Shown piece by piece: positions 1 through 64,000 of a stretch of 64,000 bases of DNA. A program made the translations under genes and the position numbers. The notes beneath the pieces are model-generated. The model searched no databases. It saw only the letters and a list, made by a program, of their open reading frames with translations, and was not told where the DNA came from. Origin of the DNA: Gemmatimonadaceae bacterium (GTDB lineage Bacteria > Gemmatimonadota > Gemmatimonadetes > Gemmatimonadales > Gemmatimonadaceae); the NCBI GenBank assembly GCA_019637445.1, contig JAHBVS010000001.1:779586-843585 (forward strand). The letters run 5' to 3'. How positions within the stretch are numbered: the stretch's first letter is position 1; each line of letters opens with the position of its first letter.

Positions 1-660
1 CGGCAGCGCCATCGCATCGAGCGAGAGCCGCTCGGCGGGCAGTTGCGCGGGCTTGGTCTCCAGCGGCTTCTTCTTCGCAGCCATGATACCCTTGAGCGAG
101 GGGTAGCGCGGCCGCGCAATGCCCTCGTCGATGGTGACCACCGCGGGCAGGGCGCACTCGACGAGCTCGTAGGCACCCTCAAGCTCGCGTCGCATCTTCG
201 CCGTCGTGCCATCGAACTCCAGCTTGGAGATCGCGGTGACGCAGGGCAGCCCGAGCAGTTCGGCGGTGATGGCACCGACCGCGCCGTGTGCGGTGTCGAT
301 GCTCATGCGCCCGAACATGATCAGGTCGTAGCCGCCATCCTTGAGCTCGGCGGCCAGCGCGCTGGCAATCGCGAACGAATCGGCCGGCACGTGGTCGGCC
401 TTGAGCTGCACGGCGCGGTCGGCACCCATCGACATCGCCTTACGCAGGGTCTCCTGCACGACGTCGGGGCCGAGGGAGATCACGACGACCTCTCCGGCGT
501 TGTCCTTCTCCTTGATCTGCAGGGCGGCCTCGACGGCGTAGCCATCGAAGTCGGAGACATCGAATTTGAGCCCCGATTCGTCCACGGCCTTGCCGGACGG
601 GGCAATCTTGAAGCGGACGTCCATGTCGGGGACGCGCTTTGTGAGCACGGCGATTTTCAC
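1..660 (-). CDS. etfB: Electron transfer flavoprotein beta subunit, 3' end cut by the window edge
   Basis: The 220 codons visible begin at a GTG at 660 and read V-K-I-A-V-L-T-K-R-V-P-D-M-D, the typical ETF-beta start. About 30 C-terminal residues of a usual 250-residue subunit lie beyond base 1. Near the C-terminal part are R-R-E-L-E-G, then P-A-V-V-T-I-D-E-G and Y-P-S-L-K-G-I-M-A-A-K-K-K-P, which match the ETF-beta signature region. With EtfA the protein forms the cytoplasmic FAD/AMP-binding electron carrier that takes electrons from acyl-CoA dehydrogenases; the glutaryl-CoA dehydrogenase at 4874-6109 is a natural donor. etfA is not in view and probably lies just outside. No ATG fits, and the GTG start is supported by full alignment of the N-terminus to the family pattern. 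Confidence 0.93.
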   Translation of the reverse strand, partial: MKIAVLTKRVPDMDVRFKIAPSGKAVDESGLKFDVSDFDGYAVEAALQIKEKDNAGEVVVISLGPDVVQETLRKAMSMGADRAVQLKADHVPADSFAIASALAAELKDGGYDLIMFGRMSIDTAHGAVGAITAELLGLPCVTAISKLEFDGTTAKMRRELEGAYELVECALPAVVTIDEGIARPRYPSLKGIMAAKKKPLETKPAQLPAERLSLDAMALP

Positions 661-712
661 GGCGGTCTTCGGGGTTGAGTACCCCGGGGAATTTAGCCGC
701 GGTCACAGAGCG

Positions 713-772
713 ACGAAAGACGAAGGACGGAGGGGGCGAGGCCGTACGGCCTCGCCTCTTTCGTCCTCCGTC
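713..772. repeat. Long imperfect hairpin with perfect 22-bp palindromic core (dispersed repeat, copy 1)
   Basis: A perfect palindrome at 735-756 (centre GGCCGTACGGCC) is extended by outer arms (about 719-734 and 757-772) that pair with a few mismatches, several of which would be G-U pairs in RNA. The element directly follows the stop codon of the upstream minus-strand gene and precedes etfB, so it may end transcription or protect the 3' end. There is no T tract. A related element with the same core layout and a purine-rich left flank is present at 57101-57160. Confidence 0.75.
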
Positions 773-2082
773 TACATGATCGGCGCCAGTTCGGTCTGCG
801 TCAGGGCGCTCCGATAGCGGATCAGCACCCCCAGCGAGAGGGCGCTGAACGCCAGCCCGGCGACTGCCAACGCGGCCGGTCCTAGACCCGTCCACAACAG
901 CGCCGCAAAGGCGGTCATCGCCGTGATTTGGCGCGCCGTCTCGAGGGCTGCGGCCCACTTGGCGCTCTCGAAGACACCGCCGACACCGGCGAGGGCAATC
1001 GCGATGAAGAACGCTGCCGCGGCCGCCTGCGCCATCGGAATCGTGTCGACGCGCTGCAGGAGCACGAAGGCCGCCACCAGTGCGGCGGCGAACTGCGCGA
1101 ACGCGTACCACGCCAGCGGCGCCGGCACCGGCGGGTCAAAGGTCTCGAAAGTCTCGCGACTCACTTCCTTCGGCCGCTCGATCTCCCCAAGCTCAGCCGG
1201 CCGCCAACCCGGCCGCCCAAACACGATCCGCCACTTGTCACGCCAGCGCCTGGCCGCCCACGCGTCGCGCGCGATCTGCACGAACACGTGCACGTTTGCC
1301 CACAGCGGATTCCAGCTGCGCAGCGGCTTGGTGATCCCATAGACCGGCTCCTCCTCCTCGACCTGGAAGCTGCCGAACCAACGGTCGAAGACGATGAACA
1401 CGCCCGCGTAGTTCTTGTCCTGGTACTTGGGGTTCACGCCGTGATGCACGCGATGGTGCGAGGGGGTGTTGAGAATCAGCTCGCCGAGCGGCGACAGGCG
1501 CCCGACGGCTCGCGTGTGGATCCAGAACTGGTAGACGAGATTGAGCGCGTTACAGGCCACGAACATGCGCCACGGCACGCCGATGAAGGCCAGCGGCATG
1601 TAGAACACCCACGACATCAGCCCGTGCAGCGCACTCTGCCGCAGCGCCACCGGCAGGTTGTACTCCTCGCTGCTGTGGTGCACCACGTGGCCGGCCCACA
1701 GCACGTTGATCTCGTGCGCGTAGCGATGGCTCCAGTAATAGCAGAAATCCACGAGTACGAAAACCGCGGCCCAGCTCAGCAGCGCCGCGCCATCGACGGC
1801 GAGCCACGGGAACGCGTCCAGCGCAGCGAACGGCGCACGCTCCGGCCAGGCCGGCACCACGCGTGAGAGATGCTGCAGCGTCCAGCGCTCCCCCACCCAG
1901 ATGAAGATCCCGATGCTGAAGAGCTTGGTGAAGATGCCCGAGAGCTGGCTCAGGATCCCACAGCTCAGATCGCTCAGCGAGTCGTTCAATCGCAGCACTC
2001 GCCGTCCCGTCACCTGGCTCCATAGGAGCTCGGCGCCGATCAGCAGAAAGAACAAGGGGATGCTGGCCTGGATGATGCCCAT
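772..2082 (-). CDS. Fatty acid hydroxylase / sterol desaturase superfamily membrane protein
   Basis: This 436-residue integral membrane protein has the eight-histidine di-iron motif set of the superfamily: H-R-Y-A-H (119-123), H-V-V-H-H (132-136) and H-H-R-V-H-H (209-214). Such enzymes hydroxylate or desaturate lipids at the membrane using O2. Membrane segments flank the motifs, and a C-terminal block from about 330 adds three or four more hydrophobic segments, an arrangement like the alkylglycerol monooxygenase (TMEM195-type) branch. The substrate cannot be read from the sequence. The ATG at 2082 is 25 bp from the divergent dehydrogenase gene at 2108, so the two promoters overlap. The gene ends directly at a large hairpin. 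Confidence 0.88.
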   Translation of the reverse strand: MGIIQASIPLFFLLIGAELLWSQVTGRRVLRLNDSLSDLSCGILSQLSGIFTKLFSIGIFIWVGERWTLQHLSRVVPAWPERAPFAALDAFPWLAVDGAALLSWAAVFVLVDFCYYWSHRYAHEINVLWAGHVVHHSSEEYNLPVALRQSALHGLMSWVFYMPLAFIGVPWRMFVACNALNLVYQFWIHTRAVGRLSPLGELILNTPSHHRVHHGVNPKYQDKNYAGVFIVFDRWFGSFQVEEEEPVYGITKPLRSWNPLWANVHVFVQIARDAWAARRWRDKWRIVFGRPGWRPAELGEIERPKEVSRETFETFDPPVPAPLAWYAFAQFAAALVAAFVLLQRVDTIPMAQAAAAAFFIAIALAGVGGVFESAKWAAALETARQITAMTAFAALLWTGLGPAALAVAGLAFSALSLGVLIRYRSALTQTELAPIM

Positions 2083-2107
2083 CGCCCGGGAATAGTAGAT
2101 TCAGCCC

Positions 2108-2911
2108 GTGACCGAAACCACCCAGACACTCCGCCCGCTCGCGGTCGTGACCGGCGCCTCGGCCGGACTCGGCAAGGAATTCGCGACGCAACTCGCCCAG
2201 CGGGGCTTCGACCTCCTGCTCGTGGCCCGCGACGCCGAGCGGCTGGGGGCGCTCGCCGACGAGCTCTCGCTGCTGCACGGCGTCACCGCGACGCCCTGGC
2301 CGGCCGATCTCTCGCGCGACGTGGACATGCGCGGGCTCGCCGAGCACCTGGCCAAGGAGTCGCGGCTGATGGTGCTGGTGAACAACGCCGGCTTCGGCAC
2401 CAAGGGGAAGCTCGCCACGCGTCCGGTGGGCGAGCAGGCCACGATGCTCGAGCTGCACGTGATGGCGCCCTACCTGCTCACGCGCGCGGCGCTGCCGGGC
2501 ATGATCGAGCGGCGCGAGGGTGTGATCATCAACGTGGCATCGGTGGCCTCATTCACCGCGAGCCAAGGCAACGTGAACTACTGCGCGACCAAGGCCTACC
2601 AGCGCGTGTTCAGCGAGGGCCTGGCGATGGAGCTCGCGGGAACCGGCGTGCACGTGCAGGCACTCTGTCCCGGATTCACGCACACGGAGTTCCACGAGCG
2701 GATGCAGATCGACAAGACGAAGGGCATCCCGAACTGGGCCTGGCTGACGGCGGACCGGGTGGTGCGCGAGTCTCTGGACGAGGCGTTCCGCGGTGGTCCG
2801 AGTGTGGTGATTCCCGGCAAGCGCTACAAGCTCACGGTGTTCGCGCTGCGACATATGCCGCTATGGCTGCGGCGCAGGATGCAGGCGCGGTACTCGAAGG
2901 CGCGCGTCTAG
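2108..2911 (+). CDS. Short-chain dehydrogenase/reductase (SDR)
   Basis: A 267-residue Rossmann-fold oxidoreductase starting at GTG. The cofactor motif T-G-A-S-A-G-L-G lies at about 15-22, N-N-A-G near 95, and the catalytic Y-C-A-T-K about 60 residues later, so all classical SDR landmarks are present. Arginine after the second strand (L-V-A-R-D) suggests NADP(H). The C-terminal tail (L-R-H-M-P-L-W-L-R-R-R) is basic and hydrophobic and may touch the membrane. The substrate is unknown; the divergent lipid hydroxylase suggests a lipid or aldehyde intermediate. It converges on the next gene with a 4-bp overlap of the two stop codons. Confidence 0.88.
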   Translation: MTETTQTLRPLAVVTGASAGLGKEFATQLAQRGFDLLLVARDAERLGALADELSLLHGVTATPWPADLSRDVDMRGLAEHLAKESRLMVLVNNAGFGTKGKLATRPVGEQATMLELHVMAPYLLTRAALPGMIERREGVIINVASVASFTASQGNVNYCATKAYQRVFSEGLAMELAGTGVHVQALCPGFTHTEFHERMQIDKTKGIPNWAWLTADRVVRESLDEAFRGGPSVVIPGKRYKLTVFALRHMPLWLRRRMQARYSKARV

Positions 2912-3429
2912 CGCGGCGCGAACGGCGCAAGCGCCGCCCGCCGCACCCGCACGATCCAGATCGCACTCACGGTCGTCACCACCGCGGTGGCAATCCCGAC
3001 CGCAGCGCCGAAGCCGGCGTTCGCCATCACGACCGCGCGCAGGGCGTCGTAGCGCGTGATGGTCTCGGAGGCAAAGGCCGCAATGAGGCCGGCGTAGCTG
3101 AACGTCATCCACCAGTAGTGGCTCTCGATGAGTCCGGCCCGACGATGCGGATTGCGCGCGAGGCGGGCGGCGCGCGCACGGCGCGCGACCCAGGTCCCGA
3201 CCACGATGCCGGTCAGCGAGATGACCGCCGCAACGTGGAACGGCCCGAAGGTCCCGAACAAGCGATAGATCAGAAAGGCCGTGACGTTGACGGTCGTCAT
3301 CGCGCCGACGTAGACCCAGCCGAGCTGGCGGTGTCGCCGGCCGCCCTTCCCGCCGAGGGCGAGTACGATTGCCCCGACTGCCATGGCAAAGAACGCCGAT
3401 CCGAGGTGTAGCGCGCCGATTGGGTGCAA
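2908..3429 (-). CDS. DUF2306-like predicted membrane protein
   Basis: An open frame continues upstream to 3549, but I place the start at TTG 3429 because a GGAGG lies five bases ahead of it and the protein then begins L-H-P-I-G-A-L-H-L-G, typical for this family. The 173 residues contain four hydrophobic segments, with R-R-H-R-Q-L-G-W-V-Y-V between the first pair and H-Y-W-W-M-T-F-S-Y near the third. The pattern matches DUF2306/YoaS-like small membrane proteins of unknown role. The upstream extension is Arg-rich and not protein-like. Confidence 0.72.
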   Translation of the reverse strand: MHPIGALHLGSAFFAMAVGAIVLALGGKGGRRHRQLGWVYVGAMTTVNVTAFLIYRLFGTFGPFHVAAVISLTGIVVGTWVARRARAARLARNPHRRAGLIESHYWWMTFSYAGLIAAFASETITRYDALRAVVMANAGFGAAVGIATAVVTTVSAIWIVRVRRAALAPFAPR

Positions 3430-3551
3430 CAGTGCCTCCGTAGTCCGTTCGAGACCACTACGGGGATTCTCCGACAAGGTTGCAGCGGAGGCCCTACGGT
3501 GGCGCGCGGCACGGCTCCGTAGCGTGCAGTCGGCCCCTTCGCGAGTCACGG

Positions 3552-3938
3552 ATGTCCTACACGCGCCTTCTGTTCACCTGGTTGCTTCTCGCTGTGCTGA
3601 TGCCACTCAATGGCATCCTGCGTGAGTTCGGGCTCAAGCGGTTTCTCCCCGCGACGGCAGCCGACTGGGCGAGTGCTGCGACCGGGATCGCTATCATTCT
3701 CGTCACGACACGGCTGCTGTTTCGCGTTCCGGCCGATGCGCCCAGCGTGAGGCTCGCCGCGCAGGCCATGCTGCTCGTGCTGCTCACGGTGGCCTACGAG
3801 TTCGGCATCGGGCTGATGGGTGGCCAGAGCCTCGCCGAGCTCAGTGGGCACTACGCCCTGTGGCGCGGGGAGGCTTGGCCGTTGGTGTTGCTCGCGCTTG
3901 GGGCCACGCCGTTCCTGTGGCGGGGACTCGCGCGATAG
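3552..3938 (+). CDS. Small hypothetical membrane protein
   Basis: Start chosen at ATG 3552 (M-S-Y-T-R-L-L-F-T-W), because hydrophobic protein sequence begins there and the upstream 24 codons are Arg-rich. The 128 residues have four likely membrane helices and end W-R-G-L-A-R. I do not recognise the family. It is divergent from the DUF2306-like gene, with about 120 bp between starts. Confidence 0.6.
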   Translation: MSYTRLLFTWLLLAVLMPLNGILREFGLKRFLPATAADWASAATGIAIILVTTRLLFRVPADAPSVRLAAQAMLLVLLTVAYEFGIGLMGGQSLAELSGHYALWRGEAWPLVLLALGATPFLWRGLAR

Positions 3939-4008
3939 TTTGCGCAGCACGGCGTGGACTGCGCGATATTCAGCGCGTGAGCCCAACAGCGTCGATCCCC
4001 CGTAAGCA

Positions 4009-4827
4009 ATGAATCTCGACAATCAGGTCGTGCTGCTCACCGGGGCAGCCGGCGGCATTGGCCGCGCACTCGCGGGAGCGTTGTCCGGCGCGGGATGCCG
4101 GCTCGCACTCGTGGACCGCGACGAACGTGGCCTGCGCGAGACAGCGGCGGCGCTGCCCCAGACCGGCCGCCGCGTGAGCCTGCACGTCTGTGATCTCGCC
4201 GACCGCGAGGCACTGCGAGCGCTGCCCCAGGCCGTGCTGCACGAGCACGACGCCATCCACGTGCTGGTCAACAACGCCGGCGTCGGCGTCGGCGGCACGT
4301 TCGAGCAGGTCGGCGAGGAGGACTTCGACTGGCTGATGCGCGTCAACTTCCACGCGGTGGTGGACCTCACCCGCGCGGTGTTGCCCGTGTTGCGACGCAA
4401 CGCGGCACCGAGCCGGATCGTGAACGTCTCAAGTCTGTATGGCCTTGTGTCACCACCCGGCCAGACGGCCTACAGCGCAAGCAAGTTCGCGGTCCGCGGC
4501 TTCAGCAACGCGCTCCGACACGAACTGCGCGGTGGTTCAATCGGCGTATTGGTGGTGCATCCCGGCGGCGTCTCAACGGGCATCGCCGACAATGCCCGTG
4601 CTCCGCAGGGCATGGACCCCGCGGAGTTCGATCGCATTCGCAAGGAGAAGAACCGCCTGTTGCGGATGCCGCCCGCGAAGGCGGCGCGGATCATCGTCCG
4701 CGCCATCGAAGCAGACAAGGCGCGCGTGATCGTCGGCTTCGACGCCAAGGTCGTCGCGCTACTCGAGCGACTGATGCCCGTCAGCTACTGGCGCGTGCTC
4801 GAGTGGCTCATGACGCGCCGCAGATAG
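4009..4827 (+). CDS. Short-chain dehydrogenase/reductase (SDR)
   Basis: A 272-residue classical SDR: T-G-A-A-G-G-I-G (about 11-18) binds the dinucleotide, D after the second strand (A-L-V-D-R-D) suggests NAD(H) preference, N-N-A-G is near 88, and Y-S-A-S-K is the catalytic pair. The C-terminal third includes P-G-G-V-S-T-G-I, usual after the active site, and a hydrophobic tail (V-A-L-L-E-R-L-M-P-V-S-Y-W) seen in membrane-associated SDRs acting on lipids or retinol-like substrates. Substrate not known. It is only distantly similar to the SDR at 2108 and not a recent duplicate. Confidence 0.88.
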   Translation: MNLDNQVVLLTGAAGGIGRALAGALSGAGCRLALVDRDERGLRETAAALPQTGRRVSLHVCDLADREALRALPQAVLHEHDAIHVLVNNAGVGVGGTFEQVGEEDFDWLMRVNFHAVVDLTRAVLPVLRRNAAPSRIVNVSSLYGLVSPPGQTAYSASKFAVRGFSNALRHELRGGSIGVLVVHPGGVSTGIADNARAPQGMDPAEFDRIRKEKNRLLRMPPAKAARIIVRAIEADKARVIVGFDAKVVALLERLMPVSYWRVLEWLMTRRR

Positions 4828-4830
4828 TGG

Positions 4831-4856
4831 GTGGCCCGGCTCTGGCGCCGGGCCAC
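4831..4856. terminator. Hairpin between convergent genes
   Basis: A perfect 9-bp stem, GTGGCCCGG (4831-4839) pairing with CCGGGCCAC (4848-4856), with an 8-base loop. It lies between the stop codons of two convergent genes (SDR at 4827, gcdH at 4874) and could stop transcription from both sides. There is no T tract, so it may be a weak or factor-assisted terminator. Confidence 0.65.
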
Positions 4857-4873
4857 CGCACGCATTGCCGTCG

Positions 4874-6109
4874 TCAGCCCCCGAACGCGTTCATCCCCGT
4901 CACGGCCTGCCCGAGGATCAGCGAGTGCACGTCGTGCGTGCCCTCGTACGTGTACACGCTCTCGAGATTGGCCATATGCCGCATCGACGCATACTCGGCC
5001 ACGATGCCGTTGCCGCCAAGCAGGCGCCGCGCCTCACGTGCGCACTCAGTCGCGATGTGCACGTTGTTGCGCTTCGCCAGTGAGACCTGCTGCGGCGTAA
5101 ACGTGCCGGCGTCCTTCATGCGGCCGAGGTGCAGCGAGACGAGCTGGCCCTTCACAATCTCCGTCAGCATATCCGCCAGTCGCACCTGCTGGATCTGGAA
5201 GCCACCGATCGGCCGGCCGAACATCACGCGCTCCTTTGAGTAGCTGAGCGCCTCCTCGTAGCAGGCCATCGCCGCGCCGAGCGCACCCCAGGAGATGCCG
5301 TAGCGCGCCTGCGTGAGGCACATCAGTGGGCTCTTGAGGCCGCCGCTCTTGGGCAGGATGGCATCGGCGGGCAGGTGCACGTCGCTGAACACCAACTCGC
5401 TGGTGACCGAGGCGCGCAGCGAAAGCTTGCCCTTCTGGTCCTTGGCCGTGAAGCCCTTGGCGTCCGTGGGCACGAGGAAGCCGCGAATGCTCGCGCCGCT
5501 CTCATCGTTGTCCTCGGTCTTGGCCCAGACCACGGCCACGTGCGCCATCGTACCGTTGGTGATCCACATCTTGGCGCCATTCAGAATCCACGTGCCGTCC
5601 TTCTGCTGCTTGGCGCGCGTGATCATGCCGGCCGGGTTCGAGCCGTAGTCGGGCTCGGTGAGCCCGAAGCAGCCGATCTTCTCGCCCTTCGCCATCTGCG
5701 GCAGCCAATGCTTCTTCTGCTCCTCGCTACCAAACGCGTAGATGGGATACATCACCAACGAGCCCTGCACGCTGGCGAACGAGCGGATGCCTGAATCGCC
5801 GCGCTCAAGTTCCTGGTTGATGAGCCCGTACATCACGTTGCTGAGGCCCGCGCAGCCGTACTCCTCCGGCAGGTTCGCGCCCAGGAAGCCGAGTTCACCG
5901 ATCTCGGGAATCAGCTCTGATGGGAAGCGGCCCTCGACGTAGCAGTCGCCGATGATCGGAAGGACCTTCTCGTCGACGAAGGCACGGACGGAGTCGCGCA
6001 CAGCGCGCTCTTCTTCCGTCAGCGCGGCATCGATGTTGAACAGGTCGCCCTCGCGCGGCTTGAGCTGCGGCGAGGCGAGAAAGGTCTGGGTATCGAGGTC
6101 GGAAGCCAT
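4874..6109 (-). CDS. gcdH: Glutaryl-CoA dehydrogenase (acyl-CoA dehydrogenase family)
   Basis: This 411-residue FAD enzyme oxidises and decarboxylates glutaryl-CoA to crotonyl-CoA in lysine/tryptophan or aromatic-acid breakdown and passes electrons to ETF (etfB is at the window start). The GCDH features are clear: R-S-F-A-S-V-Q-G-S-L-V-M with the substrate arginine, G-S-E-E-Q-K, the flavin segment C-F-G-L-T-E-P-D-Y-G-S-N, and the catalytic base in Y-T-Y-E-G-T-H-D (Glu about 389). Length and C-terminus are complete. The best alternative is another acyl-CoA dehydrogenase, but the R-S-x-x-S-V-Q plus Y-E-G-T-H-D pair favours GCDH. Confidence 0.92.
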   Translation of the reverse strand: MASDLDTQTFLASPQLKPREGDLFNIDAALTEEERAVRDSVRAFVDEKVLPIIGDCYVEGRFPSELIPEIGELGFLGANLPEEYGCAGLSNVMYGLINQELERGDSGIRSFASVQGSLVMYPIYAFGSEEQKKHWLPQMAKGEKIGCFGLTEPDYGSNPAGMITRAKQQKDGTWILNGAKMWITNGTMAHVAVVWAKTEDNDESGASIRGFLVPTDAKGFTAKDQKGKLSLRASVTSELVFSDVHLPADAILPKSGGLKSPLMCLTQARYGISWGALGAAMACYEEALSYSKERVMFGRPIGGFQIQQVRLADMLTEIVKGQLVSLHLGRMKDAGTFTPQQVSLAKRNNVHIATECAREARRLLGGNGIVAEYASMRHMANLESVYTYEGTHDVHSLILGQAVTGMNAFGG

Positions 6110-6142
6110 CAGGTTCTCGGGTCGGGTGGAGACTCGGGAAAT

Positions 6143-7243
6143 CTAACGGTCGGCCCCGGCTGCGCGGCGGAGCAGTGCCTCGGCCGCCGGATCCTCGTAC
6201 ACGAGGGCCCCGGCACGGCGCACACGCGACACCATTCGCCCCTCGGCCCAGAGCCCGACGGCCCGCCGCTCGCTCGAGGACCAGCCCGAGAAACGTGGCA
6301 TCCGGACCTCCCACTGGCGCAGGATCCAGTGGCCACTCGGCAGTTCCTCGAATCGCAGCTCGCCCCCCAGCCCATCAATGCGATGGTGGATGGGCGGGTT
6401 CACGTACGCGTACTGGACCTCGCGGAGGTGCAGCGTGGCGCGGTCGAGCCAGAAGATGCCGGTCACATCGGCGATGCCGGGCCCGGGTACGCGGGCGGGC
6501 TCGAACTCCACGCCCACCCAGTCCGGGTGACGCGCCTCATCGGCCACGCGACGGAAGCAGTAGCGCTCGGCGAATCGCTCGTCGGCCACGACGGGCAGCG
6601 TCGGCGCGTGGTAGGTCGTCGTGTCGCTGTGCAGGCTGCGGCGGATGAAGCCGAAGCGGAACAGCGAGTCGTAGTAGGTCGGCGGATGCGGATCCTCAAG
6701 GCCAACGCGGCGCACGGACTCCTCGCGTAGATCGAGCTCGCCGCCGAATACGTTGGCCTGGTACTGCACCGCCTCGACGTCCAACGAGGAGTCGCGCGCG
6801 GCAATCTGCGTGCTGAGGAGGACCGCGCGGGCCTGCTCCCAGAGTTGCCAGGCCACGGCCTCACCGCGCGGGCCGCAGATGCGGTCTTCCTCGACGCGCA
6901 TCGGCGCGAGCGTGACGCTGCTGCCGCGCAAGATGTAGGTGAGTGCGCGGACCTCTCCGCGGGCCAGTAGTTGTGGCGGCAGAGACTCGGGGCGGAACCC
7001 GGGTCGCAGCACGCGGAGGCGCACCGTGCCTGGCAGGGCGAGGCGAACCGTGAAGCGGCCGCTGTCGTCGGTGACGAGACGGCCAGTGGCCTCCTCGGCG
7101 CTCCACTCGACGAGAACACGGGCCGCCGGTGCGACCGAGTCGGGGCGGATGAGTGTGCCGCGGAGCTGCTGCGCGGGCGCGGTCGTGGGCAGCAAAGCCG
7201 CAACGACCGCGCAATGGGCCGCAGCGCAGCATCGCCGCGACAT
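6143..7243 (-). CDS. Secreted protein with carboxypeptidase-regulatory-like domain
   Basis: The start is taken at ATG 7243, which gives a signal peptide (M-S-R-R-C-C-A-A-A-H ... A-P-A-Q-Q); the longer open frame upstream only shadows the neighbouring gene. The 366-residue protein begins with a beta-rich domain of the carboxypeptidase-regulatory-like type (L-R-G-T-L-I then R-L-V-T-D-D-S-G-R-F-T-V and L-R-V-L-R-P-G-F). The rest is mixed beta sequence with a run E-V-Q-Y-A-Y-V-N-P, as in outer-membrane or surface proteins annotated only by this domain. No catalytic motif is visible. It is 4 bp downstream of the SprT-like gene. Confidence 0.7.
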   Translation of the reverse strand: MSRRCCAAAHCAVVAALLPTTAPAQQLRGTLIRPDSVAPAARVLVEWSAEEATGRLVTDDSGRFTVRLALPGTVRLRVLRPGFRPESLPPQLLARGEVRALTYILRGSSVTLAPMRVEEDRICGPRGEAVAWQLWEQARAVLLSTQIAARDSSLDVEAVQYQANVFGGELDLREESVRRVGLEDPHPPTYYDSLFRFGFIRRSLHSDTTTYHAPTLPVVADERFAERYCFRRVADEARHPDWVGVEFEPARVPGPGIADVTGIFWLDRATLHLREVQYAYVNPPIHHRIDGLGGELRFEELPSGHWILRQWEVRMPRFSGWSSSERRAVGLWAEGRMVSRVRRAGALVYEDPAAEALLRRAAGADR

Positions 7244-7247
7244 CGCG

Positions 7248-8018
7248 CTACGCACTGCGCTTGGCCCTCGGCAACGCCCCCACCTCGCGGCACTTCCGCC
7301 GGAAGTCGAGGCCGTGGTCGATCGGCAGGCCCTGCTCGTGCTGCCACTGATGCACCATCTCGTGCAGCAGCGTGTCGACCGCGCTGGCGAAGCCGTCGCG
7401 CCGGATGTGCCGCGCGCTGATGGCGATCTCCGGCCCGCCGCCCTCCACGCCGGGCGCATAGTGCCCGAGCCGCCGAACCATCCGCCGCGAGACGCGAATG
7501 GGCACGAGCTTGAGCGACGCGCCAAAGCGTTCGCCGTTGAGTCGCGTGTGCCACTCGGCCAAGCGCTCGGCCAGCGCTTCGTCTTCCGGATGCGTGCGCT
7601 CGGGCGCGCGCGGCGGCTTGGTGTGCGCCGGCAACGGGTAGGCGATGATCGCCTGGCGTGCCGCCTGACGCTCCCAAGTGCGCCGCGCCATTACGAAGCG
7701 CACGATCTGCGCGTGCATCTCCACTGGCGCGTCGCAGAAGCCTTCGTGCACGCGCAGCTCGAAGCCCTTGATGCTCACGACCACGGAACGGTTGCGCGTG
7801 AGCACCAGCGACTTCACGTGTTGCAGGCCAAGACCGCGCAGGGCGCCCAGCAGGCGATCTGCCGCGCGCTCGGCGTCGGCGGCGTCCTCGGCGTCCTGTT
7901 CGTCGCGCTCGTCGATGTCCGCCATCGGCTCGAGATTCGCTTCCTCCGGGTGCGGCGAGACCGAGTTGCCGTCACCGGCGATCGGCGCGCCAAAGTCGAA
8001 GCCGAGCTGCCCGCTCAT
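7248..8018 (-). CDS. SprT-like zinc metalloprotease-domain protein
   Basis: Start set at ATG 8018 (M-S-G-Q-L-G-F-D-F-G), which overlaps the upstream gene stop by 4 bp. The 256-residue protein carries H-E-M-V-H at about 219-223, followed by H-E-Q-G-L-P-I-D-H-G, the SprT/Spartan-type zinc active site, and a C-terminal F-R-R-K-C-R-E-V-G. SprT-domain proteins include proteases that cut proteins crosslinked to DNA. The middle has an Arg-rich region and the N-terminal third an acidic stretch (D-I-D-E-R-D-E-Q-D-A-E-D). The N-terminal Q-L-G-F-D-F resembles a sliding-clamp-binding peptide. Function in DNA repair is inferred, not shown. Confidence 0.8.
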   Translation of the reverse strand: MSGQLGFDFGAPIAGDGNSVSPHPEEANLEPMADIDERDEQDAEDAADAERAADRLLGALRGLGLQHVKSLVLTRNRSVVVSIKGFELRVHEGFCDAPVEMHAQIVRFVMARRTWERQAARQAIIAYPLPAHTKPPRAPERTHPEDEALAERLAEWHTRLNGERFGASLKLVPIRVSRRMVRRLGHYAPGVEGGGPEIAISARHIRRDGFASAVDTLLHEMVHQWQHEQGLPIDHGLDFRRKCREVGALPRAKRSA

Positions 8019-8833
8019 CGCGCGAACTCGCGGTCGCCGCGCGCCTCGAAGTCCTGCGCCTCGTCGTTCCACACGCAGGCGCGCACGCGGAGCGTCTGCG
8101 GCTCGACCTCAATCTCCTGAAACGCCGCCGGCAACCCGCCGCGCGTGCGCTCACAGAACGACGTGCTGTGCGAAACGATCATGCGGCGCGCGCCAAGCGC
8201 GACCTCCTCGATCCGCGTCTGGTGGTCGTGCCCGTTGAGCACGAGGTCCGCACCCGTGGCCAATGCTTCACCGATGCCATCGGCGCGGTTCACCAGTCCC
8301 CAGCGCCGCGAGAGGTCGCCACGCAACAGGTTGTGATGGAACACCAGCACCTTGAGGTTGCCCGGCGGCGCCGCCGCGAAGAGCTGCCGCGCGCGCTCCC
8401 ACTGCGTCGGACGCACGGCACCGACGACCGACAGGTCACGTAGCCGCGTGGTGAGCGTGTAGGGCTGGATCCCGTGGCAGGAGTTGATCGCGACCAGCGT
8501 CACGCCAGGCAGCGTCAGCGTTGGCTCGAGGTCTCGGGAGATCCATTTGCGATAGCCGCGCAGCAGCGGCCAGCGGATGCCGAGCCCGACGGTCTGCCAC
8601 CACCAGGCCACATCGTGGTTGCCCGGCACCACGAACACCGGCACCTGCGCGCGCAGCGAATCCAGCCAGGCCTTGGCCTGCCGGAACTGTCCGCGAAAGT
8701 TGCGTTGCGTGAGGTCACCGGCGACGACGACGGCCTCGTAGCGCCCGTCGGCCACCCGGCGCGCCACGGCGTCCGTGTACTGCGAGACGGCGTGGCGGCC
8801 GAAATGGACGTCGCTGACCTGGAGCAGCCGCAT
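8015..8833 (-). CDS. Calcineurin-like metallophosphoesterase
   Basis: A 272-residue cytoplasmic phosphoesterase with the full two-metal motif set: D-V-H (8-10), G-D-L-T-Q, G-N-H-D, a single H-H pair (V-F-H-H-N), and N-G-H-D-H-Q near the C-terminus. The cyclic-nucleotide phosphodiesterase-like subclass (III PDE type) is the closest pattern, but the substrate could be a nucleotide, phospholipid or DNA end. Its stop overlaps the SprT-like gene by 4 bp and isocitrate dehydrogenase is 10 bp upstream, so these genes probably share a transcript. Confidence 0.87.
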   Translation of the reverse strand: MRLLQVSDVHFGRHAVSQYTDAVARRVADGRYEAVVVAGDLTQRNFRGQFRQAKAWLDSLRAQVPVFVVPGNHDVAWWWQTVGLGIRWPLLRGYRKWISRDLEPTLTLPGVTLVAINSCHGIQPYTLTTRLRDLSVVGAVRPTQWERARQLFAAAPPGNLKVLVFHHNLLRGDLSRRWGLVNRADGIGEALATGADLVLNGHDHQTRIEEVALGARRMIVSHSTSFCERTRGGLPAAFQEIEVEPQTLRVRACVWNDEAQDFEARGDREFAR

Positions 8834-8843
8834 CGGCGGCGAC

Positions 8844-9875
8844 TTAGGCCTTGGCCTTCAACCGGGCGATGACGGCGTCCGTGTACTGCTCCGTGGTCGC
8901 CGTGCCACCAACGTCGCCCGTCACCGTCTTCCGCTCGCGCAGCGTGGCCTCGATGGCCGCGCGGATCGCGTTCGCACGATCACCCTGCCCCACGTGGTCG
9001 AGCATCTGGCAACCGGCGAGCATCACCGCCGTCGGGTTGGCGATGCCCTTGCCCGCGATGTCCGGCGCCGTGCCGTGTACGGCCTCGAAGATCGCCACGT
9101 CGTAGCCGATGTTCGCGCCCGGCGTCAGCCCGAGGCCGCCCACCAGGCCGCTGGTGAGATCCGAGAGGATGTCGCCGAAGAGGTTCGTCGTCACGATGAC
9201 GTCGTAGCGCTCCGGACGCATCACGAGGTCCATCGCGCAGGCATCGACGATCTTGTCGTCGAACTGCACACGGCCCTCGTACTCCTTCGCGATCATCCGT
9301 CCCGTCTCCAGGAATAGCCCCTGCGAGTACTTGAGGATGTTCGCCTTGTGCACCAGCGTGACCTTCTTGCGTCCGTGCTTCACGGCGTACTCGAAGGCAT
9401 AGCGTACGATGCGGTCCGCGCCATGCCGCGACACGATGGCCACCGACTGCGCGACCGCGTGCGGGTCATTGCCGACCTTCACGTAGTTCTCGACGCCGAC
9501 GTAGAGACCCTCCGTGTTCTCGCGCACGAGGATGATGTCCACGTTCTCGAAGCGCGAACCCGGCAGCACCGTCTTGGCGGGCCGCAGGTTGGCGTAGAGG
9601 TCGAACTCCTTCCGCAGCGCCACGTTGATGGAGCGGAAGCCCTTGCCGACGGGCGTCTCCAGCGGGCCCTTGAGCGCCAGCTTGGTGCGCTTGATGGACT
9701 CCAGCGTCGACTCGGGAATCGGGTCGCCGTGGGCTTCCACGGCAGCCATGCCGGCGAGCTGGCGGTCCCAAGTGAACTTCGCGCCGGCGGCTTCGAGCAC
9801 GCGGACGGTGGCGTCGGTGATGGCGGGGCCGATGCCGTCGCCGGGAATCAGGGTAACGTCGAGTGTGGCGGACAT
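8844..9875 (-). CDS. Isocitrate/isopropylmalate dehydrogenase family, probably NAD-dependent isocitrate dehydrogenase
   Basis: A 343-residue beta-decarboxylating dehydrogenase. L-I-P-G-D-G-I-G begins the fold, and the substrate loop R-S-I-N-V-A-L-R-K-E-F-D-L-Y-A-N-L-R-P has the Ser/Asn pair typical of isocitrate rather than isopropylmalate enzymes. R-E-N-T-E-G-L-Y-V-G, the lysine in V-H-K-A-N-I-L-K, D-L-x-S-G-L-V-G-G and H-G-T-A-P-D-I-A-G-K-G-I-A-N-P follow. The short length and H-G-T-A-P-D-I motif resemble mitochondrial IDH3 and bacterial NAD-IDH. It would feed the TCA cycle. Homoisocitrate or tartrate dehydrogenase are less likely alternatives. Confidence 0.87.
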   Translation of the reverse strand: MSATLDVTLIPGDGIGPAITDATVRVLEAAGAKFTWDRQLAGMAAVEAHGDPIPESTLESIKRTKLALKGPLETPVGKGFRSINVALRKEFDLYANLRPAKTVLPGSRFENVDIILVRENTEGLYVGVENYVKVGNDPHAVAQSVAIVSRHGADRIVRYAFEYAVKHGRKKVTLVHKANILKYSQGLFLETGRMIAKEYEGRVQFDDKIVDACAMDLVMRPERYDVIVTTNLFGDILSDLTSGLVGGLGLTPGANIGYDVAIFEAVHGTAPDIAGKGIANPTAVMLAGCQMLDHVGQGDRANAIRAAIEATLRERKTVTGDVGGTATTEQYTDAVIARLKAKA

Positions 9876-9893
9876 ATCTATGAAGAGGAAGTC

Positions 9894-10517
9894 TTACGGA
9901 TCAATGAATAGGGCCGCGATACGCGCGGCGATGGAATCCAAGCGCCCCGCACCATCGTCGGACGGGATATCCGCCGACCAAGTGACGGTGCGCGTGCGCG
10001 TGTCGGCAATCACCACACGCAACACCGCCGCATCACCGGCGCCACGCAGCTCCACCGGGATCAGCGCGTAGCGACCGTCGCCGAGTGCGGTGAGCTGGCG
10101 CAGGTTGTCGGCGACGATCTGCGGCAGGTTGTCGCCGGACTTCGGCAGCCCGCCGCGCCAACGACCGACGCCGATCGCCGTCGGATCGCCCGCATAGAGC
10201 ACGTTGCGCTTGGCCGCGCGCACCACGTCACCGGCGTATGACCAACGACCGGCCAGCCCACCATCGCGCAGTGCGATGGTAAGCGCCGAATCCAACTCGG
10301 CGCGCACGCTCACCCACGACGCGCTGTGACTCCAGCCCGCGGTATCCGCGCGCCAGAGCTGCGCCGGCAACACGGTGACGTGCTGTGCCGCGAACTGCGC
10401 CATCGGGGCCTGCGGGGGCGCGGGCTGGTCCTGCGCCTGCACTAGCGACGCCAGAACCAGCAGGGCGACGGCCGGGCGAGCGAGGATCACGAGATGGCGG
10501 AAAGCGGGTGGGCGCAC
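9894..10517 (-). CDS. Secreted hypothetical protein
   Basis: The 207 residues start with a signal peptide (A-V-A-L-L-V-L-A-S-L-V-Q-A-Q). The mature part has a beta/alpha pattern with P-V-E-L-R-G-A-G-D-A-A-V-L-R-V-V-I-A-D-T-R-T and a C-terminal S-I-A-A-R-I-A-A-L-F-I-D-P. I do not recognise a family; the pattern recalls periplasmic proteins that bind outer-membrane partners, but this is a guess. It is 18 bp upstream of the isocitrate dehydrogenase gene and may be the first gene of that minus-strand run. Confidence 0.65.
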   Translation of the reverse strand: MRPPAFRHLVILARPAVALLVLASLVQAQDQPAPPQAPMAQFAAQHVTVLPAQLWRADTAGWSHSASWVSVRAELDSALTIALRDGGLAGRWSYAGDVVRAAKRNVLYAGDPTAIGVGRWRGGLPKSGDNLPQIVADNLRQLTALGDGRYALIPVELRGAGDAAVLRVVIADTRTRTVTWSADIPSDDGAGRLDSIAARIAALFIDP

Positions 10518-10694
10518 GGCAGAAATCTAATGGTCGACCCCTCGCGCCTGAACCTTGAACGCCCTCCGTGCCGTGCACGTAGAGCAGCCAGTGCGCCCCT
10601 CCCCCGGCACTGGGTGGGGCGGTAGGTTCGTCCCGTCCGTCGCGGCCCGGTTCTCAGCTCCCGGGGCGCGCAGGTCCCCCCGATCCGACCTCCC

Positions 10695-12758
10695 ATGCCC
10701 CGTTGGCTGTCGGCCCTGATCTGGGCCGCCGTCTCGATTGCCGGTGCCATTGGCTTCGGCGTCATCGGTCTCAAGCGCGGCGAGACCATCTCCGCCGCCT
10801 GGCTGCTCACCGCCGCCGTCTGCACCTACGCGGTGGGCTACCGCTTCTACTCGAAGATCATCGCGGCCAAGATTTTCGCGCTCGATGCGACCCGCGCCAC
10901 ACCCGCCGAGCGACTCGGCGATGGCCGTGATTTCGTGCCGACCAACAAGTGGATTGTCTTCGGGCACCACTTCGCGGCCATCTCCGGCCCTGGCCCGCTG
11001 GTCGGCCCGACGCTGGCGGCGCAGTTCGGCTTCCTGCCCGGCGCACTGTGGATCATCGTCGGTGTGGCACTGGGTGGCGCGGTGCAGGACTTCGTGATTC
11101 TCTGCGCCAGCGTGCGCCGCGACGGCAAGTCGCTGGGGCAGATGGCCAAGGAAGAGATTGGGCCCATCGCCGGCTACACGGCGCTGGTGGCGGTGATGGG
11201 CATCATGGTGATCCTCATCTCCGTGCTCGCGCTGGTGGTGGTGAACGCGCTGCGCGACTCGGCCTGGGCCACGGTGACGGTGGGCCTGACAATACCCATC
11301 GCGATGTTGATGGGCGTCTACATGCGCTACATCCGGCCGGGCGCCGTGCTGGAGACATCGGTGATCGGCCTCGTGCTCTTGGTTGTGTCGCTGTACGCCG
11401 GCCGCTGGGCCGCCGAGCACGCGACGCTTGGGCCGCTGTTCACACTCGACGCGCGCACGCTAGCCTGGTCGGTGATGGCCTACGGCTTTGCCGCCTCGGT
11501 CATTCCGGTGTGGCTGTTGCTCGCTCCGCGCGACTACCTGTCCGCCTTTGTCAAAATTGGTGTGGTGTTGGCCTTGGCTGGCGGCATCCTGCTGGTGTTG
11601 CCACCGCTCGAGATGCCAGCCGTAACGCAGTTCATTGACGGCACGGGCCCGGTGTTCGCCGGCAAGCTGTTCCCCTTCGTGTTCATCACGATTGCCTGTG
11701 GGGCGATTTCCGGCTTCCACGCGCTGATCGCCAGCGGCACGACGCCAAAACTGCTGGAGAACGAGGCCGACGCACGGATGGTCGGCTACGGCGGCATGCT
11801 CACGGAATCACTGGTGGCGGTGATGGCGCTGATCGCTGCCTGCGTGCTCACGCCGGGCGTGTACTTCGCCATCAACGCGCCGGCCGGCATCATTGGCACG
11901 ACCGCTGAGAGCGCGGCGACGGCCATCGCACAGTGGGGCTTCGTGCTGCGGCCGGAGGAACTGACGACGCTCGCGCAGCAAGTCGAGGAGGCTTCCCTGC
12001 TCTCACGCACGGGTGGCGCCCCTTCGCTCGCCGTCGGCATGGCGCACATCTTCGCCTCCGTGCTCGGCGGCAGCACGGCGATGGCGCTCTGGTACCACTT
12101 CGCGCTGATGTTCGAGGCGCTGTTCATCCTCACCACCGTGGACGCCGGCACGCGCGTCGGCCGCTTCATGCTGCAGGACCTGGGCAAGCACATCTGGGAG
12201 CCGTTCGGACGCGTGTCGTGGTATCCCGCGGTCGTGGCCTCGAGTGCGATCGTTGTCGCGATGTGGGGCTACTTCCTGTACCAGGGCGTGACCGATCCGC
12301 TGGGTGGCATCAACTCGCTGTGGCCGCTGTTCGGCATCTCCAACCAGTTGCTAGCCACGGTGGCACTCTGCGTGGGCACGACCATCATCATCAAGATGGG
12401 AAAGGCGCGGTATGCCTTCGTCACCGTGTTGCCGATGATCTGGCTGGTCATCGTGACGACGACGGCGAGCCTGACGAAGATCTTCGGCGCGGACCCGCGC
12501 GTTGGCTTCCTGTCGCACGCACAATCGATCCGCGACACGCTGGCGGCAGGTAACCTGCCGGCGGGCGTGGCCGATGCGGCCGCCGCACAGCGGCTGATCT
12601 TCAACGACAACCTGAACGCCATCGTCGCGGGATTCTTCCTCGTAGCGGTGGCCATCATCCTCGTGGATTCCGCGCTGGCCTGGTGGCGCGTGCTGTCCGG
12701 ACGGCTGCCGATGACGACGCGGGAAGCACCGTACGTGGCGTCCTCGCGCGCCGCGTGA
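10695..12758 (+). CDS. cstA: Carbon starvation protein A, peptide/pyruvate transporter family
   Basis: A 687-residue polytopic membrane protein with about 16-18 hydrophobic segments. Family hallmarks are V-P-T-N-K-W-I-V-F-G-H-H-F-A-A-I-S-G-P-G-P-L-V-G-P, then L-G-G-A-V-Q-D-F, F-H-A-L-I-A-S-G-T-T-P-K-L, and T-T-V-D-A-G-T-R-V-G-R-F near the C-terminus. CstA/BtsT proteins import peptides or pyruvate with protons when carbon is short. The next gene encodes a secreted S9 peptidase and the one after it a YbdD-like protein, the usual CstA partner. No clear Shine-Dalgarno site precedes the ATG. The 177-bp spacer upstream is divergent to the 10517 gene. Confidence 0.93.
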   Translation: MPRWLSALIWAAVSIAGAIGFGVIGLKRGETISAAWLLTAAVCTYAVGYRFYSKIIAAKIFALDATRATPAERLGDGRDFVPTNKWIVFGHHFAAISGPGPLVGPTLAAQFGFLPGALWIIVGVALGGAVQDFVILCASVRRDGKSLGQMAKEEIGPIAGYTALVAVMGIMVILISVLALVVVNALRDSAWATVTVGLTIPIAMLMGVYMRYIRPGAVLETSVIGLVLLVVSLYAGRWAAEHATLGPLFTLDARTLAWSVMAYGFAASVIPVWLLLAPRDYLSAFVKIGVVLALAGGILLVLPPLEMPAVTQFIDGTGPVFAGKLFPFVFITIACGAISGFHALIASGTTPKLLENEADARMVGYGGMLTESLVAVMALIAACVLTPGVYFAINAPAGIIGTTAESAATAIAQWGFVLRPEELTTLAQQVEEASLLSRTGGAPSLAVGMAHIFASVLGGSTAMALWYHFALMFEALFILTTVDAGTRVGRFMLQDLGKHIWEPFGRVSWYPAVVASSAIVVAMWGYFLYQGVTDPLGGINSLWPLFGISNQLLATVALCVGTTIIIKMGKARYAFVTVLPMIWLVIVTTTASLTKIFGADPRVGFLSHAQSIRDTLAAGNLPAGVADAAAAQRLIFNDNLNAIVAGFFLVAVAIILVDSALAWWRVLSGRLPMTTREAPYVASSRAA

Positions 12759-12852
12759 TCGTCGCGAGACCTGCGTAGACCAAGCAACCGACTCACAAGC
12801 AGCTGATTCAAGAGCCTCTCCTAGACCTTCGAGACCGAACGCCGAGCCCGAT

Positions 12853-15189
12853 ATGCGACCGACCCGACTTATCCTCGCCGCCCTTGCCTTGACCCCGCTC
12901 GCCGCGCTCAGCGCGCAGCAGGGCAGCTTCGACCTCAGCGTGAAGAACATCATGCGCGGGCCCGAGCTCACGGGTCGTGAGCCCAGCAACCCGCAGTGGA
13001 CCGCGGACGGCCAGTGGGTCTACTTCCGCTGGTTGCCGCCTGGTTCTGCCTGGCACGAACAGCTCAAGCCGTATCGCGTGGCTCCGCGCGCGGGTGCCAC
13101 GCCCGAGGAGGTGACGCCGGCGCATATGGACTCGGTCGCACCGATGCTGGCCAGCGGCCCGCGCTCACGCGATGGCCGCGTGCGCGCCGTGACCGCCGGC
13201 GGCGACGTGTGGATCCAGCAGTTCGACCGCGGCCGCGTGTCGTTGCGCCGCGTCACGCAGACGAACGACAACGAGTCGGGCGTGCGCATGGCCCAGGACG
13301 GCCGCACGCTGTACTTCGTGCGCGAGAACAACGCCTACGCGTTCGACCTCGCGAGCGGTCTCACGCGCCAGCTCACTGACATCCGTAGCGGCAGCGGCCC
13401 GCGCGACCCCGCCGCCCCGACGGGCCAGCGCGCCGCGCTGGCCCAGCAGCAGCGCGATCTGCTCGAGGTCGTGCGCGAGGAACTGCGCACGGACTCCATC
13501 CGGCGCGCACAGCGCGAGGAAGCCGCCAGCCGCGACCTGCCGACCATTTGGATCCCGACCGCCGAGCGCATCGGGCAGTTGAGCATCTCGCCCAACGGGA
13601 TGAGCGGCCTGCTGACCACGTTCACGCCCGGCCGCGACACCAAGGGCTCCGATGTGCCCGACTACATCACGCCGGAAGGCTACCCGCGAATGATTCCCGG
13701 GCGCACGAAGGTCGGCGACAATCAGGCGACGATCAAAGTCGGCCACGTCGACTTCGCCACCGGCAAGGTCACTTGGCTCAAGCTCTCGCCTGACTCCGTA
13801 CCGGCGGGCCAGGCCAACGTCAGCGACTGGAGCGCCGACGGCGCGCACGCCATCCTCAGCGTCGTCAGCAGCGACTTCAAGAACCGCTACCTCTATAGCG
13901 TGGCCTCCGCCGGCGGCGCGATGACGCTGGTGGACGCGCTGCGCGACGAAGCCTGGGTCAACGGCCCCTGCTTCAACTGCAACGGCTGGACTCCCGACAA
14001 TCGCATCTACTACGTGTCGGAAGCCAGCGGGTACTCGCACCTCTACGCTGTGCGCGCTGATGGCTCCGGCAAGCAGGCCCTGACCTCCGGCAGCTGGGAG
14101 GTACTCAGCGTCAACATCTCCGATGACCAGCGCTTCTTCGAACTGAGCACCAGCGAACCCTCGCCCTTCACGCGACAGGGCTACCGCATGCCGATTGCCG
14201 GCGGTGCGCGCACACGCATCACCGCGGGCGACGGCGGACACGACGTGACGATGGCGCCCGACGGCCAGCGCTACGTCACCGTGTACTCCGACGCCAACAC
14301 GCCGCCTGAGCTATTCGTGAGCCGCATCGGCCAGGCCTCGCGCGACCAGCTCACCACCTCCACCACCGAGGAGTGGCGCCGCTACAGCTGGATCAAGCCG
14401 GAGATCGTGATGATCCCCGGCGAGGACGGCACGCCGATCCCGGCGCGCATCTACCGCCCCAACCAGTTCAACACGCAGCCCAACGGCGCCGGCGTGATCT
14501 TCGTGCACGGCGCGGGCTACCTGCACAACGTGCACAACTGGTGGTCCAGCTATTCGCGCGAGTACATGTTCCACCACCTGCTCGCTTCGCGCGGTTACAC
14601 GGTGCTGGACATCGACTACCGCGGCTCGGCCGGCTACGGCCGCGATTGGCGCACGGCGATCTACCGCTGGATGGGCGGAAAGGACCTCGACGACCAGGTG
14701 AGCGGCAGCAAGTACCTCACCTCGCAGTTCGGCATCAACCCCGAGCGCATCGGCATCTACGGCGGCAGCTACGGTGGCTTCATCACGCTGATGGCGCTGT
14801 TTAACAAGCCGCAGTACTTCGGCGCCGGCGCCGCGCTGCGTTCCGTGACGGACTGGGCGAACTACAACCACGGATACACCGGGCGCATCCTCAACCTTCC
14901 GCAGAACGACACGCTCTCGTACCGCCGCTCGTCTCCGATCTTCTTCGCCGAGGGGCTGCAGGATCCCCTCCTGATTGCGCACGGCATGGTGGACGTGAAC
15001 GTGCAGTTCCTCGACGTGGTGCAGCTCGCGCAGCGCCTCATCGAGCTCGGCAAGGAAGACTGGGAGATGGCTGTCTATCCGGTGGAAGACCACGGCTTCG
15101 TGCGCCCGACGTCGTGGACGGACGAGTACCGAAGAATCCTCGAGCTGTTCGACCGCACCATCGGGCCGAACGGGAGCAAGGTGCGATGA
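12853..15189 (+). CDS. Secreted S9 family peptidase (prolyl oligopeptidase / DPP-IV-like)
   Basis: The 778-residue protein begins with a signal peptide ending A-L-S-A-Q-Q. Residues 30-520 form a beta-propeller-like region with repeated W-T-A-D-G, W-S-A-D-G and W-T-P-D-N blades. The C-terminal alpha/beta hydrolase has the catalytic triad Ser639 (G-G-S-Y-G-G-F), Asp714 (H-G-M-V-D) and His747 (V-E-D-H-G-F). It should cleave short peptides outside the inner membrane. It lies between cstA and the YbdD-like gene, with its stop overlapping the latter by ATGA, so a peptide-degradation-plus-uptake unit is likely. Confidence 0.93.
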   Translation: MRPTRLILAALALTPLAALSAQQGSFDLSVKNIMRGPELTGREPSNPQWTADGQWVYFRWLPPGSAWHEQLKPYRVAPRAGATPEEVTPAHMDSVAPMLASGPRSRDGRVRAVTAGGDVWIQQFDRGRVSLRRVTQTNDNESGVRMAQDGRTLYFVRENNAYAFDLASGLTRQLTDIRSGSGPRDPAAPTGQRAALAQQQRDLLEVVREELRTDSIRRAQREEAASRDLPTIWIPTAERIGQLSISPNGMSGLLTTFTPGRDTKGSDVPDYITPEGYPRMIPGRTKVGDNQATIKVGHVDFATGKVTWLKLSPDSVPAGQANVSDWSADGAHAILSVVSSDFKNRYLYSVASAGGAMTLVDALRDEAWVNGPCFNCNGWTPDNRIYYVSEASGYSHLYAVRADGSGKQALTSGSWEVLSVNISDDQRFFELSTSEPSPFTRQGYRMPIAGGARTRITAGDGGHDVTMAPDGQRYVTVYSDANTPPELFVSRIGQASRDQLTTSTTEEWRRYSWIKPEIVMIPGEDGTPIPARIYRPNQFNTQPNGAGVIFVHGAGYLHNVHNWWSSYSREYMFHHLLASRGYTVLDIDYRGSAGYGRDWRTAIYRWMGGKDLDDQVSGSKYLTSQFGINPERIGIYGGSYGGFITLMALFNKPQYFGAGAALRSVTDWANYNHGYTGRILNLPQNDTLSYRRSSPIFFAEGLQDPLLIAHGMVDVNVQFLDVVQLAQRLIELGKEDWEMAVYPVEDHGFVRPTSWTDEYRRILELFDRTIGPNGSKVR

Positions 15190-15359
15190 TCCAGCGCCTC
15201 GCCCAGATCCTCCGGCGCATCATCGGGGCGCCGGACTATGTCTCGTATGTGGCGCACGTGCGCGCGCACCATCCCGGACGTGAGCCGCTCTGTGAGCGTG
15301 ACTTCGTGACCGAACGCCTGAGGGCGCGCTACGAGAAGCCCGGGGCTCGTTGCTGCTAG
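15186..15359 (+). CDS. YbdD/YjiX-like small protein (DUF466)
   Basis: A 57-residue gene that starts inside the stop of the S9 peptidase gene (ATGA overlap). It has Y-V-S-Y-V-A-H-V-R-A-H-H-P-G-R-E-P, then C-E-R-D-F-V-T-E-R-L-R-A-R-Y, the conserved core of the family encoded next to cstA in many bacteria. Its role is not established; a link to CstA transport is inferred from neighbourhood. The start at 15186 is chosen over the longer frame because the upstream part only translates the peptidase gene in another frame. The stop overlaps the convergent MFS gene by 3-4 bp. Confidence 0.88.
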   Translation: MIQRLAQILRRIIGAPDYVSYVAHVRAHHPGREPLCERDFVTERLRARYEKPGARCC

Positions 15360-16699
15360 CTGGAGCGATCGGCGGCGGCTGAAGGAGCCACGGCAGGACC
15401 GCTGGGAACCACGAGCGCGAACAGCAGCGTCGCGCTCGTGGCGATGGTCGCCCCCATGAGGAACGCCGCCTGCGCGCCGTAGGCGTCCCAGACCAAGCCG
15501 AACACGATGCTCGCCGGCAAGGCGGCGATGCCCACGGTGGCATTGAACCAGCCGAATGCGGTGCCGCGACGGCTGCGCGGCGCAAAGTCCGCCACCAGCG
15601 CCTTTTCCGTGCCCTCTGAGAACCCGAAGTAGAGCCCGTACACGAGAAACAACGCCCAGGCCTGCCACTGCAACTCGGCGAACGCGAAGCCGACGTAAAC
15701 AAACGCGTAGATGCCCCAGCCGCCGAGGATCAGCGGCCGACGACCGACACGATCGGACAGCGCACCACCCAGCACTGAGCTCGACGATTTCACGACATGC
15801 AGCGCCGCCCACAGGATCGGAATCATCGCGGCCGGCACGCCAAGTTGCGAGGCGCGCAGCAAGAGGAACGCATCGGTCGACAGGCTCAGCGTGAATAGGA
15901 AGATCACGAAGAGCAGCCGCCAGAACGCGCTCCCGAGCGGCGCGACGCCGGGCAGCGCGGGCACCGCGGCCGGTGCGGAGTCCGCATCCGTCACCGCCTT
16001 CGGGAGATCAGCCGTCGCGACGCGCGTGCCCGTCTTGCGCGGGGCCACGTCTTCGCGGACGAACAACACGAGCAGTGCCACGGAAAGGAATCCCGGCACC
16101 GCCGTCCACAGGAACAGCGTGCGCAGCGAGACCAGCTCCTGCGCGAGCACGGCCCAAGCGATCAACGGACCGACCACGGCGCCGAGGTTGTCCGACCCGC
16201 GGTGCACCCCGAAGGCGTAACCGCGGTGCTCAGGCGCGACCGAATCGGCAATCAACGCGTCACGCGGAGCGGTGCGAATGCCCTTGCCGAAGCGATCGCT
16301 CACTCGAATCGCCAAGACCTGCCACGCTCCGACGGCCAGGCCAATCAGCGGCCTCGCCGAGGCCGCGATGCTGTAGCCGACCACCACCAACGGCTTGCGG
16401 CGTCCCGTGCGGTCTGACCACCAGCCTGCCGGTAGGCGCAACAGCGACGACGCGCTCTCGGCGAATCCTTCGATAACGCCGAGCCCCGCCGCCGAGACGC
16501 CAAGCACGGTGGAGAGGAAGATCGGCAACAGCGGGTACACCAGTTCGCTCGAGACGTCAGTCAGGAAGCTCACGGCCGCCAGCGCGCGCACGTTTCGCGG
16601 CAATGGCGGCCGGCCGGCACGCGGTGCCTGCGGAGCACCCGAGATCCCTGGTTGCCCCGAGCCCGCCGCCCCATTCAGGAGACCGTTCAGTCGAGCCAT
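15356..16699 (-). CDS. MFS transporter
   Basis: Start placed at ATG 16699 (M-A-R-L-N-G-L-L-N-G), overlapping the upstream kinase gene by 13 bp; the longer frame upstream is a shadow. The 447-residue protein has 12 hydrophobic segments, the MFS loop motif G-W-W-S-D-R-T-G-R-R-K-P between helices 2 and 3, and its repeat G-A-L-S-D-R-V-G-R-R-P-L in the second half. R-V-S-D-R-F-G-K-G-I-R-T-A-P-R-D-A-L-I-A lies after helix 4. The substrate is unknown. As the last gene of a sugar cluster it could export or import a sugar or its product. Confidence 0.87.
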   Translation of the reverse strand: MARLNGLLNGAAGSGQPGISGAPQAPRAGRPPLPRNVRALAAVSFLTDVSSELVYPLLPIFLSTVLGVSAAGLGVIEGFAESASSLLRLPAGWWSDRTGRRKPLVVVGYSIAASARPLIGLAVGAWQVLAIRVSDRFGKGIRTAPRDALIADSVAPEHRGYAFGVHRGSDNLGAVVGPLIAWAVLAQELVSLRTLFLWTAVPGFLSVALLVLFVREDVAPRKTGTRVATADLPKAVTDADSAPAAVPALPGVAPLGSAFWRLLFVIFLFTLSLSTDAFLLLRASQLGVPAAMIPILWAALHVVKSSSSVLGGALSDRVGRRPLILGGWGIYAFVYVGFAFAELQWQAWALFLVYGLYFGFSEGTEKALVADFAPRSRRGTAFGWFNATVGIAALPASIVFGLVWDAYGAQAAFLMGATIATSATLLFALVVPSGPAVAPSAAADRSS

Positions 16700-17898
16700 C
16701 GCAGACCTGCAGATGGCGTGAGCCGCAGCCACTCCGACTTCGCGGCGCGCGCTGGAAATGCACGCGCATAGCTCGCGCGCCATCCTTCCTCGACCGCGTC
16801 TGCACTCGAGGCATCGGCAATCGCCCACACCGCGCCACCGAACCCCGCGCCAAATGCCGACGACGCGTGTGCCCCGCTGGCCATCGCCGCGCGGGCAAGG
16901 AACTTCGTCTCGGGCACCTGATTGCGCAGCGCCAACTCGGCGCCCTGCTGCGACTCCACCGACCATCGGCCAAGCGCGGTCGCATCCGCGGCACTGATGG
17001 ATTGCAGCGCACCTGGTACCACGTGCTCTGTCTCCCTCAGAAACTGCGCCAGCCGAGCCGCGGCGAGCGGCTGGTCATCGCTCGCCTGCACGATGCGCTC
17101 AAGCCGTGCGCGCGCGTCCGGCGACGAAGCCAGCGCCGCGCCCAACGAGGAGTCCGCGCGCCCGGTCTCGAGATTCCACCGCACCGCAAGTCCGCGTAGC
17201 AGGTCCGCCGCGCGGTTGTAGTCCGCCTTGGCGCCGCCTGTCTTCGTGGCGCGCACCCCGCTCACCGCCACGAGCAGCTGCCAATGCTTGGGAAACGTCG
17301 CCTGCCCCATCAACGCGGCCGGCAGATACCGGAACGCCCCAACCATCCCGGCCGAGTTGCAGAGGATGGCGACGTGATCCTGCGCGCCGCCGCGCGTGCC
17401 GACGCCACGCTCGCCTTCCCAAGGACCGAACGGGGATCCCATCTCGATCGCCCCGCAATACTCCGCCAATGCGAGTCGATCCGAGAGATGCTCCCGCCAC
17501 TCCTTCCGTTCCTCGAGTGAGTTCGCCTCCGCCACCGCCGTCGTAAGCAAGGTGACGAATGCCGAAGACGATGACAGCCCCGCCGATCGCGGCAGCGTGG
17601 ACTCCGTCACCACCCGCACGCCGCGCTTCAGTGGGGCAAAGTCGCGCGCCAAACGCCGAGCCACGGCCGCCACGTAGGTGCCACCGTGCGCACCGCCAGG
17701 TCGCGCGTCGCGACGCAGCGGCACGCGCGCGCGTCGTCCCGTGCGCAGGTCCTCCAGGTCAATGATCAAGGGATCGATCGGCGTGACTTCCGCCGTGATG
17801 CCCTCCTCGATAGCGCAGGTCAGCGACGGGCCGCCGCCGTAGTCCACGTGCTTGCCGAAGAGCTCAATGCGCCCCGGCACAAACAGCCGACGTGTCAC
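16687..17898 (-). CDS. Galactokinase-like GHMP sugar kinase
   Basis: A 403-residue GHMP kinase. Motif 1 is P-G-R-I-E-L-F-G-K-H-V-D-Y-G-G-G, the phosphate loop is L-P-R-S-A-G-L-S-S-S-S-A-F, then G-T-R-G-G-A-Q-D-H, and motif 3 A-F-G-A-G-F-G-G-A-V-W. In galactokinases motif 1 usually reads G-E-H-x-D; here Glu is replaced by Lys, a residue that contacts the sugar, so the substrate may not be galactose. The start is GTG 17898, overlapping the upstream gene by 4 bp. Clustered with a nucleotidyltransferase and a GH109-like enzyme, it probably makes a sugar-1-phosphate. Confidence 0.85.
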   Translation of the reverse strand: MTRRLFVPGRIELFGKHVDYGGGPSLTCAIEEGITAEVTPIDPLIIDLEDLRTGRRARVPLRRDARPGGAHGGTYVAAVARRLARDFAPLKRGVRVVTESTLPRSAGLSSSSAFVTLLTTAVAEANSLEERKEWREHLSDRLALAEYCGAIEMGSPFGPWEGERGVGTRGGAQDHVAILCNSAGMVGAFRYLPAALMGQATFPKHWQLLVAVSGVRATKTGGAKADYNRAADLLRGLAVRWNLETGRADSSLGAALASSPDARARLERIVQASDDQPLAAARLAQFLRETEHVVPGALQSISAADATALGRWSVESQQGAELALRNQVPETKFLARAAMASGAHASSAFGAGFGGAVWAIADASSADAVEEGWRASYARAFPARAAKSEWLRLTPSAGLRWLD

Positions 17899-18740
17899 GG
17901 GCGGGGATGGCGCTGGGCCAGCGTCCCCTCTAGCACGGCGATGTCGCGGCGATGCGTCAGATCCGGCACCGCCAGCCGTTGCTCCACGGCCTGGAAGCGG
18001 TCCCCGCGCGCAATGGCACGCAGCACCGCATCCTGCAGCTCCAACTCGCCTCGCGACGACGGCTCCACCGCGGCGCAGTCGTCGAGGATGCGATCATCAA
18101 AGCGCCACAGGTTCATCGACACCCACTGTGGCGCGCGCTGCATCAAGGGATGCGAGGCCTCGGGTTTCTCCACCACATCGCGCAAGCCGCCGTCTGCCCC
18201 AATGTCGAGCAGCGCAAACCGCCGCACACGCTCGCGCTCCATCAGACCATCACCCACCAGCGACTCGGCGTCGAACGCCGCCACGCCAGGGCCGTGCAAC
18301 TCGAGCAGGTCGTGGATCGCCGTCGCTGGGTACAGGTTGTCCGCGTTCGCGACAAGAAAGTGCCGATGCCCATCGTCGCAGCGGGGCGCGCCGGCAGCGG
18401 CGAGAATCACATCGCGCGCCGCGAGCAAGGCGTGCGCGGTGCCACGCGGCTCGTCCTGCACGGCGTAGCGCACACGCAACCGGTTGGGCGGCGCCTGCTC
18501 GTCGTAGCGGTCGCGCAGCGCGTCATCGTCTGGCGCCACCACGAACACCACGTCCTTCACCCCCGCCTCGGCGAACTCGTGCAACGTGTAGTCGAGGAAC
18601 GGCCGCCCGGCGATCGGCATCAGTCCCTTTGCGCCCTTGGCCGCCGCCTCACGCTGTGCGGGCGCGAGCGCGGCGCCGTCATCGGCGCGCAGGCGCGACC
18701 CAAGGCCGCGCGCAAGGATGATGGCCATCGTGGCGCGCAT
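17895..18740 (-). CDS. Sugar nucleotidyltransferase (NTP transferase family)
   Basis: Start at ATG 18740, which shares its A with the stop of the symporter gene (TGATG). The 281-residue protein opens with M-A-I-I-L-A-R-G-L-G-S-R-L-R, then K-G-L-M-P-I-A-G-R-P-F-L-D-Y, A-V-Q-D-E-P-R-G-T-A-H-A-L, a metal-binding N-A-D-N-L-Y and V-V-E-K-P-E-A. These are the standard RmlA/GalU-type motifs for making NDP-sugars from sugar-1-phosphates. The insert A-D-D-G-A-A-L-A-P-A-Q-R-E-A-A-A-K-G-A in the signature loop is unusually long. With the downstream kinase it forms a salvage pair; nucleotide and sugar are unknown. Confidence 0.84.
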   Translation of the reverse strand: MRATMAIILARGLGSRLRADDGAALAPAQREAAAKGAKGLMPIAGRPFLDYTLHEFAEAGVKDVVFVVAPDDDALRDRYDEQAPPNRLRVRYAVQDEPRGTAHALLAARDVILAAAGAPRCDDGHRHFLVANADNLYPATAIHDLLELHGPGVAAFDAESLVGDGLMERERVRRFALLDIGADGGLRDVVEKPEASHPLMQRAPQWVSMNLWRFDDRILDDCAAVEPSSRGELELQDAVLRAIARGDRFQAVEQRLAVPDLTHRRDIAVLEGTLAQRHPRP

Positions 18741-20578
18741 CAGGCCGCTCGGCGGAACCCTTGGATCACGCGCCAAGCCATCGCGCCGCTGACAACGAAC
18801 ACAGCAAGCCACAGCATCGCCAGCGAGCGATCGCCCATCAGGAATGCCCCCACGCCGAACAGCGCCGCGTACACGAAGAACACGCCGCTGACCCAGCCGA
18901 GCAGCGCCGAGGCGAAGGAGTCGGAAGTGGCGGCGACACCGGACGACGCGCGAATCGCCGCCCAACCGGGACCGGCTGGGCGCACCAAACTATAGAAGCG
19001 CTCCAAAACCTCGACATCCGTGCGCGGTCCGACGAAGGCCGCCGTGACCCAAATGACCGTGGTCGCCGCCACCGTGATCAACAGCGAAACGTGCGCCGGG
19101 ATGTCCGCACCACCGCGCCGCGCGAACTCGAAGCCAACCGCGATCACGAAGGAACCCGCCATCGCCGCGATCTCCGCCGCCGCGTTCACGCGCCACCAGT
19201 ACCAGCGCAACAGGTAGAGCAGGCCCGTGCCGGCACCGATCGACAGCAGCAGGGTGAAGCCGGCCGATGCCGTCTGGATGTAGAACGTGAGGCCGGCAGC
19301 AAGCAGCATCAGCCCAGCCGTGACGAGTCGCCCGACCATCACGTAGTGCCGCTCGCTGGCATCCGGCCGCATGAAGCGTCGATACAGGTCGTGCACCAGG
19401 TAGCTCGTGCCCCAGTTCAAGTGCGTCACGATGGTGGACACGTAGGCGCTGAGCAGTCCCGCCACCATCAGGCCCAACCACCCGGCGGGCAGGAAGGTGA
19501 GCATCGCCGGGTAGGCGATGTCGTTGCCCACGAGATTGCGCGGCACGTCGGGGAATGCTCGCGCGATGTCATCCAGCTGCGGGAACACGAGGATCGAGCT
19601 CAGCGCGACGATGATCCACGGCCAGGTGCGCATTCCGTAGTGCGCCACATTGAAGAACATCGTGCCGAGCAGTGCGTCGTTCTCCGTGCGCGCGGCGAGC
19701 ATGCGCTGCGCGATGTAGCTCCCGCCGCCCGGCTCGGCGCCGGGATACCACACCGACCACCATTGCACCGTGAGCGGCAGGATCAACACGGTCAGCGTGA
19801 CCGTCCAATCCGAGAAGTTGGGCAGAAACGCATACGTCTCGGCGGGCAGCTGCGAGAAGAGTCCGGCGAGCCCTCCGACCTCAGGCCGCTGCAGTGCGAA
19901 GTACGCGGCAGCGAACGAGCCCGCCATCGCGATGCCGAACTGGATGAGATCGGCGACGAGTACGCCCCAGAGCCCTGACACCACGGCAAAGCCGATATTG
20001 AACACGGCGCAGATGAGCAGCGTCTGCCACATGTCCCATCCGAGCAGGATCGAGGCGATCTTGGCGGCGGCGAGATTCACCGTCGCCATGATGACGCAGT
20101 TGAACACCAGCCCCAGGTACACGGCGCGGAAGCCGCGGACAAAGCTGGCGGCTTTTCCCGAGTACCGGATCTCATAGAACTCGAGGTCCGTGAGCACACC
20201 CGAGCGCCGCCACATCCGCGCGTAGAACATCACCGTGGCCATGCCGGTCAGCAGGAATGCCCACCAGACCCAGTTGCCGGCCACGCCGCCGCCGCGCACG
20301 AGGTCGGTGACCAGGTTGGGCGTGTCCGTGCTGAAGGTCGTGGCGACCATCGAGACGCCGATCAGCCACCAGGGTGCCGCGCGGCCGCTGGTGAAGAACT
20401 CTGCCGTGCTCGATCCCGCGCGGCGCGCCAAGAACAGCGCCGGCACGAAGGCGACGGTGAGGGAGAGGACGACGATCGTCCAGTCGAGGGTCGTGAGGCG
20501 CACGAGGGGGGAAGTTGGAGTGGCGAGCTGTGCTGCTCGTGTCGTGCTACGCGCCGCGTGAGTTGCGCTGCCACTCAC
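18740..20578 (-). CDS. Sodium:solute symporter family transporter
   Basis: A 612-residue membrane protein with about 14 helices, including W-I-V-V-L-S-L-T-V-A-F-V-P-A-L-F-L-A near the start, F-F-T-S-G-R-A-A-P-W-W-L-I-G-V-S, T-F-S-T-D-T-P-N-L-V and G-L-M-V-A-G-L-L-S-A-Y-V-S-T-I-V-T-H-L-N-W, all SSS-family landmarks. It probably imports a sugar or amino sugar with Na+. The GTG at 20578 overlaps the upstream GH109-like gene by 32 bp; a second GTG at 20503 (V-R-L-T-T-L-D-W) starts just before helix 1 and is equally plausible, as neither has a Shine-Dalgarno site. Confidence 0.87.
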   Translation of the reverse strand: MSGSATHAARSTTRAAQLATPTSPLVRLTTLDWTIVVLSLTVAFVPALFLARRAGSSTAEFFTSGRAAPWWLIGVSMVATTFSTDTPNLVTDLVRGGGVAGNWVWWAFLLTGMATVMFYARMWRRSGVLTDLEFYEIRYSGKAASFVRGFRAVYLGLVFNCVIMATVNLAAAKIASILLGWDMWQTLLICAVFNIGFAVVSGLWGVLVADLIQFGIAMAGSFAAAYFALQRPEVGGLAGLFSQLPAETYAFLPNFSDWTVTLTVLILPLTVQWWSVWYPGAEPGGGSYIAQRMLAARTENDALLGTMFFNVAHYGMRTWPWIIVALSSILVFPQLDDIARAFPDVPRNLVGNDIAYPAMLTFLPAGWLGLMVAGLLSAYVSTIVTHLNWGTSYLVHDLYRRFMRPDASERHYVMVGRLVTAGLMLLAAGLTFYIQTASAGFTLLLSIGAGTGLLYLLRWYWWRVNAAAEIAAMAGSFVIAVGFEFARRGGADIPAHVSLLITVAATTVIWVTAAFVGPRTDVEVLERFYSLVRPAGPGWAAIRASSGVAATSDSFASALLGWVSGVFFVYAALFGVGAFLMGDRSLAMLWLAVFVVSGAMAWRVIQGFRRAA

Positions 20579-21926
20579 CGCGTGTGAAGTCCGGGAAGCG
20601 CATCGGCCGGCTGCCGCGCGCCACCGACATCTGGCTCAGCGGATACGGCGCGCTCCACGCGGCTGCGTCGTACACGTCGAAGTCCGGCGGCAGCCCCTCG
20701 CGCAGGCACTGCACGAGGCGCCACATCATCACGAAATCCATGCCACCGTGGCCGCCCTTCTTACGCGCCATCTCGCCGATGTTGGTCCACAGCGGATGCT
20801 CGTGCGAGGTCTTCCATTGGTCAATCGTGGCCCAGCTGTGGCTACGTCCCACGCCTTCCACGTAGATGCGTGGCGGATAGTCCTCGAAGGCACCCTTGGT
20901 GCCGGCCACGTGGTTGAGCCGCGAGTAGGGCCGCGGGCTCGACACATCGTGCTCCAGCCGGATCGTGCGCCCCTTCGCCGTGCGGATCAGCGAGGTGTTG
21001 AGATCGCCCGTGATGTAGCGCTCGCGCCACTTGGGGTCATTGCGATCACTCACCGTGGCTGCGCGATGCAGCGAGAGGCCGCGCTCCTCGGTGCTCATCG
21101 ACACCATGTAGTCGAAGCGATCCCCGGCGTGGATGTCCATATACCAGGAGACCGGACCCAGTCCGTGCGTCGGGTACAGGTTGGCGTTGGCGCGCGTATG
21201 GAAGTCGCGCCGCCACAGGCCCTCGTCCTTGGTCTCGAAGAGAATCGTGCGCAGGTCGTGGATGTACGCCGCCGCGCCGTGCTGGATCTCGCCGAACACG
21301 CCGTCGTGCACGAGGCGGTTCACCAACATCTCGTTGTAGCCGTAGTTGCAGTTCTCGAGCTGCAGGCAGTGGCGGCGCGACTTCTCGCTCTCGTCCACCA
21401 GCGCCCAGAGATCACGCAGCGTCATTCCGGCCGGGCACTCGGTACCGCAGTGCTTGCCCGCCTTGAGTGCGGCGAGCATCACCGGCACGTGCCAGTCCCA
21501 CGGAGTCGCCGTGTACACGAAGTCCACGTCGTCGCGCTGCACGAGCCGTTCGAAGTCGCGCTCGCCGTTCGTGTAGACCTCTGGCGCGGTCATCCCCGCG
21601 TCGGTGCACATCTTCACCGCGCGCATCGCCTTGTCGGGCACGATGTCGGCGACGGCGGTGATCCGCACGTTGTCGATGGCGAGCAGTTCGGAGATGATGG
21701 AGCGCCCACGCAGGCCCGTGCCGACGATGGCGAAGCGCACCGTCCCGTGCGCCTCGAACGGCACGCCCTTCATCGTCTTGGCAGCGGCGGCGCGCGGCGG
21801 CGCAGCGTCCGGGAGGTCGATCGCGTCGATGGATTCCGCGTTGGCCATCTGCGGCGTGAGCGACGAGGCGGCGGCGAGACCTGCGCCTGCAACCAGTGCC
21901 TGCTTGAGCAGGTCACGGCGATCCAT
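20547..21926 (-). CDS. Tat-exported Gfo/Idh/MocA-type protein, GH109-like (alpha-N-acetylgalactosaminidase family)
   Basis: Start at ATG 21926, giving a twin-arginine signal (M-D-R-R-D-L-L-K-Q-A ... Q-M-A-N-A). The NAD-binding fold begins R-F-A-I-V-G-T-G-L-R-G-R-S. C-P-A-G-M-T-L-R-D-L-W, E-N-C-N-Y-G-Y-N-E-M-L, G-A-A-A-Y-I-H-D-L-R, and N-L-Y-P-T-H-G-L-G-P-V match the GH109 branch better than ordinary dehydrogenases. GH109 enzymes use bound NAD+ to release GalNAc by an elimination route. Length is about 459. It heads the cluster of symporter, nucleotidyltransferase, kinase and MFS, so it probably frees the sugar outside the cytoplasm. A plain oxidoreductase is the alternative. Confidence 0.82.
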   Translation of the reverse strand: MDRRDLLKQALVAGAGLAAASSLTPQMANAESIDAIDLPDAAPPRAAAAKTMKGVPFEAHGTVRFAIVGTGLRGRSIISELLAIDNVRITAVADIVPDKAMRAVKMCTDAGMTAPEVYTNGERDFERLVQRDDVDFVYTATPWDWHVPVMLAALKAGKHCGTECPAGMTLRDLWALVDESEKSRRHCLQLENCNYGYNEMLVNRLVHDGVFGEIQHGAAAYIHDLRTILFETKDEGLWRRDFHTRANANLYPTHGLGPVSWYMDIHAGDRFDYMVSMSTEERGLSLHRAATVSDRNDPKWRERYITGDLNTSLIRTAKGRTIRLEHDVSSPRPYSRLNHVAGTKGAFEDYPPRIYVEGVGRSHSWATIDQWKTSHEHPLWTNIGEMARKKGGHGGMDFVMMWRLVQCLREGLPPDFDVYDAAAWSAPYPLSQMSVARGSRPMRFPDFTRGEWQRNSRGA

Positions 21927-22025
21927 CGAATCGGACACGAGCGCTCCCAGTGATGCGTGTAGTGTTGACGCGCGAAATGTGGCCCGACTCTGGGCTTCGC
22001 GCGAGGCGTGAGGGCGCAATTGTCT

Positions 22026-22061
22026 GGGTGGCGCGCGGGGTGGCGCGCGGGGTGGCGCGCG
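22026..22061. repeat. Three perfect tandem copies of a 12-bp unit
   Basis: The unit GGGTGGCGCGCG is repeated exactly three times (22026-22037, 22038-22049, 22050-22061) and followed by a similar GC-rich tail. It lies between the GH109-like gene promoter side and the end of the nucleotidyltransferase gene. Likely a slippage-prone microsatellite; no function is evident. Confidence 0.85.
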
Positions 22062-22077
22062 GCGCGGCGCCCGAGTG

Positions 22078-22596
22078 TCAGCTGCGACGCCTGGCGTCGC
22101 GCTCGAGCATCGCCTTGATGATGGCGACGGCCTGGCGGTCCTTGGGTCGATCCGCCGCTTCCTTCATGCTGACGATGGCCTCAAGCGAGGCGGCGGTGAC
22201 CGGCGCGCCTGCCACCTCATAGCGGCTGGAATGCCTCAGCAGCTCGTCGTAGTCGCCACCGCCAGGTGGGAAGAACACCAAGTCGAGCCGGCCCGCGGCG
22301 GTCACGAGGTTCCAGATCTCACCGCGCGCCAGCGTCGCGGCCGAACAGTCGAACGATAGGCCCTCAGGAACTCCGACCGTGAAGACCCTCGCGTCGATCT
22401 CTCGGAGCGCCGCCGCGAGCCTGCCGAGATTCTCTGCGCTCCGCGACGGCGTCATGTCCGCGTCCGCGGTGAGCAACGGATAGCCCGCGAACCGAGCCGC
22501 CAGCGCTCCAATCAGCACGTACTCGACACCGTGCTCCGCGAACACACGGAAGATCCGCTCCGGATCGAGCGCAGGGAGCTGAGATGCGTCAGTCAA
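22078..22596 (-). CDS. AbiEii/DUF6036-type nucleotidyltransferase, probable toxin of a TA pair
   Basis: A 172-residue protein with the minimal nucleotidyltransferase core: V-L-I-G-A-L-A-A-R-F-A-G-Y, then T-A-D-A-D-M-T-P carrying the metal aspartates, and a later R-L-D-L-V-F-F-P. The C-terminal V-S-M-K-E-A-A-D-R-P-K-D-R-Q-A matches the family end (K-x-x-x-x-R-x-K-D). Such proteins act as toxins, for example on tRNA or NTPs, when paired with an XRE or AbiEi-type partner. The start is a TTG at 22596, 8 bp inside the end of the HTH gene; no better start is seen. Activity is inferred. Confidence 0.72.
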   Translation of the reverse strand: MTDASQLPALDPERIFRVFAEHGVEYVLIGALAARFAGYPLLTADADMTPSRSAENLGRLAAALREIDARVFTVGVPEGLSFDCSAATLARGEIWNLVTAAGRLDLVFFPPGGGDYDELLRHSSRYEVAGAPVTAASLEAIVSMKEAADRPKDRQAVAIIKAMLERDARRRS

Positions 22597-23020
22597 TTCG
22601 ACGCGCCTTCGCGAAGACGGCGGACACGTTCGCGACCTCCCTCATCCGCGCCGTCGGCGTCATCGCCCGAATCCGATCCACCTCGTCCAACCACTCCGGC
22701 GCAACCACCGGCTCCTCCGCTACGGTCCGCACGCTCGACGCGTACTTCGGAGCCTGCTCCCGCACCCGCCGCCCCGTCGCCCGCTCCCCGTACTCCAGCC
22801 CAGCAGTCGGCAACTCCACCCGCTCCCCGCCAAAGCGAACGGCGACCTCAAGCTCCCCACCGATTGCCCGCAGGTAGTCCCGCAGCGCCGCCAACGAGAT
22901 GTCCGCGCGCGACTCCAACCTCGAGACCGCCGGCTGCGAAAGCCCCATCGCCGCGGCGACCTCAACCTGCGAGTACTCCCGCGAGCGCCGGAGAGGCGCA
23001 AGGTTGAAAGTGTTATTCAT
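22589..23020 (-). CDS. XRE-family HTH regulator, probable antitoxin
   Basis: The 143-residue protein is read from ATG 23020 (M-N-N-T-F-N-L-A-P-L). The helix-turn-helix is V-A-A-A-M-G-L-S-Q-P-A-V-S-R-L-E-S at about 20-36, followed by L-R-D-Y-L-R-A-I-G-G-E-L-E-V-A-V-R-F, a pattern of antitoxin-type XRE proteins. The C-terminal half has W-L-D-E-V-D-R-I-R-A-M-T-P and no second known domain. Two upstream in-frame ATGs (23029, 23035) overlap the -10 box and would not be in the mRNA if the promoter at 23034-23062 is used. It overlaps the nucleotidyltransferase gene by 8 bp. Confidence 0.75.
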   Translation of the reverse strand: MNNTFNLAPLRRSREYSQVEVAAAMGLSQPAVSRLESRADISLAALRDYLRAIGGELEVAVRFGGERVELPTAGLEYGERATGRRVREQAPKYASSVRTVAEEPVVAPEWLDEVDRIRAMTPTARMREVANVSAVFAKARRID

Positions 23021-23033
23021 ATTAGGCATATAC

Positions 23034-23062
23034 ATAATACAGATTTCGACTGGAAAATGCAA
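23034..23062 (-). promoter_or_regulatory. Sigma-70-type promoter of the HTH/nucleotidyltransferase pair
   Basis: On the minus strand, TTGCAT (-35, 23057-23062) and TATTAT (-10, 23034-23039) are separated by exactly 17 bp, in a locally AT-rich island of a GC-rich region. Expected initiation near 23027 leaves only a few bases before the ATG at 23020, so the message may be leaderless. Confidence 0.72.
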
Positions 23063-23086
23063 GAGAGCCCCGGCTCGCGCCGGGGC
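23051..23086 (-). terminator. Rho-independent-type terminator after the sugar nucleotidyltransferase gene
   Basis: Read on the minus strand, GCCCCGGC pairs with GCCGGGGC (8-bp stem, 23067-23086, 4-base loop) and is followed by TCTCTTGCATTTTCC. It ends the transcript coming from 24480-23120. The T-rich tail overlaps the -35 box of the next promoter. Confidence 0.72.
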
Positions 23087-23110
23087 CCTCTGTGTCTCTG
23101 TGCCTCTGTG
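23087..23110. repeat. Three tandem 8-bp units (CCTCTGTG type)
   Basis: CCTCTGTG, TCTCTGTG, CCTCTGTG follow directly on each other at 23087-23110, in the short spacer after the sugar nucleotidyltransferase gene. A second, larger heptamer-based element is at 57567-57637. Confidence 0.7.
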
Positions 23111-23119
23111 GCAACGCAG

Positions 23120-24103
23120 TTACCGCCGAACCACCGAGTGATCGCCAATCGTGACGGACCCGGCGACGCCCTCCAGCACGACGGATTCCCCGACCATCGA
23201 ATCGTGCAGCGTGCACGCCGAGAGCGAGGAACCGTTGCCGACGATGGTGTCTCGCATCGTGCAGTTCGAGACCGTCGTGCCGGCCCCGATCACCACGTTC
23301 GGGCCGACGATCGAGTCCTTCACCACCGCGCCGTCCTCGATGCGCACCGGCTCGCGGATCTCCACGTTGGTGAGCCCGGAAGAAGGCTTCGACGCCCGCC
23401 CCTTCTCCAGCATCACCCGATTCGTGTCGAGCAGCGTGTCCAGCTTGCCCGCGTCATACCAGCCCTCCACATCGATCACGCGGATCTTCGCCCCGTGGTC
23501 AATCATGTACTGGAAGGCCTCGGTGAGATACCACTCACCCTTGTTCGCCGGCTGCTTCAGCGTGTGCGCAATGCCGTCGTAGAGCAGCTTCCAGTTCTTG
23601 ATATAGTAGAGCCCGATGTTCGCCCGCTTCGAGATTGGCGTGCTCGGCTTCTCCACGATCTTCGTCATGTGGCCGTTGGCGTCCGTCACCACCACGCCGA
23701 AGCGCTGGTAGTCCTCGACTTCCTTCGTCCAGATGATGCCGTCGTCATCGCTGGTGTTGATCACCGAGAGGTCGGCATCGAAGATCGTGTCCACGAAGAT
23801 GATGAGCACCGGCTGGTCCGCGTACGGCCGCGCGAGTTCCAGCGCACCGGCAGTGCCGTCCTGCACCTTCTGCTCCACGAACACGCCGGGGAACTTGTAC
23901 GCGCTCTTCGCGTGCGCCTCGACCTTCTCCTTGAGGTGCCCGGTGATGTAGACGACCTGCTCCACGTTGCCGAGCTTGGCGACGTCGTCCATCACGTAGT
24001 CCATCACCGGCTTGCCGGCGACCTTGAGCATCGGCTTGGGCACGGTGTGCGTATGCGGCCTCAGGCGCGTGCCCTTGCCGGCCAACGGAATGATCACTTT
24101 CAC
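23120..24103 (-). CDS. Sugar-1-phosphate nucleotidyltransferase with C-terminal beta-helix repeats
   Basis: A 327-residue protein. The N-terminal NTP-transferase domain has V-I-I-P-L-A-G-K-G-T-R-L-R-P, K-P-M-L-K-V-A-G-K-P, D-G-T-A-G-A-L and F-V-D-T-I-F-D for metal and substrate; the last 70 residues have hexapeptide-like repeats (V-V-K-D-S-I-V-G-P-N-V-V-I-G-A-G-T). This layout is that of RmlA-long/GlmU-like glucose-1-phosphate thymidylyl- or uridylyltransferases in archaea and some bacteria, supplying NDP-sugars for envelope glycans. Overlaps the upstream cupin gene by 4 bp. The exact nucleotide and sugar cannot be told. Confidence 0.84.
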   Translation of the reverse strand: MKVIIPLAGKGTRLRPHTHTVPKPMLKVAGKPVMDYVMDDVAKLGNVEQVVYITGHLKEKVEAHAKSAYKFPGVFVEQKVQDGTAGALELARPYADQPVLIIFVDTIFDADLSVINTSDDDGIIWTKEVEDYQRFGVVVTDANGHMTKIVEKPSTPISKRANIGLYYIKNWKLLYDGIAHTLKQPANKGEWYLTEAFQYMIDHGAKIRVIDVEGWYDAGKLDTLLDTNRVMLEKGRASKPSSGLTNVEIREPVRIEDGAVVKDSIVGPNVVIGAGTTVSNCTMRDTIVGNGSSLSACTLHDSMVGESVVLEGVAGSVTIGDHSVVRR

Positions 24104-24480
24104 GGTGCCGAGGTCCCCTCGCGACCATAGCGGTCGGTGAGTCGCACCACGTCATCGAGGTGCGGGGTTGATGCCTCGAGGACGTCACAGTCGGTGACGG
24201 CCTCCATCTGGTGTATCTGGCCCGGCGTGTTGCGGAAGCTCTCGCCGGCCTTGAGCGGATAGTCCTTCAGGCCATCGCCTTCGTCGATGCGATAGATCAT
24301 CTCCCCGCGCAGGAGATGGATCGTCTCGTCCTTCTGATTGTGGTACTGCACGCTGAGCGCCTGGCCCGCCTTGATGTGCAGGACCTTGCCCACGTAGAGG
24401 TCGGTGTGCGCCCAGATGACTTCGTGGCCCCAGGGCTTGGGGACGATGCGGACGTCAGTGAGGCCGGAGCCCGGTTGCAT
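24100..24480 (-). CDS. Cupin-domain protein, mannose-6-phosphate isomerase type II-like
   Basis: A 126-residue single cupin. It begins with K-P-W-G-H-E-V-I-W-A-H-T, and continues Q-Y-H-N-Q-K-D-E-T-I-H-L-L-R-G-E, G-E-S-F-R-N-T-P-G-Q-I-H-Q-M-E-A, so the metal-binding His/Glu set of the small phosphomannose isomerase-like cupins is present. It is one codon from the ferredoxin-like gene and overlaps the nucleotidyltransferase gene, supporting a role in sugar-phosphate metabolism. Confidence 0.78.
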   Translation of the reverse strand: MQPGSGLTDVRIVPKPWGHEVIWAHTDLYVGKVLHIKAGQALSVQYHNQKDETIHLLRGEMIYRIDEGDGLKDYPLKAGESFRNTPGQIHQMEAVTDCDVLEASTPHLDDVVRLTDRYGREGTSAP

Positions 24481-25053
24481 TCAGAGCATCTCCAAGGGTT
24501 CAGCGAGCAGGCTCGAGGGCGTCGTCACGCAGGCCACGATGCACTGCCCACATCCAGTACAGGCCGCGCCGATCACCGGGCGACCACGATCATCCATCTT
24601 GAGCGCATCCTCGCCCACCGGACAGACGCGGGCGCAGATACCGCACTCCACGTCGTGGTAGGCAATACAACGCTCGGTATCCACCTTCACGTTCGCGACG
24701 TTGGCGTCGCGCCAGCCCCAGGGTGGGACTTCCAGCGCTGGTGTGGGGCAGGCCGCGGCGCAGGGCATGGTCTCGCACATGATGCAGGCGGTGACAGCGA
24801 CGTCGAGCACGGGCGTGCCGCCGGCCAGACCGTGCGCGGACGACAACTTCGTGATGGCGTGCACCGGGCAGACATCCGCGCAGGCGCCGCAGCGCGTGCA
24901 GGCCGCCAGGAATGCCGGCTCCGGCAGGGCGCCCGGCGGGCGCTGGTACTGCACCGGGGCCACTCGTTCGCCGAGCGAACCGACGACCTCGCGTAGGGCC
25001 CGTTGTAGGCCCTGCGTGAAGAATCCGCGGCGGTCGAGGTTGTCGGGGGCCAT
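24481..25053 (-). CDS. NapF-like ferredoxin with four 4Fe-4S motifs
   Basis: Start at ATG 25053 (M-A-P-D-N-L-D-R-R-G-F-F). The 190-residue protein has four cysteine clusters: C-T-R-C-G-A-C-A-D-V-C-P, C-I-M-C-E-T-M-P-C-A-A-A-C-P, C-G-I-C-A-R-V-C-P and C-T-G-C-G-Q-C-I-V-A-C. NapF/NapG-type proteins pass electrons or help mature molybdoenzymes, but no nitrate reductase gene is in the window. It is followed at once by the cupin gene, an odd pairing. N-terminal D-R-R-G-F-F recalls a Tat-like or NapF motif. Confidence 0.8.
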   Translation of the reverse strand: MAPDNLDRRGFFTQGLQRALREVVGSLGERVAPVQYQRPPGALPEPAFLAACTRCGACADVCPVHAITKLSSAHGLAGGTPVLDVAVTACIMCETMPCAAACPTPALEVPPWGWRDANVANVKVDTERCIAYHDVECGICARVCPVGEDALKMDDRGRPVIGAACTGCGQCIVACVTTPSSLLAEPLEML

Positions 25054-25644
25054 CCGCGAAATCTGCCGGGCTCGCACGGGATGTCAAAGCGTCAGCAGAC
25101 TGCCTGGCCCGCGCAGAGCGAATGAGGGCTGATACACCGGCTCTTGGTCCGCCTGCGCGCATACCTCGTCATTCACGTCGCAATCGGCTTCTCCCCAGTG
25201 AGCTGCGACATCACCCGATCCGTCCATGATCGGCACCACCAACGCGCCAAGGTGGCGCGCGAGCGGCAAGTAGATCCTCACCCAGAACGAGCGTTCCACT
25301 CGCAGCGGCCGAAAGAGGATCCGAGTGGTGAGTGTCTCCGGAGTCACCGGCGCGTGACACGTTCGGGGTGAGCGATCGAACGGGCACGGCGACACGCGAC
25401 CACGCACGGTACCGGTGGTACTAGCCCCCGCGGACTCGGAGCCCACACCAGCACCGTCACACCCGCTATTGGGGCCGTGGCGGATCGGCGAATGGGCGCG
25501 CTCCCTCGAATGCCCACCGATGAGATTGCGCCGTCGAAACCACCCGTGGTCGCGTCCGCCGCCGACGCCGCTGGCGCACGCTCGCTCCACGGACTGAATC
25601 GCCAGCGGTCGCGGCATCAGGTTCTGTCGAGCGTCTGGAGCGGC
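25054..25644. other. 591-bp stretch without a confident gene; left edge of the metal island
   Basis: A minus-strand open frame of 177 codons (25084-25617) exists. Its last 80 codons (from R-I-L-F-R-P-L-R-V-E-R-S-F-W-V) look more protein-like than its first half, and third-position GC is visibly lower than in the neighbours, so it could be a decayed gene. I see no RNA gene, integrase or clear repeat here. Confidence 0.4.
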
Positions 25645-26586
25645 CTAATCTCCGGGCATCGGAGTCGCCACGAGCACAGCCGTGACGACAAGCACGAGGG
25701 CAGCCGCGGTGAGCTCAATCAGCGAGGAGCGGCGGAGCCGCGCGCTTGAGCTAGGCGTGCCAAGTGCCGGAAGCACACGACGCCAGTTGTAGGCACCCGT
25801 GAGTACGGCGATCGAGAGCAGCCCAAGCTTCAACATCAGCGTGCGCCCGTAAGCGCTTTGCCACAGCCGCTCCAGCCCGCCGAGCTGCATCCACGCCGTG
25901 TAGAGCCCGCTGAGGGCGAGGAGTGCGGAGAAGACGAGGGCCGTGGGACTGAAGGCTCGCACCAACCCCGCGATCCGCCCGTCCGCGTCACCCTGCGCGC
26001 CGTCGGTCAGGCCGCGCGCGGTCGGGATCGCCACGACGGTAAGCAGCGCCAGACCCCCGATCCAGCCGCCAGCGCCCAGCAAGTGCGCGAGCTGCGCGGC
26101 CACGCCGCGCGTGGGGGCGTCCGATGCCGCGGGATGTCCGGAGAGCGGTCCCGATGCCGCAAAGGCCAGCGCGGCGGCTGCGGCCAGCCACCAGCCAACT
26201 GCGATCCCGCGCCGCAGACGCGGGGCCAGCCAGATGAGGAAGACAGCGGTCGTGAGCGCCAGCCACCAACCGCGGCCCCAGTCGGAGCGAACGAGCAGGG
26301 CGCCGACCGAGTCTCGCGTCCAGGGCTCTGACGCGCCGAACACGGCGGCGTGCTGCGCAGCGAATCGTGCGAGTGTCGCGAGCACGGCAGCGATGGCCAG
26401 CACATCGATGATTGCCGGCAGCCGTCGGTCGACCGCGGCACGTAGCTCCTCCGCATCAGGGCCGGCATAACGCGCGAGGACCGCCCAGCGGAGACAGAAC
26501 GCGCCAACCAAACCAATCGAGCACGCCGAGAGCAGCGCGCGGATGGCCACAAAAGCCGGTGACTCGACGCCAAATGCCGGCTCCAC
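25645..26586 (-). CDS. copD: CopD-family copper transport membrane protein
   Basis: A 313-residue protein with about eight hydrophobic segments. H-P-A-A-S-D and A-A-Q-L-A-H-L-L-G-A-G-G-W-I-G-G-L-A-L-L match the CopD/PcoD/YcnJ membrane domain, including the His before the G-G-W-I-G-G-L core. CopD is thought to work with periplasmic CopC in copper uptake into the cytoplasm. The gene follows copC with 5 bp between. The CopC-CopD pair lies next to the regulator operon and shares the island operator. Confidence 0.85.
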   Translation of the reverse strand: MEPAFGVESPAFVAIRALLSACSIGLVGAFCLRWAVLARYAGPDAEELRAAVDRRLPAIIDVLAIAAVLATLARFAAQHAAVFGASEPWTRDSVGALLVRSDWGRGWWLALTTAVFLIWLAPRLRRGIAVGWWLAAAAALAFAASGPLSGHPAASDAPTRGVAAQLAHLLGAGGWIGGLALLTVVAIPTARGLTDGAQGDADGRIAGLVRAFSPTALVFSALLALSGLYTAWMQLGGLERLWQSAYGRTLMLKLGLLSIAVLTGAYNWRRVLPALGTPSSSARLRRSSLIELTAAALVLVVTAVLVATPMPGD

Positions 26587-26591
26587 GGCAA

Positions 26592-27002
26592 TCAGGGCAG
26601 TCGGGGGGCTGCTGCGCTGCCCGGCGCGGCGACGCTGGGCAGAATCTCAAACGTGAACTCGCCACGAACGGGGTGCCCGTCATCCCCAGTCACCTGCCAA
26701 CGCACCGTGTATCGCCCGGGCGTGAGCGCGCCTACCGGGGCGATCACCGTGCGGTCATCGCCAGCCGCAAGGCGCAGCGAGTCGGTGCGCAGCGTCTGTC
26801 CGTCCTGGAGCAGCGTGACGCGCGTCAGCGCCAGATCGAGCGACTCATTGAAAGTCAGCTCAAGCTGCCGCGGTGCCGACGGCAGCCTGCTGTCGGCGGC
26901 CGGCGTGGCCTTGAGGAGCCGCGGATGGGCAGTGCTCGCCTGCAGCGGCGCAACCAGGGCAGCGGCGAAGAGCAGGGCGAGGGGTCGTCCGAAAAGTCGC
27001 AT
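26592..27002 (-). CDS. copC: CopC-domain periplasmic copper-binding protein
   Basis: A 136-residue precursor with a signal peptide whose likely cleavage after A25 makes His26 the mature N-terminus. His26, Asp108 and His110 (in G-D-D-G-H-P-V-R-G) then become His1, Asp83 and His85 of the mature protein, the Cu(II) site known from Pseudomonas CopC. The domain is complete (H-P-R-L-L-K-A-T-P-A-A-D-S start, V-R-G-E-F-T-F-E-I end). An operator dyad lies 24 bp before the ATG. Confidence 0.9.
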   Translation of the reverse strand: MRLFGRPLALLFAAALVAPLQASTAHPRLLKATPAADSRLPSAPRQLELTFNESLDLALTRVTLLQDGQTLRTDSLRLAAGDDRTVIAPVGALTPGRYTVRWQVTGDDGHPVRGEFTFEILPSVAAPGSAAAPRLP

Positions 27003-27015
27003 TGAGCAGAGTCCC

Positions 27016-27040
27016 GTAAAAAAAGTTTACACTACGTAAA
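27016..27040. promoter_or_regulatory. BlaI-type operator A, upstream of copC
   Basis: TTTAC (27026-27030), five bases, GTAAA (27036-27040) form a perfect dyad between copC (start 27002) and the M56 gene (end 27094). A second GTAAA (27016-27020), also five bases from TTTAC, makes an overlapping dyad of opposite order. The same half-sites occur before the regulator operon, copA and the cus operon. Binding by the BlaI-type protein is inferred. Confidence 0.72.
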
Positions 27041-27093
27041 AGATAGCTCGACACGGCCTCCCCGCAAGCCCAGTGTCGAAACGCCGCGCTCGG

Positions 27094-28170
27094 CTAAGGC
27101 TCGGAAGAGGCAACGTCCAACACGCGGTCGGCCTGGGCCCGATGTGGGCAGCGATCGCCGCTCGAATGGCGACCGATACGCCAGCCGCGACAAAACAGGT
27201 GTGACCACGTGCTCGTGCCCGGATGGTCGCAGTGTGCCGGCACCACGGCCGCGTGATCGTGGGGGGCCACAAGGGGATGAAGCACCATCAGCCCCGAGCT
27301 CCAGATCAGCAGCAGGGCGACAGCGGCGGCGAGCAATGAGCTTCTTGAGGTGTGCGTGGTCGCGAACGCATCCTCACCGGCCAAGCGGCGCACACGCCGA
27401 GGCAGCAAGTCCGCACGCTGGAAGCCGACGGTCGCGGTAACAGGAGCCGGGGAGGCACCGAGCTTGAGGATAGCCGAGGCCAGCGGAAGCGCGAGACGTT
27501 GCGCCACCACGTCATCGGCCGTGATCTCCACCTCGTCCTCAAGGTCGGCGGCAATGCGCCGAAGGACCGGGAGCCAGAAGAGCAGCGCGGCAAGCGTGCG
27601 CAGCGCGAAGAGCCGGAGCGGATCGCGCCGCCGTACGTGCACGGCCTCGTGGGCGAGCACGGCTTCCAGCTCATCGGCAGTGAGTCGCTCCGCAAGATCC
27701 GCGGACACGAAGACGCGCGGTCGAACCCAGCCTGAAGTGAACGCCGGCAGCGGTATCCCGTGCACCTGTCGCAAGCGATCGGGTGGCAGACCCGACGCCT
27801 GGGCGGCGCCGGCGAGCGCGCCACCCGGGGGCACGACGGCGGACGGCAGTGCGCGCATCGTGCGCCAGTGCCGCCAGAGCACGGTGCCCCGCTCGATCAC
27901 CGCATAGACGATCCCCGCGTAGAGGACCCAGTGCGCGAGCTGGTGCACCGGCGCCAAGAGCAGATGAAGCGCGACGAGACAGAACATCGCGAGGTGTTGC
28001 TGGTCCGCCGACATCCAGTCGACGGCTCCCAGAATGTGGTGCCCGACGACCGGCGCAATCCCAAGCAGCAGTGCAGCCACGATGGCGGCGAGCAGGACGC
28101 GGCGGCGCCGCTCCTCGCGGCGAATCACGGGCCGCAGGGCGCCCACGCCGGCCGATGCTCCCTCGATCAC
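27094..28170 (-). CDS. M56 family (BlaR1/MecR1-like) membrane metalloprotease with His/Cys-rich tail
   Basis: A 358-residue protein from GTG 28170, overlapping the BlaI-type gene by 4 bp. Hydrophobic segments lie at about 25-47, 58-93 and 278-297. H-E-A-V-H (174-178) and E-D-E-V-E-I-T-A-D-D (211-220) form the zinc protease site. In BlaR1 the last helix leads to a beta-lactam-binding domain; here it leads to about 60 residues containing eight His (298, 304, 306, 313, 316, 324, 335, 343) and three Cys (314, 327, 341), which topology suggests are outside the membrane. Inferred role: sense copper, then cleave or inactivate the repressor. Confidence 0.84.
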   Translation of the reverse strand: MIEGASAGVGALRPVIRREERRRRVLLAAIVAALLLGIAPVVGHHILGAVDWMSADQQHLAMFCLVALHLLLAPVHQLAHWVLYAGIVYAVIERGTVLWRHWRTMRALPSAVVPPGGALAGAAQASGLPPDRLRQVHGIPLPAFTSGWVRPRVFVSADLAERLTADELEAVLAHEAVHVRRRDPLRLFALRTLAALLFWLPVLRRIAADLEDEVEITADDVVAQRLALPLASAILKLGASPAPVTATVGFQRADLLPRRVRRLAGEDAFATTHTSRSSLLAAAVALLLIWSSGLMVLHPLVAPHDHAAVVPAHCDHPGTSTWSHLFCRGWRIGRHSSGDRCPHRAQADRVLDVASSEP

Positions 28171-28631
28171 TTCTCCCGTTCGCGCATGCGACGCCCGACC
28201 AGTCGCGCCAACTCCTCGAGTTGCGCTGGATTGCGCTCGGCCAACACATCCACAAGCGAGGCCGTGACGGCCTCCGTGCCGAGCGAGAGCAGCCCCTCCA
28301 CGGCCCGCCTCGAGACCTGGAGGACGAAGGCCGCTTCCTCAATGCGGGCGCTGAATCGATATCGCCCGTCCACCCGCTCCCGCGCGAGGAACCCCTTGGC
28401 GACCAAGCGGTTCAGCACGGTCGTGCTGGTCAGTGGCGACACCGGGTGTTCGTCGTGGAGGCGCTCGTGAATCTCCCGGGCCGTGAGCGGTCGCTCCGCG
28501 TCCCAGCAGAGACGCATAAGCTTGGACTCAAGCTCACCGAGCACCGTGCTCACACCTGTGCCCGTGAGCCGAACGGTTTCGGGCAGCTTTGGCGGCGCCG
28601 GTGTCGCGTTCCGCTTCTTGGGGATCGTCAT
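28167..28631 (-). CDS. BlaI/MecI/CopY-family transcriptional repressor
   Basis: Start at ATG 28631 (M-T-I-P-K-K-R-N); the longer frame upstream overlaps the NTF2-like gene in another frame. The 154-residue protein has the winged helix L-G-E-L-E-S-K-L-M-R-L-C-W, P-L-T-A-R-E-I-H-E-R-L, T-S-T-T-V-L-N-R-L-V-A-K-G-F-L-A-R-E-R-V-D-G-R-Y-R-F typical of BlaI. It lacks the C-terminal C-x-C motifs that let CopY bind copper itself, and has one Cys only, so it needs a separate sensor, presumably the co-transcribed M56 protein. Four matching dyads in the island are the likely targets. Confidence 0.88.
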   Translation of the reverse strand: MTIPKKRNATPAPPKLPETVRLTGTGVSTVLGELESKLMRLCWDAERPLTAREIHERLHDEHPVSPLTSTTVLNRLVAKGFLARERVDGRYRFSARIEEAAFVLQVSRRAVEGLLSLGTEAVTASLVDVLAERNPAQLEELARLVGRRMREREK

Positions 28632-28675
28632 GGGCTCGGTCCTTGTTCCGATGTCCTCGGCGTCCACGGCGCGGC

Positions 28676-29188
28676 TCAGGGCATCGGCGGATCGCTGGGG
28701 CGCCGTGCACGACTCGCCGTCTGCGTGAGCCGCACCACCCAGCGGTTGCCTTGGCGCTCGAGGATCGCCGTCCCACGTCCCACCACATCCACCTTGCGGT
28801 CCGGGAGGTCGGCGGTCAGTGCGTACCGAAAAGTCGCCCACGCCATCGCGCCAGAGACGCGCGCTTCGATCTCGAATGGACGGTATCGGAAGTTGGTGAA
28901 CTCCTTCAGCTCGGGGGCGAGATGATTGTCGCGATAGTCCGCCCAGCCGCGATTGATGCCCGCGCCTTCGATGACCAGTAGGCTGTCTCCGGCATAGAGG
29001 GAGTCCAGCGCCCTCAGGTCCCCACGCTCGGCAGCTGCGAAGAGGGCTTGGATGGTCTGGGCGACCGCGGCCTCGGGGCTCGAAGCCGGGGCGTGGCCCG
29101 CGTGCGCGTGGCCTTGGGCCCTAATCCCGGTGGCAGACGAAAGGAGCAGGGCGAGTGTGAGGCCTGCCAAGCGATGAATTCGGGGCAT
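28676..29188 (-). CDS. Secreted NTF2-like (DUF4440/SnoaL-type) protein with His-rich N-terminus
   Basis: A 170-residue precursor with a signal peptide ending A-Q and a mature start G-H-A-H-A-G-H-A-P. The rest is a cone-shaped NTF2-like fold: A-L-F-A-A-A-E-R-G-D-L-R-A-L-D-S-L-Y-A, a central V-I-E-G-A-G-I-N-R-G-W, and W-V-V-R-L-T at the end. Family members bind small ligands; metal binding by the N-terminal His is a guess. It is the first gene of the operon with the repressor (44 bp downstream) and the M56 gene. A paralogue-type protein is at 38069-38521. Confidence 0.78.
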   Translation of the reverse strand: MPRIHRLAGLTLALLLSSATGIRAQGHAHAGHAPASSPEAAVAQTIQALFAAAERGDLRALDSLYAGDSLLVIEGAGINRGWADYRDNHLAPELKEFTNFRYRPFEIEARVSGAMAWATFRYALTADLPDRKVDVVGRGTAILERQGNRWVVRLTQTASRARRPSDPPMP

Positions 29189-29235
29189 CGGATCGTCCAG
29201 TGAGGGAAGGCGGGCTGTGGTCGTGACCTACCGAA

Positions 29236-29252
29236 CTTTACCAACCGTAAAG
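29236..29252. promoter_or_regulatory. BlaI-type operator B, upstream of the NTF2-like/repressor/M56 operon
   Basis: CTTTAC (29236-29241) and GTAAAG (29247-29252) flank five bases, giving a perfect 6+6 dyad 47 bp before the ATG at 29188. This position would give autoregulation of the repressor operon. It is 60 bp from operator C, so the divergent regulator and copA promoters are controlled as a pair. Confidence 0.75.
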
Positions 29253-29295
29253 TGCTTCTGGCAAGCCTACCATCCGCTGCTGTGCATACATATAT

Positions 29296-29310
29296 TTTAC
29301 CTTGTGTAAA
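29296..29310. promoter_or_regulatory. BlaI-type operator C, at the copA promoter
   Basis: TTTAC (29296-29300), five bases and GTAAA (29306-29310) form a perfect dyad in a short AT-rich stretch. A plausible -10 box, TATATT (29291-29296, plus strand), sits just before and overlaps it, so a bound repressor would cover the transcription start of the copA operon. No convincing -35 box is seen. Confidence 0.74.
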
Positions 29311-29367
29311 TATCCGGCGCACACGCCCTCCCCGTGCCCCGTACATCATCCACAGAACCCGTCTTAC

Positions 29368-31254
29368 GTGTCTGCTTCGTCATCTCAATCGCACGTCTCC
29401 AGAAGGCATTTCCTCGGTACCTCCACGGTACTCGGAGCGGGACTGGCGCTTCCCGCACCCGCGCATCGCGCCGACCAGGATCTGCCGCTCGACCCGGGTT
29501 TGGCGCCGCTGCCTCCCGCCACGAACGGCGTGCGCGAGTACGAACTCGTCATCGCCGAGACGCAGCTGCGTGTGGACGGCCGCCGAGCGCGCGCCACAAC
29601 GATCAACGGCACCTTGCCGGGGCCGACGCTACGCTTCCGCGAGGGCGAGACGGCGGTCATTCGCGTGCGCAATGCGCTCGCGGAGGACACCTCGATCCAC
29701 TGGCACGGCATCCTGCTGCCTCCGGAGATGGACGGTGTGCCTGGCCTGAGCTTCGCGGGCATCGCTCCGGGGCAGACCTTCGAGTACCGCTTTCCGCTGC
29801 AGCAGGCCGGGACCTATTGGTACCACAGCCACTCGGGCTTGCAGGAGCAGTTGGGCCACTACGGCGCCCTTATCGTCGAGTCGGCCGTGCCGAGTGGGCC
29901 TGCGTACGACCGCGAGCACGTGGTGGTGCTCTCGGATTGGACCTTCGAGGATCCCTACCGTGTGCTCTCGAGACTGAAAAAGCAGCCCGACGCCTACAAC
30001 TACCAGCGCCGTACGATGGCCGATTTCGTCCGGGAGGTGGCGCGCGACGGCTTCGCTGCGACGGTCTCGGACCGCCTGATGTGGGCGGGGATGCGAATGA
30101 ATCCAACGGACATCGCCGACGTCACCGGGGCGACCTACACGTATCTCCTGAACGGACGCACTGCGGAGGCACCGTGGGTGGGGCAGTTTACGCCGGGCGA
30201 ACGCCTCCGCCTGCGCATCATCAACGCGGCAGCAGGCTCATACTTTGACGTGCGCATCCCGGGCTGCACGATGACGGTTATCGAAGTGAGCGGACAGCCC
30301 GTTGAGCCGGTGGAGACGGAGGAGTTCCGCATCGCCATCGCCGAGACGTACGACGTGATCGTGGAGCTGCCCGGCAATCGCGCCTCGGCCATCGTGGCCG
30401 AACCGATGGACCGCAGCGGACTCACGGCGGGAACGCTGACGCCGCGGGCAGGGCTCGAGCCCACGCTGCCGGCGCGTCGGCGGCGCCCGTTGCTGACGAT
30501 GGCGGACATGGGCATGGACCATACCGGGATGTCGGGGATGCACGGCGGCGACGACCACGCGGCTATGGGACACGATACGCCGCCAGCGGGCGCGTCCCCG
30601 GCCCCTGCGGTCCACGCCGCCGATGAACACGCCGGGCACGAGATGCCTGAGGTTGCCGCGGCCGCGCCGGCCTTGCGAGCGCCCGGCACGCTGCCGACCG
30701 AGGTCATGCACGACGCCGACTCGCACGGCCGTGAGAACGCGATGGTGCCGACCAGCACGACCTCACGGCTTGCCGAGCCGGGCGCCGGACTGGGCCGTGA
30801 CGGCTGGCGCGTGCTCCGCTATACGGAGCTGCGCTCCCGCGCACCGTGGCCCGAGTACGTGCCGCCGACCCGGGAGCTGGAGCTGCATCTCACGGGCAAC
30901 ATGGAGCGCTTCACCTGGGGCATCGACGGAACACCGTACGACCGTGCGCGACCCATCGAGCTGGCATACGGGGAGCGCGTGCGGCTCACGATCGTGAACG
31001 ACACGATGATGAACCACCCCATGCACCTGCACGGGATGTGGATGCTGCTGGAGAACGGTCAGGGCGATCGCAGTCCGCGCGTCCACACGGTCAACGTCAA
31101 GCCGGCGGAGCGCGTGTCGCTGCTGGTGACGGCCGACGCACCGGGGCGCTGGGCCTTCCACTGCCACGTCCTCTATCATATGGAAGTCGGGATGTTCCGG
31201 GAGGTGCGGGTGTCCGCGATGCCCAGTGAACACGAGGGGCACCACCATGCGTGA
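29368..31254 (+). CDS. copA: CopA-type multicopper oxidase (PcoA family)
   Basis: Read from GTG 29368, which puts a Tat signal (S-R-R-H-F-L-G-T-S-T) near the N-terminus; the open frame continues to 29302, but that part lies in the operator. The 628-residue protein has the four copper-ligand motifs: I-H-W-H-G, Y-W-Y-H-S-H-S-G, H-P-M-H-L-H-G, and H-C-H-V-L-Y-H-M-E-V-G-M. A His/Met-rich loop (about 30500-30660) holds many M-x-M, H-x-G-M and M-G-H elements, as in CopA/PcoA. It is exported to the periplasm and oxidises or sequesters Cu(I). First gene of a nine-gene run with overlaps. Confidence 0.92.
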   Translation: MSASSSQSHVSRRHFLGTSTVLGAGLALPAPAHRADQDLPLDPGLAPLPPATNGVREYELVIAETQLRVDGRRARATTINGTLPGPTLRFREGETAVIRVRNALAEDTSIHWHGILLPPEMDGVPGLSFAGIAPGQTFEYRFPLQQAGTYWYHSHSGLQEQLGHYGALIVESAVPSGPAYDREHVVVLSDWTFEDPYRVLSRLKKQPDAYNYQRRTMADFVREVARDGFAATVSDRLMWAGMRMNPTDIADVTGATYTYLLNGRTAEAPWVGQFTPGERLRLRIINAAAGSYFDVRIPGCTMTVIEVSGQPVEPVETEEFRIAIAETYDVIVELPGNRASAIVAEPMDRSGLTAGTLTPRAGLEPTLPARRRRPLLTMADMGMDHTGMSGMHGGDDHAAMGHDTPPAGASPAPAVHAADEHAGHEMPEVAAAAPALRAPGTLPTEVMHDADSHGRENAMVPTSTTSRLAEPGAGLGRDGWRVLRYTELRSRAPWPEYVPPTRELELHLTGNMERFTWGIDGTPYDRARPIELAYGERVRLTIVNDTMMNHPMHLHGMWMLLENGQGDRSPRVHTVNVKPAERVSLLVTADAPGRWAFHCHVLYHMEVGMFREVRVSAMPSEHEGHHHA

Positions 31255-32011
31255 GCGCCGATTCGTCGCGACGCTTGCCGCGGTGGGCGCGCTTTGTACG
31301 GGTGGGGGTGCGGCAGCCGCCCAGGTCCCCGACAGCACCGCCACCCATCCGGCGCACGGCATGGCCTGGGGACGTGAGACGTTCCTGCTGTCCGAGGTGC
31401 TCGAATACGGGCCGGCCGGGGCGAACCGGGGGCTGGACTACGACCTTTTGGCTTGGAGTGGCGGTGCCGTGCATCGGGTGTGGGCCAAGGTCGACGGTGG
31501 ACTGGCGACCCAGGGCCAATCCGTACACGGAGAATACCAACTGCTCTATGGAAAGCTCGTGTCGCCGTGGTGGGACGCGCAGCTTGGGCTGCGGGTCGAT
31601 CAGCGTTCGGAGCAAGGCACGTCGCGGTCACGCGTCGGGGCCGTGGTGGGGCTGCAGGGGCTGGCACCAGGCTGGTTCGAACTGGAGCCGTCGCTCTTCA
31701 TCACGGCGGATGGCAACGCCGCCATCGACCTGACGGCCTCGTACGACCTCTTCCTCACGCAGCGGCTCGTGGTGCAGCCGCGACTCGAGACCTCAGCGGC
31801 GCTCCGCGACGAACCGACCTTTGGAGTCGGCCGCGGGCTCGTCAGCACGTCGTTCGGGATCCGAACGCGTCTCGAGTTCCGGCGCGAGTTCGCCCCCTAC
31901 GTTGGACTCGTGTGGGACCGCGCCTACGGTCGAAGCGCGTCGCTGGCCCGACTGGCGGGGGAAGCGACGGGAGACACGCGGTTTGTGGCGGGTCTCCGGT
32001 TGTGGTACTGA
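31247..32011 (+). CDS. copB: CopB/PcoB-like outer membrane copper resistance protein
   Basis: Start at ATG 31247, overlapping copA by 8 bp. The 254-residue precursor has a signal peptide ending A-A-A-Q. It contains D-Y-D-L-L-A-W-S-G-G-A-V-H-R-V-W-A-K-V-D-G, W-W-D-A-Q-L-G-L-R-V-D and alternating beta segments ending in Y, the CopB beta-barrel pattern. The long Met/His-rich N-terminal region of plasmid CopB is reduced here to T-H-P-A-H-G-M. Role: copper export or binding at the outer membrane with CopA. Confidence 0.87.
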   Translation: MRERRFVATLAAVGALCTGGGAAAAQVPDSTATHPAHGMAWGRETFLLSEVLEYGPAGANRGLDYDLLAWSGGAVHRVWAKVDGGLATQGQSVHGEYQLLYGKLVSPWWDAQLGLRVDQRSEQGTSRSRVGAVVGLQGLAPGWFELEPSLFITADGNAAIDLTASYDLFLTQRLVVQPRLETSAALRDEPTFGVGRGLVSTSFGIRTRLEFRREFAPYVGLVWDRAYGRSASLARLAGEATGDTRFVAGLRLWY

Positions 32012-32035
32012 TGGCAATCCAAGGAGCATGGACCG

Positions 32036-34138
32036 ATGACGCACGGACACCACGATCACGGAGCGCACGGCGCACACGACCCTAAGCCGTCCGGCGCACA
32101 CGAACACGATCACACCGCGCCGTCCGGGGACGGGACCGCCGAGCATCGAGGGCACGGCGCACCCGACCACGACCGACACGCCGGCCATTCCCCGGCGATG
32201 TTCCGGGACAAGTTCTGGCTGTCCTTTGCCCTCTCGATCCCGGTCGTGGTGTGGTCGGCCCACATCCAGGATCTGCTGGGATACTCGGCACCACGATTCC
32301 CGGGCTCCGCGTGGATCCCCCCCCTGCTCGGCACGTTCGTGTTCCTCTACGGCGGGCTGGTATTCCTCCGCAGTGCGGTGGGCGAACTCTCAGCGCGCCT
32401 TCCGGGGATGATGACGCTGATCTCGCTCGCCATCACGGTTGCGTTTGTCTTCTCGTGGGTCGCGACGACGGGCCTTGTTCGGGCCGAGGCACTGTGGTGG
32501 GAGCTGGCGACGCTCGTCACCATCATGCTGCTTGGGCATTGGATTGAGATGCGTTCGATTGACCAGGCCCGCGGGGCGCTCAAGGAGTTGGCGAAACTCC
32601 TCCCCGACGAGGCGACGCGACTCGTCGCCGGTGGCGAGGAACGTGTTGCGGTCTCGGCGCTCCGGAACGGCGACTTGCTCCTCGTCCGGCCCGGCGAGCG
32701 CGTACCCGCCGACGGAATCGTGCGGAAGGGGGAGAGCGACCTGAACGAGTCGATGATCACCGGCGAGTCGCGGCCGGTGCGCAAGCAGGAGGGGGACGCC
32801 GTCATCGCCGCGACGATCAACGGCGAGGGTTCCCTTCGCATCGAGGTCACCGGCACCGGTGAGCACACGAAGCTTTCGGGGATCATGCGCCTCGTGGCCG
32901 ATGCACAGCAGTCCAAGTCCCGTGCGCAGCATCTCGCCGACCGCGCCGCACAGCTTCTCACGGTCGTCGCGATCGTCTCGGCCGGCCTCACAATGCTCGC
33001 CTGGCAACTCGCCGGTGCGCCAATCGACTTCTCGGTGGTGCGGGTCGTGACGGTGCTCGTCATCGCCTGCCCGCACGCGCTCGGGCTTGCGGTGCCGCTC
33101 GTCGTCGCGATCTCGACAACGCTCGGGGCCCGCAACGGGCTCCTGGTGCGGGACCGGCGCGGGCTCGAGGAGGCACGCGCCCTCGACACCGTCATCTTCG
33201 ACAAGACGGGAACGCTCACGCTCGGCGAGTTCCGGGTGGTGGCGATGGCGGTCGCCGACGGGCTCACGGAGGCAGAGGCGCTTGCCATCGCCGCCGCAGT
33301 GGAGGGGGAGAGCCAGCATCCGATTGCCAAGGGCATCGTACGCACCGCTGCGTCGCGGGGGGTCGCCGTTCCGACGATGGAACGCTTCCGCTCGATCACC
33401 GGCCGCGGCGTGGCCGGCACGGTCGGCGGCATCGAGTATCTGCTCGGCGGCCCAGCACTGCTGCGGTCGGGCGAGGTCACCATCCCGCCGGTCCTTCGCG
33501 AGGCATCCGAAGCGGCGGCCTCGCGGGGCCAAGCGGCGATTCACCTCGTACGCGACGGCGGGGCGATCGCTGTCTTCGCCGTCGCAGACGCGATCCGCGA
33601 GGAGAGCCGCGAGGCCATTCACGCGCTCCACGAGCGCGGGATTGAGGTCGCGATGCTCACCGGCGACGCGCAGGCCGTCGCCGATGCAGTCGCGAACGAA
33701 CTTGGCATTGACACCGTCTTCGCACAGGTACTGCCCGAGGACAAGGCCTCAAAGGTCAAGGAGCTCCAGTCTCGCGGGAAGAAGGTCGCGATGGTCGGCG
33801 ACGGGGTGAACGACGCGCCGGCGCTGGCGACGGCCGACATCGGTATCGCCATCGGCGCCGGGACCGACGTCGCGGTCGAGGCCGGCCACATCGTCCTCGT
33901 GCGGTCCGACCCGCGAGACATTCCGCGGATCGTGGGGCTCAGCCGCGCGACGTACCGCAAGATGATACAGAACCTCTGGTGGGCTGCCGGCTACAACATC
34001 GTCGCCATCCCGCTCGCGGCGGGAGTCGGCGCGGCGTGGGGCATCTTGCTGACGCCGGCAATCGGGGCGGCGTTCATGTCGTTGAGCACGATCATCGTCG
34101 CGATCAACGCGCAGCTGCTGAAACGCACGAGGCTCTGA
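32036..34138 (+). CDS. P1B-3-type copper-translocating ATPase (CPH motif)
   Basis: A 700-residue heavy-metal P-type ATPase. The first 55 residues contain about 17 His (T-H-G-H-H-D-H-G-A-H), a metal-binding tail, with no CxxC domain. The transmembrane metal site is C345-P-H347, which marks the P1B-3 (CopB-like) group; D389-K-T-G-T is the phosphorylation site, and M-L-T-G-D and G-D-G-V-N-D follow. M-S-L-S-T near the C-terminus completes the metal site. It exports Cu(I)/Cu(II) or Ag+ from the cytoplasm. The stop overlaps the patatin start (TGATG). Confidence 0.93.
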   Translation: MTHGHHDHGAHGAHDPKPSGAHEHDHTAPSGDGTAEHRGHGAPDHDRHAGHSPAMFRDKFWLSFALSIPVVVWSAHIQDLLGYSAPRFPGSAWIPPLLGTFVFLYGGLVFLRSAVGELSARLPGMMTLISLAITVAFVFSWVATTGLVRAEALWWELATLVTIMLLGHWIEMRSIDQARGALKELAKLLPDEATRLVAGGEERVAVSALRNGDLLLVRPGERVPADGIVRKGESDLNESMITGESRPVRKQEGDAVIAATINGEGSLRIEVTGTGEHTKLSGIMRLVADAQQSKSRAQHLADRAAQLLTVVAIVSAGLTMLAWQLAGAPIDFSVVRVVTVLVIACPHALGLAVPLVVAISTTLGARNGLLVRDRRGLEEARALDTVIFDKTGTLTLGEFRVVAMAVADGLTEAEALAIAAAVEGESQHPIAKGIVRTAASRGVAVPTMERFRSITGRGVAGTVGGIEYLLGGPALLRSGEVTIPPVLREASEAAASRGQAAIHLVRDGGAIAVFAVADAIREESREAIHALHERGIEVAMLTGDAQAVADAVANELGIDTVFAQVLPEDKASKVKELQSRGKKVAMVGDGVNDAPALATADIGIAIGAGTDVAVEAGHIVLVRSDPRDIPRIVGLSRATYRKMIQNLWWAAGYNIVAIPLAAGVGAAWGILLTPAIGAAFMSLSTIIVAINAQLLKRTRL

Positions 34139-34998
34139 TGCGGAGCTTTGCGCTCGTGCTCAGCGGTGGCGGGGCGCGGGGATTCGCGCACCTCGGCGTC
34201 CTCCGGGCGCTCGAGCACGTCGGGGCCCGGCCATCTGCAGTCGTTGGCGTGTCGATGGGCGGAGCAGTCGGCACTATCCACGGTATGCGGACAGATTGGT
34301 ATGAGGCCACGCTCGGCCTTCGCCTGCCCGAGATTGGCGACGCGGCCCGTCCGCGCCTCCCGGGCCGGCAGCTCTGGTCCGCGCTGCGGACCGCGGTCAC
34401 GCTCCTGTTCTCGTTCGGGCCGGGAACCCGCGTGCGCGAGTCCGCACTGCGAGAGCTCCGGCGAGTGATCGGCGACGGCGATCTTCGCGATACGCGCATT
34501 CCGGTCTGGCTCGCGGCGACCGATCTCCTCTCAGGAAAGCGCGTGACGCTGCGCGAGGGCAGCGCGGTCGAGAACGTCTATGCGAGTGCGGCGCTGGCCG
34601 GTGTGGTCCCGCCACTGCCACGCGGCGATCTCCTTCTCGCCGACGGCGCGTACGCGGACGTCGCGCCCGTGGATCTCGCGAGGGCTCTCGCGCCGGACGT
34701 GGTCATTGCCGTGGATGCGGGCCCATCCGACCATCCGCCCGAGCTGCGGAACGGCTACCAAGTCGCCATGCGCGCGATCGACATCTGCCACCGGCGTCAC
34801 GCCGAGCTCCGCTTTGCCGCCGCGGATCTCGTTCTGCGCCCGAGGTTCCTGCGTGAGGTGGACACGCTCGATTTTGCCGCACGCCGGGAATGCGTTGCCG
34901 CCGGGATTCGCGCCGTGCGCGCGGCGCGCGGGGCGATCGCCGTGCTGCTTGGCGACGGTGCCGACCCGACGCCTCAATCGACCGGAGTCCTTCTATGA
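34138..34998 (+). CDS. Patatin-like phospholipase
   Basis: A 286-residue cytoplasmic serine hydrolase starting at ATG 34138 (TGATG overlap). G-G-G-A-R-G-F-A-H is the oxyanion loop, G-V-S-M-G-G the nucleophile elbow, and D-G-A-Y-A-D the catalytic Asp, so the Ser/Asp dyad is intact. Members cut acyl chains from phospholipids. Its place in a copper operon suggests repair of metal- or peroxide-damaged lipids, which is inference. The next gene starts within its stop codon. Confidence 0.86.
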   Translation: MRSFALVLSGGGARGFAHLGVLRALEHVGARPSAVVGVSMGGAVGTIHGMRTDWYEATLGLRLPEIGDAARPRLPGRQLWSALRTAVTLLFSFGPGTRVRESALRELRRVIGDGDLRDTRIPVWLAATDLLSGKRVTLREGSAVENVYASAALAGVVPPLPRGDLLLADGAYADVAPVDLARALAPDVVIAVDAGPSDHPPELRNGYQVAMRAIDICHRRHAELRFAAADLVLRPRFLREVDTLDFAARRECVAAGIRAVRAARGAIAVLLGDGADPTPQSTGVLL

Positions 34999-35762
34999 TC
35001 CCGACGCAGCTCGTCTGGTTCTCGTGGTCGGTCGCCTTCCTTGTGCCGTGGGCGCTGCTCTACTGGCGATTCCCCGCGCATCGGCGGGCGATGTGGCGCT
35101 CCTCGCTACTGACGACGCCGTTTGGCCTCACCGAACCGCTGTTCGTGCCCGAGTACTGGGACCCGCCGAGCCTCTTCGACCTCGCACAGCGCACGGGATT
35201 CGACGTCGAGAGCCTGATCTTCTGTTTTGGCATCGGCGGGGTCGCTGCGGTGCTGGTCGCAGCCCTGACACGGCGTACGCGCACGGCAGCGCCCGCGCAC
35301 GAGCGAACCGCATCGCGGCATCGGTTTCATCGCTGGGCGCTCGCGTCGCCCTTCATCACCTTCGTCGCGCTCCTGCCGCTGGGCTGGAATCCGATCTACC
35401 CCGGCATCGTTGCCATGCTCGTCGGAGGTGTCGCGTCGCTGCTCTGCCGACCCGATCTAGCGCGCGTAATACTTCTCGGCGGGGTCGCGTTCGTCGCGTA
35501 CTACGCCGTGTTCCTCGTTGGGCTCGAGGCATCCGCTCCAGCCGACTACATCCGAAGCGTCTGGAACCTCCAGGCACTGTCCGGCGTGATGATTGGCTTC
35601 ATTCCGCTGGAGGAAGTGCTGTTCGCCTTTGGATTCGGGACCTACTGGAGCGGCATCTACGAGCACGTCACGTGGCATCAGCTGCACTCGGCGGGCATCA
35701 CGCCGCAGGTCGCCACGACTCCCGAACATCACGCTCCCCATGACACGGAGGGTGCCCCATGA
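34995..35762 (+). CDS. Lycopene cyclase domain-like membrane protein
   Basis: A 255-residue membrane protein with six to seven hydrophobic segments, starting at ATG 34995 by ATGA overlap. It has the lycopene-cyclase-domain signature P-L-E-E-V-L-F-A-F-G-F-G-T-Y-W near the C-terminus and a matching F-V-P-E-Y-W-D-P-P segment near the start. No other carotenoid gene is near, so real cyclase activity is doubtful. The C-terminal tail is His-rich (H-H-A-P-H-D). Similar genes appear in metal-resistance clusters, from memory. Confidence 0.76.
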   Translation: MIPTQLVWFSWSVAFLVPWALLYWRFPAHRRAMWRSSLLTTPFGLTEPLFVPEYWDPPSLFDLAQRTGFDVESLIFCFGIGGVAAVLVAALTRRTRTAAPAHERTASRHRFHRWALASPFITFVALLPLGWNPIYPGIVAMLVGGVASLLCRPDLARVILLGGVAFVAYYAVFLVGLEASAPADYIRSVWNLQALSGVMIGFIPLEEVLFAFGFGTYWSGIYEHVTWHQLHSAGITPQVATTPEHHAPHDTEGAP

Positions 35763-36112
35763 CGCTCCTGCTCTACTTGGCCGCCGTCGCCGTCCTCGTC
35801 TTTGGCGCACTCCGCTACGTGCGCGCAGACGAGGACGCCGAACCCGCTCCGCGCGCGCTCCCCATCGTGCCGCTCGGGTGGGCCTTGAGTCTCTTTCTGG
35901 CGATCACGTACCTCGCCTGCATCGTGTTCGATCTCGCGGTCCCGGGATCCGCGATGCGCGACGCTTGGTCCGGGCTCCTGCCTGGCTTCGTCTGGCTCAC
36001 ACCCACTGGCTTCGCTCTGGGGCTGCTTGGGAGCTTGCTCTATGGCTGGTACATCGCGCTGCTGTTCGGTGGGCTCTACAACGCCATCGTCAGGCGCACG
36101 AGGACATCATGA
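35759..36112 (+). CDS. DUF5676-like small membrane protein
   Basis: A 117-residue protein with three membrane segments, overlapping both neighbours by 4 bp. L-S-L-F-L-A-I-T-Y-L-A-C-I-V-F-D, L-L-P-G-F-V-W-L-T and S-L-L-Y-G-W-Y-I-A-L-L-F-G-G-L-Y-N match the DUF5676 pattern, a family with no known function that is common near metal and redox genes. The Cys in the first core segment is conserved in the family from memory. Confidence 0.72.
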   Translation: MTLLLYLAAVAVLVFGALRYVRADEDAEPAPRALPIVPLGWALSLFLAITYLACIVFDLAVPGSAMRDAWSGLLPGFVWLTPTGFALGLLGSLLYGWYIALLFGGLYNAIVRRTRTS

Positions 36113-37491
36113 CCGCCTCGCGCCGCTGGACGCTCCGATTTCTCGGCGCTGCGGGAACGGTGACCGGGTCGCGCTATCTCGTTTCCAGCGCGGACCGTCG
36201 GATCTTGATTGATTGCGGGCTGTTCCAGGGATTCAAGAACCTCCGGGCGCGCAACCGGCGTCCATTCCCGGTCCGTCCGGACACGATCGACACCGTCCTC
36301 CTGACCCACGCGCACCTCGACCACTCAGGGTATCTGCCAGCGCTCATCCGGGCGGGTTACCGTGGTCCGGTCAAGTGCACGCCGGCGACGGCCGCGCTCG
36401 CTTCCCTGATCCTCCCCGACAGCGGACACCTGCAGGAGGAGGAGGCGCGGTGGGCCGCACGGAAAGGCTACTCGCGGCACACGACCCCGCAACCGCTCTA
36501 CACGCGGGCGGACGCCGAGGCGGCGCTGCAGCGGATCGAGGAAGTGGCGTTCGGCCGGCAAATCGACCTCGGCGACGGCATCCGCGCGACGTTCATCCCG
36601 GCCGGCCACCTTCTGGGCGCGGCACAGATTCGCCTCGAGATCGGAGGCCGCGTCGTGCACTTCAGCGGCGACCTCGGGCACGATCCCGATCCCCTGATGC
36701 GGGCCCCGGTGCCGTTCGCGGAAGCGGACGTGCTCGTCTGTGAATCGACCTACGGCAACCGACGGCACGCCGACGTGGATCCGGAGTCGGAACTGGCTCC
36801 CATGTTGCGGCGGGTCCTCGGCCGCGGCGGCACGGTCCTGGTTCCGGCCTTCGCGGTCGGCCGCGCGCAGGGCCTCATGTACCACATCGCGCGTCTCATG
36901 ACGCGGGGCGAGTTGCCTCGCGTTCCTGTGTTCCTCAACAGCCCGATGGCCGTGGACGCGACCGCGATCTATCACGCCCACCACGCTGAGCATCACGTGA
37001 GCCGGGAGGACTGCCTGGCGATGTTCCGGATTGCCGAGCGGGTCAACTCGGTCGAGGACTCGAAGGCGCTCAATGCGCGCCAGGGGCCGATGATCATCGT
37101 GTCGGCGAGCGGCATGCTGACCGGCGGCCGCATCCTGCATCACCTTGTCACATTCGGCGGCGACCACCGCAACGCGATTCTGCTCACCGGCTTCCAGGCG
37201 GGCGGCACGCGCGGCGCGGCCCTCGTGGAGGGTGCGCGGGAGATCCGCCTCTTCGGACGCACCGTCCCGATCGCCGCCGAGGTGACGCAACTGCAGACGT
37301 TCTCGGGGCATGCAGACGCCGACGGGCTCCTCCGATGGATGTCGGCCGGGCGTGCGCCGCGGATCACCTACCTCACGCACGGCGAGCCGTCCGCCGCGGA
37401 CGCACTGCGACATCGGGTCGTGCACGAACTCGGAAGGGAGGCGCGCGTGCCGGAGCACCTTGAGACCATCGACCTGGACGCCCCACGATGA
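36109..37491 (+). CDS. MBL-fold/beta-CASP metallo-hydrolase (RNA nuclease-like)
   Basis: Start at ATG 36109, inside the stop of the previous gene. The 460-residue protein has H-A-H-L-D-H-S-G near 65, G-H-L-L-G-A-A-Q, F-S-G-D-L-G, and C-terminal P-M-I-I-V-S-A-S-G-M-L-T-G-G-R, F-S-G-H-A-D and L-T-H-G-E, the full CPSF/beta-CASP set (motifs 1-4 and A-C). Such enzymes cut RNA; bacterial members next to thymidine phosphorylase genes are known to me from memory. The following gene starts with a thymidine phosphorylase-like segment. Confidence 0.87.
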   Translation: MTASRRWTLRFLGAAGTVTGSRYLVSSADRRILIDCGLFQGFKNLRARNRRPFPVRPDTIDTVLLTHAHLDHSGYLPALIRAGYRGPVKCTPATAALASLILPDSGHLQEEEARWAARKGYSRHTTPQPLYTRADAEAALQRIEEVAFGRQIDLGDGIRATFIPAGHLLGAAQIRLEIGGRVVHFSGDLGHDPDPLMRAPVPFAEADVLVCESTYGNRRHADVDPESELAPMLRRVLGRGGTVLVPAFAVGRAQGLMYHIARLMTRGELPRVPVFLNSPMAVDATAIYHAHHAEHHVSREDCLAMFRIAERVNSVEDSKALNARQGPMIIVSASGMLTGGRILHHLVTFGGDHRNAILLTGFQAGGTRGAALVEGAREIRLFGRTVPIAAEVTQLQTFSGHADADGLLRWMSAGRAPRITYLTHGEPSAADALRHRVVHELGREARVPEHLETIDLDAPR

Positions 37492-38102
37492 CCGACTCCC
37501 TTGCCCTCACCGGGGCCGGCATCGATACGAACCGCCAGCCCGTGGTATACATGCAGGATTGCCACATCTGCCAGGCCGAGGGTTTCGTGGCCCAGACGGG
37601 CGTCCGGATCACCGTGCGCTACCGGCGCTTGCTGGGTGTGTTCAGCGCCTTCATCGTCGCGCTCTTCACCGAGATGTACGGCTTCCCGCTGACGAGCTAC
37701 CTGCTCTCGGGATGGGTCCAGAGCCGCTACGCCGCGGTCGACTGGCTCTCCCACGACGCGGGACATCTACCCGAGACGCTCCTCGGCTGGCGCGCGAATC
37801 TTCACGTCGGTCCCTACCACCTGCTGAGCGTCGCGCTGATCGGCGGCGGCTTCACCCTGATCGTCAACGGCTGGCGTGTCCTGCACGCGGCGCAGCGCGC
37901 CCGCACGCTCGCAATGTTCCCGGTCCTTGTCTGGGTGTACCGTCGCCTCGCCCGGCCCGAGGAGCGCGAGACGGAGGCGCACTTCGGAGACGCGTGGCGC
38001 CGCAACGCCGCGGCGGTCCCGGCGTTCGTGCCGAGCATCGTCCCGCGCGCCGTGAGCGTCGGACCGGACTACGGCGTCCGGATCGTCCGCGACGACCAGT
38101 GA
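37488..38102 (+). pseudogene. Chimera: start of an archaeal-type thymidine phosphorylase fused to a gutted ICMT-like methyltransferase
   Basis: The frame is intact (204 codons, ATGA overlap with the MBL gene) but the protein is composite. Residues 1-39 (G-I-D-T-N-R-Q-P-V-V-Y-M, D-C-H-I-C-Q-A-E-G-F) resemble the start of thymidine/AMP phosphorylase-like enzymes. From about 40 (R-R-L-L-G-V-F-S-A-F, A-L-F-T-E-M-Y-G-F-P-L-T) it matches a membrane isoprenylcysteine-methyltransferase-like protein. That half also skips from A-A-Q-R-A-R to T-L-A-M-F-P-V-L-V, losing the conserved R-H-P-Q-Y-V core that family members have there. Activity is therefore unlikely. Breaks are near 37600-37620 and 37895-37910. 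Confidence 0.62.
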
Positions 38103-38521
38103 ATCGCGCGGATGCGCCAGCCGTCCGACGTGCGTGAGAGGACCATCAGTTCGGCTCCCGCGCTGTTGATCGGACGGTCGCGGTAAGTGCCGGTAGTGCG
38201 GCTCGTGCTCGTCACCCAGGCGACGTCGCCGCCGACGGTGACGGAGAGCTCGCCGCGCGTGCTCGGGACGGCGCGCGCGAAGGCGATGTCGCCGCCGAGG
38301 TGGCCCTCCTCGTATTGCTGCCGCGACTCGACGCCGCCGCTCTCGAGGATCTTCACATCGGGAGCGAGGAAGCGCATCGCAGCGGCCGAGTCGCCGGCAG
38401 CGAGTGCCTGGTGGAAACCGGACACGACCGCGGTGATCGCGCGATGGTCGGCGGACTGTGCCGGAAGGATACGCGCGGTGGTGACCGCGAGGACGAGCAG
38501 GGACGACAGCCGAAGGAGCAT
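38069..38521 (-). CDS. Secreted NTF2-like (DUF4440) protein
   Basis: Start at ATG 38521 (M-L-L-R-L-S-S-L-L-V), giving a signal peptide ending L-P-A-Q-S. The 150-residue protein has G-F-H-Q-A-L-A-A-G-D-S-A-A-A-M-R-F-L, E-S-G-G-V-E-S-R and W-R-I-R-A-I-H-W-S-S, the DUF4440 pattern. Function unknown. The last 34 bp overlap the convergent chimeric gene, which is more than usual here and fits that gene being decayed. It is the second such protein in the island (compare 28676-29188). Confidence 0.78.
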   Translation of the reverse strand: MLLRLSSLLVLAVTTARILPAQSADHRAITAVVSGFHQALAAGDSAAAMRFLAPDVKILESGGVESRQQYEEGHLGGDIAFARAVPSTRGELSVTVGGDVAWVTSTSRTTGTYRDRPINSAGAELMVLSRTSDGWRIRAIHWSSRTIRTP

Positions 38522-38790
38522 GTGAGGACTCGGAGGAGTAAGGGCCGGGGAGGATGAACCTCGCATCGCGGCCGCGGAAGTCAAGCGCGCGGTATGCGCC
38601 AGATTGCCGAGGTCCCAAGGTGGAATACCTCACTCCACGAGGTAGCGCCCGCACCCGGGGCAAGCCGCTCGCGTGGACCAGGAGTCGCGATTGTCGCGCC
38701 TGACGATTGCCCCCGAGCCGCTCACGCCCCCTCTGGAGACGTCGCCGGCGGCATCCCGCAATCGTGCGAGCGCCCGCTCGTGGATTCCGC

Positions 38791-41262
38791 TCACCGTTCG
38801 CGATACGCGAGCAGTCGTAACGCATTCCCCACCACCACCAGCGTACTTCCTTCATGCATGGCGACCGCCTGACCAATCCCGAACAAGCCGGTCGTGGTCG
38901 CGAAGACGAGCAGGGCGATGACCCCGAGCGACACGATCAAGTTCTGTCGGATGACTGACCGCGCCCTTCGGCTCAATCCGATGGCGAAGGGGAGCTGGCC
39001 GAGATCGTCACCCATAAGCGCGACATCTGCCGTTTCAAGCGCCGCTGCCGTCCCAGCGCCACCCATTGCGATTCCGACTGTCGCGTGCGCGAGCGCGGGC
39101 GCATCGTTGACGCCATCCCCAACCATCGCCACGCGTCCCTCGCGCTCGAGTTCCTTGATCGCGGTGACCTTGTCCTCGGGAAGTAGGCCCGCACGCACAT
39201 CGTCTACGCCAACCGCGCGACCCACCGCGTCGCCCACCCCGGCGTTGTCACCGGTGAGCATGACGATCCGGTGCACTCCCGCTGCACGAAGACGCTCAAG
39301 TGTGGACCGCACATTTGCGCGCGGTGCATCAGCGATGCCTATGACGCCGAGCCACTCCCCTCCGCGGACCACAACCACAGTGCTGCGCCCCGCCTTCTCC
39401 AACGCGTCGACTGCGGTGCGAACCGTCGTGGGGACCGCGTCGTTCCGTTCCTCGAACATCAGCAATCGCCCCACTTCGGTGCGCACACCGGCGATCGTGG
39501 ACCGGAGGCCGCGACCCGTGACGGATTGAACGTCAGCCGCCACCGGGATGGTGACGCCCGCGCTCGCCGCCGCGTCAAGGATCGCCCGCGCGAGCGGATG
39601 CTGTGATCGCTGCTCGACGGCAGCGGCGACGGCGAGCAATGTGCCGGTGTCTACGCCTGCCATCGGCCGCAGATCCGTGACCTTTGGCTCGCCGACCGTG
39701 ATCGTACCGGTCTTGTCGAGTGCGAGGACGCGGATCCCGCCGAGCGCCTCGAGGTGCGCGCCGCCCTTGATGAGCACACCACCTCGAGCCGCCTGTGCAA
39801 TGCCCGAGAGCACGGCCGCCGGCGTGCCGAGCGCGAGCGCGCAAGGCGAGGCGGCGACGAGCAGCGCCATAGCCCGGTAGAGGGACTCCCCGAGCGTCCA
39901 CAGCCCGAAGAGGGGCGGAAGGACGATCAACAACACATCCGCCATAAGAACGATGGGTACGAATACCCGCTCAAACCGGTCGGTAAAGCGCTGCGTACGT
40001 GCTTTCTGCGTCTGCGCCTCGGCGACCAGCTTGATCACGCGATCGAGCGTCCGGTCTCCGATGGCGGCGGTCACTTCGACGACGAGGGAGCCTTCGCCGT
40101 TCACCGACCCGGCGAACACCTGCTCGCCCGGCGTCTTGTCCACCGGCACGCTCTCGCCGGTGATGGGCGCCTGATTCACGGCCGAGATCCCCTCGCGCAC
40201 CGCACCGTCGACCGCGATGCGCTCGGCGGGCTTGATCACGACGCGATCGCCCCGCATCACATCGGCGATCGGAACGGTCGACTCGCGTCCGTTCCGGATC
40301 ACCGTCGCGGTCTGCGGTGCAAGCTCGGAGAGCGCGGCGATCGCGTGGCGCGCGCGGCCGAGCGCGTAGTGTTCGAGCGCGTGGCCGAGACTGAAGAGGA
40401 AGAGCAGCAGCGCACCTTCGAGCCAGGCCCCGAGGACGGCCGCTCCGGCTGCGGCAACGACCATTAGCAAGTCGATGTTGGGGCGCACCTTTCCGCGGCG
40501 AAGGTCGGCGATGAAGTGTCCGATGTTATCGCGCGCGCCGAAAAAGTAGGCGGCGGCGAACAAGGCAACCGCCAACACGGGCGGCGTAGCGGCCGACCGC
40601 CCCGCCACCCAGCCGAGCGTGAGGAACGCACCCGAACCGAGGCTCCAGGCCAGTTCTCGATTGCGTCCGTACCAGGCCTTCGTCGGCGATCCGCCAACTT
40701 CCTGCGGCCTCGCCGCGGGCGGCGCGGTCGCTGCCGGCGATCTGCCCTCCAATCCGACGGAATCCGTGAGGGGCCTCGCACCGACGTCCCGCAATCGCGC
40801 CTCGATCGCGCTCCGATCCACGCGCCGACGGTCGTACTCCACCCGCACCACCTGCGCCGCGAAGTTGACCACCGCCGCGCTCACGCCTCCGAGGGCGCGC
40901 AGCGCGTCCTCGAGGCGCTGTCCCTCGTCCTCGGCGCCGATTGCCCGGAAGGGCACGACCAAGTGCGCGAAGCGCTCCGTGACCCCGACACCTGCCGCCT
41001 TGGCCAGCGCGACCACCTGCGATAGCGTGATCCGGTCGGGGTCGTAGTGCAAGCAGAGTTGCGGCCCGAGCGGGTCTGGCTGACCTCCGCCATCCGCTTG
41101 CGGGGGCTCATCCTCCAGCACGTTCCCTCTCTCGACAACGTGCGCGCCCTCGACGCCATCCTGGCGCTCGAGCAGTCGGACGAGGCGCGCCACACACGCG
41201 TCGCGGACATCCTCGACGTCCGGCAGCAGCAACGGCAGATCGATTCGGGTAGCGCGGCGCAT
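38791..41262 (-). CDS. P1B-4-type heavy-metal ATPase with degenerate N-terminal metal domains
   Basis: Start at ATG 41262 with GGAG about five bases upstream. The 823-residue pump has A-S-P-C-A-L-A-L-G-T-P in the metal channel, D-K-T-G-T-I-T for phosphorylation, M-L-T-G-D-N and G-D-G-V-N-D-A-P. The last helix reads M-H-E-G-S-T-L-V-V-V-G-N-A-L-R-L-L; S-P-C plus H-E-G-x-T marks P1B-4 pumps for Co2+, Fe2+, Ni2+ or Zn2+. Two HMA-like folds before residue 200 lack CxxC. It follows the P-II-like gene as the last gene of the Czc operon. Confidence 0.88.
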   Translation of the reverse strand: MRRATRIDLPLLLPDVEDVRDACVARLVRLLERQDGVEGAHVVERGNVLEDEPPQADGGGQPDPLGPQLCLHYDPDRITLSQVVALAKAAGVGVTERFAHLVVPFRAIGAEDEGQRLEDALRALGGVSAAVVNFAAQVVRVEYDRRRVDRSAIEARLRDVGARPLTDSVGLEGRSPAATAPPAARPQEVGGSPTKAWYGRNRELAWSLGSGAFLTLGWVAGRSAATPPVLAVALFAAAYFFGARDNIGHFIADLRRGKVRPNIDLLMVVAAAGAAVLGAWLEGALLLFLFSLGHALEHYALGRARHAIAALSELAPQTATVIRNGRESTVPIADVMRGDRVVIKPAERIAVDGAVREGISAVNQAPITGESVPVDKTPGEQVFAGSVNGEGSLVVEVTAAIGDRTLDRVIKLVAEAQTQKARTQRFTDRFERVFVPIVLMADVLLIVLPPLFGLWTLGESLYRAMALLVAASPCALALGTPAAVLSGIAQAARGGVLIKGGAHLEALGGIRVLALDKTGTITVGEPKVTDLRPMAGVDTGTLLAVAAAVEQRSQHPLARAILDAAASAGVTIPVAADVQSVTGRGLRSTIAGVRTEVGRLLMFEERNDAVPTTVRTAVDALEKAGRSTVVVVRGGEWLGVIGIADAPRANVRSTLERLRAAGVHRIVMLTGDNAGVGDAVGRAVGVDDVRAGLLPEDKVTAIKELEREGRVAMVGDGVNDAPALAHATVGIAMGGAGTAAALETADVALMGDDLGQLPFAIGLSRRARSVIRQNLIVSLGVIALLVFATTTGLFGIGQAVAMHEGSTLVVVGNALRLLAYRER

Positions 41263-41322
41263 CGACACTCCGAGTCTTGTCGCAGTTAAGCCCGGCGCGA
41301 TTGTGTCGCCGGGCAGCACACG

Positions 41323-41658
41323 TCAGGCCGAGGCCTCGCCTTCATCGCCCGTCGCGATCCGCAACGTACGCATCACCCCGACCACGATCACCTTCCCGTC
41401 ACCGTGCTTCCCCGTGCGCGCCGCCCGTCCGATGGCGCGCACGGCTTCCTCCTCGAGTGCATCCGGCACGATCACCTCGACTCGCACCTTGGGTACGGTG
41501 CCGACCACCTCCTCCAGCCCTCGGTCGTTGTGGTGCCCGCCGCGTCCAAACCCACGGGCATCTGTGAATGTCGCACCCGTGAGCCCGTCAATGCGGTGCA
41601 GGCTGGCCGCGACCGCGTCCGCCATAAACGGTTGGATAAACGCAATCACCATTTTCAT
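41323..41658 (-). CDS. P-II-like protein of the Czc operon
   Basis: A 111-residue protein of the P-II (GlnB) fold: M-K-M-V-I-A-F-I-Q-P-F at the start, V-P-K-V-R-V-E-V-I-V-P-D in the middle, and G-K-H-G-D-G-K-V-I-V-V-G-V near the end. The loop at the T-loop position reads G-R-G-G-H-H-N-D-R-G-L-E-E, so the uridylylated Tyr51 of GlnB is missing and two His are present. It starts inside the stop of the RND gene (4-bp overlap). I infer a metal-linked regulatory role, not nitrogen control. Confidence 0.8.
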   Translation of the reverse strand: MKMVIAFIQPFMADAVAASLHRIDGLTGATFTDARGFGRGGHHNDRGLEEVVGTVPKVRVEVIVPDALEEEAVRAIGRAARTGKHGDGKVIVVGVMRTLRIATGDEGEASA

Positions 41659-44600
41659 TGCGCGGCCTCCGTGCGCCGTTCGAAGAGTAGATACAGCAGG
41701 GGCAGGACGAGGAGCGTCAGTAGCGTGGCAGTGATGAGACCGCCGATGACCACCGTCGCGAGGGGTCGCTGCACTTCGGCTCCCGCGCTGCTCGAAAGCG
41801 CCATCGGCAGGAAGCCGAGACTCGCGACCAGAGCCGTCATCAGAACCGGTCGGAGCCTGGTCAAGCCACCCTCACGAACCGCCTCCTCGAGCGCGCGGCC
41901 GTGCTGGCGCAGTTCGTTGATGTACGAGACCATTACGACCCCGTTCAGGACCGCAATGCCGAACAGCGCGATGAAGCCGACGCCCGCCGAGATGCTGAAC
42001 GGCATCCCGCGCGCAAGGAGCGCGAGCACACCACCGACGGTCGCCAACGGGATTCCGGTGAAGACGAGCGCGGCCTGCCGCAACGAGTTGAAGGTGGCGA
42101 AGAGGAGCAGGAAGATGAGGAGGAGCGAGAGCGGGACCACGAGCAGCAACCGCTTGCTCGCACGCTCCAGGTTCTCAAATTGACCTCCGAACTCCGGCCG
42201 ATAGCCGGGCGGGAGTGCTATCGTTCCGTTCTCGAACAGCGCTCGCACGTCTGTCACGAAGCTGCCGATGTCGCGACCGCGGACGTTCCCCTCCACGATC
42301 ACCAAGCGCGATCCATTCTCGTGACTCACCTCGGCGGGGCCGCCGACCTCCTCGACGCGCGCCAACGTGCCGAGGGGCACGCGTTCGCCGTTCGGCGCGC
42401 TCACCAGGATCCGGCTGATCGAAGCCGCATTCGCTCGAACGTCCTCTGGGAAGCGAACGGTCAACGCGAAGCGGCGCTGCCCTTCCAGTACTTGCGATAC
42501 CTGCACGCCTCCGAGAGCCTCGACCACTTGCATCACGTCAGCGGAATTGATGCCGTAGCGCGCCAACTGCTCCGGCAGCACCGAGATCTGGAGCTGTGGA
42601 AGGCCTTCAAGCTGCTGCGCCTTGAACCCGGTGGCTCCGGGCAGCGCGGCCACCGCGGCCACGACCTGTTCTGCGGTCCTACCCAACTGGCCTAGATCGT
42701 CCCCGTAAATCTTGATCGCGAGGTCGCTCCGCACACCGGCGATAAGCTCGTTCACACGCAGTTCGATCGGCTGGCTGAAGCTCACCACCAGACCGGGGAT
42801 CCGAGCGAGCGCCTCGGTCATCACCGCTTCGAGTTCGGCCTTGTCGCTCGCCACCGTCCACTCGTCTGGCGGTGTAAGCAGCACCAGGATGTCACTGATG
42901 TTCACGCCCATCGGATCGGTGGCGATCTCCGCGCGCCCCGTCTTGGACACGACGTCCACTACCTCGTCTGGGAACTCCGCACGCAGGATCGCCTCAACCT
43001 GTGTCGTCTGCCGGACCGATTCTTCGAGCGACACGCTTGGGAGACGGAGCACTTGGAGCGCGAAGGAGCCCTCGTCGAGGCGCGGGATGAACTCAGACCC
43101 GAGGAAAGGAACCGCTGCCAGCGCGATGAGAATCGCGGCACCGGAGCCCGCGAGCACACGCCGCGCGTTCGCAAGGGTCCACTCGAGTGCCGGTGCATAC
43201 AGGCGCTTTGCGCGCTGCACCAGCCATACATCCTCCTCCTCGACCTTGCCCTTGAGGAAGAGCGAAATCAGCACCGGCGTAAGCAGGAAGGTGAGAAGGA
43301 GCGAGCCGACGAGCGCAAACACGACCGTCAGCGCCATCGGGCGGAACATCTTCCCTTCGATGCCCTCCAGCGTCAGGATTGGGAGGTAGACGACGATGAT
43401 GATGCCGATGCCGAACAGAATCGGTCGTCCCACCTCAGCGCACGACTCGAGCACCGAGTGGAGGAAGTTGTCCCCTGGCTTGCGGTGGCCCAGTCGGCGC
43501 ATCGCGTTCTCGACCATCACGACGGACCCGTCGACGACCAAGCCGAAGTCAATCGCCCCGAGGCTCATCAGGCTGCCGGCGATTCCGGCTTTCACCATCA
43601 TACTGAGCGCAAAGAACATCGAGAGCGGAATCGCGGCCGCAACGATGAGCGCGGCGCGGAAGTTGCCGAGCAGGACGAAGAGCACGACGATCACGAGCAG
43701 CGCACCCTCGACGAGATTCTTCTCGACCGTTCCGATCGTGCGCCCGATCAAGTCCGTGCGATCGTAGAATGGCTCCAGACGCACGCCAGGCGGCAACGTG
43801 CGTGCCGCGACGGCGAATTTCTCCTTGACGGCGTTCACCACCGTGCGGGAGTTCTCGCCCATTCGCATCATCACGATGCCAGTGACCACTTCTCCCCTTC
43901 CATCCTTGGTGACCGCTCCCTGTCGGATCGTCGACCCGATCACGACGTCGGCTACATCACCCACGCGTACGGGTGTCCCCCCGCGACTCGCAACCACGAC
44001 ATTGCGAATCTGATCCAAGTCCTGCACCTGACCCACGCCGCGAATGACGAGCTGCTCAGCGCCACGGGTGATGTAGCCGCCGCCGGCATTCTGATTGTTC
44101 TCGGCAACCGCCTCGAGCAACTGCGGCATCGTGAGGTCGTACTGCACGAGCGCCTCCGGCCGCACCAACACCTGGTACTGCTTCTCGAACCCGCCGAACG
44201 CGTTGACCTCCGCCACGCCGGATACCGCGCGCAACTGCGGCGCGACGACCCAGTCCTGAAGCGTGCGCAGTTCCGTGGCGTCGATGCCGGTCCCTGAGTC
44301 TGCCGAGATGGTGTACTGGAAGATCTCTCCGAGCCCGGTCGAGATCGGTCCCATCTCGGGCGTTCCATACCCGGCGGGAATCTCCTCCCGTGCGAGTTGC
44401 AGGCGCTCTTGTACTTGCTGCCGCGCGAAGTAGATGTCGGTGCCTTCTTCGAACACCACCGTCACCTGCGAGAGCCCGAACTTCGAGATCGATCGGATCT
44501 CCTCGAGATTGGGGAGGCCGAACATCGCAAGCTCGACCGGGAGCGTCACCTGCCGCTCGACTTCGGAGGGAGGCAGTGCCGCCGCGTTGGTGTTGACCTG

Positions 44601-44738
44601 GACTTGGACGTTCGTCACGTCCGGTACGGCGTCGATCGGGAGCGCCAACGCACTCCAGATGCCAACGCCGACGAGCAGCGCGGTCATCGCGATGACGAGC
44701 AGGCGTTGGTTGAGCACGAAGCCGATGAGAGGGCGCAT
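41655..44738 (-). CDS. CzcA-type heavy-metal RND efflux pump (divalent cations)
   Basis: A 1027-residue RND pump with 12 helices and two large periplasmic loops. It starts M-R-P-L-I-G-F-V-L-N-Q-R and has P-I-D-A-V-P-D-V-T-N-V-Q-V-Q-V-N-T, typical of heavy-metal RND proteins. In helix 4, D-F-G-L-V-V-D-G-S-V-V-M-V-E-N carries the D-F-G/D-G acidic pattern of the divalent (Co/Zn/Cd/Ni) group, unlike the CusA-type gene at 48796. It takes metal to the CzcC channel with the adaptor encoded upstream. Confidence 0.93.
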   Translation of the reverse strand: MRPLIGFVLNQRLLVIAMTALLVGVGIWSALALPIDAVPDVTNVQVQVNTNAAALPPSEVERQVTLPVELAMFGLPNLEEIRSISKFGLSQVTVVFEEGTDIYFARQQVQERLQLAREEIPAGYGTPEMGPISTGLGEIFQYTISADSGTGIDATELRTLQDWVVAPQLRAVSGVAEVNAFGGFEKQYQVLVRPEALVQYDLTMPQLLEAVAENNQNAGGGYITRGAEQLVIRGVGQVQDLDQIRNVVVASRGGTPVRVGDVADVVIGSTIRQGAVTKDGRGEVVTGIVMMRMGENSRTVVNAVKEKFAVAARTLPPGVRLEPFYDRTDLIGRTIGTVEKNLVEGALLVIVVLFVLLGNFRAALIVAAAIPLSMFFALSMMVKAGIAGSLMSLGAIDFGLVVDGSVVMVENAMRRLGHRKPGDNFLHSVLESCAEVGRPILFGIGIIIVVYLPILTLEGIEGKMFRPMALTVVFALVGSLLLTFLLTPVLISLFLKGKVEEEDVWLVQRAKRLYAPALEWTLANARRVLAGSGAAILIALAAVPFLGSEFIPRLDEGSFALQVLRLPSVSLEESVRQTTQVEAILRAEFPDEVVDVVSKTGRAEIATDPMGVNISDILVLLTPPDEWTVASDKAELEAVMTEALARIPGLVVSFSQPIELRVNELIAGVRSDLAIKIYGDDLGQLGRTAEQVVAAVAALPGATGFKAQQLEGLPQLQISVLPEQLARYGINSADVMQVVEALGGVQVSQVLEGQRRFALTVRFPEDVRANAASISRILVSAPNGERVPLGTLARVEEVGGPAEVSHENGSRLVIVEGNVRGRDIGSFVTDVRALFENGTIALPPGYRPEFGGQFENLERASKRLLLVVPLSLLLIFLLLFATFNSLRQAALVFTGIPLATVGGVLALLARGMPFSISAGVGFIALFGIAVLNGVVMVSYINELRQHGRALEEAVREGGLTRLRPVLMTALVASLGFLPMALSSSAGAEVQRPLATVVIGGLITATLLTLLVLPLLYLLFERRTEAAQ

Positions 44739-44755
44739 AGTTGTGTCCCCCCGGC

Positions 44756-45943
44756 CTAGTGGCCGTGCTCGCCGATCTCGCCCTTGGCGAGTTCGGACCG
44801 GAGCGCGAACGCGCCCGCGATTACGACGCGACTTCCCGCCTGAATCCCGGCGCGAATCACGACGCGATCCCCGTCCACCGTGTCACCGAGTTCGACCGGA
44901 ACGGGCCGGAACTCTCCAGGCGCGTCGCCGGGCACGAACACCACCCGACGACCGTCCACCTCCTGCACGGCGGCCAGGGGGACGACCGGCAGGGCAGGAC
45001 CATCACCGCCGACCTCGATACTCGCCGTCGCGAACATCCCCGGCTTCAGCGCGGTGTGCCCATTCGGAATCTCCACTCGTGCCCGCACGGTGCGCTTCGT
45101 CTCGTCCAGCACGTCGCCGACGTACGCCAGACGCCCGAGGAAGCGCCGTCCGGGGTACGCGGTGACCGTGACAACGACCGACTGCCCCGCCCGTACGCGC
45201 GCGAAGTCTCGTTCGAAGATGTCGAGCTCGATCCACACCACGGAGAGGTCGGCGACGGTGAAGAGCACGTCAGCCGGCCCCACGGCCTCGCCGAGACTCA
45301 CGTTACGCGCGACGACGGTACCGGCGAACGGCGCGATGAGACTATAGGCGGCCCCGGCGCCGTGATCGTGCGCGGCTCCGAGGACGGCGAGGCGCTCCTC
45401 GGTGCTGCGCAACGCCGCCTCGCCTCGACGGAGTTCCGCTTCCGCCAACAGCAACTCCTTCCGGCTGGAGATGCCCTGGGACTCCAGGCGCTGCTCACGT
45501 GCGAAGTTCTCCCTCGCGATTGCGACCAGCTCCTCGCCTTGACGCTCCTCGGCCCGCAGCTGTCCGACCTCGGCGCTCTCGAGCATCGCAAGCACTGCGT
45601 CGCCGCCGACGCGCGCCCCGAGGTCGGCGCGCACCGCCAGCACACGCGCTTCCGTGCGCGAGCCGACGTGACTGACGCGATTCGCGTCATACGTAATGGT
45701 GCCCGTGACCTGCAAGGTGCTCGTCGTGAGCGAATCCACGACCGCGACCCGGATCCCACCGAGTCGGATCGCTGCGGTATCCAGGACGACCAGGTCGGAC
45801 TCGGCGGTCGAGTCCGCCGGCGTCGAGGACACGTCGTCAGCAGGGGAGGCGCCCCCTCCACACGCCAGTGCGGCGTTCGCGGCGAGGAGACAAAGCACAA
45901 GCGCGACCGGCGTTGGTCGCAGGAGTTGGTTGCGAATGGTCAC
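44756..45943 (-). CDS. CzcB-type periplasmic adaptor (membrane fusion lipoprotein)
   Basis: A 395-residue adaptor with a lipobox (A-A-L-A-C-G-G-G), so probably anchored in the inner membrane. The hairpin region E-E-R-Q-G-E-E-L-V-A-I-A-R-E-N-F ... E-A-E-L-R-R-G-E-A-A-L is coiled coil, flanked by lipoyl-like halves (V-L-A-V-R-A-D-L-G-A-R-V and S-L-I-A-P-F-A-G-T-V-V-A-R). It links the RND pump to the outer channel. A-H-D-H-G-A-G may bind metal. Its start overlaps the end of the channel gene by 4 bp. Confidence 0.9.
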   Translation of the reverse strand: MTIRNQLLRPTPVALVLCLLAANAALACGGGASPADDVSSTPADSTAESDLVVLDTAAIRLGGIRVAVVDSLTTSTLQVTGTITYDANRVSHVGSRTEARVLAVRADLGARVGGDAVLAMLESAEVGQLRAEERQGEELVAIARENFAREQRLESQGISSRKELLLAEAELRRGEAALRSTEERLAVLGAAHDHGAGAAYSLIAPFAGTVVARNVSLGEAVGPADVLFTVADLSVVWIELDIFERDFARVRAGQSVVVTVTAYPGRRFLGRLAYVGDVLDETKRTVRARVEIPNGHTALKPGMFATASIEVGGDGPALPVVPLAAVQEVDGRRVVFVPGDAPGEFRPVPVELGDTVDGDRVVIRAGIQAGSRVVIAGAFALRSELAKGEIGEHGH

Positions 45944-47322
45944 GGGATTGTCCTGACAGTGGCGGTGGTCGGACCGCGCGGGCTTGCCGCTGCGGCATTG
46001 ATGGGCTGGAGCGTTGCAGCGGATGGCGTGAGCTGGCCAGTCGCCGCCTCGAGCTGGACGAGCGCGTCACGCTGCGCGAGCCACGCGTCCCAGTAGCCGA
46101 ACTCCGCGTCGAGGAGCTGGTTGCGCAGGAGCAGCAGGGTCGACAGGTCAATCTTGCCTGCACCGTATGCCGTCTCGAGGAGAGCCGCGTTCTCGTGGGC
46201 GAGTGCGAGCACCTCGCGCTCGTAGACTCGCGCCTCCTCCACTGCAGTCCGGTACGCCTGCTCAGCGACGGCCACGTCGGTCTCGACGCGAAGCCGGACC
46301 GACCGTCGCGCAAATTGCGCCTGATCCACCAGAGCCCGTCGCTGGTCTCGGAGACCCTGATTGCGATTGAAGATCGGGAGTGTCAGACCCCAGGCAGGAC
46401 CGAACTGCAGCGAGCCGTCGTCTGGCGACCGGACTCCGCCCACACCGATGCGAAGGTTCGGGAACGCCTCCCGCCGCCCGAGGGCGAGGAGCGTTTCGGC
46501 CTCCCGCACGGCCTGGCCCGCTGCGGCGAGATCCGGCCGGTTGGTGAGCGCGAGCACGAGGAGCGAATCACCTGACAGCCCTTCCAGGCCGTTCAACGAG
46601 TCGCCAGTCGAGTCCGCGACCAGCCGAAACGGCGCTCCCGACTCAAGTCCGATGAGTAGCCGTAGTTCCAACTCCGCAGTGGCGGCGGCGCGGCGCGCGC
46701 CCAAGACGCGGCCGCGCGCTCGGCCGGCTTCGATTACGGCAAGATTCGCATCGAGCCTGCTGATCTCGCCCTCGCGCAGCTGGATCTGCACCGCTGCGAG
46801 CAGCCGTTCGACCAGCGCGAGCGCCTCGGACGCGACGGAGAGCCGCCGCTCCGCCGCGACCGCGCGGTAAAACGCAGCGCTAGACTCGGCAATGGTGAGA
46901 CGACCGGCCTCCTGCAGGGAGAATGAGGCACGCGCCGATCCAAAGCGGGCGACGTCGGTGCGTAATCCGCGCTGTCCTGCGAATTCGATCTCCTGAAGAA
47001 CCGTAAACTGGAGCTGGTCCTCGGCAGTCCCGAGAGTTCCGCCAGCCGACTGCGCGGCGAACTCCGGGTTCGAACGCAGCACCCGCGTCTGGCGCAACGC
47101 GCCGCGGGCGATCGCCGTCTCCTGGCGAACGCCGAGTAAGGACGGGTTTCGCGCAAGGGCGAGCCGGCGAACGTCGTGCAGCGCGAGGACGAGCGTGTCC
47201 GACGGTGCCGGCGGACCGGACGACTGTGCTGACGCCGATGTCGCAACGCCCGCGCACAGGAGAAACGCAATGGCGGAAAGGGAGAACCGGGATCGACGGG
47301 ACAAGCAGGATCCAGATGGCAT
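45940..47322 (-). CDS. CzcC-type TolC-family outer membrane channel
   Basis: Start at ATG 47322, giving a signal peptide ending A-S-A-Q. The 460-residue protein has two OEP repeats with long helical stretches (A-I-A-R-G-A-L-R-Q-T-R-V-L-R-S-N-P-E, and A-R-R-S-V-R-L-R-V-E-T-D-V-A-V-A-E-Q-A-Y) and the N-R-P-D-L motif. It forms the outer channel of the Czc efflux system. The frame extends upstream to 47418, but without a signal at that end. Confidence 0.87.
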   Translation of the reverse strand: MPSGSCLSRRSRFSLSAIAFLLCAGVATSASAQSSGPPAPSDTLVLALHDVRRLALARNPSLLGVRQETAIARGALRQTRVLRSNPEFAAQSAGGTLGTAEDQLQFTVLQEIEFAGQRGLRTDVARFGSARASFSLQEAGRLTIAESSAAFYRAVAAERRLSVASEALALVERLLAAVQIQLREGEISRLDANLAVIEAGRARGRVLGARRAAATAELELRLLIGLESGAPFRLVADSTGDSLNGLEGLSGDSLLVLALTNRPDLAAAGQAVREAETLLALGRREAFPNLRIGVGGVRSPDDGSLQFGPAWGLTLPIFNRNQGLRDQRRALVDQAQFARRSVRLRVETDVAVAEQAYRTAVEEARVYEREVLALAHENAALLETAYGAGKIDLSTLLLLRNQLLDAEFGYWDAWLAQRDALVQLEAATGQLTPSAATLQPINAAAASPRGPTTATVRTIP

Positions 47323-47536
47323 TCGATTGAGACTCCGAAGGACCTCGTCGGGGGCCGGGCTCGAGTGCGAGAGGCGCGATGGCGCACCGTCTGCAATGCG
47401 GAGTGGCACCAGCAGCACCTCACGGTGCGGCCTCGGCGTGGGCGACGAGATGTTGGGGCTCGCCTCGGGGGCGAGCGCACGGCGCAGTCTTGAGCCCCCT
47501 CAGCCCGTATGGCTGCGAGGGAGCGCCGCGCGAGAC

Positions 47537-47950
47537 TCAGCCGATCGGCGGTCGAAGATCTGGTTGCGCGCTGCGGCTCGCGGGGACTCGGTCGGGTGCC
47601 GCAATTGGACGATCGCGGTGCGCTACAACCGCGTGGCTGGCCTCAGCAATGACCACCCGGCCCACGTGCGCGTGAACGTGGTGGCACGCGTGCCGATCGT
47701 GGCCCGCCGGCGCGGACGAACGTTCCCCAGGATGTCCAGAGTCGTCGTCCACTGCGCCCGGGCCGAGGTCTCCGTGCGCCGCGTGAGTCGCGGCGTGACG
47801 TCCCGATCCGTCGATCTCCGTCAGTTCCTCGTGCGTTGCATCGCCGTCGTGAACGTCCGCGAACAGCGATTCGGCCGTGAAGATGCCGAAACACAGAGCG
47901 AGAACGAGCGCGATGTAGCAGCGCAGTGAAGTAAACCGCGAGAGCCGCAT
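47537..47950 (-). CDS. Small exported His-rich protein ahead of the Czc operon
   Basis: Read from ATG 47950 (M-R-L-S-R-F-T-S-L-R-C-Y), 137 residues with a hydrophobic signal ending E-S-L-F-A-D-V. The mature part is rich in His (T-H-A-A-H-G-D, G-H-D-R-H-A-C-H-H-V-H-A-H-V-G) and Asp. It has no known domain; it could be a periplasmic metal buffer or chaperone for the Czc pump. A possible -10 (TATATT, 47957-47962, minus strand) sits so close to the ATG that the message may be leaderless. A GTG at 47977 is the alternative start. Confidence 0.65.
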   Translation of the reverse strand: MRLSRFTSLRCYIALVLALCFGIFTAESLFADVHDGDATHEELTEIDGSGRHAATHAAHGDLGPGAVDDDSGHPGERSSAPAGHDRHACHHVHAHVGRVVIAEASHAVVAHRDRPIAAPDRVPASRSAQPDLRPPIG

Positions 47951-48012
47951 GAGGAGGAATATAGTGTCGTCCCGCACTCCGGTGCTACCAAGGGTCCGCG
48001 ATTATCTCTCGC

Positions 48013-48642
48013 TCAACCTTTTGCGGCGCCGCGCGACGCGGCCACTCCCGGTCCGACTGCCGCAACGCTGGCGGTCGACTGTTCGCGGACTCGCCGTCCG
48101 ATACGCAGGGCGCCACGGAGGACGAGCCAGCAGACGATCAACCCGATGGCGAGATCGGGTATCGCGGAGTCGAGCAGCGCCACGAGCGCGCCGGCGAGCA
48201 GTACGCCGAGGTTCGCCTGCACGTCGGTGGCGGAGAAGATCCAGGCAGCCTGCAGATGGACCTCGCCGTGTCGATGGCGGCGAAGGAGGGCGAGGCACCA
48301 GATGTTGACAGCGAGTGCTGCGATGGAGACCGCGACCATGGCCGGCGGCTCCGGCGCACTGCCCAGAACCGCGCGCCGCGCCAGCTCGAGCATCGCCAGC
48401 ACGGCGAGACCGAGCTGGACGCGGCCTGCGAACCGCGCGGCCCGCAGCTTGCGCGACTCGGTCGCGCCGATCGCAAGCAGGGCGAGCAAGTAGACGGCGG
48501 CATCGGCCCCCATATCGAGGCCGTCGGCGATGAGGCCCATCGACTCCGCTCGCCAGCCACTGGCGAGTTCGACGAAGAACATCGTGCCGTTCAGCGCGAA
48601 CAGCGTGCTCAACGCGCGACGCCCGAGATGCTCGTTACCCAT
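48013..48642 (-). CDS. Short cation diffusion facilitator (CDF) transporter
   Basis: Start at ATG 48642 (M-G-N-E-H-L-G-R-R-A-L); 209 residues with six hydrophobic segments. A-D-G-L-D-M-G-A-D-A in helix 2 and A-T-D-V-Q-A-N in helix 5 are the CDF metal-binding pattern (D-x-x-x-D). The cytoplasmic C-terminal domain of normal CDF proteins (about 300 residues) is absent, as in a short CDF branch. It would export Zn2+ or Co2+. It is separate from the Czc operon by 62 bp, on the same strand, and has its own spacer. Confidence 0.82.
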   Translation of the reverse strand: MGNEHLGRRALSTLFALNGTMFFVELASGWRAESMGLIADGLDMGADAAVYLLALLAIGATESRKLRAARFAGRVQLGLAVLAMLELARRAVLGSAPEPPAMVAVSIAALAVNIWCLALLRRHRHGEVHLQAAWIFSATDVQANLGVLLAGALVALLDSAIPDLAIGLIVCWLVLRGALRIGRRVREQSTASVAAVGPGVAASRGAAKG

Positions 48643-48795
48643 CACGCATCTTCGACTGGCAAGCGCAAATCCACAACCTGCAAGCAAGTCCTGCAGCACC
48701 ACCCCGATGCCAGTACGGCGACCTGACGCACGCTCGGCTTCGATCCAAGGCCAGCGACACGATCCCGCACCCGGCATTCAGGCCCCAGTCGCCCA

Positions 48796-51700
48796 CTAGC
48801 TGAGGTTAGCACCGGCCCTCCGCAATCCCCACTCCCGCCAGAGCGAGTATGCCGCCGGAATCACGAGCAGCGTGAGGACGGTGCTTGACACCATTCCTCC
48901 AACCATCGGGGCCGCGATGCGCTTCATCACGCTCGACCCGGCTCCATCGGTCCACATAATCGGAAACAAGCCAGCCATGATGGCCGTGACCGTCATCAAT
49001 TTTGGCCGCACCCGTTCGACCGCACCTTCAATCACCGCGCGGTAAAGAACGCTCCCGTCCGGTGCCGCGTCGGGCGGAAGCTGACTCAACGCCGCCTTCC
49101 AAGCGTGGTCCAAGTAGATGACCATCACTACACCGGTCTCGGCGGCCACGCCTGCCAACGCAATGAACCCCACCGCGACGGCGACGGACCAGTTGTATCC
49201 AAGGAGGTACACCAACCAGAGGCCACCCACGAGCGCGAAGGGAAGCGAGAGCAGCACCAAGAACGTTTCGGCCGCATTGCGGAAGTTCAGATAGAGGAGC
49301 AGCACGATGATCGAGAGTGTCACGGGAATCACTACGCGCATCGTGCGGCGAGCACGCTCCATATACTCGTATTGTCCACTCCACCGCAGCGAATAGCCGG
49401 CCGGCAACGCGACCTGCTCGGCGACCGTGCGTCTCGCCTCCTCTACGTAGCTGCCGACATCCCGGCCCGTAACGTCCACGTACACCCACGCCGTCGGAAC
49501 CGCGCCCTCCGTCCGCACGACCATCGGGCCGGGACTCAGCCGGATGCTCGCGATCTGTCCAAGCGGGATCTGTGCGGCAGCCCGCCCGGATGCCTGCCCA
49601 ACGGCCATCCCAGCCATACTCGCCGCGGCCGTTGCCATCGGTCCCGCGACCGTCGCGGGCACGAGGACCTCCGCGAGTTGCTCGGGCGACTCGCGCAGTT
49701 CCTGCGGGTAGCGCACGCGGACGCCGTAACGCTCGCGTCCCTCGACGGTCTCCGTGATGACCATCCCGCCGACTGCCGCGGCAATCACATCCTGCGCGTC
49801 GGCGACATTGATTCCGTAGCGCGCGGCGGCCGTCCGGTCGAGTTCAATGTCGACGTAGTAGCCGCTGACAGCCCGCTCAGCGAACACGCTACGGGTGCCC
49901 GGCACCATCTGGACCGCGGCCTCGACCTGACGGGCCACCTCCTCGAGCACCCCGAGATCCGGCCCGAACACCTTGACGCCTACCGGCGTGCGGATACCCG
50001 TGGCGAGCATGTCGATGCGCCCCTTGATGGGCATCGTCCACGCGTTGATGATCCCAGGCATTCGTACCGCGCGGTCCATCTCGTCGATGAGGCCCTCGAG
50101 CGTGATGCCCGGCCGCCACGCCGACTCCGGCTTCAGCGAGATTGTGGTCTCGATCATGTCGAGGCCCGCGGGATCCGTGGCCGTCTCCGCACGACCGGCC
50201 TTGCCCCAGACACGCTCCACCTCGGGGAAGCTCTGCAGGATGCTGTCCTGCGTGGTGAGCAGCGCACGTGCGCGCGCCACGCTCAGTCCTGGGAGGGTTT
50301 GCGGCATGAAGAGAATCGTCCCCTCCTCCACCGGCGGCATGAACTCGCTGCCAGTCCGCGCCCAGGGGACCCAACTGAGGATCAGGACGGCAGCTGCGGC
50401 CGTCAGGACGCCCCATCGGCGGCGCAGGACCGCATCGATCAGCGGCCGATACCAACGCACCAGAACGCGGTTGAGCGGGTTGGATGCCTCGCGGTAGATG
50501 CGACCCCTCACGAATAGCCCCATCGCAACGGGCACCAGCGTGACGGACAGCAGGCTCGCCGCCGCCATCGCAAACGTCTTGGTGAAGGCGAGCGGCTTGA
50601 ACATCCGTCCCTCCTGGCCCTCAAGCGCGAAGACGGGCAGGAACGACACCGTGATGATGAGCAGCGAGAAGAACAGCGCCGGTCCCACCTCCTGCGCCGA
50701 GGTCACGACGATGCGCCATCGCTCGCGGGCGCTGAGGCTCCGCGTGTCAAACCAGCGCGCGTCCCGATCATCGCGGGGAGGCAAGGCGCGTTCCAGGTGT
50801 TTGTGCATATTCTCGATCATCACAATCGCCGCATCAATCATCGCGCCGATGGCAATCGCGATTCCGCCCAATGACATAATATCCGCGCTGACGCCCACCC
50901 AACGCATGGCGAGGAAGGCGATCAGGATGCCGATCGGGAGCGTGACGATGGCGACCAGCGCCGAACGCAGGTGCAGCAAGAAGGCGATGCAGACCAACGC
51001 CACCACGAGCGACTCCTCGATCAACTTGGCGCGCAGGTTCTCGACCGCGTGGTGGATCAGCGCCGAGCGGTCGTACACTGGGGTGATGACCACGCCAGCC
51101 GGCAGTCCCGCCTGCAGCTCCGCAAGCCGGGCCTTCACGCGCTCGATGACGGCCAACGCATTCTCGCCAATGCGCATCACGACGATGCCCCCGACCGCGT
51201 CTCCGCGGCCGTCGAGGTCGGCAATGCCGCGCCGCACCGCGGGCCCGACGCCGACCGTCGCCACGTCCCCCACCCGCACGGGCGTGCCGGACGCCCTCGC
51301 CCCCACCACGACAGCCTCGATGTCGGCGACCGAGCCGAGGTAGCCGAGCCCGCGCACCATAAACTCGCGCTCGCTCAACTCCATCACCATCGCCCCGACA
51401 TCGTTGTTGGCGCGCTGCACCGCCGCCATCACCTGCGGCACGCTCACGCCAAAGGCCCGGAGCCGTGCCGGATCGAGGTCGACCTGGTACTGCTTCTCAT
51501 AGCCGCCGATGCTGGCTACCTCGCTGACGCCGGGTACCGCCGTGAGCTGGTAACGCAGCGTCCAGTCCTGCAGGCTGCGCAGCTCGGCGAGCGTCATCCG
51601 GCCGCTGCGGTCCTCGAGGGCGTACTGGTAGACCCAGCCGAGGCCCGTGGCGTCCGGCCCCAATCGTGCCTGTGCGCCCTCAGGCAGGCGCGACTGGATG

Positions 51701-52047
51701 CCGCTGAGGTATTCAAGGACTCGTGATCGCGCCCAGTACAGATCGGTGCCGTCCTCGAAAATCACGTACACGAAGGAGACACCGAAGAATGAGTACCCGC
51801 GGACGACGCTGGCGCCGGGCACCTTGAGCATCTCGGCCGCAATCGGATACGTGACCTGGTCCTCGACGATGCGCGGCGCCTGCTCATTGAACTCCGTCTG
51901 CACGATCACCTGGACGTCGCTCAGGTCTGGCAGGGCCTCAAGCGGCGTCTGCCGCAGGGCGTACCAGCCGCCCAGCACGGAGGCGACCGTAAAGAGTGCG
52001 ACGAGGAAACGGTTGTGCGCAGACCACGCGATGAGGGATCGGAGCAT
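48796..52047 (-). CDS. cusA: CusA-type heavy-metal RND efflux pump (Cu+/Ag+)
   Basis: A 1083-residue RND pump. Helix 4 reads A-I-A-I-G-A-M-I-D-A-A-I-V-M-I-E-N-M-H-K, the monovalent (Cu/Ag) signature. D-M-I-E-T-T-I-S-L-K and R-I-D-M-L-A-T-G-I match the region of the methionine ligands of E. coli CusA. Compared with the Czc-type pump at 41655 it is clearly a different subtype. It has a slightly longer C-terminus and a loop M-A-T-A-A-A-S-M-A-G-M that is Met-rich. The adaptor gene ends 3 bp before it. Confidence 0.93.
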   Translation of the reverse strand: MLRSLIAWSAHNRFLVALFTVASVLGGWYALRQTPLEALPDLSDVQVIVQTEFNEQAPRIVEDQVTYPIAAEMLKVPGASVVRGYSFFGVSFVYVIFEDGTDLYWARSRVLEYLSGIQSRLPEGAQARLGPDATGLGWVYQYALEDRSGRMTLAELRSLQDWTLRYQLTAVPGVSEVASIGGYEKQYQVDLDPARLRAFGVSVPQVMAAVQRANNDVGAMVMELSEREFMVRGLGYLGSVADIEAVVVGARASGTPVRVGDVATVGVGPAVRRGIADLDGRGDAVGGIVVMRIGENALAVIERVKARLAELQAGLPAGVVITPVYDRSALIHHAVENLRAKLIEESLVVALVCIAFLLHLRSALVAIVTLPIGILIAFLAMRWVGVSADIMSLGGIAIAIGAMIDAAIVMIENMHKHLERALPPRDDRDARWFDTRSLSARERWRIVVTSAQEVGPALFFSLLIITVSFLPVFALEGQEGRMFKPLAFTKTFAMAAASLLSVTLVPVAMGLFVRGRIYREASNPLNRVLVRWYRPLIDAVLRRRWGVLTAAAAVLILSWVPWARTGSEFMPPVEEGTILFMPQTLPGLSVARARALLTTQDSILQSFPEVERVWGKAGRAETATDPAGLDMIETTISLKPESAWRPGITLEGLIDEMDRAVRMPGIINAWTMPIKGRIDMLATGIRTPVGVKVFGPDLGVLEEVARQVEAAVQMVPGTRSVFAERAVSGYYVDIELDRTAAARYGINVADAQDVIAAAVGGMVITETVEGRERYGVRVRYPQELRESPEQLAEVLVPATVAGPMATAAASMAGMAVGQASGRAAAQIPLGQIASIRLSPGPMVVRTEGAVPTAWVYVDVTGRDVGSYVEEARRTVAEQVALPAGYSLRWSGQYEYMERARRTMRVVIPVTLSIIVLLLYLNFRNAAETFLVLLSLPFALVGGLWLVYLLGYNWSVAVAVGFIALAGVAAETGVVMVIYLDHAWKAALSQLPPDAAPDGSVLYRAVIEGAVERVRPKLMTVTAIMAGLFPIMWTDGAGSSVMKRIAAPMVGGMVSSTVLTLLVIPAAYSLWREWGLRRAGANLS

Positions 52048-52050
52048 AGC

Positions 52051-53292
52051 CTAGTGCCTCCCGTGCCCGTCCGGCGCCGCGGGCGGCGTCGGAGTCGACG
52101 CCTCCATATCGGACATTCCCGGCATCGCCGCCATCGCGCCGAGCGCCGCGCGCACATTCGACTCCGCATCGACGAGGAAGGTCGCAGACGCGACCACGAC
52201 ATCGCCGATGGCAATCCCGTCAAGAACCTCGACCATCGTGTCGCTGCGACGCCCCAGCCGTACCTCGTGCGGCATCAGCATACCATCTGCCATCCGCACG
52301 AACACCACGTCCCGGACGCCGGTGGAGAGCACCGCGGACCTGGGGATGACCAAGGCGTCGCCCTCCGACGGCCGGAGGACCAGCGACGCGTACATTCCGG
52401 GCTTGAGCCGGCCGTCGCGGTTGTCCAGTACGACGCGGACCCGCAACGTGCGCGTCGCGTCATCCACGGTGGGATACACATACGCAATGCGTGCCAGCCG
52501 CCGGTGGCCGTTCAACGCCTCGAAGCGCAGTTCGACCGGCACGCCCTCCCGCAGCATCGCGGCATCCTGCTCGAACACCTCACCCTCCACCCACACCGTC
52601 GAGAGGTCTGCGAGCGCAAGGACCTCATCACCCGACATAATGCGCTGCCCGGCGACGATTCGACGCGTCAGCACATACCCGGCCACGGGCGAATACAGCG
52701 TCAGCGCGCGCCGCGGTTGTCCTTCTGCCGCGATCGCCGTCAGCTCCCGCTGCTGGATGTCCCAGTACTCCAGCCGCCGCGAAGCGGCACGGACAAGCGC
52801 GTCCGAGTCGGGGCCTGGCGCTGCGGCGGCCAAGCGCCGGGCAAGCAGGTACTCCTCCTGTGCGGCGACTAACTGCGGGGAGTAGATGCTGAACAACGGC
52901 TCGCCCTCGCGCACGAACTGACCCGTGGTATTCACCCAGAGACGCTCAATCCAGCCCTCGACCTTGGGCGAGATGCTGTGCAGGCGCCCCTCGTCCGGAA
53001 CAACAGTTCCCACGGCGCGCAGCTCACGTGCCAACGAAGCGCGGGCAGCCGTGGCATAGGTGATCCCGATGCGCTTGGCCGCGGCCGAGTCCACCGTCAC
53101 ACTGGCGCGGGTCTCACTCGCTGGACCGCCGCCATGATCGTGCCCGACGTCGTTCGCCGCGGCGGGACCGCGGGACAGCCACCAGCTCGCCGCCGCTGCG
53201 GTCACGAGCACGCCGGCCATCAGTAGCACGGACCGCCGACGCCGACTCCCATCGGCGGATGCGGCCACCACGTCGCGCGACTCGCTGGTCAT
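52051..53292 (-). CDS. cusB: CusB-type periplasmic adaptor
   Basis: A 413-residue membrane fusion protein with an N-terminal anchor (S-V-L-L-M-A-G-V-L-V-T-A-A-A-A-S-W-W) and a G-H-D-H-G-G-G stretch after it. The adaptor core is V-G-T-V-V-P-D-E-G-R-L, the lipoyl half K-V-E-G-W-I-E-R-L-W-V and the helical hairpin around E-E-Y-L-L-A-R-R-L-A-A-A. The C-terminal tail (M-A-A-M-P-G-M-S-D-M, ending H-G-R-H) is rich in Met and His, unusual for an adaptor, and may hold Cu+. Start overlaps cusC by 4 bp. Confidence 0.9.
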   Translation of the reverse strand: MTSESRDVVAASADGSRRRRSVLLMAGVLVTAAAASWWLSRGPAAANDVGHDHGGGPASETRASVTVDSAAAKRIGITYATAARASLARELRAVGTVVPDEGRLHSISPKVEGWIERLWVNTTGQFVREGEPLFSIYSPQLVAAQEEYLLARRLAAAAPGPDSDALVRAASRRLEYWDIQQRELTAIAAEGQPRRALTLYSPVAGYVLTRRIVAGQRIMSGDEVLALADLSTVWVEGEVFEQDAAMLREGVPVELRFEALNGHRRLARIAYVYPTVDDATRTLRVRVVLDNRDGRLKPGMYASLVLRPSEGDALVIPRSAVLSTGVRDVVFVRMADGMLMPHEVRLGRRSDTMVEVLDGIAIGDVVVASATFLVDAESNVRAALGAMAAMPGMSDMEASTPTPPAAPDGHGRH

Positions 53293-54614
53293 TCCCCCTC
53301 CCCTGGCGCCGGAAGCGCCGCGGCCACTAGGGCCTCAAGAGTTGCCCACAGCCGTCCCTCGTCCGCTTGCAACGCCACATACTCCAGCCGAAACTCGTTG
53401 AGGGCCACCTGGCTCTCAGCGAGCGACATAAACGGCAGATCGCCAGCTCGATACGCCAGCAATGAGGATTCGACCGTTGCCGCCGCCTGCGGAAGGATGC
53501 TCGTGTCGTATAGGGCCAACAGGCGTTGCGACTTGTGCAGCTCTGCCAGCGCGCCCTCGATCTCGGCACGGGTTGTCGCGCGCATCGCCTGCAGGTCGGC
53601 CTGCGCCATCGCCAACATCGCCTCGCGTTCGGTTCGCCAGGCCAGCTGACGCCTCGCGGCAAAGACGGGCAGCGACGCACCGAGCATCAGGCTCCCCATC
53701 CGTTCCGTCGCGCCGCCCTCCCGCCGCTGACCGACCGCAACGCCCACCTGCAGGTCCGGCCAGAGCTCGAGGCGCGTGGCTGCAAGCGCCGAATTGGCGC
53801 TCTCCACAAGAGCCGCTCCGGCCACCAGCTCCGGGCGCCGCCGATCCGCCAAATCCGCGACGGAATCGAGCGGCGGGATCGTTCGTCCCCGCGACGCCAC
53901 CACCGTGCGGCCAACGGCCGCGCCCGCTGGGCGGTCGAGAAGACCGTTCAGGCGGGCCACGGCGGTAACACGAGCCGACGCAAGCCGTTGCAGTTCCTCG
54001 TCCATCTGCTCGACTTGGACGCGCGCGCGCAGCACGTCGGCCTGGCGACCATCCCCGACCTCATACATCGCTCGCGCCACGGTCAGGAGCTGCTCCATCA
54101 CCTGTTTGGTCTCGGCGACGATTTCCATCGATTGCTCAAGCCGCCAGACGTCGTGGAAGGCCTCACTCACCCGCAGTCGCTCGCTCCACTCCACGGCCGC
54201 GGCGTTCGCGGCCGCCGCACTGGCGGTGGCGTCCGCCGCGCCGCGCGCGAGCCGCAACCGCCGCGTGAGGGGGAGCATCTGCATCACCTGGAGCTGCGTC
54301 ATCCCGAGCGGCGACATCGGTGCAAGTCCCGGGAGTTGGCGATTCATCAGACCGAGCTGCACCTGCGGGTCGTCCAGTGTGCCGGCGGTTGGCGCAACGG
54401 CGAGGGCGGCCTGCGCGGCGGACCGCGCAGCCCGAATCCTGGGGCTCGCCTCGAGCAATGCATATGCGTCCTCGAGCCGCTGGATGGACCTCCGTGTCGC
54501 GGTGCTATCCTCCTGCTGCGCGGGCGCCGAGCGCGGAACACCCATGCCCACGAACGCAAGAATCGCGGTGGCGACGGCGACCAACGCAGGTCGGCCCCCA
54601 CAAAGTCGAATCAT
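53289..54614 (-). CDS. cusC: CusC-like TolC-family outer membrane channel
   Basis: A 441-residue precursor with signal peptide (A-P-A-Q-Q) and two OEP domains; long amphipathic helices include R-L-E-D-A-Y-A-L-L-E-A-S-P-R-I-R and the second repeat D-R-R-R-P-E-L-V-A-G-A-A-L-V. It carries Cu+/Ag+ from CusBA through the outer membrane. Its stop overlaps the cusB start by 4 bp. It follows a Cys-rich secreted-protein gene by 61 bp. Confidence 0.86.
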   Translation of the reverse strand: MIRLCGGRPALVAVATAILAFVGMGVPRSAPAQQEDSTATRRSIQRLEDAYALLEASPRIRAARSAAQAALAVAPTAGTLDDPQVQLGLMNRQLPGLAPMSPLGMTQLQVMQMLPLTRRLRLARGAADATASAAAANAAAVEWSERLRVSEAFHDVWRLEQSMEIVAETKQVMEQLLTVARAMYEVGDGRQADVLRARVQVEQMDEELQRLASARVTAVARLNGLLDRPAGAAVGRTVVASRGRTIPPLDSVADLADRRRPELVAGAALVESANSALAATRLELWPDLQVGVAVGQRREGGATERMGSLMLGASLPVFAARRQLAWRTEREAMLAMAQADLQAMRATTRAEIEGALAELHKSQRLLALYDTSILPQAAATVESSLLAYRAGDLPFMSLAESQVALNEFRLEYVALQADEGRLWATLEALVAAALPAPGEGE

Positions 54615-54675
54615 TCAGGTCCTCCGGAAATGCGGGAATGGAGCGGGCGCGCGGCGGCGCGACCCTCAATGCCGG

Positions 54676-55047
54676 TCAGGTGACCGGTGACACTCCAGAG
54701 CCGCGCGGAGGCGGCGAATCGGGCGCCCACTGTTCGCGGGAGGGCGGCAGACACACGGTGGACGAGTCGGAGGCCGCGGGCTTGGTGCCTTTGACGACGG
54801 CGTGAGCGCACTGCCCGAGCGGAACCACGCAACTGGCGCAGGCACCGGGCGTCCGGCAGGGCGCCATCGGTGCATCGCTCCGGCAGTCGCGCAGGACCCT
54901 GGCTGCGTCGGGCACGCTGCCATCCACCTGCGCACGCTCCACCAAATGCTCGCACGCCACCATCCCACTCGCCGAGGCCCACGGTCCAACGGGTGACAGG
55001 AGCAGCAGCACAAGCGCAACGACTAACCGCGGAAGCACAGTGTACAC
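54676..55047 (-). CDS. Small secreted Cys-rich protein, first gene of the cus operon
   Basis: A 123-residue protein from GTG 55047 with signal-peptide-like start (V-V-A-L-V-L-L-L-L-S-P-V-G-P-W-A-S-A). The mature part has seven Cys, including C-R-T-P-G-A-C-A-S-C-V, and no known domain. Similar short Cys-rich genes precede RND metal operons in relatives, from memory; a periplasmic Cu(I) binder is a reasonable guess. No Shine-Dalgarno site is seen. Operator D lies about 62 bp upstream. Confidence 0.6.
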   Translation of the reverse strand: MYTVLPRLVVALVLLLLSPVGPWASASGMVACEHLVERAQVDGSVPDAARVLRDCRSDAPMAPCRTPGACASCVVPLGQCAHAVVKGTKPAASDSSTVCLPPSREQWAPDSPPPRGSGVSPVT

Positions 55048-55108
55048 GGGATGCCGGTCTCAAGGGCTAAGGGCACGACCTTCCACAGCGCTAATCTTAA
55101 TGGAATTT

Positions 55109-55123
55109 TTTACGCTGTGTATA
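55109..55123. promoter_or_regulatory. BlaI-type operator D, upstream of the cus operon (one mismatch)
   Basis: TTTAC (55109-55113), five bases and GTATA (55119-55123) match the TTTAC-N5-GTAAA dyad except at one base. On the minus strand a TAAGAT about 19 bp from TTATAC could be the cus promoter with the operator over its -35 box. On the plus strand a perfect TATAAT (55120-55125) overlaps it, so a divergent promoter is possible. Confidence 0.6.
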
Positions 55124-55952
55124 ATCGTTCCTCCCCACATATGTACGGGATTCCCTGATGCGTCGTTCGCTCGAGTCGGCGACTCCGAAGGCATTGGGGT
55201 CGCTCCCCGAACAGAAGTCACCTCGAGGCTGCGTCTACTGAATGGTCAAGGAAATCGGGCGGTCGACGAGGGTCGGGACCGACTCGAGACCGCGGTCGCC
55301 GCGTCAGTTGGGAGCCGACGAGGCGCGCACCCTGGCTTCGCCCGCGCCACTTGGAGTTCTCGCTCGTCGGTGGAGACGGCCGGTCTGTGCCACCCTCTCG
55401 AGGAGGGAGAACCAGCGACCGCGACAGCCAAGGAAGCGATTGTGCGCGCAAATCGTGCCTTCATCGCGCCGCTTTGGACAGCACTTCCGATCGGGCGATG
55501 TGCGGAAAGTTCGGAGTGGCGCCAAGCGGCTTCGATAGAGCGGCTGCAAAGGCCACCGCCGTGGCTACGCATCGAGGATGCTCTTCTGCTGCGCCTCATT
55601 TGCGCATGGACCACGACTAGCCCGGGCGTCTGCGGCGGCGCCGCGTGGGTCACGGACATCGCGTACGTCCAGACGTGATAGTGCTGGCTCTAGACTGCCG
55701 TCGTTCTCGAGCTGTCCTGCGAGAGTGGGATGGGCCACGAGAGCGACAATCCGTCCGGTGCTGGTCCTGAATGCCGTGGTGGCCGCTGAGGGGCAGCGCG
55801 GACCTCACGGGACCCTCATCCGGTCGGGGCTAGGCGCGCAGTAGAGCGGCGATGCATCGCGGCACATCCCGCTCGGCGGCGTCAGCCCGGAGCGGTCGCA
55901 CGCTGCTCACAAGCCCAAGCTGCGCGGTGTCCATCGAACACTGGGAACTCCC
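55124..55952. other. About 830 bp without a recognised gene; right edge of the metal island
   Basis: Several overlapping open frames occur but none has a recognisable domain, consistent codon use or a start with a ribosome site. A 27-codon frame starting at ATG 55158 follows the plus-strand TATAAT and could encode a very small protein, with low support. No tRNA, transposase or integrase is visible. The atpA gene expected after atpH in many operons is not here. Confidence 0.4.
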
Positions 55953-56495
55953 TTACCGCGCACCAATCAGCGCCCCACGCAGCTTGCCGAGCCGCCGCTG
56001 CACCGACCCATCCATCACGGTGTCGCCAACACGCACAACCACGCCGCCGAGAATCCGCTCATCGACGGAAACGTGCGCCACCACCGTCTTCTTGAGCGCC
56101 TTGGACAGCGAAGCCGTAAGCGCCTCCTGCCCCGCCGCATCAAACGGCCGCGCCACCGTCACCCGCGCGTGCACCCGACCCTCGGCCGCATCCAACAAGC
56201 TGTGATACTCCACCGCAATCTCCGGCAGCAGCATCTGCCGACGGTTCGCCACCAGCTTCTGCACAAACCGCACGAAGTGCTTCGGCGCCTTGTCCGCCAG
56301 CGCCTTGCCAAGGATCGCGCTCTTCTCGGCGGCACTCACCTGCGGCGCCTCGAGGAAGCGCGACAGCGTCTGGTCCTGGCTCACGGCGTCGCCGAGCGCG
56401 CTCACCAGCGCGCCCCAGCCACTGCGGTCGTTGGCCTTGCTGGCCAGCGCCAGCAGCGCCTCGGCGTAGTTACGGGCGATCGAGACGTCGCGCAT
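55953..56495 (-). CDS. atpH: ATP synthase F1 subunit delta
   Basis: A 180-residue protein with the OSCP/delta layout: I-A-R-N-Y-A-E-A-L-L near the start, F-V-Q-K-L-V-A-N-R-R in the middle, and V-D-E-R-I-L-G-G-V-V-V-R-V-G-D-T-V-M-D-G-S-V near the C-terminus. It joins F1 to the b-subunit stalk. The start abuts the atpF stop. In many operons atpAGDC would follow, but here non-coding sequence and the metal island follow. Confidence 0.93.
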   Translation of the reverse strand: MRDVSIARNYAEALLALASKANDRSGWGALVSALGDAVSQDQTLSRFLEAPQVSAAEKSAILGKALADKAPKHFVRFVQKLVANRRQMLLPEIAVEYHSLLDAAEGRVHARVTVARPFDAAGQEALTASLSKALKKTVVAHVSVDERILGGVVVRVGDTVMDGSVQRRLGKLRGALIGAR

Positions 56496-57059
56496 TTACT
56501 TGCTCAGCGAGCCGAGGTAGTCCTCGACGAGCTTGCGGTCGGCCGCGGCGTCGAGCTTCTGCCCGATCAGCTTGCCGGCACCGGCCAGCGCCAGGTCCAC
56601 GGCCTCGCGACGGAGCTCGTCGATGGCCTTGGCCTTCTCGGCCTCGAGCTCCTTGCGGGCGCGGTCGAGCAGCTCGGCCTGCTGCTGGCGCGTCTGCTCC
56701 AGCATCTCGCCGCGCATCGACTCGGCCGTCGCGCGGCCGTCGGCGATGTAGCGTTGCGCCTCGGCGCGCGCCGCCTCGATGGCCGCCTTCTGCTCGGCGA
56801 CCAGCTTGGCTGCCTCGTTGCGGTCGCGCTCGGCGGCCGCCATCGCGTCGGTGAGCGCCTGCTCACGCGACTGCACGGCCTGCAGGATCGGCCCGAAGGC
56901 GAACTTGCGCAGTACGAGCAGCGTGGCGATGAAGACGACGATCGTCCACGTGATCAGCCCGTAGTGCGGCGTAAGGAGGCTGCCCGCGCCGCCCTCGGCC
57001 GCGAAGGCGGGGGTGGCGGTGAAGGGCAGGAGTGCGAGGGCGAGGCGGAGAGCGCGCAT
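56496..57059 (-). CDS. atpF: ATP synthase Fo subunit b
   Basis: A 187-residue subunit with one membrane helix (I-T-W-T-I-V-V-F-I-A-T-L-L-V-L) followed by a long charged coiled coil (A-A-A-E-R-D-R-N-E-A-A-K-L-V-A-E-Q-K). It starts with a signal-peptide-like stretch (P-F-T-A-T-P-A-F-A-A), as in some groups with exported b subunits. It forms the peripheral stalk with delta. The 108 bp to atpE hold a strong hairpin. Confidence 0.92.
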   Translation of the reverse strand: MRALRLALALLPFTATPAFAAEGGAGSLLTPHYGLITWTIVVFIATLLVLRKFAFGPILQAVQSREQALTDAMAAAERDRNEAAKLVAEQKAAIEAARAEAQRYIADGRATAESMRGEMLEQTRQQQAELLDRARKELEAEKAKAIDELRREAVDLALAGAGKLIGQKLDAAADRKLVEDYLGSLSK

Positions 57060-57079
57060 CGGAGGACTGGTATTGGGAA

Positions 57080-57160
57080 GGTCCGGTGAGGACCGACAAC
57101 GATGAAAGATGGAGGATGAAGGGGGGCAGGCCGTGCGGCCTGCCCTCCTTCGATTCCTGC
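57080..57160. repeat. Hairpin repeat between atpE and atpF (copy 2 of the dispersed element)
   Basis: A perfect 22-bp palindrome at 57124-57145 (10-bp arms around TG, centre GGCCGTGCGGCC) has a purine-rich left flank (57101-57123), like the element at 713-772. A second small hairpin (GGTCC / GGACC, 57080-57094) sits on the atpF side. The spacer has no other content. Confidence 0.75.
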
Positions 57161-57167
57161 TTGCTGC

Positions 57168-57446
57168 TTAGAACTTGCCCTGGATCTGGAACGCGACGAC
57201 GACGCCGAACAGCGCGGCGCCTTCGATGAGGGCGGCGAGAATCAGCGCGGCCGTCTGGATCTTGCCAGCAGCCTCGGGCTGACGGGCCATGCCCTCGACG
57301 GCCTGGCCGCCGATGCGGCCGATGCCCATGCCCGCGCCGATCACGGCGAGGCCGGCGCCGAGACCGGCACCGATGAGCGAGAGACCCTGGCCGTTGGACG
57401 TCGCGGCCACGGCGGCTTCCTGAAGCATCGGAACGAGAGAGATCAT
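57168..57446 (-). CDS. atpE: ATP synthase Fo subunit c
   Basis: A 92-residue proteolipid of two helices. G-A-G-L-G-A-G-L-A-V-I-G-A-G-M-G-I-G is the Gly-rich first helix, R-Q-P-E-A-A the loop, and A-A-L-I-E-G-A-A-L-F holds the ion-binding Glu. The residue after Glu is Gly, not Ser/Thr, so H+ rather than Na+ coupling is likely. The N-terminal 20 residues are a longer extension than usual. No Shine-Dalgarno site lies before the ATG. Confidence 0.93.
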   Translation of the reverse strand: MISLVPMLQEAAVAATSNGQGLSLIGAGLGAGLAVIGAGMGIGRIGGQAVEGMARQPEAAGKIQTAALILAALIEGAALFGVVVAFQIQGKF

Positions 57447-57508
57447 TGTGGAACCCTAGGTGTGTGGTCCTGCGTGGTGTTGCGCGCCGGTTGGCGCTAC
57501 CCACCGGC

Positions 57509-57552
57509 GAGCCCGGCTGGGCTCAGTGGGAATCTCCCAGCGCTCGCTGGGA
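57509..57552. promoter_or_regulatory. Two hairpins in the atpB-atpE spacer
   Basis: GAGCCC/GGGCTC with a 4-base loop (57509-57524), and a perfect 8-bp stem TCCCAGCG/CGCTGGGA with a 2-base loop (57535-57552), lie within the 195-bp spacer just before the larger inverted repeat. They could mark RNA processing or stabilise the atpE message; no T tract follows. Confidence 0.6.
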
Positions 57553-57566
57553 TACGGGTACAACTG

Positions 57567-57637
57567 CAGTCGTGAGTTCTGAGTTGTGAGTCATGAGTAA
57601 CGACCACTCACGACTCACGACTCATAACTCACAACTG
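57567..57637. repeat. 32-bp inverted repeat built of heptamer units
   Basis: Left arm 57567-57598 and right arm 57606-57637 pair at 28 of 32 positions with a 7-base loop. Each arm is a chain of heptamers, TGAGTYN in one sense and ACTCAYN in the other. It occupies the end of the atpB-atpE spacer, 4 bp from the atpB stop. It would form a very strong hairpin in RNA. Confidence 0.85.
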
Positions 57638-57641
57638 TCGT

Positions 57642-58616
57642 TTAGTGGTGCGCCTCCCGAATCTGCCCAATAAAGACAGACGACAGCAGCGTGAAGATGA
57701 ACGCCTGGAGGAACGCCACGAACAGCTCGAGCAGCATGATCGCCACCGCCATCGCCAGCGGGGCGATGCCGATCGGCAGGAGGAACGTGAAGAACAGGCC
57801 CATGAACGCCAGCACCACGATGTGGCCGGCGGTCATGTTCGCGAACAGACGGATGGCCAGCGCGAAGGGCTTCGTGAGCTTTCCGATCATCTCGACCGGG
57901 CTCATGATGAGGAACATCAGCGGCCGCATCAGCAGCGGCAGTTCGTTGTTCCAGTAGAAGATCGTGTTGAGGTAGCCCCAGCCGTTGGCGCGGATGCCGG
58001 CGATCTCCACCGTGATGAAGGTCATCACCGCGAGCGTGGCCGTCACCGAGATGTTGCCGGTGGCCGTGCTGCCGTAGGGCACGAGGCCCAGCAGGTTCAG
58101 CGTCAGGATGAAGAAGAACACCGTGAGCAGGTAGGGCACGAAGCCCTCGCCGTGGTGCCCGACGTTCGGCAGGATGACCTCGTTGCGGATGTAGAGGATC
58201 ATCGCCTCGATGGCGTTCGTGCCGCCCTTGGGCGCCTGGCCGGCCTGCGTGGCGCGCACGTGCGCGTTGGCCACGAGGATCATGATGGCGATCAGCAGCA
58301 CCGCGCCGAGCATGAGGAAGATCACGTGCTTGGTCGGCGAGAGGTCGATCGTCAGCGGGCCGACGTGGATCGGCTCCCAGTGCGGCAGCGTGACTTCCTT
58401 GAAGAACGGCGGGAGGATCCACGGCACTTCCATGTGGTTCCCGTCCGTGATGTGCGGCGTGATGATGTCGTACTTCTCATCCGCATGCTCGGCGTCGGCC
58501 TGCGCGCTCGACGGAGCGGCCGCAGTCACCGGCTCGGCGTGGTCCTGCGCGGCGAGGGGAGCGGCGCCCAGCAGCAGCGCGGCAGTCAAAGCGGTAAGGA
58601 ACGTTCCGATCTTCAT
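57642..58616 (-). CDS. atpB: ATP synthase Fo subunit a
   Basis: Start at ATG 58616, overlapping the upstream gene by 4 bp. The 324-residue subunit has an N-terminal signal-like stretch ending A-A-Q-D and an extra periplasmic region of about 80 residues before the first Fo helix. The essential Arg is in L-A-I-R-L-F-A-N-M-T-A-G-H, and L-L-G-L-V-P-Y-G and the last helix I-F-T-L-L-S-S-V-F-I are present. With the c ring it forms the proton path. Confidence 0.93.
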   Translation of the reverse strand: MKIGTFLTALTAALLLGAAPLAAQDHAEPVTAAAPSSAQADAEHADEKYDIITPHITDGNHMEVPWILPPFFKEVTLPHWEPIHVGPLTIDLSPTKHVIFLMLGAVLLIAIMILVANAHVRATQAGQAPKGGTNAIEAMILYIRNEVILPNVGHHGEGFVPYLLTVFFFILTLNLLGLVPYGSTATGNISVTATLAVMTFITVEIAGIRANGWGYLNTIFYWNNELPLLMRPLMFLIMSPVEMIGKLTKPFALAIRLFANMTAGHIVVLAFMGLFFTFLLPIGIAPLAMAVAIMLLELFVAFLQAFIFTLLSSVFIGQIREAHH

Positions 58617-58960
58617 TGCTTCAGGAAGAGAGGCTCGACCAGCATCGTGACGAAGAGAAATCCCACAAGGCTCAGCAGCGCCGGGCCCGACTGCAGCCCC
58701 AACACCTTCACGCCGACGAAGGCGTGGACCATCACCACCGCGAACCGGATCAGCGATCCCAGTCCCCAACCCGCGATCGGGTTCGTGGCCACGAAGGGCC
58801 GCGCCACCGCGAATGCCAGCACCTGCACACCGAGCGCAATCACCGCACTCGACCACACCGCCCGGGCCAGCTCGGGCTCGGGTCGCAGGAGCGTGATGCC
58901 CCAGGCGCCACCGAGGGTGATCACAGCGGCGACGGCAAAGAAAATCGCCCCCTGCTTCAC
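58613..58960 (-). CDS. AtpI-like small membrane protein
   Basis: Start at GTG 58960 with GGAGG about five bases before it. The 115 residues have four hydrophobic segments; G-A-I-F-F-A-V-A-A-V-I-T-L-G-G-A is the first. Position between AtpZ and atpB matches the second uncharacterised gene (uncI-type) of many F-ATPase operons, perhaps helping c-ring assembly. Sequence alone is not diagnostic. Confidence 0.72.
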   Translation of the reverse strand: MKQGAIFFAVAAVITLGGAWGITLLRPEPELARAVWSSAVIALGVQVLAFAVARPFVATNPIAGWGLGSLIRFAVVMVHAFVGVKVLGLQSGPALLSLVGFLFVTMLVEPLFLKQ

Positions 58961-59310
58961 CGTTCCTCCCCGCCCTGCTTTGCTGCCGCCGCCGCGCGTC
59001 GCCGCGCCTCGGCTTCCTCCTCTCGGCGTTGGTCGGCCATCAGTCCCCGGTACATCGAGTAGAAGGCCGCGCCTGCGCCGATGAACACCCCCAGGAGCAC
59101 GAACGGGCCGTCGGTCCCGACCTTCGCATCCAGCCATTTCCCGATCCAGAGGAACAGCAGGATCGAGGCGACGAACTGGAAGCCCAAACCGACGTACTTG
59201 CCTGCCCCGCCAAGGGATGCGACTCCCTTGGAGCCTGACAACCGGGCGATGGGATCCTCGTCTGTAGGACGGGAACCCGACCGGTCGGCAGAGGGCGGGT
59301 CGTGCTCCAT
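58957..59310 (-). CDS. AtpZ/AtpI-family protein
   Basis: Start at ATG 59310. The 117 residues have two membrane helices (Y-V-G-L-G-F-Q-F-V-A-S-I-L-L-F-L-W-I-G-K-W-L-D and V-L-L-G-V-F-I-G-A-G-A-A-F-Y-S-M-Y-R), the AtpZ pattern with G-K-W-L-D between them, and a charged Ala/Arg-rich C-terminal tail. First gene of the atp cluster, preceded by a good promoter; the predicted start of transcription is a few bases from the ATG, so it may be leaderless. Confidence 0.8.
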   Translation of the reverse strand: MEHDPPSADRSGSRPTDEDPIARLSGSKGVASLGGAGKYVGLGFQFVASILLFLWIGKWLDAKVGTDGPFVLLGVFIGAGAAFYSMYRGLMADQRREEEAEARRRAAAAAKQGGEER

Positions 59311-59321
59311 TTCAGCCGTGG

Positions 59322-59350
59322 AAATTACGACTTTGTGAAATATTTCGCAA
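59322..59350 (-). promoter_or_regulatory. Promoter of the atp cluster
   Basis: On the minus strand TTGCGA (59345-59350) and TAATTT (59322-59327) are spaced by 17 bp. Expected initiation near 59315 is only about five bases from the AtpZ ATG at 59310, consistent with a near-leaderless message. Confidence 0.66.
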
Positions 59351-59524
59351 GCGATTTGGGGCTCCGGAAACGGGGTGTGACGGGCCCCCTCGACCGCTCG
59401 TCTCGACCCCAGATGTCCACAGGTTATCCACGGACATTTCCCCATCCGGCTGGATTTCAGGCAGCAGTTTCGTGATGTGTAGCCAACCCCAGTTGCTGCC
59501 GATACTTAGCCGTGACCTGGGCGT

Positions 59525-59553
59525 TTGACGAATCGTCCCGTTGTTGATAAGTT
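59525..59553 (+). promoter_or_regulatory. Promoter of the BsuPI-like lipoprotein gene
   Basis: TTGACG (59525-59530) and TAAGTT (59548-59553) are spaced by 17 bp. A strong Shine-Dalgarno AAGGAAGG follows before the ATG at 59593. Confidence 0.6.
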
Positions 59554-59592
59554 CTGCCTACCCCCCCAAGCGCGCTCTAAGGAAGGTGTCCG

Positions 59593-60054
59593 ATGACTGA
59601 AAAGCTCCCCCTCACACTTGTCGCCGTTGCGGTGCTCGCGTTTGCGTGCGGGCCGCGTCAGCGAAGTGAGAGTGGAGCGGATCAGTCGCCGGCAACGCGT
59701 ACGGCTCGCAGCGGCAACACGCCGCTCGCCCCATCGCTCGACGTTTCCGTGACTGACGGTGTGCGCTTCGAGTTCGAAGTCGCCAACGCGAGCAACAAGA
59801 AGCTCGAGCTGATGTTCCCCGACGGGCGTACGCACGACGTGATCGTGCTCGACTCGATCGGCCGCGAGGTGTGGCGCTGGAGCGAGGGCCGGCTGTTCAC
59901 GCAGGCCGTGCAGAATCGCGTGCTGCGCGCGAGCGATTCGATTCGCTTCGAGGAAGCGTGGAAGGACGCGGCGCCTGGCACCTACACGGCCGTGGCCACG
60001 CTGGCGAGCGTGAACTTCCCGCTCGAACAACGCGTGGCGTTCACCGTGCGTTAG
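59593..60054 (+). CDS. BsuPI-domain lipoprotein
   Basis: A 153-residue protein with a signal and lipobox (V-L-A-F-A-C-G). The mature region holds V-R-F-E-F-E-V-A-N-A-S-N-K-K-L-E-L-M-F-P-D-G, then D-S-I-G-R-E-V-W-R-W-S-E-G and G-T-Y-T-A-V-A, the intracellular proteinase inhibitor (BsuPI) beta sandwich. Here it is exported, so the name may not reflect the role. It is preceded by a good promoter and ribosome site. Confidence 0.82.
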   Translation: MTEKLPLTLVAVAVLAFACGPRQRSESGADQSPATRTARSGNTPLAPSLDVSVTDGVRFEFEVANASNKKLELMFPDGRTHDVIVLDSIGREVWRWSEGRLFTQAVQNRVLRASDSIRFEEAWKDAAPGTYTAVATLASVNFPLEQRVAFTVR

Positions 60055-60122
60055 TTGCTCGCGGAGGGCGCGGCTCGGGTTAGATTGAGCGACCCCCGCC
60101 GGACCCCAAGCCCCGCGAGCCC

Positions 60123-61139
60123 GTGAGCCAGACTGTAACCCGTGATCCCGCCGCTGACGCGCGGGACCTAGAGCTTCTTGCCCGTCTTGCCGAAGCGCGC
60201 AAGGAGATGGCCGTGCAGATCGGCCAGCGCATCGTCGGCCAGCACGACATCGTCGACAGCATGACCAGCGCCATCCTCGCCGGCGGCCACGTGCTGCTGG
60301 TGGGTGTGCCAGGCCTGGCCAAGACGCTGCTCATCGCCACTCTGGCGGACGCCCTGGATCTGCACTTCTCGCGCATCCAGTTCACGCCGGACCTCATGCC
60401 CAGCGACATCACCGGCACCGAGCTGCTGGAGGAGGACCACGGCACCGGCAAGCGCGCATTCACCTTTGCGCAGGGCCCGGTGTTCGGCAACATCGTGCTG
60501 GCCGACGAGATCAACCGCGCGCCGCCGAAGACGCAGGCCGCGCTGCTGCAGGCGATGCAGGAGCACACGGTGACGGTAGCGGGCAAGACGTATCAACTGC
60601 CCGAGCCGTTCTTCGTGTTGGCCACGCAGAACCCCATCGAGCAGGAAGGGACGTACCACTTGCCCGAGGCGCAGCTGGACCGGTTTATGTATGAACTGCG
60701 CATCGGCTACCCGAGTGTGGCCGAGGAAGAGGCGATCGTCTCGCAGACCACGGGCGTAATGAAGGGCGCGGTGAAGCCCGTGCTCACGGCCGCCGAGGTG
60801 CTGGAGATGCAGAAGTTGGTGCGGCGTCTGCCGGCGCCGCCTTCGCTGGTGAAGTACGCGGTGGGTCTCGCGCGCGCGACGCGTCCGGGGGAGCCGGAGG
60901 CGACGGCGGCGGTGAAGAAGTACATCAGCTTTGGGGCTGGGCCGCGCGCGGGGCAGAATCTCGTGCTCGGCGCCAAGGCGCGGGCGGCGATGGATGGGCG
61001 AGCGGTGCCGGATCTTGAGGATGTGGATGCGGTGGCGTTCTCGGTGCTGCGGCACCGTGTGGTGCTCAACTTCCAGGCGGAGGCTGAGGGGGTTGGGATT
61101 GAGCAGATTCTCGGGCTTGGCGGGGCGAAGGGGCGCTAG
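60123..61139 (+). CDS. MoxR-family AAA ATPase
   Basis: A 338-residue ATPase from GTG 60123. Walker A G-V-P-G-L-A-K-T, Walker B I-V-L-A-D-E-I-N-R-A-P-P-K-T-Q-A-A-L-L, sensor 1 A-T-Q-N-P-I-E-Q-E-G-T-Y and L-P-E-A-Q-L-D-R-F are classic MoxR. Partners are usually a VWA/DUF58 gene downstream, but the next gene is a SARP regulator. It probably acts as a chaperone in protein-complex maturation. Confidence 0.9.
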   Translation: MSQTVTRDPAADARDLELLARLAEARKEMAVQIGQRIVGQHDIVDSMTSAILAGGHVLLVGVPGLAKTLLIATLADALDLHFSRIQFTPDLMPSDITGTELLEEDHGTGKRAFTFAQGPVFGNIVLADEINRAPPKTQAALLQAMQEHTVTVAGKTYQLPEPFFVLATQNPIEQEGTYHLPEAQLDRFMYELRIGYPSVAEEEAIVSQTTGVMKGAVKPVLTAAEVLEMQKLVRRLPAPPSLVKYAVGLARATRPGEPEATAAVKKYISFGAGPRAGQNLVLGAKARAAMDGRAVPDLEDVDAVAFSVLRHRVVLNFQAEAEGVGIEQILGLGGAKGR

Positions 61140-61281
61140 GTATCGGCGCTGATTGCGTCCCATTGGACGCCGGCGTCCTTCGAACCTCTCGTCGACCGCC
61201 CGGTAGCGCCTCGCGCTGCCGGGCGGTACCGTTTCCGCCCCGGTGACGGCCGAGTGACGGTGCTTCGCGGGACTACTGCCT

Positions 61282-64000
61282 ATGCGGAAACGGCGTGATG
61301 AGGTAGCGAGGATCCGGGTACGCGTCCTGGGGGCGGCCGACTTCCAGATTGGCCAACGGCGCGTGGGGATGAACACCGAGGTGTTGTTTGCCCTCGGGCT
61401 CTACCTGACGACGCGGGCGGGCGAGCGGGTGCCGCGCGAGGACATTCTCCACCTCCTCTGGGGAGACGAGGACGGCGCCACACGGCGACACGCATTGCGC
61501 CAGCTGCTTTATCGGCTGCGCGAGAAGGGGCTGACGCTGGACGAGGACGGGGATGTCATCCGCCTCGATGCTGCGCGCGTGGACAGCGATGTGCGCAGCG
61601 CGCTGGCATCTGATTGGTGCGAGCAGGCCAGCGGGGAGGCCATCATCGCGGCGGGCGAGCCGATGCCGGTGTTCAGTCGGCGGATGAGTGGCAGCTTCCT
61701 CGCTTGGTATGACGAGTTGCGCGAGCGCGTGCTGGCGCAGCACCGGAAGGCCGCGCTGCTCCAGATCGGCAATGCGCGGCGCGAGGGACGGTGGGCTGAC
61801 CTGGAGCGTTGGGCCCAGCCCATCCTCCGCTCGGACCCGTTCAATGAGGAGGCCACGATGGCGCGCGCCGAGAGCGCGGCGATGGCCGGGTCCAAGACGC
61901 GGGCGATTGAGATTCTCGACACGTATCTGTCGGAAGTGGGGGACATCTCGCCGGAGCTTGGGAAGCCGGCGTTGGCGCTGCGGAAGCGGCTGGCCGAGCG
62001 GCGGGCGGACTGGGTGCAGCGAGGGCCGCGAGAGGTGCCGCTGGTGGGGCGGGCGGATCTGATGCGACGTCTTACCGGGCTGGTGGAGGCTGCGTGGCGT
62101 GGGGAGGGTGGTGCGGTGATGCTGGTGGGTGCGCCGGGGATTGGGAAGACGCGGTTGGCGATGGAGGCGAGGGCGTATGCGGAGCTGAAGGGGATGCGGA
62201 CGGTGGTGATAAGGGCGGAGGCGGGGATGGGGGAAGTGCCGCTGGCCGTACCACTTGCGATCGGAAGGGAGCTCCTTGCGACGGACGAAGTAAACGGGTC
62301 GAGTCCCGCGACACTTGGACTGCTTCGTCGAATTGCTCGGACGACCGACGTCATGACGTTTATGGACTCAGACGACGTCCGCCCGTCATCTGACCAGTAC
62401 GTTGCGGCGCTGTCGGATGCGCTCGTGGCATGCCAAAGCGCTCGCAGATACTTCGTTCTCGTCGAGGATGCGCATTGGATTGACGAGGACTCGCGGGAGG
62501 TGCTTGCCGTCCTCGCCTCGCGTCTAGTGCAGAAGCGAATCTGCTTCGTGCTTACGAGCCGAAGCGCACACACCGAAGATGGGTCGCGACCCCATCCGGC
62601 TTGGTCAACAGTTAGAGTTCCTCCCCTGGACCTAGAGAGCTCATCGCAGCTTGCTCAGCGCACAGCGCACGCGCATTCGTCAGCGCTTAGCACCGAGACG
62701 GCAGGAGATATTGCCTCAGTCGGCGGCGGCAACCCTCTTTTCGTTCGCGAGCTTAGCCTGCAGGCGACGCGGCGGGAACCGAGCGTTGCGTTGCCCACAA
62801 CTCTCGAGAGCGTCATTGGAGACCGCCTGAGTCGCCTCAGGCCTGCGCCGCTTGCTCTGCTGAGAACAGTCCTGCTGCTCGGGAGCGAGGCGACTGCGGC
62901 TCGCGTTCGCGAGGTATCAAGCACTCCCGCGCCTGACTTCGGCAGCGCGATCGAGGCGCTCGAGGACGACGGAATCGTTACTGCCCACTCGGATGGCGTG
63001 CTGTCACTTCACGAGTGCTGGCGAAGGACATTAGCCGCCTCGCTCTCTCCAGCGACTGCTAGTGCGCTCTCGCTGCGCTGCGCCGACGCTTTGCTTGCCG
63101 AGGGTGAGAGCTCGCTGTCTGCGTCTGGACTTTGGAAGGCTTCCGACTTGTACAGAAGCGCGGGCATGTCCGCGAAGGCCCAGCTTCTCTGTGAAGCGGC
63201 GGCACGTCGCTACTATGACGCGGGTCTCATCGGCCAGAGCATCGACGTCTTTCGACGGGCAGTGGACATCTCACCGAACTCCGCGGCCGAGCCACGTGTT
63301 CGCATTGGGCTCGCGAGAGCACTACTCGCGGCAGGGAGACCGAAGGACTCGATCCAATCACTCAATCCGATACGAGCATCGGGGGCTCACGGCTTCGAGG
63401 ACACAAGAGAGACCGCGGCGAGCGCGCTCGCCCTTGAGACCGAGGCAAGTGCTAAGCTCTGCATGGAGCACAGCCGACTCCTTGCTGGAATGCTCGAGTC
63501 AGCTTCAGACAGGTCGATGTCGACAGAATTTCGGCTCGCTCTGTGTATGTCAGTCGCACGGCTAGCGGCGAATGCTCACGAGCATGCGATTGAGCGCAAG
63601 AACGCCGCTCTTGTCGACTCCCTGCGCTCCGAACTGCCGCGTAACCTGAGCGGACTGCTCGCGGCAATGATTTTCAGAACTGAGCATGGCCCAAGTGACG
63701 AGCTCTTTGAACTACATGCCACTGTCGAGACCGGCTTGTTCGGAGCCGTCGGCACAACCTCGTGGTGCGCGAGTCAAAGAATACTGGCCCACTCGCTGCG
63801 CCTTCACGGCTTCTGCGATCGAGCACTGTCGGCGGCGGCCCGAGCTCACTCAAGGGCGTCCCAAGCGGCGCTCCCCGATGACGCAGCGATTGCCGCCGAG
63901 CTCTGCGCGAACATTGCGCTCGACTACTGCAACCTTGAAGCGGCGCGCCAGTGGATCAACTCCGCCGAGCAAGATTCGCTTCGCCCCGACTACAGGCAAC
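61282..64000 (+). CDS. SARP-type transcriptional regulator with AAA ATPase and helical repeat region (3' end cut)
   Basis: An open frame of 906 codons runs to the window edge from ATG 61282. Residues 10-100 form a winged helix of the OmpR/SARP type (E-D-I-L-H-L-L-W-G-D), then the bacterial transcriptional activator domain (A-L-L-Q-I-G-N-A-R-R-E-G-R-W, L-R-S-D-P-F-N-E-E). From about 250 an ATPase has P-L-V-G-R, Walker A G-A-P-G-I-G-K-T and Walker B Y-F-V-L-V-E-D-A-H-W-I-D. The rest is helical, TPR-like. Such proteins switch on gene clusters on small-molecule or stress signals. Third-position GC falls after about 62250. Confidence 0.87.
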   Translation, partial: MRKRRDEVARIRVRVLGAADFQIGQRRVGMNTEVLFALGLYLTTRAGERVPREDILHLLWGDEDGATRRHALRQLLYRLREKGLTLDEDGDVIRLDAARVDSDVRSALASDWCEQASGEAIIAAGEPMPVFSRRMSGSFLAWYDELRERVLAQHRKAALLQIGNARREGRWADLERWAQPILRSDPFNEEATMARAESAAMAGSKTRAIEILDTYLSEVGDISPELGKPALALRKRLAERRADWVQRGPREVPLVGRADLMRRLTGLVEAAWRGEGGAVMLVGAPGIGKTRLAMEARAYAELKGMRTVVIRAEAGMGEVPLAVPLAIGRELLATDEVNGSSPATLGLLRRIARTTDVMTFMDSDDVRPSSDQYVAALSDALVACQSARRYFVLVEDAHWIDEDSREVLAVLASRLVQKRICFVLTSRSAHTEDGSRPHPAWSTVRVPPLDLESSSQLAQRTAHAHSSALSTETAGDIASVGGGNPLFVRELSLQATRREPSVALPTTLESVIGDRLSRLRPAPLALLRTVLLLGSEATAARVREVSSTPAPDFGSAIEALEDDGIVTAHSDGVLSLHECWRRTLAASLSPATASALSLRCADALLAEGESSLSASGLWKASDLYRSAGMSAKAQLLCEAAARRYYDAGLIGQSIDVFRRAVDISPNSAAEPRVRIGLARALLAAGRPKDSIQSLNPIRASGAHGFEDTRETAASALALETEASAKLCMEHSRLLAGMLESASDRSMSTEFRLALCMSVARLAANAHEHAIERKNAALVDSLRSELPRNLSGLLAAMIFRTEHGPSDELFELHATVETGLFGAVGTTSWCASQRILAHSLRLHGFCDRALSAAARAHSRASQAALPDDAAIAAELCANIALDYCNLEAARQWINSAEQDSLRPDYRQ

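Follow-up and report, generated by a model that had tools for sequence, protein, structure and literature searches.

BlaR1 and MecR1 of Staphylococcus work with the paired repressors BlaI and MecI, the signal being received outside the cell and proteolysis taking place inside (PMC9834060). BlaR1 has four full transmembrane (TM) helices, and its beta-lactam signal reaches helix alpha-3 by way of the extracellular loop EL1, which this helix directly follows (PMC9834060). A BlaR1 homologue of M. tuberculosis has no sensor domain (PMC9834060). The question addressed here is how a BlaR1-type protease can sense anything besides a beta-lactam. The original prediction for this locus was unaware of any characterised copper sensor of the BlaR1 type; one does exist, in PetP/PetR of Synechocystis sp. 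PCC 6803. PetP belongs to the BlaR1 family and PetR to the BlaI/CopY family; according to PMC7896320, PMC10141476 and PMC13421787, which credit the finding to Garcia-Canas et al. 2021 (10.1073/pnas.2017898118), PetP is a protease that degrades the regulator PetR when copper is present. PetR both represses and activates, and PetRP controls four genes only, namely petE, petJ and two genes without a known function (PMC7896320). One review adds that copper homeostasis is not under PetRP control and that it is still to be elucidated what BlaR homologues do in heterotrophic marine species (PMC10141476). These reviews do not assign the copper sensor of PetP to a site or location.

We describe a BlaI-M56 gene pair in a Gemmatimonadaceae bacterium (Gemmatimonadota), a system of this phylum for which no paper was found in the open-licence literature. 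The window (the whole 64,000-nucleotide stretch that was analysed) places the pair inside a cluster of copCD, multicopper oxidase, copB and Cu-ATPase genes. A SnoaL-like gene, copC and copD lie on the same strand as the pair; the multicopper oxidase, CopB and copper P-type ATPase genes are divergent. The genes are as follows.

25645 to 26586, minus strand: CopD (profile match)
26592 to 27002, minus strand: CopC (profile match)
27094 to 28170, minus strand: antirepressor of 358 aa, a BlaR1-type M56 membrane protease (open reading frame, Pfam, alignment and model)
28167 to 28625, minus strand: BlaI-family repressor of 152 aa without a CxC motif; its gene overlaps the M56 gene by 4 bp
28676 to 29188, minus strand: secreted SnoaL/DUF4440-like protein that has an HAHAGHA segment in its N-terminal part; the blaI-M56 operon begins with this gene
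29368 to 31254, plus strand: CopA-type multicopper oxidase with a Tat-like signal
31226 to 32011, plus strand: CopB outer-membrane copper resistance protein
32036 to 34138, plus strand: copper-translocating P-type ATPase with a His-rich N-terminus
48796 to 54614, minus strand: cusC-, cusB- and cusA-like heavy-metal RND efflux genes (53289 to 54614, 52051 to 53292 and 48796 to 52047, respectively)

As in PetP/PetR, the gene for a BlaI-type regulator adjoins that for a BlaR1-type membrane protease; here the GTG start of the M56 gene overlaps the blaI stop by 4 bp, an arrangement that indicates translational coupling. The pair differs from PetP/PetR, with which it was compared by published description and not by PetP sequence, in its copper-resistance regulon, its TTTAC-N5-GTAAA operators and a conserved extracytoplasmic Cys/His tail. 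The Gemmatimonadota pair therefore seems to act in the manner of PetRP, although on a copper-resistance regulon and with a candidate sensor that can be read from the sequence. A pair of the PetP/PetR type was already known; what is new here is the identifiable extracytoplasmic ligand set, the copper-resistance regulon, the operator and the phylum. We consider it likely that this BlaI-M56 repressor-antirepressor protease pair responds to copper and controls a copper-resistance regulon through periplasmic sensing and proteolysis of the repressor.

The M56 protein scored 48.1 bits against Peptidase_M56 (PF05569; Pfam cut-off 31). With the GTG start counted as residue 1, it carries an HExxH motif (H174-E-A-V-H178), D183 and a downstream ExxxD (E215-xxx-D219), which align with H201/H205, D210 and E242xxxD246 of BlaR1, so the zinc protease core named in the original prediction is present. 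The predicted layout is TM1 (~25-43), TM2 (~61-92), a cytoplasmic protease, TM3 (~277-297) and a periplasmic tail (298-358). In an AlphaFold2 model, for which the input was three close sequences plus distant ones, the protease core was well determined (pLDDT >90) and the tail poorly (pLDDT about 45-60). Five BlaR1 entries occupied ranks 1-5 among the structural matches to this model (Z 13.0-13.9), one of them aligning over 165 residues at 2.7 A. A loop with a conserved G-F before R-R-x-x-R-L may resemble the autocleavage loop of BlaR1.

The protein thus shares with BlaR1 and MecR1 the M56 fold, the catalytic residues and a paired repressor, and differs in having a Cys/His tail and no penicillin-binding domain. 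The claim that the BlaR1 membrane segments are present held in part: the model has three long TM helices, whereas BlaR1 has four full ones. The 61 residues after TM3 contain no Pfam domain, and the match to NCBIfam blaR1_generic was 15 bits against a cut-off of 400. Beta-lactam sensing was ruled out on the lack of a sensor domain in both the Pfam and NCBIfam comparisons.

The original prediction had named a cytoplasmic tail as evidence against itself, and the distribution of charged residues bears on this point. Mean K/R counts were 5.2 before TM1, 4.5 after TM2 and 4.4 before TM3, whereas the TM1-TM2 loop and the first 30 tail residues averaged 0.7 each. By the positive-inside rule this bias places the protease in the cytoplasm and the tail in the periplasm. 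As in BlaR1, the segment outside follows the last TM helix, where BlaR1 has its sensor domain. The two groups of candidate ligands on this side of the membrane are encoded as follows.

27094 to 27279, minus strand: codons of the predicted periplasmic His/Cys tail, with the motif C314-x-H316...H324-L-F-C327...C341-P-H343
27931 to 28041, minus strand: codons 44-80, with His/Cys residues of TM1/TM2 that are conserved and lie on the periplasmic side (H44, H45, H59, C64, H69, H76 and H80)

As originally counted, the tail of about 60 residues after the last helix (residues 298-358) holds eight His and three Cys. For a single sequence this enrichment is moderate (10 of the 23 His/Cys of the protein in 59 residues, p = 0.0014), and the case for the tail is decided by its conservation. 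A search of the phylum (395 genomes) yielded about 45 full-length M56 homologues with 38-71% identity, and 43 Gemmatimonadota sequences were aligned. C314, H324 and C327 were present in all 43; C341 and H343 were present in 42, H298 in 40, H313 in 38 and H316 in 36. Of the eight His originally counted, five are conserved, but H304 (2/43), H306 (15/43) and H335 (3/43) are not. The motif C-x(1-3)-H-x(5-7)-H-[LVI]-x-C-x(9-15)-C-x-H was found in 41 of the 43 homologues, and the His/Cys pattern was unchanged after thinning to 37 sequences less than 80% identical (mean identity about 46%). The tail matched no Pfam family at E values up to 1. Short actinobacterial M56 proteins (Rv1845c type) likewise have no sensor domain and lie beside blaI; those compared, however, have no Cys/His tail and mostly no copper neighbors. 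The tail was rejected as a general trait of short M56 proteins, since it was absent from the actinobacterial and other proteins compared, which came from scanning 84,980 species genomes.

A second set of His/Cys, unmentioned in the original prediction, is as strongly conserved as the tail set (86-100% of homologues). H44 (37/43) and H45 (42/43) lie where TM1 ends, and H59 (39/43), C64 (43/43), H69 (40/43), H76 (42/43) and H80 (42/43) lie in the first half of TM2. H69, H76 and H80 are spaced by 7 and 4 residues, which would put them on one face of the helix. In the structural alignment TM2 takes the position of alpha-3, the signalling helix of BlaR1. Because the TM1/TM2 residues are equally conserved, the tail is probably not the whole sensor. 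The deciding metal site might even be in the membrane (H44/H45/H59/C64/H69/H76/H80), with the tail as an accessory lid or structural zinc-binding element. This is a serious but doubtful alternative: the strength of conservation in TM1/TM2 speaks for it, as does the alignment of TM2 to the helix that follows EL1 in BlaR1, an element that moves on signalling, while the invariant Cys and His of the tail stand in the region where conservation is otherwise lowest (mean column identity 0.37 in the 43 homologues), and the two sites may well act together. Whether the Cys3His4 tail folds onto the TM1/TM2 His/Cys hairpin to make one copper site, so that binding moves the protease-gating helix, seems to us evenly balanced. 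If it does, a minimal metal-binding ectodomain would have taken the place of the antibiotic sensor, and the protein would become the first BlaR1-type metal receptor with a defined ligand site, in the first such system known to run copper detoxification.

The partner of the M56 protein scored 66.9 bits against Penicillinase_R/BlaI (PF03965; Pfam cut-off 22.6). Like CopY and TcrY, it is a BlaI/CopY superfamily repressor encoded beside copper genes; it differs from them in having no Cys motif and another operator, and sensing has apparently moved to the partner protease. The repressor has one Cys; of its 46 orthologues 24 have none and 22 have one, and a CxC motif occurs in none of the 46, in agreement with the original prediction that the C-x-C motif of CopY is missing. 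As judged from its sequence, the repressor is unable to sense copper by the CopY route. Membership of the BlaI/CopY family and a weak score against CopY/TcrY (TIGR02698; 33.8 bits, below the cut-off of 121.95) would fit a repressor that senses copper directly while the M56 protein sets only its level. With no CxC, 24 of 46 orthologues devoid of Cys and an operator different from the CopY cop box, we regard this as very improbable, and direct sensing of the CopY type was rejected on Cys scarcity and operator type.

Candidate operators were recognized as the palindrome TTTAC-N5-GTAAA, to which the repressor would bind. Three exact sites were present in the window (27026, 29237 and 29296) where none was expected in shuffled sequence, and these are the only exact copies in the 3.35-Mb genome, all at the copper locus.

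27026 to 27040, unstranded: operator TTTACACTACGTAAA before copCD
29237 to 29251, unstranded: operator TTTACCAACCGTAAA, over a -10-like hexamer of the SnoaL-blaI-M56 operon
29296 to 29310, unstranded: operator TTTACCTTGTGTAAA before the multicopper oxidase-copB-ATPase genes
55109 to 55123, unstranded: one-mismatch operator-like site TTTACGCTGTGTATA before the cusCBA-like operon, a probable distal target

The start of the multicopper oxidase was set at the GTG at 29368 because the operator overlaps a TTG at 29302. The one-mismatch copy at 55109 is 26 kb off, ahead of the cusC-cusB-cusA-like genes, and exact copies precede CusC in relatives; for these two reasons the regulon probably includes the cus-type RND pump. 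In 701 kb surrounding 46 homologous genes, TTAC-N5-GTAA occurred at 48 sites, compared to 0-2 sites for spacers of 3, 4, 6, 7 or 8, and 37 of the 48 stood just before multicopper oxidase, CopC, SnoaL, BlaI, CusC or CuATPase genes. The CopY-type sequence TACANNTGTA was not found in the same 701 kb. Among 140 genomes of the family that were covered by both the M56 and the operator searches, the operator was present in 31 of 44 with the M56 subfamily and in 12 of 96 without it (Fisher p about 1.5e-11, a value that overstates the evidence because related genomes are not independent), and a reversed control pattern showed no association with the subfamily in the same genomes. The remaining 13 of the 44 have no exact operator, so it must drift or differ there.

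A family search tied the tailed M56 homologues of Gemmatimonadota to copper genes more generally. At homologous loci of at least 7 kb, blaI was present in 41 of 42 and copper genes (copC, copD, copB, multicopper oxidase or Cu-ATPase) in 36 of 42, compared to 5 of 39 loci of other M56 genes (p about 2e-11; the two sets differ in phylum and in the way they were obtained, and the test shows association, not cause). Six loci of at least 7 kb have no recognized copCD, multicopper oxidase, copB or ATPase gene, and three of these (L070, L073 and L074) carry cusA-like genes. No close viral or plasmid copies were found. Pairs of M56 and BlaI genes are widespread, and copper genes are rare at the other M56 loci compared, as might be expected of a general stress or cell-wall regulator that stands beside copper genes by chance. 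Such a regulator is a very unlikely explanation here in view of the subfamily-wide association, the operators on copper genes and the restriction of the exact operators to three in the genome.

The identity of the signal is a separate matter. Sets of Cys/His ligands are not metal-specific, and the tail and TM1/TM2 sites would also suit Zn(II) or Ag(I). The same mechanism might answer to silver, to zinc or to copper stress that oxidises the three Cys, and the CusA/CzcA-family RND pump and CDF transporter in the probable regulon are compatible with this. We think another signal unlikely, because the exact operators front genes of copper type (copCD, multicopper oxidase, copB and Cu-ATPase).

Periplasmic copper sensing by the M56 protein followed by repressor proteolysis, as originally proposed, is the reading best supported by the extracytoplasmic Cys/His, the topology, the intact protease, the Cys-poor repressor, the operator and the copper genes; only the assignment of sensing to the tail by itself probably needs widening. 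From these features we infer that the repressor binds the operators, that the M56 protein binds metal, that the signal is copper and neither silver nor zinc, that the protease becomes active and that it cleaves the repressor. Without copper, the BlaI-type repressor would occupy the TTTAC-N5-GTAAA sites of its own operon as well as those before copCD and before the multicopper oxidase-copB-ATPase genes. Rising periplasmic copper would be bound by the Cys/His of the tail, probably jointly with the His/Cys at the periplasmic ends of TM1 and TM2. Metal binding would shift the TM2 helix and so activate the cytoplasmic zinc protease, which would cut the repressor and free the operators. The genes derepressed would be copCD, the multicopper oxidase-copB-ATPase genes, the regulator operon itself and probably the cus-type pump. 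This would be a route to copper resistance that reads the periplasm and is neither a two-component system of the CusRS/CopRS type nor cytoplasmic sensing of the CopY/CueR/CsoR type. The M56 subfamily offers a small receptor with a near-invariant candidate ligand set, a repressor without the known copper motif and a 15-bp operator with exact copies at the predicted target genes only, and binding, proteolysis and derepression can each be tested separately.

Several smaller features of the locus were also recorded. The SnoaL/DUF4440-like gene (28676-29188) is also present at about half the homologous loci, and its product is possibly a periplasmic copper-binding protein. The multicopper oxidase (29368-31254, plus strand) contains a Met/His-rich insert, MADMGMDHTGMSGMHGGDDHAAMGH, and the Cu P-type ATPase opens with a His-rich stretch of roughly 50 residues (MTHGHHDHGAHGAHD..., 32036-32190, plus strand). 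Shortly downstream of the ATPase gene, past patatin and lycopene cyclase-like genes, lies a gene for a two-TM DUF5676 protein (35759-36112, plus strand). The region of the cusC-cusB-cusA-like operon (48013-55123) includes a CDF gene, and a small Cys-containing open reading frame (54676-55047) precedes the operon. The genome has two more M56 genes, both outside this subfamily, at C1:450048-450626 (L001) and C1:463783-464307 (L002), with frames of 853 and 467 aa, respectively.
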